Source: Candidatus Rokuibacteriota bacterium
GTDB lineage: Bacteria > Methylomirabilota > Methylomirabilia > Rokubacteriales > CSP1-6
Assembly: GCA_030647435.1 (NCBI GenBank)
Contig: JAUSJX010000119.1
Coordinates: forward strand, 1-32,579
Direction: 5' to 3'
Length of the DNA: 32,579 nt
Position numbers and translations under genes: made by a program. Shown here in pieces: positions 1 to 32,579 of this stretch. The notes under the pieces were generated by a model. The model saw only the letters and a list, made by a program, of their open reading frames with translations, made no database searches and had not been told where the DNA came from. Numbering within the stretch: the stretch's first letter is position 1; the number at the start of each line of letters is the position of its first letter.

Positions 1-2
1 GC

Positions 3-116
3 CCCAGGGCCACGCGAGCCCTCCGTGAGCTCTGCGCGCTCGTCAACGAGCACGAGACGGTCTACCCTGGCACCACGCTTCGCCTGCGCTTCGAGGCGCC
101 GACGTTGCAGGAATGA
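3..116 (+). CDS. C-terminal end of an unidentified protein (cut by window edge)
   Basis: An open frame enters from the left edge and stops at TGA 114-116. It encodes about 37 residues including ELCALVNEHETVYPG and ending LRLRFEAPTLQE. The composition is ordinary coding composition. The segment faintly recalls the extreme C-terminus of some transposase-like proteins, but that is memory-level resemblance and not a domain hit. It is followed within about 40 bp by a dispersed repeat copy. The function cannot be stated from this fragment. Confidence 0.4.
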   Translation, partial: PRATRALRELCALVNEHETVYPGTTLRLRFEAPTLQE

Positions 117-152
117 TCATGCGTAGGTCAGGAGCCCTGCATTGATCTCGTC

Positions 153-212
153 GACGCGTAGGCAACATAAAGCCTGTTCTCCGACACGGCGGCCCTGGGG
201 GCCGTCTCACAG
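153..212 (+). repeat. Dispersed repeat copy 1 (family 1, diverged)
   Basis: The head GCGTAGGCAACATAAAGCC (from 156) matches the heads at 16811, 18984, 21533 and 32230. The body is shortened and carries its own hairpin, GGCCC-TGG-GGGCC at 191-203. It ends in CTCACAG, like the other family-1 ends in TCACAG. To the left, GCATTGATC at 139-147 also occurs left of the copy at 16811, so the element may extend about 20 bp upstream of the core. Confidence 0.7.
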
Positions 213-349
213 CCTCCGGCGCTTCCCGGCAGTCGATGAGCTTCCGAGGGCGATCGGGATGGACCAAGGTACAATGGGCAGACGGAATCGGGCCGACTAA
301 AGTGAGGGTGTGGTGACGCCTGCGCGGTCCTGAGTGAGCCTCCAGCTAG

Positions 350-488
350 TCTGCGCGCGCCTACCGCACGGCGCCTCTCGAGGGGGCTCTGGACCCACGA
401 GAAGGGCAGCTTCTACCACAACGGCCGCTTCGCGGGACTCCGCGGGGTCGTCGATCACTACAACTCAGGGACGTCGCGTTACGGCGAG
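350..488 (+). pseudogene. Fragment of a di-haem cytochrome c peroxidase/MauG-type protein
   Basis: Two adjacent frames together give AYRTAPLEG and then LWTHEKGSFYHNGRFAGLRG followed by VVDHYN. This resembles the segment near the C-terminus of bacterial di-haem cytochrome c peroxidase-like proteins (YRTPPLRGLW...FYHDGRFATLxxVVxHYN). The frames are joined by one extra G in a run of five Gs at 382-386. The upstream frame is closed by TAG at 347-349, so no N-terminal or haem-binding CxxCH part exists. The second frame runs without a stop into the next gene, whose real start is internal. The extra G could be a homopolymer sequencing error, but the fragment is truncated in any case. Confidence 0.55.
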
Positions 489-497
489 GAGATGATC

Positions 498-980
498 ATG
501 GGTCGAGAGAGGATACTGTACGAGGGAATTCTGGTCGGGCTCGCGGGGGCTGCTGCGGTCGCCGTCTGGTTCTTCCTGTATGACCTGGCCGCCGCCACGC
601 CGTTCCGAACCCCGGCTCTACTCGGCGCGGTGCTCTTCGAGGGTCTGCGAGATACCGCCACGCTGACGATCGCGCCGGGCATCGTCCTGAAGTACACGGC
701 AGTCCACGGGCTGGTCTTTCTCGTCTTCGGGGTGGCGGCCGCGGGCCTGTTCGCTCTCGCCGAGCGTGACCGGCACGTGCTGTTCGGCGTGTTCATGCTC
801 TTCTGCTGTTTCGAAGTGGCCGCCTTCCTGGCGATGATGGTTCTGGGTTCGTGGCTGTTCAACGCGCTCCGCCCATGGGCGATCCTCGGTGGGAACCTCG
901 TCGCTGCGCTGGTGATGCTGGGCATTCTCTTCCGCGATCATCATTTCTCCCTCCATGAGGCGTTGACGTCCGGCGAGTAA
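498..980 (+). CDS. Small four-helix integral membrane protein, function unknown
   Basis: This encodes about 160 residues beginning MGRERILYEG. The ATG at 498 is preferred over the in-frame ATG at 492, because GAGGAG at 486-491 sits 6 bp before 498 but touches 492. Four hydrophobic segments are visible, roughly residues 7-27, 66-87, 94-118 and 126-145, separated by short polar loops. The second loop holds a cluster of charged residues (AERDRH). No catalytic motif is recognisable. It precedes the AI-2E-type permease on the same strand with about 140 bp between them, so co-expression is possible but not shown. I recognise no named family. Confidence 0.75.
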   Translation: MGRERILYEGILVGLAGAAAVAVWFFLYDLAAATPFRTPALLGAVLFEGLRDTATLTIAPGIVLKYTAVHGLVFLVFGVAAAGLFALAERDRHVLFGVFMLFCCFEVAAFLAMMVLGSWLFNALRPWAILGGNLVAALVMLGILFRDHHFSLHEALTSGE

Positions 981-1121
981 CCTGGGAGAGGGGGCGCCAG
1001 TCGCAGTCGGCCCAAGTCGTCAAGGTTGAGTCGAGCCAGAGCAAAGCCACCGGCATTGAACGAGAATCGCGCTGAAGAAGAGTTGACGCCCTCACCGCGC
1101 ATCGTCGGCGGAGGAACGGAC

Positions 1122-2891
1122 ATGAACAAGGGTTGGGGAATCATCGCGCTCGTCGTAGCGGCCTTGTACTGGCTGCAGGGCGTGCTGATCCCGCTGGCGC
1201 TGGCCGTCCTGCTGACGTTCCTCCTGAGCCCCGTCGTCGACATCCTCCAGCGGCGGGGGCTGGGTCGGGTGCCGGCGGTCCTCGTGACTGTCCTCCTCGC
1301 CCTCTCGGTCCTGGGCGGGGTTGGCTGGACGCTCACTCGCCAGATGGTGACGCTCGCGGACGAGCTGCCACGGTACAGCCTGAACATCCAGCACAGAATC
1401 GCGGATCTTCGCGGAGCCAGCAAGGGCGGTTCCATGGAGAAGGTTCAGAAGACTGTGGAGGACGTCGTCGGCGAGATCCAGAAGACGGACAAGCCGGGCG
1501 TGACGAGTCAAAAGCCGATCGCCGTCGCCCTGGAGTCCCCGTCCATTCTCGCCCACCTGCCAAGCCTCCTCCAAGCGTTGGCGAGCGCGGTGGTCGTGGC
1601 TGTGCTCATGGTCTTCATGCTGCTCGAGCGCCGGGAGCTCCGGGATCGGGTGATTTTGCTGATCGGCTATCGGCGGGTGACGGCAACGACCAGAGCCTTG
1701 GACGAAGCCGGGGCGCGCATCAGCCAGTACCTACTCATGCAATCCATCATGAACGGCAGTTTTGGCGTGGTGGTAGGACTCGGCCTGTTCCTGATCGGGG
1801 TCCCTTACGCCGTCACCTGGGGGTCCCTGGCGGCAGCCCTTCGGTTCATCCCGTACGTGGGGACATACAGCGCGGCCCTCCTGCCGTTCGCCCTCAGCCT
1901 GGCGATCTTCCCAGGATGGCTCCAGCCGGCGCTGGTCGTCGGTCTATTCCTCGCGGAACAGGTCGTCACCAACATGGTGATCGAGCCGTGGCTGTACAGT
2001 CAGAGCGCCGGGGTCTCGCGGGTCGCGCTCCTGGTAGCGGTGACCTTCTGGACCTGGCTCTGGGGACCGGTGGGACTGCTGCTGGCGACGCCCCTGACGG
2101 TCTGCCTACTCGTGCTCGGCAGGCACCTGCCCGCCCTGGGGTTCCTCGTCGTCCTCATGGGTGACCGGCCGGTCATCGAGGCCAAGGCGCGCTATTACCA
2201 GCGACTGCTCGCGCGCGACCAGGACGAGGCGGCCGACATCGTCGAGGACTACGTGAGCGCGGACGGACGGGAGTCGGTCTACGACGCGGTGCTCCTGCCC
2301 GCGCTCTACTATGCGAAGCAGGACCGCGATCGCGGTCTGTTGAGCGAGGGTGACACGCAGTTCGTAGGACAGGCGACCCGAGAGATCCTCGACGTTCTCG
2401 CCCACGACGCTCCCGCCCCCTCAGAGAGGGACCCGGGGGACCTCTCCCTGAGTGACCGCGGCGCCGACACCCGGGTCTGGATCGTAGGGTGTCCCGCTCG
2501 CGATGAGGCGGATGCCCTGGCGCTCGAGATGGTGCGACATCTGCTGGACCCCGCGCGGTACCGGATCGAGATGATCGGCGCCTCGATGCTCACGGCCGAA
2601 GTGGTCGCCTGGGTCGACCTGCACCGCCCCGCGCTCCTCTGCATCGGGGCCGTGGCTCCGGGCGGCTTGAGCCAAGCGCGGCATCTCTGTAAGCGCCTGC
2701 GTTCGCAATGTCCAGAGCTCAAGATCGTGGTCGGTCGCTGGGGTCTCCACGACGAAAAGGATGCCGATCGCCGGCACCTGCTCGCGGCCGGGGCCGATCA
2801 CGTCGAGACGACCGTGCTCGATACGCAGCGGACGCTGACCCAGGTGGGGCTGACGCTCGAGAGTGCCCACGCTGCGTCACCCGCATCGTGA
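1122..2891 (+). CDS. AI-2E family permease with C-terminal corrinoid-binding-like domain
   Basis: The predicted protein has 589 residues. The ATG at 1122 is chosen over the upstream in-frame TTG at 1026 because GGAGG at 1110-1114 lies 7 bp before it and the hydrophobic domain starts directly (MNKGWGIIALVVAALYW). Residues 1 to about 345 have the AI-2E transporter (PF01594) pattern: paired N-terminal helices, a long extracytoplasmic segment, then several helices including RFIPYVGTYSAALLP and the GPVGLLLATPL motif. Family members export signals, lipids or ions, and AI-2 itself should not be assumed. After a charged linker, residues about 450-585 form an alternating beta/alpha fold starting RVWIVGCPARDEADALALEM, like the second half of a B12-binding domain. 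The cobalamin motif DxHxxG is not visible, so cofactor binding is doubtful. The stop overlaps the next start. Confidence 0.85.
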   Translation: MNKGWGIIALVVAALYWLQGVLIPLALAVLLTFLLSPVVDILQRRGLGRVPAVLVTVLLALSVLGGVGWTLTRQMVTLADELPRYSLNIQHRIADLRGASKGGSMEKVQKTVEDVVGEIQKTDKPGVTSQKPIAVALESPSILAHLPSLLQALASAVVVAVLMVFMLLERRELRDRVILLIGYRRVTATTRALDEAGARISQYLLMQSIMNGSFGVVVGLGLFLIGVPYAVTWGSLAAALRFIPYVGTYSAALLPFALSLAIFPGWLQPALVVGLFLAEQVVTNMVIEPWLYSQSAGVSRVALLVAVTFWTWLWGPVGLLLATPLTVCLLVLGRHLPALGFLVVLMGDRPVIEAKARYYQRLLARDQDEAADIVEDYVSADGRESVYDAVLLPALYYAKQDRDRGLLSEGDTQFVGQATREILDVLAHDAPAPSERDPGDLSLSDRGADTRVWIVGCPARDEADALALEMVRHLLDPARYRIEMIGASMLTAEVVAWVDLHRPALLCIGAVAPGGLSQARHLCKRLRSQCPELKIVVGRWGLHDEKDADRRHLLAAGADHVETTVLDTQRTLTQVGLTLESAHAASPAS

Positions 2892-3340
2892 AGCACGGGG
2901 GTCGCAAACACAGTTTCCTTCGTCAGCATTCGTTGAGCATCGCCTCGGTCAGCATCCTCATCCTGTGGATTTGTCTGTACAGTGTCTCCAGCAACAGCAC
3001 TCATATTGGCTCGTTCTTTGGCAATGCAATCGCCGACTGGTCGGGCGTCGTGGTCATGGTATTTGTGACCAAGTACTTGTACGAAAAGGGCTCGGCTGAG
3101 AGCCGACGTCCACCGCGAACCCTCTTGAGTCCCGTCCGGCAGCTACTGCGCGACCACTCTCTCAGCCTTTTTCTCATCGTCACGGGAATCGGCTGGATTG
3201 CGGTCTATACTTCGATGAACTCTGAGGCCAAATGGGGGCAGGTCGTCGGAAACATCGTTTCAGAATGGACGCAGATTTTCGGTCTCGTACTGTTGACGAA
3301 ACGGCTGATGGAGCGACACTCAAAGGAGAGCGCCCGGTGA
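2888..3340 (+). CDS. Membrane protein made of two duplicated two-helix units
   Basis: This encodes 150 residues with GTG start 2888, whose last two bases begin the TGA of the preceding permease gene (GTGA overlap), implying translational coupling. The protein is an internal duplication. Unit 1 begins LRQHSLSIASVS and ends VTKYLYEKGSAES. Unit 2 begins LRDHSLSLFLIV and ends LTKRLMERHSKES. Both share the pattern HSLS, then W-I/A-x-x-YS/T, S-N/E, then G-x-x-x-G-N-x-I, W and V-x-x-TK. Each unit has two hydrophobic helices, giving four in all. No enzyme motif is seen. GC content is visibly lower than in the neighbouring permease gene. The coupling suggests an accessory subunit of the permease (inference). 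Confidence 0.8.
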   Translation: MKHGGRKHSFLRQHSLSIASVSILILWICLYSVSSNSTHIGSFFGNAIADWSGVVVMVFVTKYLYEKGSAESRRPPRTLLSPVRQLLRDHSLSLFLIVTGIGWIAVYTSMNSEAKWGQVVGNIVSEWTQIFGLVLLTKRLMERHSKESAR

Positions 3341-3392
3341 ATCAACCGCCGGGGGCGTTTGTGTTTCTCACTTCGCAGCCACGGAGGCGCGT

Positions 3393-3626
3393 ATGCCAAC
3401 CCGAGTGAGAGTCAATCTGGCCAACGCACAAGAGTTGCTGGAGCTTCCCGGAATCACCCCCGCCGAGGTAGAGATCATCGTGAGGTTTCGCGCTGAGCAT
3501 GGCCCCATTGGAGACGCCGATCAGCTGGAGCGCCTTCTGAGCCGTCACCCCATCCCCGACATGCTCAAGGAGCGCGCCGATTTTTCCCCGGCCGACAGCA
3601 CCGCCCCCGAGGCTCCGGGTGCCTAA
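3393..3626 (+). CDS. Helix-hairpin-helix (ComEA-like) small protein
   Basis: This encodes 77 residues from ATG 3393, preceded by GGAGG about 7 bp upstream. Residues about 7-50 match a single helix-hairpin-helix DNA-binding module of the ComEA/T2SK type: VNLANAQELLELPGITPAEV followed by IVRFRAEHGPIGDADQLERL. The glycine of the hairpin (LPGI) and the second helix arginine are present. There is no signal peptide or transmembrane anchor, unlike full ComEA, so it is a free cytosolic module. The C-terminal 20 residues are low complexity. It overlaps only an upstream alternative start of the next gene. A role in DNA binding is inferred from the fold alone. Confidence 0.8.
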   Translation: MPTRVRVNLANAQELLELPGITPAEVEIIVRFRAEHGPIGDADQLERLLSRHPIPDMLKERADFSPADSTAPEAPGA

Positions 3627-3657
3627 CGGCGCGCGAGAGCATGTGTGTGGTGAGACC

Positions 3658-4119
3658 GTGAAACTATTCGTGCTTGCGGCGTTGCTCGCGTTGGCAGTGA
3701 CGGAACCCGTGCATGCTCAAGTAGGTGTCAACATCGGGATTCAGCTCCCGGGCCCGCCGACACTCACGGTCATCCCCGGAGCCGCCGTCTACTACGCTCC
3801 TCGCGCCCCCGAGAACATCTTCTTCTATGCTCATCAGTACTGGCTCTTCGCGGGAGGTGGATGGCACGTCGGGCATACCTGGAACGGCCCGTGGGCGGGG
3901 GTCGCGCCTGCGCACGTCCCGATGCCCCTGCTCCGCGTGCCCGTCCGCTACTACCGCGTGCCCCCTCCACACTGGAAGGGGGGCCGTCGTGACGCGCCGC
4001 CGCGGTGGGAGGCTCATTACGGGCGTGAGTGGCACGAGGAATCCCACGAGCAGGCATGGCGGCAGCGTGAGGAGCACTGGGATCATGCCAAGCACAAAGG
4101 CAAAGGGCGGGGGCATTGA
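3658..4119 (+). CDS. Secreted aromatic and His-rich protein of unknown function
   Basis: This encodes 153 residues. GTG 3658 is chosen because it begins a clean signal peptide (MKLFVLAALLALAVTEPVHA, cleavage after AHA-Q at about residue 20) and is preceded by GGTGAG at a suitable distance. GTG 3619 would add 13 residues and overlap the HhH gene. The mature part has Tyr/Trp-rich strands (YYAPRAPENIFFYAHQYWLF, then NGPWAGV), similar to small periplasmic proteins often annotated as YXWGXW/NGPW-containing. The last 40 residues are rich in His, Glu and Arg (HYGREWHEESHEQ, then HAKHKGKGRGH) and could bind metal. Function is unknown. Confidence 0.75.
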   Translation: MKLFVLAALLALAVTEPVHAQVGVNIGIQLPGPPTLTVIPGAAVYYAPRAPENIFFYAHQYWLFAGGGWHVGHTWNGPWAGVAPAHVPMPLLRVPVRYYRVPPPHWKGGRRDAPPRWEAHYGREWHEESHEQAWRQREEHWDHAKHKGKGRGH

Positions 4120-4231
4120 CCGGCGACGTGGGCAAGATGGAGTCGTAGGAGGCTATGTCGAGCGCGCCACCTGCTTCTGCGGCGCCGTGTTCGAGCGGTG
4201 AGAGGACGAGCGTGGGGACGGGCTCACGGCC

Positions 4232-5611
4232 TCACGGGCGCTCCGGCACCTCACAGATCTCGTGGAGGTCGTGGGCGGCGATCTTGATGAAGCGTTCCGT
4301 CTGACTCGGATGGACGGAGAGCTGGGCCGCGAGCGCATTCGCCGTCATGCCGCTGCGGATGGCCATCGCCGCCATCTGGATAAGCTCGGCGCCCGCATAG
4401 TTCACCATCTGGACACCGAGCAGCCGCTCGTCGATGGCGTCGAACACCAGCTTGAGATACCCGTCGTCCTCGCCGGTGGCGCGGCCGTTCGACGCCCCCC
4501 GCATGTCGTGGGTCGCGACGTGGCACCGGACGCCGCTGGCCTCCACCTCCCGGTGGGTCCGACCGACCTTGGCGACCTCCGGTGTCGTGAAGATCGTCTG
4601 GGGCACGATCCGTTCGTCGGTGGTCATCCGGTCGCCTTCGAGCGCGTTGTGAGCGGCGAGACGACCCTCGTACGCGGCCACCGGCGTGAGCTGCATGTTG
4701 CCGGCGGCGTCCCCCGCGGCGTAGATGTGCGCCACGGACGTCCGCAGATAGGGACTGACCTTGAGGCCGAGGTGGCCCATCTCGAGACCGAGGCGTTCGG
4801 CTCCGAGCGTGGCGGGGCTCCACCGGCGTCCGATGGCCAGGCACGCCTGGTCCGCCGTCCGCGCGCGCGGCTCGCCGTGATGCGTGAAGTGCGTGGTCAC
4901 GGCGCCCCGTGTTCCGGAGAAGCCCGTGAGCGTCGCGCCGAGATGACACGTGATGCCTCGGCTCTCGAGAATCTTCCTGACATAGCCGGCGACGTCCGGG
5001 TCGAAGGCCGGAAGAATTTCGCTCTCCTGCCCGATGACCGTGACGTCAGCGCCGAAATCGCTGAACGCGCCGGCCATCTCGAGACCGATGGCCCCCGCGC
5101 CGACGATGACGAGACGCGTCGGAAAGACGGGTAGGAACAGGATCTCGTCCGACGTGATCGCGGCATCGATACCCGGTACGGCAGGCATGACGGGCGCGGA
5201 TCCCGCGCCGATGATGATCTTCTCGCCCCACAGGGCCGAGCCGTTCACGGCGATCGTGTGCGGATCGCTGAACCTGGCCTCGCCCAGCACGACCTCGGCA
5301 CCGGCGTGCGCCAGCGACGCCGGGAGCGGTTGAAACTCCTTGACGATGTCATGCTGCCGGCGGACGACCGCCGGCCAGTCCAGCTCGACGGCGCCGGCGG
5401 TCGTGCCGAACCGCGCCGCGTCCTTCGTGAGCCGGTGAATGCGCGCTGACCTTACCAAGGTCTTTTTCGGAATTCACCCCCGGTTGACGCACGTGCCGCC
5501 GAGCGGCCCTCGCTCGACGAGCACGACCCGGGCCCCGAGTGTGACGGCCGTTTTCAGCGCATTGATGCCGGCGGCCCCGCCGCCGATGATGACCAGGTCG
5601 TAGCGCTCCAA
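4232..5611 (-). CDS. FAD/NAD(P) disulfide oxidoreductase (MerA/Lpd-like) with in-frame TGA at the redox Cys: candidate selenoprotein
   Basis: The frame opens at TTG 5611 (GGAGGG 7 bp upstream) and reads to 4232, giving 459 residues if the TGA at 5474-5476 (codon 46) is decoded. The N-terminus is ERYDLVIIGGGAAGINALKT, an FAD dinucleotide fold. The redox motif reads GGTC41-VNRG-U46-IPKKTL, where the family has CxxxxC and the second Cys (flavin charge-transfer position) is replaced by UGA. A second Rossmann motif LVIVGAGAIGLEMA, the FAD motif YAAGDAAG and the C-terminal catalytic HPSQTE (His-Pro-x-x-x-Glu) are intact. Everything apart from the UGA is full length and undamaged, which argues against an old pseudogene. 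A SECIS-like hairpin follows (see 5448). The substrate is unknown; mercuric, dihydrolipoamide and glutathione reductases share this fold. A simple Cys-to-stop mutation is the alternative. Confidence 0.75.
5448..5462 (-). promoter_or_regulatory. Candidate bacterial SECIS hairpin downstream of in-frame UGA
   Basis: On the coding strand the sequence is GACCTT-GGT-AAGGTC, a perfect 6-bp stem with a GGU apical loop. The loop starts 18 nt after the UGA; in E. coli fdhF the GGUC loop starts about 19 nt after it. Bacterial SECIS models want a short stem with G in the first two loop positions at such a distance, and both hold here. Three-base loops are at the small end. Confidence 0.6.
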
Positions 5612-5686
5612 GGCGATCCCTCCTATTGTGCCCCGTATGTGTTCAAGGCGACACGCTGAGTCTAGCCGACGTCATCAGGAGGTCGT

Positions 5687-5773
5687 CTAGTGGACCTTGG
5701 TCCAATACGGCGGAGGCCCTGTACCGCTTACCTCGTAGTAGCGGGACTCCTCATCCACGGTCACGGTGGGCAT
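5687..5773 (-). pseudogene. N-terminal stub of an alpha/beta hydrolase
   Basis: ATG 5773 to TAG 5687 encodes 28 residues, MPTVTVDEESRYYEVSGTGP followed by PPYWTKVH. The first 21 residues look like the standard start of alpha/beta hydrolases (MPTVTVDGxRLYYEVxGxGPP followed by LVLIHG). The HG oxyanion segment and everything beyond is missing. It lies between two intact genes and is probably a deletion remnant. Confidence 0.5.
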
Positions 5774-5886
5774 GACAGCCTGAGAATACTGCGCGATCGC
5801 CGCGGATCACACGAGCGAAGGCGTTCCTTGATCGGTTGAAGGCCATGGTACACTTTTGCTCAAGCGGCCGAGACCGGCCATCCCGC

Positions 5887-7479
5887 ATGCGAACCCCCTA
5901 TAGCCCGACAACGGTCCGCAATATCCTCTGCGTCTTCCCGCACTACACGCCGTCGTTCGGGACCTTCCACCACGCCTACGCGCTCCTGGGCGGCGTCCGC
6001 GCCTTCATGCCGCCGCAGGGGCTGCTGCTCATCGCCGCCTATCTGCCCAAGTCCTGGCGCGTGCGCTTCGTGGACGAGAACGCGCAGGCGGCGACGCTCG
6101 AAGACTTTCGCTGGGCCGACGCTGTGCTCGTGTCGGGCATGCACGTCCAGCGCCCCCATATCGAGGACATCATGCGCCGTGCGCATGCCTGCGGCCGGCC
6201 CGTGGCCGTGGGCGGCCCGTCCGTCTCCGGCTGCCCGGAGATGTACCCCGAGGCGGATTTCCTCCACGTGGGGGAGATGGGGGACGCGACGGACGAGCTC
6301 ATCGAGCGGCTCGACGGCCTCGAGGGCCGGCCCGAGCGCCAGGTCGTCCTGACCACGGGCGAGCGCCTCCCCCTCGCCGCGTTCCCGATGCCCGCCTACG
6401 AGCTGATCTCGATCCCGGAGTACTTTCTGGCGAGCGTCCAGTTCTCGAGCGGCTGCCCCTACACCTGCGAGTTCTGCGACATCCCCGCGCTCTACGGGAG
6501 GAACCCGCGACTCAAGACGCCCGAGCAGGTGGTGGCCGAGCTGGACCGGCTGCGCGAGGGCGGGGCCCAGTCCGTCTACTTCGTGGACGACAACTTCATC
6601 GCCAACCCGAAGGCGGCGCTGGACTTGCTCCCGCACCTCGTCGCCTGGCAGCAGCGCCACCGCTACCCGCTCCGGATCGCCTGCGAGGCCACGCTCAACA
6701 TCGCCAAGAACGAAGCCCTCCTCGGGCTCATGCGCGAGGCCGGTTTCGTCACGATCTTCTGCGGCATCGAGACGCCCGAACCGGAGGCGCTCAAGGCGAT
6801 GTCCAAGCAGCAGAACCTGCGCCTGCCCATCCTCGACGCGGTCGAGACGATCAACCGTTACGGCATGGAGGTCGTCTCGGGCATCATCATCGGACTCGAC
6901 ACTGACACGCGCGAGACGGCGGACCGGATCATCGAGTTCATCCACGCGTCGCGGATCCCCATCCTCACGATCAACGTGCTCTACGCCCTGCCGAAGACGC
7001 CGCTCTGGACGCGACTCGAGCGCGCGGACCGGCTCGTGCCCGGCGAGGGCCGGGAGTCCAACGTGGACTTCCTCCTGCCGTACGACACCGTGCTCGACAT
7101 GTGGCGGCGCTGCATCGAGGCGGCCTTCGAGCCCACGTTCCTCTATGCGCGCTACGCGCACCAGCAGGCCCATACCTTCCCCCATCGCCTCCCCTATCCC
7201 GTGGACCCGCGCCGGCTCGCTCCGCACAATATCCTGCGGGGGCTCGGCATCTTCGCGCGGCTCTTCTGGCGCCTGGGCGTCCGCGGCGACTACCGCCGCG
7301 CCTTCTGGGCGATGGCGGCGCGGATGCTCGGCACCGGGCGCTTCGAGCAGTTCATTCACAGCGTCATCGTGAGCCATCACCTCATCGAGTTCGCGCGGCA
7401 GTGCCTGGCCGGCATGCCGGAACCGTCGTTCTACGCGCCGGCCAGATCGCTGCCGCCCGTCCTCCACGTCGACACGTAG
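5887..7479 (+). CDS. B12-binding radical SAM enzyme, HpnP-like (DUF4070 type)
   Basis: About 530 residues from ATG 5887; TTG 5836 and ATG 5845 are in-frame alternatives without convincing ribosome sites. Residues about 10-145 form a cobalamin-binding Rossmann domain (NILCVFPHYTPSFGTF, then PQGLLLIAAYLP, then VGGPSVSGCPE). The radical SAM cluster motif CPYTCEFC (Cys 190, 194, 197) is followed by DIPALYGRNPRLKTPEQVV, VYFVDDNFIANPKAAL and GFVTIFCGIETP, as in HpnP and related B12-dependent methylases. The C-terminal 150 residues fit the DUF4070 extension. HpnP methylates hopanoids at C-2, but no other hopanoid gene is in the window, so the substrate is inferred only as a lipid. The TAG overlaps the next start by one base. 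Confidence 0.85.
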   Translation: MRTPYSPTTVRNILCVFPHYTPSFGTFHHAYALLGGVRAFMPPQGLLLIAAYLPKSWRVRFVDENAQAATLEDFRWADAVLVSGMHVQRPHIEDIMRRAHACGRPVAVGGPSVSGCPEMYPEADFLHVGEMGDATDELIERLDGLEGRPERQVVLTTGERLPLAAFPMPAYELISIPEYFLASVQFSSGCPYTCEFCDIPALYGRNPRLKTPEQVVAELDRLREGGAQSVYFVDDNFIANPKAALDLLPHLVAWQQRHRYPLRIACEATLNIAKNEALLGLMREAGFVTIFCGIETPEPEALKAMSKQQNLRLPILDAVETINRYGMEVVSGIIIGLDTDTRETADRIIEFIHASRIPILTINVLYALPKTPLWTRLERADRLVPGEGRESNVDFLLPYDTVLDMWRRCIEAAFEPTFLYARYAHQQAHTFPHRLPYPVDPRRLAPHNILRGLGIFARLFWRLGVRGDYRRAFWAMAARMLGTGRFEQFIHSVIVSHHLIEFARQCLAGMPEPSFYAPARSLPPVLHVDT

Positions 7480-9734
7480 TGTTCGCCGCTTGGGGCCGCT
7501 TCGTCCACCGACACCGATGGCCCGTCCTTGCGCTCTCCGTGCTGTCGCTGGCCCCCTCCGTCTGGCAGATCGTCCGGGGCGCGACGTTCGACAACAACCC
7601 GCTGTCGAGGTTCACGGAGTCGGGACGCGCCATCGCCCTCATCGAGCGGGAGCTGCCGAAGAAGCCCCCGTCGTTCGGGCTCATCCTCGGCAGCGCGTCC
7701 CTTCGCGCCAAGGACCCCGCCTTCCGCGACGCCGTCGCGCGGGCCCTCGCGCCCCTCCGCAACGATGCGCGAGTCGCCCGCGTGGTGACGCCGTTCGACG
7801 GCGCGGGGCCGGACCCCCAGCACGTCTCCCGCGACGGCCGCCGCATCCTGGCGACGGTGGAGCTCACGAGCGGGCCGTCGGAGTTCGCCGCCCTCAATCT
7901 CGGCCAGGGCGAGAGCGGCGCCTACGCGGAGCTGCGCGCCCTGGTGCGCTCCGACGCGCTCGAGGTGGTGCCGGTGGGAACCATGGCCCTCAACCACGAC
8001 TTCACGGAGACGGCCACTCGAGCCATCGCGCGCGCCGAGCGGGTGCTCTGGCCCGTGGTGCCGCTGCTGCTCGTTCTCGTCTTCGGCTCCGTGATCGCGG
8101 CCGCGCTCCCGCTCGGCGTCGGCGTGCTCAGCGTGGCGGCGGGGATGGCAGCGACGCTCGCGCTGTCGCGGGTCGCGCCCGTCTCCGTCTACGCCGTCAA
8201 CGTGGTCTCGATGGTCGGCTTCAGCGTAGCGGTGGACTACTCGCTGTTCGTCGTCAGCCGCTTCCGCGACGAGCTGCGCGGGCGGCCGGGCGCCGAGGCG
8301 CTCGCGCGCACGATGGAGACCGCGGGCCGGGCTGTCCTCTTCTCCGGTCTCACCGTGGCCATCGGGCTCCTCGGCATGCTCTGCCTCCGCCTCCGAAGCC
8401 TGGCCTCGATGGGACTGGCGGGCACGGCCGTCGTCCTGCTCGCCGTCGTCTTCGCCCTGACCTTCCTCCCCGCGCTCCTCGCCATCCTCGGACCGCGCGT
8501 CGACGCGCTCCGGCTGCCGTTTCTCAACCCGGAGCAGTCGGAGCGGAGCCGGCGCGCCTGGCGGCGGCTCGCCGCCGCGGTAATGGCGCACCCCTGGCGC
8601 GTGCTCCTCCCCGTCGTGGCGGGGCTGCTCCTCGTCGGCTCACCCTTCCTGCGGCTCCGGCTCGGGGGCAGCGACGCGAGCGTGCTGCCGGCCTCGGCGG
8701 AATCGCGCCGCGGCGAAGAGCTGCGGCGTGGCGAGTTCGTCGCGGGCGAGGCCAACCACCTCGTGGTGGCGCTCCATGATTCCCGGGGCCGGACCCGCTC
8801 GGCCGAGTCGGTGGGCCGGGCCCATGACTTCTCCCGGTGGCTCGCCGCGCTCCCGAACGTGAGCCGCGTGGACGGGCCTGTGTCCATCGATCCCCGCATC
8901 ACCCGCGATCAATACCAGAAGATCTTCGCGACGCCGCGCGAGCTGCTGCCGCCATCGCTCCGCGAGGCCCTCGCGCAGACCGCGAGCGACCGCCTCATGC
9001 TCCTCGTCGTCTCGACCCCGCTGCGGGCGGGCGCCCAGGAGGCGCACGACCTCGTGCGGACGATCCGCGCGGCGCACCCGCCGGTGGACGGCGAGGTCCT
9101 CGTCACCGGCCAGACCGCTCTCGATCTCGATTTCGCCGACGCCATCGCCCGCAACGCCCCGGTCGCCGTCGCCGTCATCCTGGTCGCGACCTACGTGGTG
9201 CTTTTCATGCTCCTCGGCTCCCTGCTCCTGCCGCTCAAGGCGGTCGTCATGAACGTGCTGTCCATCAGCGCCTCCTACGGCGCGCTGGTGTGGATCTTCC
9301 AGGACGGCCATCTCGGCGGCTGGCTCGGTTTCACGCCGGGGCCCATCGAGACCTCGACGCCGATCATCATGTTCTGTGTGATGTTCGGTCTCTCGATGGA
9401 CTACGAGGTCCTGCTGCTCAGCCGGGTCCGCGAAGAGTACGATCGCACCGGTGACAACACGCAAGCGGTCGCGTTCGCGCTGGAGCGTACGGGCCGGCTC
9501 ATCACGGGGGCGGCGGCCATCATGGCCGCGGTATTCTTCGCCTTCGGGACGGCCGACATGGTCCCCATCCAGGCAATCGGAATCGGGATGGGCATCGCGG
9601 TGGTGGTGGACGCGACCGTGGTCCGCGCCCTCCTCGTACCCGCGACCATGCGGCTGATGGGCGAGTGGAACTGGTGGGCGCCCGCGCCCCTCGCCCGGCT
9701 GCACCGCCGGCTGAAGCTGGGCGACACCCACTAA
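7479..9734 (+). CDS. MMPL/RND family transporter (HpnN-like lipid exporter candidate)
   Basis: This encodes 751 residues from GTG 7479, whose G is the last base of the upstream TAG. A longer open frame reaching back to 7101 is only overlap with the radical SAM gene. The architecture is the doubled RND form: an N-terminal helix (residues 10-30), a periplasmic loop, then a helix cluster at about 185-335 containing SMVGFSVAVDYSLFVVSRFR, a further helix near 375, a second periplasmic domain, and a second cluster at about 560-725 with VMFGLSMDYEVLLLSRVREE. The charged D-Y-x-L/V-x-x-x-S-R motif of MMPL proteins is present in both halves. It probably moves the lipid modified by the preceding enzyme to the outer membrane (inference from coupling). 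It converges with livF, 25 bp apart. Confidence 0.9.
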   Translation: MFAAWGRFVHRHRWPVLALSVLSLAPSVWQIVRGATFDNNPLSRFTESGRAIALIERELPKKPPSFGLILGSASLRAKDPAFRDAVARALAPLRNDARVARVVTPFDGAGPDPQHVSRDGRRILATVELTSGPSEFAALNLGQGESGAYAELRALVRSDALEVVPVGTMALNHDFTETATRAIARAERVLWPVVPLLLVLVFGSVIAAALPLGVGVLSVAAGMAATLALSRVAPVSVYAVNVVSMVGFSVAVDYSLFVVSRFRDELRGRPGAEALARTMETAGRAVLFSGLTVAIGLLGMLCLRLRSLASMGLAGTAVVLLAVVFALTFLPALLAILGPRVDALRLPFLNPEQSERSRRAWRRLAAAVMAHPWRVLLPVVAGLLLVGSPFLRLRLGGSDASVLPASAESRRGEELRRGEFVAGEANHLVVALHDSRGRTRSAESVGRAHDFSRWLAALPNVSRVDGPVSIDPRITRDQYQKIFATPRELLPPSLREALAQTASDRLMLLVVSTPLRAGAQEAHDLVRTIRAAHPPVDGEVLVTGQTALDLDFADAIARNAPVAVAVILVATYVVLFMLLGSLLLPLKAVVMNVLSISASYGALVWIFQDGHLGGWLGFTPGPIETSTPIIMFCVMFGLSMDYEVLLLSRVREEYDRTGDNTQAVAFALERTGRLITGAAAIMAAVFFAFGTADMVPIQAIGIGMGIAVVVDATVVRALLVPATMRLMGEWNWWAPAPLARLHRRLKLGDTH

Positions 9735-9759
9735 GACACGCGCATCGACACGCTGGCTC

Positions 9760-10476
9760 CTACACCTCTAGGTATCGCGCGCGGATCTCCGGCTGGGCGT
9801 TCAGCTCCTCGACGGTCCCGCTGAATCCGACGTGGGCCTTGCCCATGAGGTAGACGCGGTGGGCCAGGGACATCGCCACCTTCAGGTTGTGCTCGACGAG
9901 GAGGATCGACACCCCGGCCTGGTTGACCTCCGCTAGCACGTCGCGAACCTCCTTCACCACGAGTGGGGCGAGGCCCTCGGTGGGCTCGTCCACGAGCACC
10001 AGGTCGGGGTTGCCCATCAAGGTCCTGGCGATGGCGAGCATTTGCTGCTCGCCTCCCGACAGGAGCCGGCCCTTCTGGGCGGTCCGCTCCCGCATGAACG
10101 GGAAGTGCTGGTAGATCCGCTCGACGGTCCACGTGGTGGCAGAGCGATTGGCCGCGGCCCGGCCTCGCTTGATCCCCATCGACAGGTTGTCGAGCACGGT
10201 GAGGTTCGGGAAGATACGTCGCTCCTCCGGTACGTAGCCGATGCCGGCGCGGGCCACCTTGTACGGGGGCGCTCCTGCCAGGTCCTTGCCGCGATAGAGC
10301 ACTCGTCCCGAGCTCGCCCGGACCAGCCCGATGATGCTCTTCAGCGCGGTGCTCTTTCCCATGCCGTTGCGCCCCAGGAGCGCGACGATCTCGCCCTCCC
10401 CAACGGTCAGCGAGAAATCTCGCAACGCATGACTCTCGCCATAGTAGGTGTTCAAGCCCTCGATCTCGAGCAGCAT
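9760..10476 (-). CDS. livF: Branched-chain amino-acid-type ABC transporter ATPase LivF
   Basis: This encodes 238 residues, the usual LivF length. Walker A is GRNGMGKST (residues 35-43), the Q-loop region contains YVPEERRIFPNLTV, the signature is LLSGGEQQMLAIARTL and Walker B is LVLVDEPTEGLAP, followed by the switch histidine in VEHNLKVA. It is the last gene of the operon, starting 3 bp after the livG stop. The substrate could be branched-chain amino acids, amides, urea or aromatic compounds, because the Liv ATPases do not determine specificity. Confidence 0.95.
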   Translation of the reverse strand: MLLEIEGLNTYYGESHALRDFSLTVGEGEIVALLGRNGMGKSTALKSIIGLVRASSGRVLYRGKDLAGAPPYKVARAGIGYVPEERRIFPNLTVLDNLSMGIKRGRAAANRSATTWTVERIYQHFPFMRERTAQKGRLLSGGEQQMLAIARTLMGNPDLVLVDEPTEGLAPLVVKEVRDVLAEVNQAGVSILLVEHNLKVAMSLAHRVYLMGKAHVGFSGTVEELNAQPEIRARYLEV

Positions 10477-10479
10477 CGC

Positions 10480-11223
10480 CTAGTCCGCGACCTCTCCCAG
10501 ATAGGCGTCCCGGACCGCCTGGTTCGCCTTGATCTCGCGGGGCGACCCCGTGGCGAGGATCTCGCCGTGGTGGAGCACGGTGATCTGGTCCGCCAGCGAG
10601 AACACCACGTCCATGTCGTGCTCGACGATGACAACGGTCCGCCCCTCAGTCAGTCGGCGGATCAAGTCGACGGCGTTCCGAGTTTCGTCCCGCGACATCC
10701 CGGCGGTCGGCTCGTCGAGCAGGACCAGCTCGGGGTCGGTGCTCATGGCCAGGCTGATCTCCAGGGCCCGATGCTTGCCGTACGAGAGCAAGCGGGCCGG
10801 CAGATCGCGCTCCGCGGTGAGGTTGATCCGCCGGAGGACCTCCTCGGCCTCCTCGGTGACGTCCCGCATCGCGTCCACCATGTGGAGCAGGTTGAAGCGC
10901 ACCCCCCGCCGGCCCAGAATCCCCATGCGGACGTTCTGGAACGCGGTCAGTCTGGGGAACGTGCTGGTGATCTGGAAGGAGCGCCCCATGCCAAGGCGCA
11001 CGAGCGCGTGCGGGGGTGCCGCGGTCACGTCCTGTTCCTTGAAGAACACCCGGCCACTGCGCGGCGCGTAGGTGCCGGAGATGACGTTGAAGAGCGTGGT
11101 CTTGCCGGCCCCATTGGGGCCGATGACGGCGTGCCGTTCGCCTCGACGCACGCTCAGGTTGACGCGGGACAACACCCGCAGACCGTCGAAGTCGTGGGAG
11201 AGGTCCCGGGTTTCGAGGATCAC
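10480..11223 (-). CDS. livG: Branched-chain amino-acid-type ABC transporter ATPase LivG
   Basis: This encodes 247 residues from GTG 11223, which overlaps the livM stop (GTGA). The start is fixed by the family N-terminus, ILETRDLSHDFDGLRVLSRV. Walker A is GPNGAGKTT, the LivG-type insert contains GMGRSFQITSTFPRLTAFQN, Walker B is LVLLDEPTAGMS and the switch His is in VEHDMDVVF. The signature position reads LLSYGKHRALEIS: Y replaces the first G of LSGGQ and K the Q-side residue, a variation common in LivG proteins. It pairs with LivF below the LivH/LivM membrane domains. Confidence 0.95.
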   Translation of the reverse strand: MILETRDLSHDFDGLRVLSRVNLSVRRGERHAVIGPNGAGKTTLFNVISGTYAPRSGRVFFKEQDVTAAPPHALVRLGMGRSFQITSTFPRLTAFQNVRMGILGRRGVRFNLLHMVDAMRDVTEEAEEVLRRINLTAERDLPARLLSYGKHRALEISLAMSTDPELVLLDEPTAGMSRDETRNAVDLIRRLTEGRTVVIVEHDMDVVFSLADQITVLHHGEILATGSPREIKANQAVRDAYLGEVAD

Positions 11224-12215
11224 CGCGCGATCTCCGTGGCGCCCCGCGGCGCGAAGCGCGCGCGGGCCCGGGCCCGCACAGCGTCCACAAACCCCATGAA
11301 CCCCAGCGGGGCATACATGATGACGAGGATCAGGATCAGCCCCACCACCAGCTCGACGCGCTCGGTGTACCGGCTGGTCAGCTCGCTGATGAGCCCGAAG
11401 ATCGCCGCGCCAAAGATCGGGCCGAAGAAGCTCCCGACGCCGCCGATCATCGTCATCGTCACCGGCGTGAAGGAGTTGAGGACGTGCAAGGCGTCGGCCG
11501 AGATCAGGTTCTGGAACAGCGCGTAGACCGACCCCGCCACCCCGGCGAAGCCGGCCGAGAGCAGGTACACGACCGCCTTGGTCTGGGGAACCCTGAAACC
11601 CAGGTAGGCGACCCGCCTGGGATTGTCCCGCAAACCGACCATGACGCTCCCGAACGGCGTCTTGGTGACGAACCAGAGGACGAAGACGCTTAGTCCCAGC
11701 ACGGCGGCGGCGAAGTAATAGAAGCTCGACGGGTCCTTCATGTCGACACTCACGAGGCCGGGGATGCGGAACGGCGGGATGGCGAACCCGCCGATTCCGT
11801 CCTCGCCCCCGGTGATCGCCCGCAACTTCAGGGCCAGGACGTACATCAGCTGGGCGAAGGCCAGGTGAAGCATCGAGAAGGCGGTGCCGCTTACCCGGAC
11901 CATGAGGGGAGAGAGGAGCAGGGCGAGAGCGACCGCTGCCGCCACGCCAATGACCAGGGCGGGCAATAGCGGCAGGCTCTTGATGTGCGTCAGGGCGAGC
12001 GCGGTGCCGTAGCCGCCGGCCCCGAAGAACATGGCGTGACCGAAACTGAGGAGCCCGGTGAAGCCGAGAAGGAGGTTGAAGGATACCGCGTACAGGGCGA
12101 AGATGCCGAACGTGACGAACACGTTGGTGAAGTAGATGCCGAACAGGTACGGATAGGCGAGCAGGGCGGCAAGCGCAAGGCTCCCGCCGATCCATCGCAG
12201 CGTGGTAGGCGTCAT
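11220..12215 (-). CDS. livM: Branched-chain amino-acid-type ABC permease LivM
   Basis: This encodes 331 residues from ATG 12215, overlapping the livH stop (ATGA). Multiple hydrophobic helices are present, with the LivM landmarks GIFALYAVSFNLLLGFTGLL and SFGHAMFFGAGGY near the N-terminus and GLRDNPRRVAYLGF (the cytoplasmic ATPase-coupling loop) in the middle. The conserved MIGGVGSFFGPIFGA precedes the last helices. The C-terminal tail is arginine-rich. It forms the inner-membrane channel with LivH. Confidence 0.95.
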   Translation of the reverse strand: MTPTTLRWIGGSLALAALLAYPYLFGIYFTNVFVTFGIFALYAVSFNLLLGFTGLLSFGHAMFFGAGGYGTALALTHIKSLPLLPALVIGVAAAVALALLLSPLMVRVSGTAFSMLHLAFAQLMYVLALKLRAITGGEDGIGGFAIPPFRIPGLVSVDMKDPSSFYYFAAAVLGLSVFVLWFVTKTPFGSVMVGLRDNPRRVAYLGFRVPQTKAVVYLLSAGFAGVAGSVYALFQNLISADALHVLNSFTPVTMTMIGGVGSFFGPIFGAAIFGLISELTSRYTERVELVVGLILILVIMYAPLGFMGFVDAVRARARARFAPRGATEIAR

Positions 12216-13084
12216 TCCCTCTCGCCGAACAGGCCCATGGGCCGGAAGGCCAGGACGATGGCCATGAAGAGGAACATCAGGACCGGTGCGAGCTGGGACA
12301 CGAACTGCACGCCGTAGGAGTTCAGCTCGCCGAGGATGATCGACACAAGGAAGGCGCCCCAGAGACTGCCCAGGCCGCCTGTCACTACCACCACGAACGC
12401 GTCCATGCCCATCTGGTCGGCCAAGCCGGGGTAGACAGTAAGGATGGGCGCGATGACGACGCCGGCCACGCCCGCCAGCCACGTGCCCGTGCCGAACACG
12501 AGCATAAAGACGAGCGGTACGTTGACACCGAGGGCGTTCACCATGCCCGCGTCGGAGACGGCGGCCCGCACCACCGTGCCCAGCCGCGTCGTGTAGAGCA
12601 GCGCGGCCAAGATGCCCAGCACCACCAATGCCAGGCCGATCACGAACACGCGATAGAGCGGGTAGTCGAGACCGCCGAGCGCCAGCCGCCCCTCGAGAAC
12701 CGCCGGGACGTGGATCGGCAGGCTCTCCGTCCCCCAGAACACCTTGACACCCTCCAGGATGACCAGTGAGATGCCCACGGTCAGGATCAATTCCCCCATG
12801 TGCCCGAAGGCGTGCACCCGCCGGAGGAGCAGGCGCTCGCACAGCACGCCCAGGACGGCTGCTACCACGGGCGCGACGAGGAGCGCCAGCCAGAAGCTCC
12901 CGAACACCGCCAGCACCTGGTAGGAGAAGTACGCGGACAGCATGAAGAAGGAGGCGTGGGCAATGTTCAGGATGCCCATCATCCCGAACACCATGGTGAG
13001 CCCCGACGCCACCAGGAAGAGCAACATCCCGTACGCCAGCCCGTGAACACCCTGGGCCACGTACATCGCCGTTGTCGGGTCCAC
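12212..13084 (-). CDS. livH: Branched-chain amino-acid-type ABC permease LivH
   Basis: This encodes 290 residues from GTG 13084. Family landmarks are GLTMVFGMMGILNIAHASFF near the N-terminus, the coupling segment TTRLGTVVRAAVSDAGMVNA and GGLGSLWGAFLVSIILGELN near the end. It is separated from the upstream solute-binding protein gene by 154 bp holding a strong hairpin, and it overlaps livM by 4 bp. Confidence 0.95.
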   Translation of the reverse strand: MDPTTAMYVAQGVHGLAYGMLLFLVASGLTMVFGMMGILNIAHASFFMLSAYFSYQVLAVFGSFWLALLVAPVVAAVLGVLCERLLLRRVHAFGHMGELILTVGISLVILEGVKVFWGTESLPIHVPAVLEGRLALGGLDYPLYRVFVIGLALVVLGILAALLYTTRLGTVVRAAVSDAGMVNALGVNVPLVFMLVFGTGTWLAGVAGVVIAPILTVYPGLADQMGMDAFVVVVTGGLGSLWGAFLVSIILGELNSYGVQFVSQLAPVLMFLFMAIVLAFRPMGLFGERE

Positions 13085-13202
13085 GCTTTGTCCTCTGCCA
13101 GCCCCAGTCAGGAGCTGAAGTGATCGCCGAGTCGTTCGAGCGGCGGCTTCGCCGGCGCAACTGTTCTCAAGTAATTGGGCGCGCGCGCTCCCGGTGGGGG
13201 GT

Positions 13203-13232
13203 GTCGGGGGGAGCGGCGTCGCTCCCCCCGAC
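13203..13232 (-). terminator. Strong intercistronic hairpin between solute-binding protein gene and livH
   Basis: A perfect 13-bp inverted repeat, GTCGGGGGGAGCG (13203-13215) and CGCTCCCCCCGAC (13220-13232), has a 4-base loop and starts 7 bp beyond the stop of the binding-protein gene. No T-tract follows, so it is more likely an mRNA-stabilising or partial attenuation hairpin that raises binding-protein expression over the membrane genes than a full terminator (inference from position in similar operons). Confidence 0.7.
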
Positions 13233-13238
13233 GTCCAG

Positions 13239-14654
13239 TCAGTCGCCGGCCTCGCTCTTGTCCTTGCAGCGCGCGAGGCTGCGGTCCATCTTCGGCAGCA
13301 CGTACTTGGCCGGGATCATGACCGAAGGGCCAACGCTCGAGGTTCCCTCATACCAGAAATACGGCGCGATGTTGAACGACTCCCGCTGCTTCGCGGGCCC
13401 GACGTATTCCTCGACGTGGAGATCCTGGATCGCCTTGTGGTCGCATGCCCGCATCGTCAGGACCTTCCCATTGAGGAGCTGGTAGCTGTCGCCCTCCCAG
13501 ACCTTGATGATCTTCTCGGGGTCCGTGCTTCCCGCCCGCTCGATCACGCTCAGCAGCCAGTACGTCTGCTGGATGTACGAGCCGATGTTTCCCGTCCCGT
13601 GCTCGTAGAGGCGGGTGTTGTAGGGCGGGCCCCACTTCGTCTTCCACAGGGTGTTCCAGGCCTTGTACGCCTTGGTCTGGCCCGGCGTCTTGAAGAAGCC
13701 GCCCTCGGAGCCGTATTGGCTCACGTGCACGAGCCCGGTGGTGCCGTCCACGCCCACGCGATGGAGCATGTTCGGCTCGTCGAGGAAGAGGTTCGCGAAC
13801 GGCAGCGTGACGCCCATCTGCCGGGCCTGGACGAGGAGGTTCTCGGCGTCGGGGATCCAGTCGCCGGTGAAGATGACCTCGGTGCTGGAGGCCTTGATCT
13901 TCTGGAGGTACGGCGCGAAGTCCTTCATGAAGAGCGGGTGGTAGTCCTCGCCGAGCAGCTCGGCCTCGGGGTAGTACTCCTTGAGCCCCTTCTTGAACCC
14001 GTCGGCGAGCGAGTGGCCGAACAGGTAGTCCTGGCCGAGGATGTAGAACTTCTTCTCCTTCTTCCGGACCTTGCCGTAGTAGTAGGCGGCGGCCCGGCCG
14101 ATCTGCTCGGTGGAGAACGACGACATGAAGGAGTAGCGGCTGAAGCTCGTCTCGTCGTACAGCTCATCGGAGAGCGCGGCCGTCGTGTGGGCGATGACCT
14201 TGTACTTGTCGGCCACCTGGTTGATGACCTTCATCAGGTGGCTGCCGTCGGTGCCCCAGAGCACGTGCACCTTCTCCTGCAGCACCATGCGCTCGGCGAC
14301 TTTCTTCGTCTCCGCCGGCTGGGAGGCGTGGTTCGCCTTGATGACCTCGATCTTCTTCCGCTTACCGTCGACCATGATGCCGCCCCGCTTGTTGATGTCG
14401 TGGGCGGCCCACTGGACGGAGATGAAGTAGATCTGGCCCACGACCGCGGCCGGGCCGGAGAAGGACGCCACCACCGCGATCTTGATGGTGTCCCCGGTGG
14501 GGATGACCGGGTTGTTCGGATCGAAGTCCGACATGTCGGCCATCTTGTCCGAGTCGAAGGCGGCCTTGGCCTGGGCCGCCCGGGCGCCGGGGACTCCGAC
14601 GAGCAGGAGACACGCGAGGACAACGAGGGCGAGGGCCGTGCGCGGTGGTTTCAT
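13239..14654 (-). CDS. Periplasmic substrate-binding protein of liv-type ABC transporter
   Basis: This encodes 471 residues from ATG 14654, with AAGGAGG 6-7 bp upstream; longer in-frame starts lack this site. A signal peptide MKPPRTALALVVLACLLLVG ends near ARA-AQ. The mature protein is a type I periplasmic binding protein (Peripla_BP_6): TIKIAVVASFSGPAAVVGQI, then AAHDINKRGGI, then VHVLWGTDGSHLMKVINQV, VIFTGDWIPDAENLLVQARQ and SVIERAGSTDPEKIIKVWEG. It is longer than classical LivK (about 370), as in the urea/amide and aromatic-acid binding branches, so the ligand is uncertain. It is the second gene of the GntR-liv operon. Confidence 0.9.
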   Translation of the reverse strand: MKPPRTALALVVLACLLLVGVPGARAAQAKAAFDSDKMADMSDFDPNNPVIPTGDTIKIAVVASFSGPAAVVGQIYFISVQWAAHDINKRGGIMVDGKRKKIEVIKANHASQPAETKKVAERMVLQEKVHVLWGTDGSHLMKVINQVADKYKVIAHTTAALSDELYDETSFSRYSFMSSFSTEQIGRAAAYYYGKVRKKEKKFYILGQDYLFGHSLADGFKKGLKEYYPEAELLGEDYHPLFMKDFAPYLQKIKASSTEVIFTGDWIPDAENLLVQARQMGVTLPFANLFLDEPNMLHRVGVDGTTGLVHVSQYGSEGGFFKTPGQTKAYKAWNTLWKTKWGPPYNTRLYEHGTGNIGSYIQQTYWLLSVIERAGSTDPEKIIKVWEGDSYQLLNGKVLTMRACDHKAIQDLHVEEYVGPAKQRESFNIAPYFWYEGTSSVGPSVMIPAKYVLPKMDRSLARCKDKSEAGD

Positions 14655-14695
14655 CGGGTCCTCCTTGACCGTGTGGGGGTCATCGGCAAGCCGGT

Positions 14696-15370
14696 TCATA
14701 CGAGATGCTTCATGATCACGTCGGCCGCCCACGAGATGTCGCACACGAGGGCGCGTTTGGCCGCCTTGCCGTCGCGCTGCCGCAGGGCGGCCACGACGAG
14801 GCGGTGGGGATGCTTCGGGTCCTTCGGGACGAAGTGCTCGTGCAGACTCTTCTCGATGACGATCGGCACAACGGCGCCCGCCCGCAGCCAGAGGCTGTCG
14901 AGGTGGGCGACGAGCACCGCGGAGCCCCCGGCCCGGTGCACGGCGGCGTGGAAGTCACGGTTGGCCCTCAGCGCGCCGAGCAGGTCCTTGGCCTCGTACG
15001 CCTGGTCCATCACGTCGCACAGCCGCTCCAGTTCGCTGATCCCCACCTCGTCGATGCGCCGGGCTGCGCGCTCGGCGGCCAGACCCTCGAGCAGCAACCG
15101 CATCGCGGTGATTTCCTCGAACGCGGCGGCGGTGAGGGTCGGCACGGTGAGCGTGCGGTTGGGTCCCGCGATCAGCGCCCCCTCGGCCACCAGGCGGCTC
15201 AGGGCGTGCCGGATCGGGGTGGGGCTCACGCCGAGTGCCTGGGCCAGCGCCCGCAGCGTGATGGGCTGACCCGCGGCGAACCGGCCCTCCATCAGCGCGT
15301 CACGGATCTGGGCGTGGACACGCTCCTCGAGCGTGTCTCGGGTCAACGGGCTGACGGGCAACGCCTCCAT
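14696..15370 (-). CDS. GntR-family (FadR/FCD) transcriptional regulator
   Basis: This encodes 224 residues from ATG 15370, after GGGGGAGGA. The N-terminal winged helix-turn-helix (residues about 12-75) contains LRALAQALGVSPTPIRHALS. The FCD effector domain follows (ITAMRLLLEGLAAERAARRI, then NRDFHAAVHRAGG, then HRLVVAALRQRDGKAAKRAL), with metal-ligand-type histidines in DFHAAVH and HPH. It is the first gene of the liv operon, 41 bp before the binding-protein gene, so it probably controls the operon in response to the imported compound or a metabolite (inference). A palindrome upstream is a candidate operator. Confidence 0.9.
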   Translation of the reverse strand: MEALPVSPLTRDTLEERVHAQIRDALMEGRFAAGQPITLRALAQALGVSPTPIRHALSRLVAEGALIAGPNRTLTVPTLTAAAFEEITAMRLLLEGLAAERAARRIDEVGISELERLCDVMDQAYEAKDLLGALRANRDFHAAVHRAGGSAVLVAHLDSLWLRAGAVVPIVIEKSLHEHFVPKDPKHPHRLVVAALRQRDGKAAKRALVCDISWAADVIMKHLV

Positions 15371-15414
15371 CCGAATCCTCCCCCAAGGGTGCCGGCCACG
15401 CGATCGGGCTATGA

Positions 15415-15461
15415 GTTAGCACGGTGCCAGGTCGATGTCAATGATACGTAATAACGTGTCA
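15415..15461 (-). promoter_or_regulatory. Putative promoter and palindromic operator of the GntR-liv operon
   Basis: On the minus strand TTGACA (15441-15436) is a perfect -35 box. A weak -10, TAACTC, lies about 17 bp downstream. Directly abutting the -35 upstream is a near-perfect palindrome TGATACGT-AATA-ACGTGTCA at 15442-15461 (7 of 8 bp pair), of the size bound by GntR/FCD dimers. Autoregulation is inferred. Confidence 0.5.
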
Positions 15462-15712
15462 CAGATCGGCCGGCTGTCGACTGCGAGATTGTTTTCGGAA
15501 GCAGAGACGACGAAGCGGTGCTGAAGGCCTGCGGCATCCCGCCCACCCGGATCCGCTTCCGCCACGGCGAGATTCATGCGCTGCTCGACGGGCTTCTTCT
15601 CGCCAACAGCTACCATGTGTCCCGCTACAACACGAACACGGGCCGGCTGACCACGGAGATGTTTTGCGAAGTGGTGGCCAGTTTGCTGGCCCCTCGCATC
15701 CGGCGGCAACTG
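15455..15712 (+). pseudogene. C-terminal fragment of a uracil-DNA glycosylase-like protein
   Basis: An open frame after TAA 15452 reads VDCEIVFGSRDDEAVLKACG and later LLANSYHVSRYNTNTGRLTT, then EMFCEVVASLL. The SYHxSxxNTxTGRLTxxM stretch is the C-terminal signature of family 4/5-type uracil-DNA glycosylases (LLxSYHPSxxNTxTGRLTxxML). The Fe-S cysteines and catalytic N-terminal half are absent, and no start or ribosome site precedes the remnant. After about 15710 the frame runs on only as the antisense of the VOC gene. It is probably a truncation relic. Confidence 0.55.
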
Positions 15713-15736
15713 CGAAACAGCTGGCGTAGCGCCGCG

Positions 15737-16267
15737 TCAGGTCGGCCAGCTGCGACGCACCGGATCCTTGCCGTCCCAGTTCTGGGCGGCCGCGCGCACA
15801 CCGTCAAAAATGCGCTTGCGGGCCGGCGTCAGGTCTGCCATTTCGATCACCGTGCCGGGATGGCCCTCGTTCCAGAAATAGACGAAGCGGCCGCGCGGGC
15901 TGTCGCCTTCCTGGCCGATTTCGTAGCCGGTCGCCAGCGCGCGGTCATAGATTTCATCGTACTTGTCCGGCCAGCTCGACCAATGCTGCAACCCCTCATG
16001 ACCAGCGCGGAGAAAATCCCGATACATGGTAGGCGTGTCGCAGCGCTGCTGGATCAACTCGATCTGCATATCGCCGGAATTGGCCAACGCGATGGACAGA
16101 TGCACATCGTCATGGCGCGTGCCGCGATAGGTGAAGGCGGTAACCGGCAGCTTGTCGGTGTAGAACCACGGACCCACCCCGCACACTTTCACCCAATGCT
16201 GCATCGCCGCCTCGATATCACGCACCACGACACCCATCTGGCGCAGCGGCCCGAACAAGCGGCTCAT
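15737..16267 (-). CDS. VOC-superfamily (glyoxalase/dioxygenase-fold) protein
   Basis: This encodes 176 residues from ATG 16267, with AAGGAGG about 8 bp upstream. The fold signature starts QMGVVVRDIEAAMQHWVKVC followed by GVGPWFYTDK, the pattern of methylmalonyl-CoA epimerase-like Glyoxalase_4 proteins. The second module has GHEGLQHWSSWPDKYDEIYD and FVYFWNEGHPGTVIEMAD. Candidate metal ligands are H or Q at the starts of the two modules and E in VIEMAD. Members act on varied small organic acids, so the reaction cannot be assigned. It overlaps the decayed gene upstream. Confidence 0.85.
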   Translation of the reverse strand: MSRLFGPLRQMGVVVRDIEAAMQHWVKVCGVGPWFYTDKLPVTAFTYRGTRHDDVHLSIALANSGDMQIELIQQRCDTPTMYRDFLRAGHEGLQHWSSWPDKYDEIYDRALATGYEIGQEGDSPRGRFVYFWNEGHPGTVIEMADLTPARKRIFDGVRAAAQNWDGKDPVRRSWPT

Positions 16268-16563
16268 GGCGTTCCTCCTTGCCATTCGACCTACCGGTAG
16301 AACTTTCCGCGCCGACACGGGCACCGGCGGCGTTGGCACGATACGTCAACAGATAATCCGCCGAAGAAAATCTACGGGTAAAATTCCAATAATCCACCAG
16401 GCGCCAGGGCGAGTTGGCGATCACGCGGCCGCTGGCATTCTTGTACCAATTGCCGACGCCCTCGTACGACCACAAGATAGAGCCCAACAAATGGCAGGAA
16501 CAACATCGCTAACAGTGCGGCGATGAATAGAACCTGCACGGGAAGAGCCGCAATGTACTTCAT
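16218..16563 (-). pseudogene. Frameshifted small membrane protein gene
   Basis: ATG 16563 begins MKYIAALPVQVLFIAALLAM followed by LFLPFVGLYLVVVR, a membrane helix. The continuation SYEGVGNWYKNASGRVIANS then PWRLVDYWNFTRRF is in the neighbouring frame, entered near 16470. Joined, they make one plausible protein with an N-terminal anchor and a soluble aromatic-rich tail. The tail frame reads through the ribosome site of the VOC gene and stops at 16218, so the native end may also be lost. Either a real frameshift or a single-base assembly error explains this. Confidence 0.6.
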
Positions 16564-16610
16564 GGCACCTCAGCTCTAGTGTTCTTCTTGTTGCGAGAGG
16601 GCGTGACCTG

Positions 16611-17015
16611 TCAACGGTTTAGGCTTGTCTCTGATGTCTTCGCCCCATGGGAAGCGGTAACGCCCCTCCCCGAGATCAAAACTACCCGTTCGCTATAATC
16701 CGCGTTCACCATAAAGACCTCTGAGGCCCAAAGATCGTGCTCGTCGCCTTGGCCACGATAAGGCGCGCGATTCAAGAGACGCCCTCCCGCATTGATCAGT
16801 TCTGCCCTTAGAGCGTAGATAACATAAAACCCGCTCTCAGTCATGGCCCGTCTCCCCCGAGGGTCCTCCCTCGGGACCTGCCTGGTCACAGCCATCATTA
16901 CATCGATGGCGACCCAGAAGCCGGTCGCCCTCGATAGATGAAAGTTCGAACACTCTTCAAACGCACCAGCGCTCCTTCCAGCAGACACCGCGCTGGGTAT
17001 CCGTCCTCCAACCAT
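16611..17015 (-). CDS. Doubtful ORF spanning a repeat copy
   Basis: This encodes 134 residues with no recognisable domain. The central part, VTRQVPREDPRGRRAMTESG followed by FYVIYALRA, is the minus-strand translation of the dispersed repeat at 16811-16891 and reappears at the end of the ORF at 21522. The C-terminal 60 residues (INAGGRLLNRAPYRGQGDEH and onward) are not low complexity and could be a relic of a real gene. There is no strong ribosome site. It is reported because the repeat is in frame here; it may not be expressed. Confidence 0.25.
   Translation of the reverse strand: MVGGRIPSAVSAGRSAGAFEECSNFHLSRATGFWVAIDVMMAVTRQVPREDPRGRRAMTESGFYVIYALRAELINAGGRLLNRAPYRGQGDEHDLWASEVFMVNADYSERVVLISGRGVTASHGAKTSETSLNR
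16811..16891 (+). repeat. Dispersed repeat copy 2 (family 1)
   Basis: The head GAGCGTAGATAACATAAAA is followed by CTCAGTCATGGCCCG and a perfect 8-bp hairpin, CCCGAGGG-TCCT-CCCTCGGG, at 16856-16875, ending GGTCACAG. It lies downstream of pckG (minus strand) and before the small ORFs to its left. GCATTGATC at 16789-16797 also occurs left of copy 1. Confidence 0.85.
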
Positions 17016-17032
17016 TTACAGAGCAGGTTACA

Positions 17033-17059
17033 AATCGTCGCGCATTCGGGTTGACGATT
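17033..17059 (-). terminator. Inverted repeat downstream of pckG
   Basis: AATCGTC at 17033-17039 and GACGATT at 17053-17059 form a 7-bp stem with a 13-base loop just past the pckG stop. On the minus strand it ends GACGATTTGTAAC, with only a short T-rich tail. It is a weak terminator candidate. Confidence 0.35.
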
Positions 17060-17074
17060 GGAATGCGGCCTGGG

Positions 17075-18913
17075 CTACAGGGCGCGTTCCAGGGCGTCCC
17101 GCTGCGCGTAAAGCTCCTGCGGCATACGTGCCTTGAGCTTCTCGAACAGCTCCGCGTGGTCCTGCACTTCCTTGCGCCAGATCGCGGGGTCGATCTTCGT
17201 CAATTCCTCGAAGCGCTCGCGCGTGAAGCCTTCGAGTCCGCCCCATTCGAGGTCCTCGTAGCGCGGTTGCAGCCCTAGCGGGGTCCTTACGGCGTCCACT
17301 TTGCCCTCGATGCGGTCGATGATCCATTTCAGCACGCGCATGTTATCGCCGAAGCCGGGCCAGATAAACTCGCCCTTCCCGTCCTGCCGGAACCAGTTCA
17401 CGCCGAAGATGCGCGGCGGTTGCTTGAGGCCCTTGCCGATCTTGAGCCAGTGCTTGAAGTAATCTCCGTAGTGGTAACCGCAGAAGGGCAGCATCGCGAA
17501 CGGATCGCGCCGCACCACGCCCACCTGGCCCACGATCGCGGCGGTCGTTTCCGACGCCATCGTCGAGGCCAGGTACACTCCGTGCGTCCAATCGAACGAC
17601 TCCGTCACCAGCGGCACGGCGGTCGCGCGCCGCCCGCCGAACAGGAACACGCTGATTGGCACCCCGTCCGGGTTTTCCCAATCCGGATCCACGGACGGGA
17701 TTTGGCTGCAGCTCATGGTGAAGCGCGCGTTGGGATGAGCCGCCTTGCGCCCGCATGCCGGTGTCCAGGCATTGCCCTGCCAGTCCGTGAGCTCTTTCGG
17801 GGGTTCTTTCGTCAGGCCTTCCCACCACACATCGCCGTCCGGCAGCAGCGCAACGTTGGTGAATATCGTGTCGTGCTTGACCGCTTCCAGGCAGTTGGGA
17901 TTGGTAAACTGCGAGGTTCCAGGCGCGACGCCGAACGCGCCGGCCTCGGGGTTGATCGCGTAGAGCCGGCCGTCCTTGCCGGGCTTGATCCAGGCGATAT
18001 CCTCGCCGATGGTCGTGACCTTCCAGCCTCTATCCTTGAATATCTTGGGCGGCACCAGCATCGCGAGATTGGTCTTGCCGCATGCGCTCGGGAACGCCGC
18101 CGCCACGTAGTACTTCTTCTTCTCGGGCGTCTCGAGGCCGAGGATCAGCATATGCTCGGCGAGCCAGCCCTGCTCCTTCGCCATGATGGAGGCGATCCGC
18201 AGCGCCAGACACTTCTTGCCGAGCAGTGCGTTGCCGCCGTACCCGCTGCCGAAGGACCAGATTTCCTTGGTCTCCGGGTAATGCACGATGTACTTGTGCT
18301 CCTTGTTGCTCGGCCACGAGATGTCCTTCTGCCCCTGCGCGAGCGGCATGCCGACCGAATGCACGCAGGGCACGAAGGCACCGTCGGCGCCCAGCACGTC
18401 GAGCACCTTGCGGCCGATGCGCGTCATGAGCTTCATGTTGACGACGACGTACGGCGAGTCGGTAAGCTCCACCCCGATGTGGGCGATGTGCGAACCGAGC
18501 GGTCCCATGCTGTACGGGATCACGTACATGGTCCGTCCGCGCATGCAACCGTCGAAGAACGTGTTGAGGGTGGCCCGCATCTCGTCCGGGGCCACCCAGT
18601 TATTGTTGGGGCCGGCGTCTTCCCGGTTGCGGCTGCAGACAAAGGTCCGCTCCTCCATGCGCGCGACATCGTCGGGATCGGAGCGGGCGAGGAAGCAGCC
18701 CGGGCGCTTCTGCTCGTTCAACTTGGTCAGGGTGCCGGAGGCAATCATCTCGCTGCACAACCGGTCGTACTCTGCTTGCGACCCGTCGCACCAATGGATG
18801 CGGTCGGGCTTGGTCAGGCTCGCGATTTCCGCCACCCAGGCCTTGAGCTTGGCGTGGCTCACCGGGTAGTCATTGGACTGCACGAGATGCGCGGCCGTAG
18901 CGGGACGATTCAT
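17075..18913 (-). CDS. pckG: Phosphoenolpyruvate carboxykinase (GTP)
   Basis: This encodes 612 residues, full length for the GTP-dependent class. The ribosome site is AAGGAG before ATG 18913. The enzyme decarboxylates and phosphorylates oxaloacetate to PEP in gluconeogenesis. The family signature FPSACGKTN lies at residues 274-282 (P-loop with the reactive cysteine). The substrate-binding region has [20 protein letters not shown], and the mobile-loop and metal region has [20 protein letters not shown] followed by [12 protein letters not shown]. The nucleotide site has [20 protein letters not shown]. No catalytic residue appears lost. It stands alone, bounded by repeats at 16811 and 18984, and its GC is lower than the liv region. 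Confidence 0.97.
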
Positions 18914-18983
18914 AAGGCTCCTTCTCCGATACGTTCTTCTAAAAACAAAGGCACAGCCGCAATATTATCGCCGCTTTGCCGTT

Positions 18984-19062
18984 GAGCGTAGATAACATAA
19001 CCCCCGTTCTCAGTCATGTGGACTTGCCCGAGTGTCTTCCCCCCGGATCTGCCTTGTCACAG
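18984..19062 (+). repeat. Dispersed repeat copy 3 (family 1, hairpin eroded)
   Basis: The head GAGCGTAGATAACATAA continues CCCCCGTTCTCAGTCATG. The central stem is damaged (CCCGAGTG-TCTT-CCCCCCGG) and a small deletion precedes it. The end is TTGTCACAG. It separates pckG from the TPR-methyltransferase gene; both are minus-strand genes. Confidence 0.8.
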
Positions 19063-19095
19063 CGATATGCATGACGAACGAGCGCAACGCCTCGG

Positions 19096-20445
19096 TCAGC
19101 ATGTGCATCCGTTGGGAGTCGCGGGTTTTGTTGCCGTCACCACCAGACCCGCGACAGGGGCGCCGGATTCCATGCGCAACTCTGCGCGCGCGATGTCCGC
19201 CTTCAGACCCGCTTCGACGAGCACGCACTCGACGTACTGGGCCCGGTGGTTGAAACGGCCGTGGGGCTTGATGCAATACGTCGATAAGGCGTCGTCCTCG
19301 GTCGCTTCCTCGACGGTGAAGATGAGCCGTCCGCCGGATCGCAAAGCTCCGGCCGCAGCGGCGGCGACATCCTTGAGCGCCCCGAAATAGACGAGCGTGT
19401 CCGCCGTCACGATCAGATCGAACGCGTCGTAGTGATCCTGAAGGTATGCAATCAATTCGCCTCTGACGAGCTCATCATAGACGTTCTTCTCCCGCGCGTG
19501 TTCCAGCATACCTTCCGACAGATCCACTCCGACCAGCCAGCGGGCATAGGGCGCCACGAGGGGACCACAGAGCCCGGTTCCGCACCCGGCATCCAGGACA
19601 TCGAGGGTTCGTGCCGCGGGGAGACCGGCATCAGCCAGCGCCGCAGCCACGAGCGCCGGCGCCTGATAGTCGAGCTTCGCGAGCTTGGCTTCGAAGCTCG
19701 CCGCAAAGCTGTCGAACGTCTTCTGCACGTACGCGTCGGATGCGCGTGTCGGAACGTCGCGGCCCGACACCGCCGCCAGTGTGTGCCGCGCCACCGGATC
19801 GTCCGGCTCCGACTTCAGCCACTCCTCGCACACGATGACGGCCTTGTCGGGTTGGCCGATGACGCAATACGCCAGCGCCAGCAGGCGACGCGCTTCCGGA
19901 TACTGCGGCTTCAGCGTGAGAGCCTTGCAATAGCACGTCACCGCCTCCTGGGTGCGATGGGTCGCGCTCAACAGAATGGCCAGATTGTGGTACGCGTCAG
20001 GCTGGTCGGGGTTCAGGCGGATCGCCGTGCGATAGGCCTCTTCGGCCTCCGCGGTCATACCTTGCGCCCTCAGCAGGACGCCAATGTTGTTGTGCGCATT
20101 GGCGTGCGTGGGTTGTAGCACCAGCGCCCGCCGGTAGGCGACAACGGCCTCCTGCAGTTTCCCCTTGTCCTGGAAGATGATGCCAAGATTGCTGTGCCAG
20201 TCAGGCTGATCGGGTGCGAGGTCGAGACTCCTGGTAATCAACGCGATCGCTTCCTCGCTGCGACCTTGCTGGTGTGCCAGCACGCCTGAATAGTGCAGCG
20301 CGTCGGGCTGATCGGGCTTCAGTTCCAGCACCTTTCGATACAGTGCCTCCGCCTCGGCCAGCTGGCCGTTCTTCTGGCACCGAATGGCGATCGCCATCGC
20401 CTCGTCGACGGTGACTTCACGCGGCGCGGTGGGCGATTGTTCCAT
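19096..20445 (-). CDS. TPR-repeat protein with C-terminal SAM-dependent methyltransferase domain
   Basis: This encodes 449 residues. Residues about 14-215 are six tetratricopeptide units, visible from the repeating pattern G-x-x-x-E-A-x-x-x-Y-R-x-A/V-L-x-L-x-P-x-x-P-x-A/D, for example LYRKVLELKPDQPDALHYSG and AYRRALVLQPTHANAHNNIG. Residues about 240-440 form a class I methyltransferase with motif I VLDAGCGTGLCGP (283-295), acidic motif II VGVDLS, and motif IV DLIVTADTLVYFG. This TPR-plus-methyltransferase layout is known in proteobacteria, with undefined substrates. It lies directly downstream of hcp on the same strand and may share a transcript. Confidence 0.88.
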   Translation of the reverse strand: MEQSPTAPREVTVDEAMAIAIRCQKNGQLAEAEALYRKVLELKPDQPDALHYSGVLAHQQGRSEEAIALITRSLDLAPDQPDWHSNLGIIFQDKGKLQEAVVAYRRALVLQPTHANAHNNIGVLLRAQGMTAEAEEAYRTAIRLNPDQPDAYHNLAILLSATHRTQEAVTCYCKALTLKPQYPEARRLLALAYCVIGQPDKAVIVCEEWLKSEPDDPVARHTLAAVSGRDVPTRASDAYVQKTFDSFAASFEAKLAKLDYQAPALVAAALADAGLPAARTLDVLDAGCGTGLCGPLVAPYARWLVGVDLSEGMLEHAREKNVYDELVRGELIAYLQDHYDAFDLIVTADTLVYFGALKDVAAAAAGALRSGGRLIFTVEEATEDDALSTYCIKPHGRFNHRAQYVECVLVEAGLKADIARAELRMESGAPVAGLVVTATKPATPNGCTC

Positions 20446-20454
20446 GACGGGTCT

Positions 20455-20634
20455 CTATTCGAAGCCTGGTCGCACGTCTACTCCAACCGATAGTCGAAAT
20501 CGCCGTCGGCCACGGCGAGGCGCACGTCGTCCAACGCCGAACCGATCATCGTCCAGCGTCTCCCCTTTGATCACGCCACCCTTGGCGCCTCTGACCATCA
20601 GGAACATGTCGCCGGGAGAGTGCGCGTCGCTCAA
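20455..20634 (-). pseudogene. N-terminal Hcp-like fragment
   Basis: A frame opening at TTG 20634, one base after the hcp stop, reads SDAHSPGDMFLMVRGAKGGV followed by IKGETLDD. This matches the start of Hcp proteins (MFLKVxGxKGxIKGESxDD). It then runs into arginine-rich nonsense and stops at 20455. The conserved Hcp beta-barrel is absent. The fragment is a truncated second hcp in the same transcription unit, left between hcp and the TPR-methyltransferase gene. Confidence 0.5.
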
Positions 20635-20635
20635 C

Positions 20636-21115
20636 CTAGCCTTCCTTGTTCAGCTTTATGTCGTACTTGAAGTGCACGCCTGCGTCGAGCGATCCATCCG
20701 GCTTCTGCGGCCTGTATTCCAAGTCGACTTTCGCCGGCTTCAGGGTCACGCCTTCGACACCGACCTCTCCGTCGCTGAGCGAAGGTTGAACGCTCGTGAT
20801 GAGGATGTCGTTCATCTTGATGATCAGAAACTCCTGCTGCCCCTTGCCCGCCTTTCGGGCGGTAATCGTGGCGTCCTTGATGTGCTTGCCCGTGGCGCAG
20901 GCTGCCATCAGAAGAGGCGATGCCTTGTCGATGTGGTGAGCAAGATGGAAATCCGAAAAGCTCGCTTTGCCGGATCCTCCTCCACCCCCCTGCCCCGTGC
21001 CCCCGGTTTGCGACACGCCCCATGACCATGAGAGCACCTCGACCTCGTCCTTGTGCTTGGCGTCGAGCGATTCGCCCTTGATAGTTCCGATCTTCGCGAA
21101 GATGTCTGGCGCCAT
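20636..21115 (-). CDS. hcp: Hcp-family type VI secretion tube/effector protein
   Basis: This encodes 159 residues from ATG 21115, with GAGGAG 7 bp upstream. The protein begins APDIFAKIGTIKGESLDAKH, continues DEVEVLSWSWGVSQTG and ends with VHFKYDIKLNKEG, the recognisable Hcp1 (PF05638) pattern. Hcp hexamers form the inner tube of type VI secretion systems and chaperone small effectors. A Gly-rich loop (GGTGQGGGGGSGK) is longer than usual. No tss structural genes are in the window, so this is an orphan Hcp here. An AT-rich segment upstream may be its promoter. Confidence 0.9.
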   Translation of the reverse strand: MAPDIFAKIGTIKGESLDAKHKDEVEVLSWSWGVSQTGGTGQGGGGGSGKASFSDFHLAHHIDKASPLLMAACATGKHIKDATITARKAGKGQQEFLIIKMNDILITSVQPSLSDGEVGVEGVTLKPAKVDLEYRPQKPDGSLDAGVHFKYDIKLNKEG

Positions 21116-21143
21116 TACTACGCTCCTCTTCCCACCCGGTTGG

Positions 21144-21180
21144 TGAAATAAATAAAATATAATAAAATATTCAATATGCC
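21144..21180 (-). promoter_or_regulatory. AT-rich promoter-like segment upstream of hcp
   Basis: About 35 bp of nearly pure A+T stands out from the GC-rich surroundings. On the minus strand TTGAAT is followed after 17 bp by TTATTT, with several TATATT/TATTTT alternatives. It begins about 30 bp upstream of the hcp start. AT-rich tracts like this also attract H-NS-type silencers. Confidence 0.4.
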
Positions 21181-21521
21181 CGTCGTCGGCGTTCTGTGCC
21201 GATGCAACGCTGCAGTGATGCAGTATCGGTGCTACGTTCGCTCGGTTGTGCTCGATTCGGGTTACCGGCGCGCGTTCGGCAGCCGGATCGGCGCTTCCCA
21301 AGCGCTCCGCAACGGGCGTTGCGGCAAATCATGCAGTCGCCGGGCGCAGCAAGTCAAGCGCGGAGCGCGCTCGCCCCTGAGCGCGGCTTTGCTTGCCTGA
21401 ACGCGACAAACTCGGGCAGCATTGGTCATAACGCCGCTTGCGCACGCCCACGACCCCCCAACAGGAAGCCAGATCGCTCGCCAACCGACCCAGCGCATGC
21501 TCGATTCGCGCCCCAGGACCA
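21181..21521. other. Non-coding stretch between hcp promoter region and a small membrane gene
   Basis: No credible gene is seen on either strand; the short ORFs here lack ribosome sites and domain-like sequence. The stretch contains a GC-rich imperfect dyad around 21305-21325 (CGCAACGGGCGTTGCGG). Nothing else is recognised. Confidence 0.4.
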
Positions 21522-21824
21522 TCAAGCGCGTGGAGCGTAGATAACATAAAGCCCGTTCTCAGTCATGGCCCGTCTTGCCCGAGGGTCTTCCCTCGGAACC
21601 CGCCGTGTCACAGGAGGGCTCTTCGCGATCTGCTTGTCGATCCGCTGAACGGCCTCGACGAGCTCGAGCGTGGCCCCGCCGACATTGACTTTGCTGACCC
21701 GTGGGGGGAGGGAGATGATGTCGGTGCGGAGAGCGAACACCAGGAGGATCATGGTGCAGGGCCAAATGAGGCCTTTGGCCAGACCGATGAATATGCCAAG
21801 ACGGTCATTCGCTCCATCAGCCAT
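21522..21824 (-). CDS. Small single-helix membrane protein whose C-terminus is encoded by a repeat
   Basis: This encodes 100 residues from ATG 21824. One transmembrane helix (GIFIGLAKGLIWPCTMILLV) is followed by a short soluble part, VNVGGATLELVEAVQRIDKQ. From VTRRVPREDPRARRAMTENG to the stop the protein is the minus-strand translation of the repeat at 21533-21613. The native C-terminus was therefore probably replaced when the repeat arrived, or the repeat provides the stop. It lies between the lipase-like gene and hcp on the same strand. Function is unknown. Confidence 0.5.
   Translation of the reverse strand: MADGANDRLGIFIGLAKGLIWPCTMILLVFALRTDIISLPPRVSKVNVGGATLELVEAVQRIDKQIAKSPPVTRRVPREDPRARRAMTENGLYVIYAPRA
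21533..21613 (+). repeat. Dispersed repeat copy 4 (family 1, best preserved)
   Basis: The head GAGCGTAGATAACATAAAG is followed by CCCGTTCTCAGTCATGGCCCG and a perfect hairpin CCGAGGG-TCTT-CCCTCGG at 21579-21596, ending GTGTCACAG. It overlaps the 3' end of the small membrane gene. Confidence 0.85.
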
Positions 21825-22069
21825 AACGTGTCCCTCTTCTTCCTACTTCCACGCGATCGCCTCCCAGGGGCTCCGCCAGCCGCACCTCCGTCTAGCGGGC
21901 TGCTCTCGGACTGCGTTGACCATTCCGCGTATCAGCGGGTGTCGTTGGAGAGGCGGGCATGGGGCCGCAGACGATCGACGTGGGCGCCTTTGAGTTTCGT
22001 CCATCTCCCGCTGCTGCGAAGGACGAGTAGTCGTCGTCGGGAGTGGCGATGCGCGATGGCCCCAGAAAG

Positions 22070-23626
22070 TCATCCTGCGCGGGTTGATGTCTCAACTCCG
22101 TCATGTGTCAGGTCGGTGTCGGGCCATAGACCGGGCTTGATCGAGAGCACACCAGTCACCGCGCCTCCCGCCCTGAGCCCGACCCTGAATACGCCATTGG
22201 CGTCCCGCGTCATCGGCGCCCAGTTATCGCCCTCCGAAAGCCATCGGTACGAGACCTCTTCATCACCCAGACGGACTTCCACGCTCTCGTTGTAGATCGG
22301 CCTCTCCGGATACTCGTGGTCCCAAAGGAATCCGTCTCGGACTCTATGCTCGACGATACGAATCTTCGCGCCGAAATGTGAGAATTTGTCTCCCTCGTCT
22401 CTCAACCGAGAGTTGACGAACGCGGTGTGCAGCAGCAGTCGCGGCGGTACCTGCGCACGCTCGAGCCGGATCGCGTTCTCGCATGGATCCTGCTGCCTCC
22501 GATGGAGGTACGTACCACTCCTCCGGATCGAGAAGAGAAACTCGAAGTCGTAGAAGTAGTGATCGTTCCCGGTGGGCGCCGTGGTCCCGAACTTGATGTC
22601 GTCGAGTGAAATCTCGGCCCTGGTATCACCGAACAGGAATCGCTGGATGTTTTCATAGCTTTCGTAGCTGTTGACAATCCCGCGGGTCCCGGAGTGTGCA
22701 CGATGGACATTCGCCCAGAACGACCTCCGCTCGTCTGGGTAGCCGACCTCTTCCGGAGGCTTCGGACCGGCGACCACGTAGGCGTAGTCCTGCTTGACGA
22801 GTCCATCGCTGAAACTTCCCGTTAGCTCCCTTGTCACTCCATACGAGCGGTAGTCGCTACCGATGATGCAGAGGCAGCGCTTGACCGGAAATGCATGCTT
22901 TGCGCTTGGGTCACCGAGGCTGTGGAGGTCCTCGGTCGGGTCGAGCTTCAGATACTCACGCATTCGCTCTTCCTTGAAGATGTTGGCGTCGAACGGATTG
23001 AGCTTCGACGTGAGGAGGTTCTCGATCACGTCGGGAATCCGGCCCAGATTGATGCCGCGGTGCGGAGTGCCCATCGTGACGAACCGGTAGATCCAGTCCT
23101 TCGGGTCCTTGTTGTGCACATGTGGTATTAGATTTTGGATCAGTGTCCGGCAGACGAGTCCGCCCATCGAGTGAGCGATCAAGATGACTCGATAATCCCG
23201 GTCGTTCTCTCCGAGGTCGACGCCTGCCTTTCGCAGCCGCTCGGGGATCGTTTGACAGACGAGTGTGTATAGATCCTCGGCGTGCTCCTCGATCCTGCGG
23301 ACCGTGTCACGGAACACGTCCTGATCGTAGAACCTTGATACCCAGACGCTCCTGGACGGGTTGGAATGGAAGATCTCGATGCCACGGTTGACCGAGTCGG
23401 CATACCCGTAGTCCCTGATCTTCATGAGTCGGATGAGCTGGCCCTCGAAGACGTCGGCCTCGAAATACTGTGGGGCCGGGGCTTGACGCTTCTCGACGGA
23501 TGTGGCCGAAAAACCGTAGTACGTATCGTTGAATGTCTCCTCACGCTCGGCGGCTCGCATCGCGTAGCCGCGGACATACACGATGGGATAGTAGGGCGCC
23601 TCGATCTTGAACCGATAAGTGTTCAT
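22070..23626 (-). CDS. Lipase-like alpha/beta hydrolase (PGAP1/lipase type)
   Basis: This encodes 518 residues from ATG 23626, with GAGGAG 8 bp upstream; a longer in-frame extension to 23857 lacks this and is GC-rich filler. The nucleophile elbow is VILIAHSMGGLVCR, with catalytic Ser 153 in AHSMGG, and the following VTMGTPHRGINLG is typical of lipase and PGAP1-like proteins. An oxyanion-side N-terminal YYPIVYVRGYA fits the HG/RG strand. The C-terminal 200 residues (from about FLFGDTRAEISLDD) appear to be a separate beta-rich domain of unknown type. There is no signal peptide. Its location beside hcp raises the possibility of a type VI lipase effector (inference only). Confidence 0.8.
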   Translation of the reverse strand: MNTYRFKIEAPYYPIVYVRGYAMRAAEREETFNDTYYGFSATSVEKRQAPAPQYFEADVFEGQLIRLMKIRDYGYADSVNRGIEIFHSNPSRSVWVSRFYDQDVFRDTVRRIEEHAEDLYTLVCQTIPERLRKAGVDLGENDRDYRVILIAHSMGGLVCRTLIQNLIPHVHNKDPKDWIYRFVTMGTPHRGINLGRIPDVIENLLTSKLNPFDANIFKEERMREYLKLDPTEDLHSLGDPSAKHAFPVKRCLCIIGSDYRSYGVTRELTGSFSDGLVKQDYAYVVAGPKPPEEVGYPDERRSFWANVHRAHSGTRGIVNSYESYENIQRFLFGDTRAEISLDDIKFGTTAPTGNDHYFYDFEFLFSIRRSGTYLHRRQQDPCENAIRLERAQVPPRLLLHTAFVNSRLRDEGDKFSHFGAKIRIVEHRVRDGFLWDHEYPERPIYNESVEVRLGDEEVSYRWLSEGDNWAPMTRDANGVFRVGLRAGGAVTGVLSIKPGLWPDTDLTHDGVETSTRAG

Positions 23627-23699
23627 GAGATATCTCCTCAGCGAGAGCCTCGAGCAACGAGAGCCACAGACGAGCCTGACGTGACACGACGGTGGCCCA

Positions 23700-23735
23700 T
23701 AGGCAACATTAACGCCAGTTCGCATCACGCGGCCC
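23700..23735 (+). repeat. Dispersed repeat copy 5 (partial, hybrid of both families)
   Basis: TAGGCAACATTAACGCC matches the family-2 head (TAAGCAACATGAACGCC) with two changes, while the next bases AGTTCGCATCA resemble family 1 (CGTTCTCAGTCA). It therefore links the two families. It sits about 75 bp upstream of the lipase-like gene. Confidence 0.55.
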
Positions 23736-23739
23736 CATA

Positions 23740-24175
23740 CAGCGGGCATCCAGGACCCCCTGAAAGACCCCAGCGTCGTCGAGCCGCCGGCCCCGGAGCC
23801 CTCCCTGGAGCCGAGCCCGCCCGGCTCTGATCCGGCTCCTGCGGCGAGCCTGCACATGGGACAGAGGCGTCGTCAAGGGCCGCCTGAGCGGCGCAGACGG
23901 CTGCCCTGGCGGCAGTTCGCCGTCGATCTCGAGGAGAACGCTGAGCGGCCCGTGAGAGGCCGGCCTGGCTCCCGGGCGGGGGTTACCCGGTGGCCGCGGC
24001 GTGGTCGGGCTGGGGCGAGGCCGGTCCAGGAGGGGTCTGGGGCCGGCGCCAGCCCAAGGTGGGCGAGGATCGCGCGCAGGAACACCGGGGTCTTGCGCGG
24101 CAGTGTGAGGGCGACGCCCGACGCGTCCCTGAACGGCCCCCGCATCATCGAGACTCCATCACGAGCGGGGCGGCG
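23740..24175. other. GC-rich stretch without a confident gene
   Basis: The only notable frame is on the minus strand at 23873-24148. It starts MMRGPFRDASGVALTLPRKT and contains LRAILAHLGLAPAPDP, faintly like the extreme C-terminus of IS91-type transposases. No catalytic part and no inverted repeats are seen. It is regarded as a remnant or as non-coding. Confidence 0.3.
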
Positions 24176-24358
24176 CTAGAGCTTCGCCGCCCGCTCGGAC
24201 AGCCGCTCGACGAGCGCGATCACTTCTTTCATCCGCTCTCTCAACTCCGCCTCGGCCTTCTTCGCGCCCTCGGCGAGGGCGGCCTCGAGCGCGTCCTCCA
24301 GGTTCGTGACGGCGATCCCGAACACCTTGAGCAAACGGCGCGTGCTGTCCTGAGCCAT
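24176..24358 (-). CDS. Small helical protein of unknown function
   Basis: This encodes 60 residues from ATG 24358, preceded by GGAGTGA. The sequence MAQDSTRRLLKVFGIAVTNL leads into a long charged amphipathic helix rich in Ala, Glu and Lys (EAALAEGAKKAEAELRERMK), likely a coiled coil. It follows the ACT-domain gene on the same strand after 24 bp and is probably co-transcribed with it. I recognise no family. Confidence 0.65.
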   Translation of the reverse strand: MAQDSTRRLLKVFGIAVTNLEDALEAALAEGAKKAEAELRERMKEVIALVERLSERAAKL

Positions 24359-24382
24359 GGTTCACTCCGTCGCCCATCAGCT

Positions 24383-24796
24383 CTACGCGGAGCCGAGGAG
24401 CTTGGCGGCCTTGCTCACGTCGCGCGGGGCCACCCACAGGATGGCCCCGTAGCGGCCGGCGCCCGCGCAGACGGCGTCGATGGCCGTCACGTTGATCTTC
24501 GCCTCGGCGAGCTTCCTGTGCAGCTCGGCCACCGCACCCACGCGCTCCTCGCCACTCACCAGGATGGCGCGCTTGGGGCCCGTGAGCTTCCACTTCGCCG
24601 TCCGCGCGAACTGCTTGAACGCGGCCGGATCGGCGGGAACGAAGTCGAGCTGGGAGCCGCGCCCTTCGGGGAAGCCAGAGAACGCGAGAAGATTGATGCC
24701 GGCCTCGTGGAGCGCCGTCAGAAAGCGGGCGCCCTCGCCCGCCTTGTTGGGCACCTGCGCGTAGAAGTACTCGACGCGTTGAATCGTGTCGGCCAT
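24383..24796 (-). CDS. Tandem ACT-domain protein
   Basis: This encodes 137 residues from ATG 24796, with AAGGAGA 7 bp upstream. Two ACT-like units are seen. The first (residues 6-65) is VEYFYAQVPNKAGEGARFLT followed by ALHEAGINLLAFSGFPEG. The second (75-133) is AILVSGEERVGAVAELHRKL followed by AEAKINVTAIDAVCAGAGRY. Each has the beta-alpha-beta-beta-alpha-beta rhythm with Gly before the helix. Free-standing ACT proteins usually bind amino acids or regulate enzymes in trans. The partner is unknown; a carboxymuconolactone decarboxylase fragment lies just upstream. Confidence 0.8.
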   Translation of the reverse strand: MADTIQRVEYFYAQVPNKAGEGARFLTALHEAGINLLAFSGFPEGRGSQLDFVPADPAAFKQFARTAKWKLTGPKRAILVSGEERVGAVAELHRKLAEAKINVTAIDAVCAGAGRYGAILWVAPRDVSKAAKLLGSA

Positions 24797-24808
24797 GGTC
24801 GGTCTCCT

Positions 24809-24916
24809 TCAGGCCTCGAGCTCGGTGCCGAGCGCCTCGTTGAATCGGTCGGTGAAGTTGGCCGCGGCGATGCTCAGCGTGAGCTGGGTAAGCGCCTCGG
24901 CGGAGAGTGTCCGTCG
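24809..24916 (-). pseudogene. C-terminal fragment of a carboxymuconolactone decarboxylase/AhpD-like protein
   Basis: Between an in-frame TGA at 24917-24919 and the stop at 24809 the frame reads LSAEALTQLTLSIAAANFTD then RFNEALGTELEA. This resembles the C-terminal helix of CMD/AhpD-type proteins (LTLxIAxANFxNRFNxALGT). The active-site CxxC half is missing. It ends 12 bp before the ACT gene start, so the original operon order was probably CMD protein, ACT protein, helical protein. Confidence 0.5.
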
Positions 24917-25085
24917 TCAGCACCGTTGAGACTTTCCGAGGCTGTGCGGGACCGATAGTTCGCTGGGCACCTCACCCTGGGTGCGCTGCATGGTCACGGA
25001 CCAATTATATCGAACGCGCCGGACCTGTGTCCCCGACGCTGTTGGGCCGCCCGTCGTCGGAGAATTGCGTCGCGCCGGCCGTAGC

Positions 25086-26147
25086 TCAATAACCATCTGC
25101 CCAATCGACGACGTTGGTCAGGGGCCGCCCGTCCAGATAGGCGCGCAGATTGTCGCAGAAGAGGTTGATCCCCCGATGCTGACGCATGTCACTGCCGCCA
25201 GAGATATGCGGGGTGATGAGGACGCGCTCATCGTCCCAGAGGCGACGATCTGGTTCGTGTTCAAACTCACCCACATAGACGTCTAGGGCCGCCCCCCGCA
25301 GCTTTCCCGCCGCGAGGGCAGCGATCAACGCCTCTTCGTCGATGATTTCACCCCGCGCGACGTTCACCAGGATAGCGCCTGGCTTCATGGCGGCAAAGGC
25401 CTCCCGACCGATCAGCTTGGTCGTCTCCGGTGTCCACTGACAACAGACCACCACGCCGTCGCTCTCCTCGAGGAGAGCATAGAGACGCTCGGGGCTTTCC
25501 AGGCGGCTGAATCCGGCTGGCAGTACGGTATCGGACGCCACCCGGCGCCGCGTGCCGATCACCCGCATGCCGGCCCTGGCGCACAACCGCCCCACCTCCT
25601 GCCCGATGCCACCGGCGCCCACGACGCACACCGTCTTACCCTGCAGCAGCAGGGGACGGTAGGTGCGATGGTCGAAACGATGCCGCTGCCGATCGCGAGA
25701 TGCATGGTGGAGCCCCCTGGCGAAGTGGAGGAGGCTGGCCAGCACATACTCAGCCATGGGGCGGGTATTCCCATAGCCGCGCGAGGTGGTGACGATGACA
25801 TCGCTGCCCCAGAGATCCCCGCGTAACAGGTTGCTCGCCCCGGCCGGGAGTTGGTGGAACCAGCGCAGGCGCGGCGCCCGGGCCCGGAGATCCAGCGAAA
25901 ACGGAAAGCCACCGAGGATGATCTCGGCGCTGGCCAGCAGCTGGTCGCGCTCCTGGCGCGAACTGATTGGTCCTAAACGCTGGCCGAGGTAGCGCTGTAC
26001 CGTCCACGGCGGCCAGGTCTCGCGGAGTTCGACGTCAAACCAGCCCCGAGCATCGACCACATGCAGGCATCGGTCGACCGCCGCTATACGACTCAGCGCG
26101 TCGTCGGATACCGGCACGACCACCAGGACTTCTCTGGTCAGCATCAT
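25086..26147 (-). CDS. D-2-hydroxyacid dehydrogenase family oxidoreductase
   Basis: This encodes 353 residues. The substrate-binding half surrounds a C-terminal-half NAD domain with VCVVGAGGIGQEVG (GxGxxG at residues 177-182). Catalytic residues are visible: Arg 265 in NVARGEIIDEEAL, a Glu in ALDVYVGEFEHEP and His 314 in LITPHISGGSD. TSRGYGNTRPMAEYVLASLL is the usual helix before the NAD domain. Relatives reduce 2-keto acids such as glyoxylate or hydroxypyruvate with NAD(P)H, and specificity is not readable. The start ATG pair at 26147/26144 has no strong ribosome site. It diverges from the HTH gene. Confidence 0.9.
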   Translation of the reverse strand: MMLTREVLVVVPVSDDALSRIAAVDRCLHVVDARGWFDVELRETWPPWTVQRYLGQRLGPISSRQERDQLLASAEIILGGFPFSLDLRARAPRLRWFHQLPAGASNLLRGDLWGSDVIVTTSRGYGNTRPMAEYVLASLLHFARGLHHASRDRQRHRFDHRTYRPLLLQGKTVCVVGAGGIGQEVGRLCARAGMRVIGTRRRVASDTVLPAGFSRLESPERLYALLEESDGVVVCCQWTPETTKLIGREAFAAMKPGAILVNVARGEIIDEEALIAALAAGKLRGAALDVYVGEFEHEPDRRLWDDERVLITPHISGGSDMRQHRGINLFCDNLRAYLDGRPLTNVVDWADGY

Positions 26148-26438
26148 GACCTCTCTGCATCCGCGCGAGGCGGTCCTGTTGATACTTGTGCGTTCCCGGA
26201 CTGTCAGCGATCGCCCTCGGGATGCGTGCTGACGAATGTCGCAGCTTTCCCTGGGCCGACCGCGGGGGCGCGCACCTCGACCCCGGCAGCCTCTTCCTGC
26301 AGCCGAAAGGGGATGCTGCTATCCCTATCGCCCCAGCCGCCGGCGCGCCCCACGGAGGTCCGGATCAACCCACCCACGCCCCAAGCGACCGAGGAGGCGC
26401 TCCTACACTACACTCGGCAACCGACTGTCTCATTCTTA

Positions 26439-26467
26439 TTGACAGGTTCCGCGGCCGACTGGACAAT
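26439..26467 (+). promoter_or_regulatory. Sigma70-type promoter of the HTH regulator gene
   Basis: A perfect TTGACA at 26439-26444, a 17-bp spacer and GACAAT at 26462-26467 (4 of 6 matches to TATAAT) lie 58 bp ahead of the chosen start codon. Confidence 0.55.
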
Positions 26468-26524
26468 CATCACGGCAGTCCGCTCTGGCTCGATCGTTGT
26501 CTGACCTTCACGAGGAGACGCTCG

Positions 26525-27034
26525 TTGGCGAAACTGGAAACGGTGATCAAGGAAGCGATTGTGCGAGGAGCCCGGAGGCAAGTCCGGGTGGTTGTCACGC
26601 CGCTGCGGCGAGAGGTCGTTCGGCTCCGAAAGAAAGTGACGGATCTCCACGCGACGGTCACGACCCTGCGCCGGAGTGCGGTGGGCTGGAAGCGGCTCAT
26701 GGAGGCTGCTCCCGCGATCCCACACGTGTCCGAGGAAGACGCGAAGGCCGCGCGGCTTTCGCCTCGGCTCATTGAGAGCTTGCGGCGGCGCCTTGGTCTA
26801 AGCCAGATGGCCCTGGCTCGACTGGTGGGCGTGAGCGCGGCAGCCGTGGCCCACTGGGTGACCGGAGACTCGATGCCCACCGGCCAGAACCGCATGACCC
26901 TGGTCGCGTTACGGAGGGTGGGGAAGCGGGAGGTGAAGGAGTTGCTTGCGCGCCGGGTCAAGGAGACAGCGTGGCGAAGGCCTCGCACCCGCAAGCGCCC
27001 CGCGAGGAGACCGCGCAAGAGATTGAAGCGATAG
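26525..27034 (+). CDS. XRE-type helix-turn-helix DNA-binding protein with coiled-coil N-terminus
   Basis: This encodes 169 residues from TTG 26525, preceded by GAGGAG 7 bp upstream and by a promoter at 26439. Upstream in-frame codons to 26186 are Pro/Gly-rich and non-protein-like. Residues 1-60 form a basic amphipathic helix (TPLRREVVRLRKKVTDLHAT). Residues about 80-135 are a Cro/XRE-type helix-turn-helix: LRRRLGLSQMALARLVGVSA followed by AAVAHWVTGDSMPTGQNR. The C-terminal 30 residues are highly basic (RRPRTRKRPARRPRKRLKR) and could bind nucleic acid nonspecifically. Its target is unknown. Confidence 0.8.
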   Translation: MAKLETVIKEAIVRGARRQVRVVVTPLRREVVRLRKKVTDLHATVTTLRRSAVGWKRLMEAAPAIPHVSEEDAKAARLSPRLIESLRRRLGLSQMALARLVGVSAAAVAHWVTGDSMPTGQNRMTLVALRRVGKREVKELLARRVKETAWRRPRTRKRPARRPRKRLKR

Positions 27035-27732
27035 GCGGCGGGCCATGGGCGTAACGCAGTAGACTCTCGTTCGAGGTCAGTCGCGAACCCCTCATGTGTG
27101 TCTCCTGCAAGGGAGCCCCCACCTGCGACGCGTGATCGGTATCGAGTGGTTCACCCGCTGCGCATAGGACGGGCAAACGCCGCTTCCTCGGCTCCCTCGC
27201 CGCGCGATGCGGGGGGGGGCGAAATGCGGCCTGCCCTGCGGGCCCCAGCCTGAGACCCGGGACTGCCCGCTTCACCGGGGCGACGGCGAGCGTCAGCACC
27301 GCCATCGCCCTCTGACCCGGGCCATCCTGCGCCGCCACAATCTCGCCGTCCAAGAGAAGCGGGCGGAGGAATGCGGCTGCGAGCCGGGCGGCCGCCGGGT
27401 GGCAGGGGCAGCACGGAAGGACCGAGTTGTGGGCTCCGTGAGTGAGACCGGCGCGGGAGGGGCAGGGCCCGCGCGGCGCAGGCAGCGGCGCTCCACCCCG
27501 GGTGCTTTTCCAGATCGTCTCCGACCATGACGGCCGCCTGCGGCAGGAGGCGACGGCGGCGGCATGACCCCCACCCCCAGCTCCCATCGGTCGGGGGTGG
27601 CCCAGCCCCGTCACATGGCGGGCCAGAATTCGGCGGGTGAGCTCACGCCAGCCACTCGTAAAGCCTTCTCATATCACGCTATCCAGCATGGCACGCATCG
27701 TGCGGGGCTACGCCAGCAAGGGAGAGACCCCG
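27035..27732. other. Degraded region without an intact gene
   Basis: High GC with a run of eight or more Gs near 27210 and no frame with a start, ribosome site and domain. On the minus strand near 27350 a stretch reads RPLLLDGEIVAAQDG, recalling the LDGEIVA motif of ATP-dependent DNA ligases, but the flanks do not continue the family. It is treated as possible debris. Confidence 0.3.
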
Positions 27733-28164
27733 ATGAAGGTGCTGGCAGTCCTTATGATCGCGACCGGGCTACTGGCCGGCTGCGCGTCTCGCCGGAGGGC
27801 GGTAAGCATGATACGGCGACGGCCGTTGCGGAAATTTTGCCCGCGGTGCAAGCGGTTGATTCCCCCGGGAATGGTTCCCCGGGCTAATTCGGTCTGTATG
27901 CCGGACGATTGGAGTGTCTGTGGCGGAATCGTTGAAACGACCGCCCAGAAACTCCGGCAAATCCTCTGGGGAACGGAGCCCACGCCGCGGTGGGTGTGGT
28001 TTCTGTTTGGGTTCGGACTGGCGGCGTTGCTCCTGACCGGTTGCGCGACGATGTAAGCCTACCAGGCCGAACAAGCCCGGTGGCAGGCGAAGGCGGATCA
28101 AGCGACGAGGGCGCTGGGAGTGAGCCAGGTGATGGTCATTCTGAAAGGTGGACAGACAAGCTGA
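27733..28164 (+). pseudogene. Decayed lipoprotein gene(s) in mobile-element zone
   Basis: ATG 27733 starts a lipoprotein signal, MKVLAVLMIATGLLAGCAS. The frame then runs through KFCPRCKRLIPPG, a zinc-ribbon-like half with one CxxC pair. It ends in a second lipoprotein-like signal, WFLFGFGLAALLLTGCATM, immediately before TAA 28054. After the stop the same frame continues AYQAEQARWQAKADQATRAL then GVSQVMVILKGG to TGA 28162, which looks like the mature part of the second lipoprotein. The arrangement suggests two merged or broken small lipoproteins, as in phage lysis regions. Function is not assigned. Confidence 0.4.
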
Positions 28165-28188
28165 CAGTACATCCCCTCAACCGAATGA

Positions 28189-28443
28189 TTGAACGTGGAA
28201 CCGAGAGCTCCGCCTGATGACCTCACACCCCAGGAGCGCGAGTGCTTCCGCGCAATCGACAGGGGCGATTGGCGGCATATGGAGAACTGCCCCGACTGCC
28301 TGGAGGACGAGGCAAGGATCACGCTCATGGACGCAGCCTCTCACCGATTGGACGGGAACGAAGAGGACGCACCGGCTCTTGAGGTCGAAGCCGCGCAGCT
28401 CCGCACCAAGGCCGCGAAGCTCCGAGGCGGGATTCCTGGGTAA
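28189..28443 (+). CDS. Small acidic protein of unknown function
   Basis: This encodes 84 residues from TTG 28189 with no strong ribosome site. The sequence contains LTPQERECFRAIDRGDWRHM then ENCPDCLEDEARITLMDAAS and a charged helical C-terminus. HxxxCPxC could be a partial metal site. The plausible protein-like composition and the position in the mobile zone suggest an accessory phage or island gene. No family is recognised. Confidence 0.4.
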   Translation: MNVEPRAPPDDLTPQERECFRAIDRGDWRHMENCPDCLEDEARITLMDAASHRLDGNEEDAPALEVEAAQLRTKAAKLRGGIPG

Positions 28444-28458
28444 TTCCTTGGAAAGCGA

Positions 28459-28483
28459 AAGGGGCGGCACCGAGCCGCCCCTT
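28459..28483 (-). terminator. Rho-independent-like terminator of the tRNA fragment
   Basis: AAGGGGCGGC and GCCGCCCCTT form a 10-bp stem with a 5-base loop. On the minus strand the hairpin is followed by TCGCTTTCC and starts about 20 bp after the tRNA CCA end, so it is the native tRNA terminator. Confidence 0.7.
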
Positions 28484-28501
28484 CCAACCGCTCCAATTAT
28501 T

Positions 28502-28549
28502 TGGTTGCGGGGGCTGGATTTGAACCAGCGACCTTTGGGCTATGAGCGC
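28502..28549 (-). tRNA. 3' fragment of initiator tRNA-Met (CAT), probable attachment site
   Basis: On the minus strand the sequence ends with a T arm GCTGG-TTCAAAT-CCAGC, acceptor strand CCCCGCA, discriminator A and encoded CCA. It begins around an anticodon loop CTCATAG. This matches the 3' half of bacterial tRNA-fMet. The D arm and 5' acceptor strand are absent and the 5' side of the anticodon stem does not pair properly (GCG before the loop), so it cannot be a working tRNA. A 3' tRNA piece followed by its terminator is what integration of a tyrosine-recombinase element into a tRNA gene leaves at one end. Confidence 0.8.
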
Positions 28550-28668
28550 TTGTGAGGCCATGCTGGCAACCCTCTGATCTTTCGAAAAACTTCAAGCAGG
28601 GTCGGCGGTTGAACGTTCCTTCGTCGTTTGGCGTCTTGCGGCATTTTTCGGGCTGTTTCGGGATGGTG

Positions 28669-28687
28669 TGGGAGCAAAATGGGAGCA
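28669..28687 (+). repeat. Paired TGGGAGCA direct repeats, candidate integrase arm-type sites
   Basis: TGGGAGCA occurs at 28669-28676 and again at 28680-28687, an 11-bp period, about 120 bp inside the tRNA-fMet att fragment. Closely spaced direct repeats near an att core are typical arm-type integrase sites; this role is inferred. Confidence 0.4.
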
Positions 28688-28960
28688 GCTTCGACCGCGT
28701 GAGTAGTGCGCACGCTCAACGCTTCTCCCTCCTCGGTAGCCGCAGGAACAGCATCGGAACACGTGCTGCCGGATTCCGAGCGTCACCAGCATGACTGGGG
28801 TCCTAGAGCAGGCCGGGGAGGCTGGGCGCGGGAGCCGGGCCGGCATCGCCGCTGGCACAGCCGGGCCCGCGCCTCCTCCCCCCCGCCCTGCCATTAGCTC
28901 CCCCACCAGGATGGGCGCCGGCGCCGCAAGGGGACGCGGTGCCCTCGGCGATCCTGCCCG

Positions 28961-29143
28961 ATGGTCGAGGCCTCAGCTCAGCCGATGGCACAGCAGCGCA
29001 TCCGGGAGCGCGCAGGAGCGAAGGACGTTCGCCTCCATGACCTGCGCCGAGCCCTCGCCAACTCGCTGGCCGCGAGCGGTTACGGGTTGCCGATGATCGG
29101 GCGGGTGCTCAACATTCCCAACCGTACGCGCGGCTCGACCTGA
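28961..29143 (+). pseudogene. C-terminal remnant of a tyrosine recombinase/phage integrase
   Basis: The frame contains QQRIRERAGAKDVRLHDLRR followed by ALANSLAASGYGLPMIGRVL. HDLRR is the HxxR catalytic box, and the following segment matches the integrase helix (FAxxLxxxGxxLxxIxxxLGH). The LGH box is altered to LNI and the catalytic Tyr is missing, so the protein is inactive. N-terminal domains are absent. It lies about 410 bp from the tRNA-fMet fragment, supporting a decayed integrated element. Confidence 0.7.
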
Positions 29144-29200
29144 AGCCTGACAGCGCGTCGCGACCAGTCCGGGACCGATCCCGTTGACCGCGCCCGCCGA

Positions 29201-30145
29201 TCAGAAGACGATCACCAGCCGCCCTCGGATCCCGCCCGCGTCCAGCTTGCGCTGCGCGTCCGCCGCCCGCTCGGGCGGAAAGGTCTCCGCCACCCGCAGG
29301 GTGAGCTTGCCTTCGGCGACCAGATGACCCAGCCGATCGAGCGCTTCATGGTTGTGCAGGTACGAGGTCACCCGCACCGGCTCGATCGTGATGCCTCGTT
29401 CAGAGGGGCCGGCGAAGCCGCGCACCGTGGCCAGCTTGCCGCCATCCCGGATGGCGGGCAGGACCGCCGCGTCGAGCACGGCCGCGTCGATCAGCCCATC
29501 AACGCCCCCGGGAGCCGCGTCGTGGAGGCCGCGGACCGCCGCCTCGCCGCGGGGCACCAGCGTCTCCGCGCCGAATCGCCTCACCAGCGCTTCGTCCTGC
29601 GGCCCCGCCACGGCGATCACGCGCAGCCCGTCGCTGACGCCGAGCTCAACCGCATAACCACCGACCGCGCCAGCCGCGCCGGTGACGCCCAGGGTCTGCC
29701 CCGGCTGGAGCGCGAGCCGGTCCAGCGCGAGGCGCACCGTCAGCCCGTTCATCGGCAGGGTGGCGGCGGCCTCCAGGCTGGCTCCCTCGGGCACGCGGGC
29801 GACAGACGCGACCGGAACGACCACCAACTCCGCCTGGGCGCCGCCGCCCGGACGGCGCGGATTGACGATCGCCATCACGCGGTCACCGGTGTGCCAGTCC
29901 GCGCCCTCGCCGACGGCGTCCACCACCCCGGCCAGCTCCATGCCGGGGATGTAGGGCGGCCGCACACCCATCGCTGTCAGTTGGGCGGTTGTCTGCCGTC
30001 CGGCACGGAAACCGATGTCGGTCGGGTTGACCGTCGCCGCCGCCACGCGAATGCGCACCTCGCCGGGGCCGGGCTGCGGCTCAGGCAATTCCGCCACTTC
30101 CAGCACCTCGGGTCCACCGAATCGGGAAAAGGTCACCGCTCGCAT
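29201..30145 (-). CDS. Zinc-independent MDR oxidoreductase (quinone oxidoreductase-like)
   Basis: This encodes 314 residues from ATG 30145, with GAGAGG 6 bp upstream. It is a medium-chain dehydrogenase/reductase: RAVTFSRFGGPEVLEVAELP and PGPGEVRIRVAAATVNPTDI at the N-terminus, PPYIPGMELAGVVDAVGEGA, and the NADP-binding LGVTGAAGAVGGYAVEL. Structural and catalytic zinc cysteines are absent, as in quinone oxidoreductase (Qor) proteins. The C-terminus LDAGGIRGRLVIVF is typical. It probably reduces an enone or quinone with NADPH, substrate unknown. The 3' end is about 60 bp from the integrase remnant. Confidence 0.9.
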   Translation of the reverse strand: MRAVTFSRFGGPEVLEVAELPEPQPGPGEVRIRVAAATVNPTDIGFRAGRQTTAQLTAMGVRPPYIPGMELAGVVDAVGEGADWHTGDRVMAIVNPRRPGGGAQAELVVVPVASVARVPEGASLEAAATLPMNGLTVRLALDRLALQPGQTLGVTGAAGAVGGYAVELGVSDGLRVIAVAGPQDEALVRRFGAETLVPRGEAAVRGLHDAAPGGVDGLIDAAVLDAAVLPAIRDGGKLATVRGFAGPSERGITIEPVRVTSYLHNHEALDRLGHLVAEGKLTLRVAETFPPERAADAQRKLDAGGIRGRLVIVF

Positions 30146-30263
30146 GTTTGCCTCTCTTTGGCAGCCGCCGTGGGGCGGGTGCGTGTGCGTTCGCACTGCT
30201 GACCGGGCTCATGGACTCAGAGGCTGTGAATGAATCGGCGCATCGCGCGGCGCGAGGGGATTG

Positions 30264-30365
30264 TCAACATGAACGCCCTCCAGCGGGGGTCGGTGCGTCC
30301 GTGGCCCCCGTCACCGTGCCCTAACCTCCCAGACTTAGCCGCCGCCCGCCCCAGGAGCCGTAGGC
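30264..30365 (+). repeat. Dispersed repeat copy 6 (family 2)
   Basis: CAACATGAACGCCCTCCAGC begins about 100 bp that are nearly identical to the copy at 30900-31011. For about the first 80 bases no difference is seen. The body contains CGGGGG...CCCCCG, an inverted pair. It lies just downstream of the NIPSNAP gene on the minus strand. Confidence 0.9.
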
Positions 30366-30375
30366 ACGGCGTCCT

Positions 30376-30399
30376 CGATCTATTCTCCGATCTATTCTC
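30376..30399 (+). repeat. Tandem duplication of a 12-mer at the NIPSNAP stop codon
   Basis: CGATCTATTCTC occurs twice in succession (30376-30387 and 30388-30399). The second copy overlaps the stop codon of the NIPSNAP gene (30398-30400). Confidence 0.7.
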
Positions 30400-30724
30400 A
30401 GGGATGCGGTCCCCACGGGGCCGCGGTCAGCAGCTTGACCTCCTGGGAAACGAGCAACGGACGGAATTTTGCGGCGAAGCCTTCAATAAAATCCTTGTTG
30501 GAATATACCGCAGCCCAGTGCGCGCGACGGTCGGCATCGTCGTCGAACTTCCAGAGATGGATGAGTTGATTGATCATGCCCGTGTCGGCTTGGAAGTAGC
30601 CGATCAACTTCTTGTCTTGGCCGCCTTTCTGGAGCGCCGGATAGCCAAGCTCGGTATACAGCTTGACCGCCTCGGCCATCTTGCCGACCTGAAGCGTGTA
30701 GGTCCGCATTTCATAGATCGTCAT
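30398..30724 (-). CDS. NIPSNAP-family protein
   Basis: This encodes 108 residues from ATG 30724, with GGGAGGA 6 bp upstream. IYEMRTYTLQVGKMAEAVKL, then GYFQADTGMINQLIHLWKFD, DDADRRAHWAAVYSNKDF and the last PL-x-x-Q-x-x-x-L-L form the complete NIPSNAP (PF07978) dimeric alpha/beta-barrel fold. Bacterial members are single-domain and their function is mostly unknown. The gene is enclosed by two near-identical direct repeats (30264 and 30900) as a single-gene unit. Confidence 0.92.
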   Translation of the reverse strand: MTIYEMRTYTLQVGKMAEAVKLYTELGYPALQKGGQDKKLIGYFQADTGMINQLIHLWKFDDDADRRAHWAAVYSNKDFIEGFAAKFRPLLVSQEVKLLTAAPWGPHP

Positions 30725-30899
30725 GGTGATCCTCCCGAGCTGTTGATGGTGTTTCGTTCTGCGGCGACTCCGGAGTTGTCAGTCCTGCACCGCGAATTCC
30801 AATATAGCCCGCAGTCCGCTCCCGAGAGTAGGGCCGGGTTGTCCATCGGCGTCTGGCGCCGGCGCATATCGAGCGGCCCGAACGCCCAAGCGCCAGCGT

Positions 30900-31011
30900 G
30901 AGCGTAAGCAACATGAACGCCCTCCAGCGGGGGTCGGTGCGTCCGTGGCCCCCGTCACCGTGCCCTAACCTCCCAGACTTAGCCGCCGGCCGCCCGAGGA
31001 GCCCGATGGCA
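30900..31011 (+). repeat. Dispersed repeat copy 7 (family 2, full head)
   Basis: GAGCGTAAGCAACATGAACG begins with the same GAGCGTA-R-R/Y-AACAT head as family 1 but continues with the family-2 body. It ends GCCCGATGGCA. It separates the dipeptidase gene (to the right) from the NIPSNAP gene (to the left). Confidence 0.9.
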
Positions 31012-31017
31012 CACCTC

Positions 31018-32130
31018 CTACCCGGCGGAGGCGGCGAAGATCCTCAGATAGTTACCGCCGACGACCTTCGCGGTGTCGGCGGGCGTGAAGCCCCCGCGCA
31101 GCATCGCGTCGACGAGCTGCGTGAAGTGGTCGTACTGGGGAAAGAGCCCGGGGCCCGACGACGTGTCGGTGCCGATGCTGACGTGATCGACGCCCACGAC
31201 TTCAGCCATCTCCTTGAGGCCGTCCACATAACGCTCGAGGCTCGGAAAGAAGTGCCAGATGCCGATGGAGCCGCCCGTCTCCGCCAGCGCGCGGGCGTGG
31301 TCCGGCGTGATCTGGCGCTCCGTGAGCGGCGTGGGACCCTGCGCCTTCGAGCCCCGCAGTGCGGTGTGCGAGAGCAGGAGCGGCTTCGTCGATACCTTCA
31401 CGGCCTGCTTCACCGTGTCCGCGGTCGCGTGCGCGACGTCGATCACGACCCCTAGCCGGTGGCACGCGCGGATGACGTCCGCGCCGAACGGCGTCAGCCC
31501 GTTGTGCGTGACGGCGCCAGTCTGGAAGTCGCCGATGTCGTTCGGCGTGTAGTGCACGAGCTGCATCGTGCGCACGCCGCGACGGTACGAGTCTTCCAGA
31601 CGCTCCAGCTTCCACTCGAGGAAATCGAGGCCCTCGATGTCGACGATGATCGCGGGCTGACCCGCCGCGTGCGCCGCTTTCAGATCGGCAAGGGTCAGCG
31701 CCCGGCGGACGCCGTGCTTGGCCACCAGCTCGTCGATCCACGCGAGCCGCTCCAGATGATAGGTGTAAAGGAATCCCGGCTCGGGCGTGCGCTGCGCGAC
31801 CAGCACGTTCTGCGCGTTGCGGCCGAGGATAGGGCCGTCGGGGACGTCGGCGAGGCAGAGAATGGCGATGCGGCCGGCGCGCATGCTGCGCGCGATCTCG
31901 TCGCTGGGTCGCGCAGTGCGGGACGTGACGCCGTTCGGACCCGCGTGAGTGTGGACGTCGATCGAGATGTTGTCGCGGAGCAGGGCGGCGGCGGCGGTGA
32001 GCGGCGCCGCCGACGCCCCCACCGCATCCGCGCGCGTTCCGGCACAGCCAGCGAATACCGCGCCGACCGAGCTCAGCATCGCGCTCCACATCCAGTCGCG
32101 GCGGGTCAGCGCGTGACCGCAGCAATGCAT
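31018..32130 (-). CDS. Renal-dipeptidase-like (M19) metallohydrolase, lipoprotein or Tat-type signal
   Basis: About 370 residues from the second of two adjacent ATGs (32130), 5 bp after GAGGAA. The in-frame extension to 32253 begins inside a repeat and is rejected. The N-terminus has TRRDWMWSAMLSSVGAVFAG then C, combining a twin-arginine and a lipobox-like pattern. M19 metal-site elements are readable: ISIDVHTHAGPNG (HxH in place of the more common HxD), IIVDIEGLDFLE (bridging Glu), VIDVAHATADT, LLLSHTALRG and VSIGTDTSSGPG. The family cleaves dipeptides or acyl-amino acids. The gene overlaps the stop of a truncated upstream gene (ATGA). Confidence 0.88.
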   Translation of the reverse strand: MHCCGHALTRRDWMWSAMLSSVGAVFAGCAGTRADAVGASAAPLTAAAALLRDNISIDVHTHAGPNGVTSRTARPSDEIARSMRAGRIAILCLADVPDGPILGRNAQNVLVAQRTPEPGFLYTYHLERLAWIDELVAKHGVRRALTLADLKAAHAAGQPAIIVDIEGLDFLEWKLERLEDSYRRGVRTMQLVHYTPNDIGDFQTGAVTHNGLTPFGADVIRACHRLGVVIDVAHATADTVKQAVKVSTKPLLLSHTALRGSKAQGPTPLTERQITPDHARALAETGGSIGIWHFFPSLERYVDGLKEMAEVVGVDHVSIGTDTSSGPGLFPQYDHFTQLVDAMLRGGFTPADTAKVVGGNYLRIFAASAG

Positions 32131-32228
32131 CATTTCCTCACCCCCATCCCGCGGAACTTCATGTGCAGCTCGGTCATCGGCGTGAAGCCGACCACGCGCG
32201 CGGTGTGCGCGTAGATCTTCGTCGCCAA
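32130..32228 (-). pseudogene. 3' tail of a gene cut off by a repeat
   Basis: The frame reads KIYAHTARVVGFTPMTELHM then KFRGMGVRK and stops at TGA 32132-32130, overlapping the dipeptidase start (ATGATG/TGA). This coupling shows it was once the preceding gene of an operon. Immediately upstream, at 32230, the dispersed repeat begins and no coding frame continues. The family is not recognised. Confidence 0.55.
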
Positions 32229-32229
32229 C

Positions 32230-32307
32230 GAGCGTAGATAACATAAAACGCATTGTCAGTCATGGCCCGCCGCGCCCGAGGGGCTTCCCTCGGGTCTGCC
32301 GTGGCAG
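32230..32307 (+). repeat. Dispersed repeat copy 8 (family 1)
   Basis: The head GAGCGTAGATAACATAAAAC continues GTCAGTCATGGCCCG and a perfect 8-bp hairpin, CCCGAGGG-GCTT-CCCTCGGG. Its end, GTGGCAG, runs directly into the head of a family-2 copy. Confidence 0.85.
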
Positions 32308-32410
32308 CAACATGAACGCCCTCCGGCGGTGGTCGCCCCGCCCGTGGCCCCCATCACCGTGACCGAGCCTCCCAGACTCAGCCCCCGCCCGCCCCAGGAG
32401 CCCGATGGCA
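32305..32410 (+). repeat. Dispersed repeat copy 9 (family 2), in tandem with copy 8
   Basis: CAGCAACATGAACGCCCTCC starts at the last bases of copy 8. The body differs by scattered substitutions from the copies at 30264 and 30900 but ends with the same GCCCGATGGCA. It stands downstream of the thioesterase gene on the minus strand. Confidence 0.85.
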
Positions 32411-32446
32411 AAGCCCATCGCTCTCCAGCATTCCACTGGCAACCGC

Positions 32447-32579
32447 TCAGCCCAGCGCCCGCTCCTCGTCGACGCACAGCAGCCGCACCCGGCCTTGCGC
32501 GACCAACTGCTCCTTCTCGTCGCGGATCCACGCCTCCCACACCTGGCTCGTGCGACCGCGGGTGACCGGGCGCGCGTTG
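32447..32579 (-). CDS. PaaI/hotdog-fold thioesterase, C-terminal part (cut by window edge)
   Basis: The last 44 residues of a minus-strand gene are present: ARPVTRGRTSQVWEAWIRDE then KEQLVAQGRVRLLCVDEERA. The pattern GRTxxVWExxIRDExxxLVAxGRVxLL is the final pair of strands of PaaI-like hotdog thioesterases, which hydrolyse acyl-CoA thioesters. The catalytic region lies outside the window. Confidence 0.75.
   Translation of the reverse strand, partial: NARPVTRGRTSQVWEAWIRDEKEQLVAQGRVRLLCVDEERALG

Follow-up and report, generated by a model that had tools for sequence, protein, structure and literature searches.

ISCR elements are known chiefly from antibiotic-resistance plasmids. Among comparable systems, Helitrons carry a hairpin near one end and capture neighbouring DNA by read-through, and the target of IS91 is GTTC/CTTG. 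Gene capture between oriIS copies is already known for ISCR elements: with ISCR28 and sul4, a gene has been described as a 'sandwich' between two oriIS copies in succession (PMC12772301). One-ended transposition carrying adjacent DNA is described for IS801 of Pseudomonas syringae (PMC3189936), and ISCR transposition itself is stated never to have been demonstrated experimentally (PMC6218425, PMC13393415). For Rokubacteria or Methylomirabilota, no solo-end arrays or chromosomal rows of IS91/ISCR type were found in the open-access library searched, which is weak evidence of absence.

The window, i.e., the whole stretch of 32,579 nucleotides analysed here, ends with a row of single genes that alternate with short direct repeats. 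The two repeats flanking a NIPSNAP gene in this row are probably solo oriIS-side ends of ISCR-like rolling-circle transposons of the IS91 family, and ISCR-type gene capture would have built the row. These repeats belong to a family of about 107 nt, called B, which is sister to a family of about 80 nt, called A; dozens of copies are present in this Rokubacteria-type genome. The features of the window are the following:

154..212, plus strand: short related end of type C, with a hairpin, then TCACAG
16811..16883, plus strand: A element
18984..19056, plus strand: A element
21533..21606, plus strand: A element
23695..24100, plus strand: related end of type D (CATAGGCAACATTAACGCC), then about 400 bp
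29201..30196, minus strand: zinc-binding alcohol dehydrogenase-like (ADH) gene, left of B copy 1 and of separate provenance
30256..30365, plus strand: B element, copy 1, left end degenerate (GGGGATTGTCAACAT)
30398..30724, minus strand: NIPSNAP gene, 108 aa (Pfam PF07978, E 2.1e-20), 3' end toward copy 1
30900..31011, plus strand: B element, copy 2, left end intact, GAGC followed by GTAAGCAACAT
31018..32022, minus strand: M19 membrane dipeptidase gene (Pfam PF01244)
32230..32303, plus strand: A element, left end intact, GAGCGTAGATAACAT
32308..32402, plus strand: B element, copy 3, immediately behind the A end at 32230..32303

The sequence-only reading had described near-identical direct repeats around one gene, and this description holds: 30265-30359 and 30909-31003 share 93 of 95 bases in direct orientation, the longest exact run is 80 bp (from 30265 and from 30909), and NIPSNAP is the single gene enclosed. 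The unit, given there as 636 bp, measures 644 bp from start to start of the two repeats. A third B copy at 32308-32402 (87% identical) had been overlooked, and with it the M19 dipeptidase gene is bracketed as well. The 14-base core CATGAACGCCCTCC occurs three times against 0.34 expected with up to two mismatches allowed, far above chance. For this to be the most recently formed unit, the sole sign is that copies 1 and 2 are the most similar pair in the window, and gene conversion would give an equal picture. Because of the 80-bp exact identity of these copies, homologous excision of the 644-bp unit is possible; no joined or excised junction was found in the genome's own assembly, where minority forms cannot show. 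IS91-type transposition is described as replicative (PMC3189936), so that copying, not excision, is to be expected from transposition. Within the window, no Rfam match at gathering thresholds and no tRNA were found.

The nine element ends that were recognised in the window are all in one orientation. The roughly 400 bp following the type D end are multi-copy in this and other genera and, judged by eye only, look like a transposase C-terminus. A complete GTP-type PEP carboxykinase gene (17075-18883) lies between two A copies of the array part. Beside the ADH gene, 28961-29143 gives a PF00589 match (E 0.009, below cut-off) and may be what is left of a tyrosine recombinase C-terminus. At the right edge, 32439-32579 is identical to positions 4921-5061 of contig C2 of the same genome (G000), a contig-end overlap of 141 bases; C2, which bears a Y2_Tnp fragment, is probably the rightward continuation of the window.

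Iterated profile searches of 36 stretches of the genome gave 50 A and 23 B matches, counts that are no census as the stretches had been selected for carrying element or integrase matches; 40 of 143 candidates were scored in the first genome search. The contigs are fragmentary, and part of the gene calling was made with a crude codon-usage script. In genome_contigs, an exact A pattern had no match and a B pattern was found in three stretches, all from Candidatus Rokubacteria/Rokuibacteriota. The full B consensus is GAGCGTAGGCAACATTAGC...GATGCCACAG and that of A is GAGCGTAGATAACATAAAACCC...TTGTCACAG, with the hairpin CCCGAGGG/CCCTCGGG; the left end and the CACAG end are common to both, and the middles differ. 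Most copies are solo ends of 75-110 nt without transposase. The tetranucleotide before the left end is GAGC in 33 of 43 A and 11 of 22 B copies (GAGG in five more B), for a background of 0.8%. Neighbours at most 5 kb apart share their orientation in 28 of 38 pairs in the own-genome stretches (P 0.005, for loci chosen for their matches and with pairs on one contig not independent) and in 8 of 10 pairs in relatives. At two places, C22:125018-125350 and C50:899-1222, A copies form facing pairs at a distance of 180-189 bp; a relative of the C22 interval is present in G001, and no A copies were detected near it.

The left flanks of unlinked copies in the genome are unique, and some right flanks share 120-1417 bp from the element onward. 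On its opposite strand, this shared DNA encodes the C-terminus of an IS91/ISCR-like transposase. The longer copies pass directly into such a transposase gene, its 3' end toward the repeat and at a near-fixed distance. Among 13 facing pairs, the transposase match lies 151-175 bp from the element in eight A pairs and 182-230 bp in five B pairs (counting the nearest element only and leaving out L285, which is the same stretch as L278). Besides this genome, G001, G004, and two named Rokubacteria genomes have such pairs; other geometry is found in 5 of the 22 element-transposase neighbours within 600 bp. PF04986 matches adjoin B on C6 and A on C139. The transposase fragment on C6 matches the NCBIfam model ISCR_clade_Ia (NF052416) with an E value of 1.3e-52, below the strict curated cut-off of the model, and ISCR clade Ia is likewise the best NCBIfam model, again below the curated cut-off, for the transposase on C155, where a third end type, E, is found. 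Pfam assigns both to Y2_Tnp. Since the longer copies run into an ISCR-like transposase at a near-fixed distance, A and B are, on sequence comparison, segments from the oriIS-side terminus of ISCR-like rolling-circle elements, and most of them occur as solo mini-copies. No transposase was found beside the NIPSNAP gene or the B copies of the window. On C60 (L166, 2975-5145), an IS91 transposase gene is preceded directly upstream by an overlapping tyrosine recombinase gene.

The resemblance to ISCR elements lies in the relationship of the transposase, in the position of the end about 190-290 bp past the transposase stop, and in the foreign genes adjacent to it. At L035, about 233 bp separate the transposase stop from the A left end beyond it; in a plasmid ISCR relative, the CTTCCTATACCC core ends 256 bp past the stop, and in ISCR1 the transposase gene is followed downstream by an oriIS region of 232 bp (PMC6218425). 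The A and B ends align weakly with the 22-mer of the ISCR1 oriIS (shuffle P 0.03-0.33). Unlike ISCR elements, those described here are mostly solo ends of 75-110 nt; they are numerous, they lie on chromosomal-type contigs, their host lineage is uncultured, and the genes they delimit are metabolic, not resistance genes. The inferred target, GAGC, also differs from the GTTC/CTTG of IS91. With the one-ended products of IS801 they share a constant oriIS-side end, the absence of inverted repeats, the probable acquisition of adjacent DNA, and the existence of short fragments, which in IS801 are able to transpose (PMC3189936). IS801 fragments are described as ending in a target-like tetranucleotide (PMC3189936), whereas no such distal signature was found here in four copies: the distal ends of four truncated transposase-bearing copies, read by eye in the alignment, have no GAGC. 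In four loci whose transposase genes are long, a search for motifs found no terIS or shared far end. As in Helitrons, there is a hairpin near the end and, in the capture proposed below, read-through into neighbouring DNA, but the present elements are bacterial and short, with an ISCR-like transposase.

The genes of the row have separate provenance. NIPSNAP, ADH, and M19 have relatives at 78-91% in other genera, on separate contigs or far apart. Five further members of the family (G006, G011, G016, G020, G030) have NIPSNAP relatives at 83-91%, and among the matches listed for G001-G004, there is no close relative, identities being only about 26-41%. The nucleotide homology of NIPSNAP reaches only a few bases beyond the gene (30396-30736). 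At the five loci of its relatives, no A or B copies were detected. ADH has relatives in G012, G032, and G011, and a 140-bp piece of it in G003; close M19 relatives are found in G022 and G011, the homology to G022 (31017-32220) ending 10 bp before the A end. GC contents are 59% for NIPSNAP, 72% for ADH, and 69% for M19. Elsewhere in the window, 1115-8883 is 91-98% identical to contigs of G001 and G003, and within 16700-24900 the congener matches listed exceed 90% only at 24365-24900 (G004) and in repeat DNA. Both the directional clustering of the ends and the separate provenance of the row genes are established. It is likewise established that the repeats have homology to the termini of elements with an ISCR-like transposase in near-fixed geometry, and that they mark junctions between modules of different origin.

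In the proposed ISCR-type capture, the nick would fall at the left end after a GAGC-like tetranucleotide (in the sense of the transposase, between ...CCTAC and GCTC). Rolling-circle transposition starting from a B end would then overrun the short element in a one-ended manner and take adjacent DNA along. Repeated events in the same orientation, together with homologous exchange between ends, could have yielded the order ADH, B, NIPSNAP, B, M19, A-B, next gene. In this scheme, NIPSNAP with its 644-bp unit would form an ori-delimited module, which a resident transposase could copy in trans and which recombination between the flanking B copies could remove.

Junctions were compared with those of congeners. 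On C106, a left homology of 750-850 bp with G001, G003, and G004 ends at, or at most 10 bp from, the A end; at this site G001 and G003 have GAGC without an element, followed by other DNA. Homology on C106 may resume after 58 bp, over a length too short to claim. In G003 (L258, on C452), the site of this A copy has another kind of end, GAGCGTAGATGACGTAAACGCGC, some 45 bp beyond it, and the C106/L258 site is an insertion hotspot. On C151, a 391-bp continuation common to G001 and G003 (96.7%) does not appear in the 1.75 kb that follow A on the right. GAGC is kept in the empty site at C106, absent at C151, and shifted at C139. Contigs C79 of G000 and C182 of G001 are 96.8% identical over 3182 bp reaching into the same B copy, and right of it they have nothing in common except other B copies. 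There, G001 has a 785-bp single-gene unit of 53% GC and then a second direct B copy, and the G000 DNA is unrelated. This is the NIPSNAP-type layout with presence/absence between close relatives, though with another unit. The word 'cassette' of the sequence-only reading is therefore apt for the module boundaries at the repeats, for the three neighbour genes of separate provenance, and for this comparable unit, missing at the matching site in G000; the repeats themselves, however, are solo ends of ISCR-like transposons and no pair peculiar to NIPSNAP.

It is possible, although unlikely, that recombination between B copies rather than transposition moves the modules, the direct repeats offering homology for deletion, exchange, and local duplication. 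The exact identity of copies 1 and 2 over 80 bp would fit, as would the B copy on C79, which differs at 2 of 94 positions from the second B of G001, whose tail type it has, and at 4 of 94 from the first, as if the intervening unit had been removed by exchange. However, the DNA to the right of the B in G000 differs from that right of the second B in G001, so a simple deletion is insufficient, and the spread of the copies is left unexplained. Such recombination is compatible with ISCR-type capture as its second step.

Less likely still, A and B could be MITE-like miniature rolling-circle elements inserted in intergenic GAGC sites, the genes between them being bystanders that never moved along. 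Solo copies are indeed sharp-ended on both sides, three B copies (C6, C78, C102) look identical across the element with differing flanks, and the right flanks of unlinked copies are unique unless transposase DNA follows. Yet congener homology resumes to the right of the element in none of the 13 copies tested, and it resumes neither within 1.75 kb at C151 nor in C79 versus C182; when the two flanks of each of 13 copies were fused, leaving the element out, and searched in four congeners, none had both flanks at one place. Terminal inverted repeats of DDE-type MITEs are absent, the ends being, by inspection, GAGCGTAG... and ...CACAG. The solo copies end at a fixed CACAG and so may be mini-elements with their own terminator. 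Moreover, among the 108 element copies compared, no unit of element plus non-transposase cargo was found at two places; the lack of duplicated cargo and of a distal GAGC, with the fixed right ends, means that mini-element insertion may account for some copies.

An attC identity of the repeats, with the units as cassettes of the genome's integron, is very improbable: the genome does have an IntI (472 bits, C156), and the repeats do lie just 3' of single genes with conserved ends and variable middles, but the attC-like sites beside this IntI are of different sequence (CTAAC and GCGTT-type ends), which largely refutes an attC identity of A and B, whose consensus on inspection has no paired RYYYAAC/GTTRRRY cores and which are fused to ISCR-like transposases. 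As in integron cassettes, the genes stand singly and have short repeats in direct orientation on their 3' side, but attC features are lacking, no integrase involvement was seen, and the repeats are those of HUH-transposase elements. On C156 (L089, 12544-17515), three attC-like repeats of the classical type, with small cassettes, come after the apparently intact IntI, and further integrase fragments lie on C79, C64, and C134. DNA right of the A copy at C6:46273 (C6:46353-46559) matches locus L262 of G001, which also matches the integron cassette region of C156 (L089:17506-17777), so integron cassette DNA may itself ride at A junctions.

Beyond the ISCR-type capture preferred here, a rolling-circle counterpart of the integron can be imagined, doubtful as it is. 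A gene with a solo oriIS end, bounded at its other side by the GAGC nick site of the next element, would be the cassette, and a resident ISCR-like transposase would nick two successive origins, copy the cassette as single-stranded DNA, and insert it at GAGC, so that rows of one orientation would arise on Rokubacteria chromosomes. The genome, in which solo ends number in the dozens, related end types are several, and junctions can be resolved in congeners, offers a natural record of ISCR activity without drug selection and makes the two-origin 'sandwich' model testable.

Follow-up and report, generated by a model that had tools for sequence, protein, structure and literature searches.

The window analysed here, 32,579 nucleotides long, takes in contig C119 from end to end; the contig belongs to a metagenome-assembled genome (MAG; 5.79 Mb in 176 contigs, 98.5% complete) of a soil bacterium whose relatives, going by the titles of orthologues, are Candidatus Rokubacteria. 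Towards its right end lies an intact membrane dipeptidase gene (stop codon at 31018–31020), preceded on the same strand by the 3' tail of a gene for a family-5 ABC substrate-binding protein (SBP), which is cut off at a pair of short repeats (Table 1). As the earlier note had described, these repeats stand head-to-tail; both lie on the plus strand, a family-1 copy (32230–32307) followed by a family-2 copy (32308–32410), with the contact at 32307/32308. The CAG that the two copies were thought to share was not confirmed: family 1 ends here in GTGGCAG, 2 bp shorter than the usual GGCACAG, and family 2 begins with CAACATG, its GTAG start missing. Contig C64 (L028 3085–3199) has a second junction of this sort, at which an SDR gene is truncated and the head-to-tail partners are a family-3-type ori end and a family-1 copy.

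Table 1 Features of the window discussed in the text.
Feature	Position	Strand	Basis or remark
Short element of this type, 59 bp, with another hairpin	154..212	+	
Family-1 mini-element between glyoxalase-like gene and PEPCK	16811..16891	+	
Family-1 mini-element upstream of PEPCK	18984..19062	+	
Family-1 mini-element	21533..21613	+	
Family-2 copy	30265..30366	+	98% identical over 95 bp to the copy at 30908
Family-2 mini-element across the dipeptidase from the junction, with GAGCGTAAGCAACATG at its left and GATGGCACA at its right end	30908..31013	+	
Membrane dipeptidase (Peptidase_M19), 371 aa, intact	31018..32133	-	PF01244, E 3e-48; 86% identical orthologue in G022/AR7
Family-5 ABC substrate-binding protein (SBP) gene, 3' tail of about 30 codons and stop	32130..32222	-	Cut off at repeat; tblastn matches upstream of orthologous dipeptidase
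GAGC tetranucleotide, left (oriIS-side) end of family-1 element	32230..32233	+	Putative target; GVGC here in 81/102 copies
Family-1 mini-element with a CCCGAGGG/CCCTCGGG hairpin inside; right end (GTGGCAG) degenerate	32234..32307	+	Covariance model R1, 81.7 bits; fold prediction
Family-2 mini-element, no GAGCGTAGG at its start, where copies usually have it; degenerate right end (GATGGCAAAG)	32308..32410	+	nhmmer E about 1e-22
Thioesterase-like gene, 3' part, right of the junction	32447..32579	-	Named by eye, without profile search; runs on into contig C2 (141-bp overlap)

The gene tail is coding. Its minus-strand frame (32222–32130) translates to a peptide ending in LATKIYAHTARVVGFTPMTELHMKFRGMGVRK and a stop codon, and tblastn matched it to the SBP C-terminus of the Rokubacteria AR7, AR29 and AR40 (69–76% identity, E 1e-11 to 1e-14; L110, L111, L112), where the protein ends in KVYAHLARVVGFTPLTELHMDFRGVAIRK or close to it. 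In all three genomes a full-length SBP gene, the homologue that the earlier note had proposed to look for, lies immediately upstream of a dipeptidase gene 83–88% identical to that in the window, and the AR7 (G022) protein matches SBP_bac_5 (PF00496) at 9e-79. In line with the suggested coupling to the dipeptidase, the TGA of the tail overlaps the dipeptidase ATG (ATGA), although this overlap is peculiar to the present genome and the three relatives have a short gap between the two genes.

DNA similarity to the SBP gene of the relatives stops at window position 32219–32220, about 10 bp short of the GAGC at 32230. Because the tail frame, read upstream, meets a TGA at 32258–32256, inside the repeat, no intact 5' part continues in it. 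Nor was that part, some 460 residues, found beside another repeat copy, where the earlier note had proposed to look for it: at orthologue level it is absent from the 5.79-Mb assembly, in which the other family-5 SBP matches are paralogues with at most 38% identity, and a comparison of 8.2 kb of the AR7 region with the genome gave scattered weak DNA matches only, besides the SBP-tail locus. In this genome, then, the SBP gene is a truncated one, and the assembly lacks its 5' part. A coding tail, a full-length homologue in relatives and an absent 5' part together make the edge of the repeat a breakpoint and not an intergenic decoration, as the earlier note had held. Neither of the outcomes that the note had named as refuting this, a non-coding tail or an upstream part intact across the repeat, was found.

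The genes around the breakpoint are unevenly distributed. Among the congeners, no close dipeptidase was found at E 1e-60 in G001–G003, and G004 has only one at 38% identity; the dipeptidase and its quinone oxidoreductase neighbour are both patchy in distribution. The quinone oxidoreductase gene (29201–30191) is 90% identical to that of G012, a relative of a different genus, with homology that begins at the stop codon and breaks off 46 bp before the start codon, so that the patch covers one gene. A base-exact breakpoint at the copy at 30265 was considered and rejected, as 74 bp separate the copy from the end of this homology at 30191.

The junction lies only 170 bp from the end of a contig in a MAG rich in repeats, and it might therefore be an artefact of assembly. 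However, the edge between the SBP tail and family 1 falls within the contig, the family-1 copy, at 78 bp, does not reach the length of the 141-bp contig overlap, and the same pattern recurs at six other copies; we regard an artefact as very unlikely. The assembly goes on in contig C2, the end of which is identical to the last 141 bp of the window. No orthologue of the thioesterase-like gene was found in 36 relatives, which leaves the right flank of the junction without placement.

The repeats have the form of very small mobile elements. What the earlier note took for two repeat families, 1 (about 80 bp) and 2 (about 105 bp), are lineages of one element type, with a common left end, (GVGC)GTAG-RY-AACATNA, and a common right end, CACAG. 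Chimaeras join a family-1 start to a family-2 end (L021 1785–1846) and a family-2 end to the right half of family 1 (L163 2087–2138). The covariance model detected 78 copies of family 1 in this genome and 32, 11, 7 and 2 in four congeners (52), compared with a single copy in 36 other genomes searched, so the family is almost confined to one genus. The left tetranucleotide is GVGC in 81 of 102 aligned matches (63 GAGC, 11 GGGC and 7 GCGC), preceded by bases that are near random, and the right end is CACAG in 65 of the 102. The hairpin of family 1 shows almost no compensatory change in the covariation analysis, and fold prediction gave no stable hairpin for family 2. Copies can be dense: contig C61 (L018) has five of family 2 in 6.6 kb, in one orientation, on a low-coding contig that also holds a fragment of an IS91 transposase and an apparent transposase gene of the IS110 type.

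No consistent target duplication was found in 64 copies with both ends (flank matches of 0–4 nt, 1 nt in 44 of them), and terminal inverted repeats are absent, the ends not being complementary by inspection; with neither feature present, a miniature element bearing terminal inverted repeats (MITE) was rejected. A search for an empty site at the DNA level, comparing congeners with window positions 16300–22000, returned none, the relatives being too divergent. This stretch includes a GTP-type PEPCK gene (17075–18913) between two family-1 copies, with about 65% DNA identity to the congeners. The element boundaries and the role of GVGC as target are thus putative; the tetranucleotide may instead belong to the element, as its opening bases.

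Longer copies link the repeats to IS91-family transposases. Several copies with a family-1 start run past CACAG into a long shared sequence that carries, on the opposite strand, the C-terminus of such a transposase; at L027 and L081 the order is transposase stop codon, about 160 bp, CACAG, family 1 and GAGC (PF04986, E 1.7e-8). In L078 an IS91 remnant has a family-2-like right end (CAGGAGCCGCTGCCACAG) next to it, and in L077 family-3-like 3' sequence neighbours a transposase that has both a Zn_Tnp_IS91 and a Y2_Tnp domain. Y2_Tnp matches occur at eight places in the genome, as against none in 14 control genomes. The transposase copy on contig C155 has both the zinc-binding and the Y2 domain, and comparison with L079 allows the 5' (ter) end of its element to be placed near GTATCCATCTCTGGGCAT, an end unlike CACAG. 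Because longer copies with the same end lead into the 3' regions of IS91 transposases, the repeats are, as far as sequence comparison can tell, the oriIS-side end of IS91-family elements, mostly present alone. Directly beyond the long family-1/IS91 copy of L027 (contig C139) lie tyrosine-recombinase-like genes.

The SBP gene is not the only gene broken at a copy, and six further copies edge truncated genes. Five stop at the GVGC edge, namely a CoA-transferase family III gene (profile positions from 120/366), a PDZ protein gene, an SDR gene (50/195), an ABC transporter gene (103/274) and a PIN gene (from 70/120), and a C-terminal part of GroEL starts at the other, non-GVGC edge. Reading by eye the translation of 450 bp of flank past each element, we saw none of the six missing halves. 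The GroEL fragment (contig C151; L035 2155–2740) directly follows a mini-element of about 41 bp ending in CTTGGCAG, beside an apparent ilvD 3' end; a full-length GroEL gene is present on contig C29. GroEL fragments on contigs C90 and C163, which share 308 bp at 98%, were rejected as the missing half of the fragment on C151.

With gene calls from a simple codon model, mini-elements lie inside called open reading frames in 2 of 88 cases. Neighbouring copies are co-oriented 33:14 (p 0.008, the copies in one array not being independent), and a gene 3' end lies on the CACAG side of 49 of 72 copies, a modest bias to which the window's own array contributes. That bias, together with window genes that on both sides run one way with a copy after each 3' end, and a genome that encodes an integron integrase (TIGR02249, 472 bits), would fit repeats that are integron attC sites and a dipeptidase that is a gene cassette. 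By inspection, however, the ends carry no RYYYAAC/GTTRRRY pair, the nearest sequences (GTTATCT in family 1, GTTGCCT in family 2) being without a partner. No family-1 or family-2 copy was detected in the 19 kb around the complete integrase (L047; G000 C156:12544–13488), copies occur in both orientations and are spread over many contigs, and the repeats are linked to IS91 transposase 3' ends. The boxes, the location and the IS91 link mostly refute an attC origin, which we consider extremely improbable. Several truncated relatives of the integrase also occur, with fragments on contigs C79, C64 and C134.

We favour, with a probability of about 0.6, a reading in which the repeats are miniature, non-autonomous oriIS ends of IS91 elements, and in which the cut in the SBP gene is the work of a run-on product abutting an older family-1 ori end. 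The mini-elements would start after GVGC with GTAG-RY-AACATNA, often contain a hairpin and end in CACAG, and IS91-type transposases would probably mobilize them in trans. Rolling-circle copying would start at the GTAG end and stop at CACAG-like ends, at times running into adjacent DNA, a step that we propose by analogy with IS801 and Helraiser. On the simplest reading, the family-2 copy at 30908, the dipeptidase gene and the SBP tail would together be a single run-on product; its far end, within the SBP gene, would have come to lie against the ori end of the older family-1 element, which would cut the gene at the repeat. Run-on capture would account for the edge, for the common orientation and for a dipeptidase that is patchily distributed. 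Against it stand the ter end of the transposase-bearing element, which is unlike CACAG, and the hairpins, unstable in family 2 and almost without compensatory change in family 1. The contact between the two families is also irregular: family 1 has lost two bases, and family 2 is without its GTAG start, for which an extra deletion or short-homology event would be needed.

The main rival to run-on transposition is deletion between copies: a family-1 mini-element would have inserted into a complete SBP gene, homologous recombination between copies would have removed the 5' part, and the junction would be the scar. Dozens of similar copies offer a substrate for such recombination, chimaeric copies exist, and the upstream operon is absent from the genome together with the SBP 5' part. 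Yet no complete operon was seen in the genus in the dipeptidase search (G001–G004), and homology tracts of 40–100 bp are short for RecA-dependent recombination. Most IS801 fragments in genomes have nonetheless been ascribed to reorganization and not to one-ended transposition (PMC3189936), and we treat deletion as a possible if rather unlikely origin of the junction. Run-on transposition, if correct, admits a bolder extension, in which the ori end carries its own terminator (hairpin and CACAG) and so forms a self-copying unit of about 80 bp, and successive run-ons at the same GVGC build co-oriented one-gene arrays without an integron, by a route specific to this genus of Rokubacteria; this we offer as speculative and consider doubtful.

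One-ended transposition of IS91-family elements is often invoked to explain gene capture, though mainly on circumstantial evidence. Where such copying starts and stops could be studied in this genus, whose genomes hold minimal ori-end copies by the tens, several of them at broken genes. The genus also serves as a warning that gene truncations in these MAGs may be genuine.

Several known systems invite comparison. The gene–repeat–gene layout of the window resembles an integron cassette array, but the repeat lacks attC boxes and is unlinked to the integrase found. Non-autonomous Helitrons of eukaryotes have a conserved start and a 3' hairpin near a fixed end, as here; in Helraiser the hairpin is the terminator and its bypass leads to capture (PMC4778049), as we infer for the run-on products, although our host is bacterial and the termini are different. 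ISCR elements likewise have an IS91-like transposase, with a single tyrosine in a RYLLRPP motif (read by eye), and carry adjacent genes; unlike them, the elements described here have no resistance context and are dominated by mini forms. Closest in kind is IS801 of Pseudomonas syringae, an IS91-family element with right-end minis of 229–679 nt that carries fragments of an adjacent gene, each ending at a target-like tetranucleotide (PMC3189936). In both cases the pieces keep the 3' (ori) end and lack inverted repeats; on our reading, an end at a target-like tetranucleotide and the carriage of adjacent-gene fragments would be shared as well. Whereas IS801 has few minis, of the sizes just given, and uses GAAC, GGAC, CAAG or CGAC, the elements reported here measure about 40–105 bp, reach 78 copies in family 1 alone, mostly stop at a fixed CACAG, frequently contain a hairpin and are associated with GVGC. 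Miniature IS91-family elements and the capture of adjacent genes are thus already known from IS801; what is new here is the size (about 40–105 bp), the copy number and the association with breakpoints.
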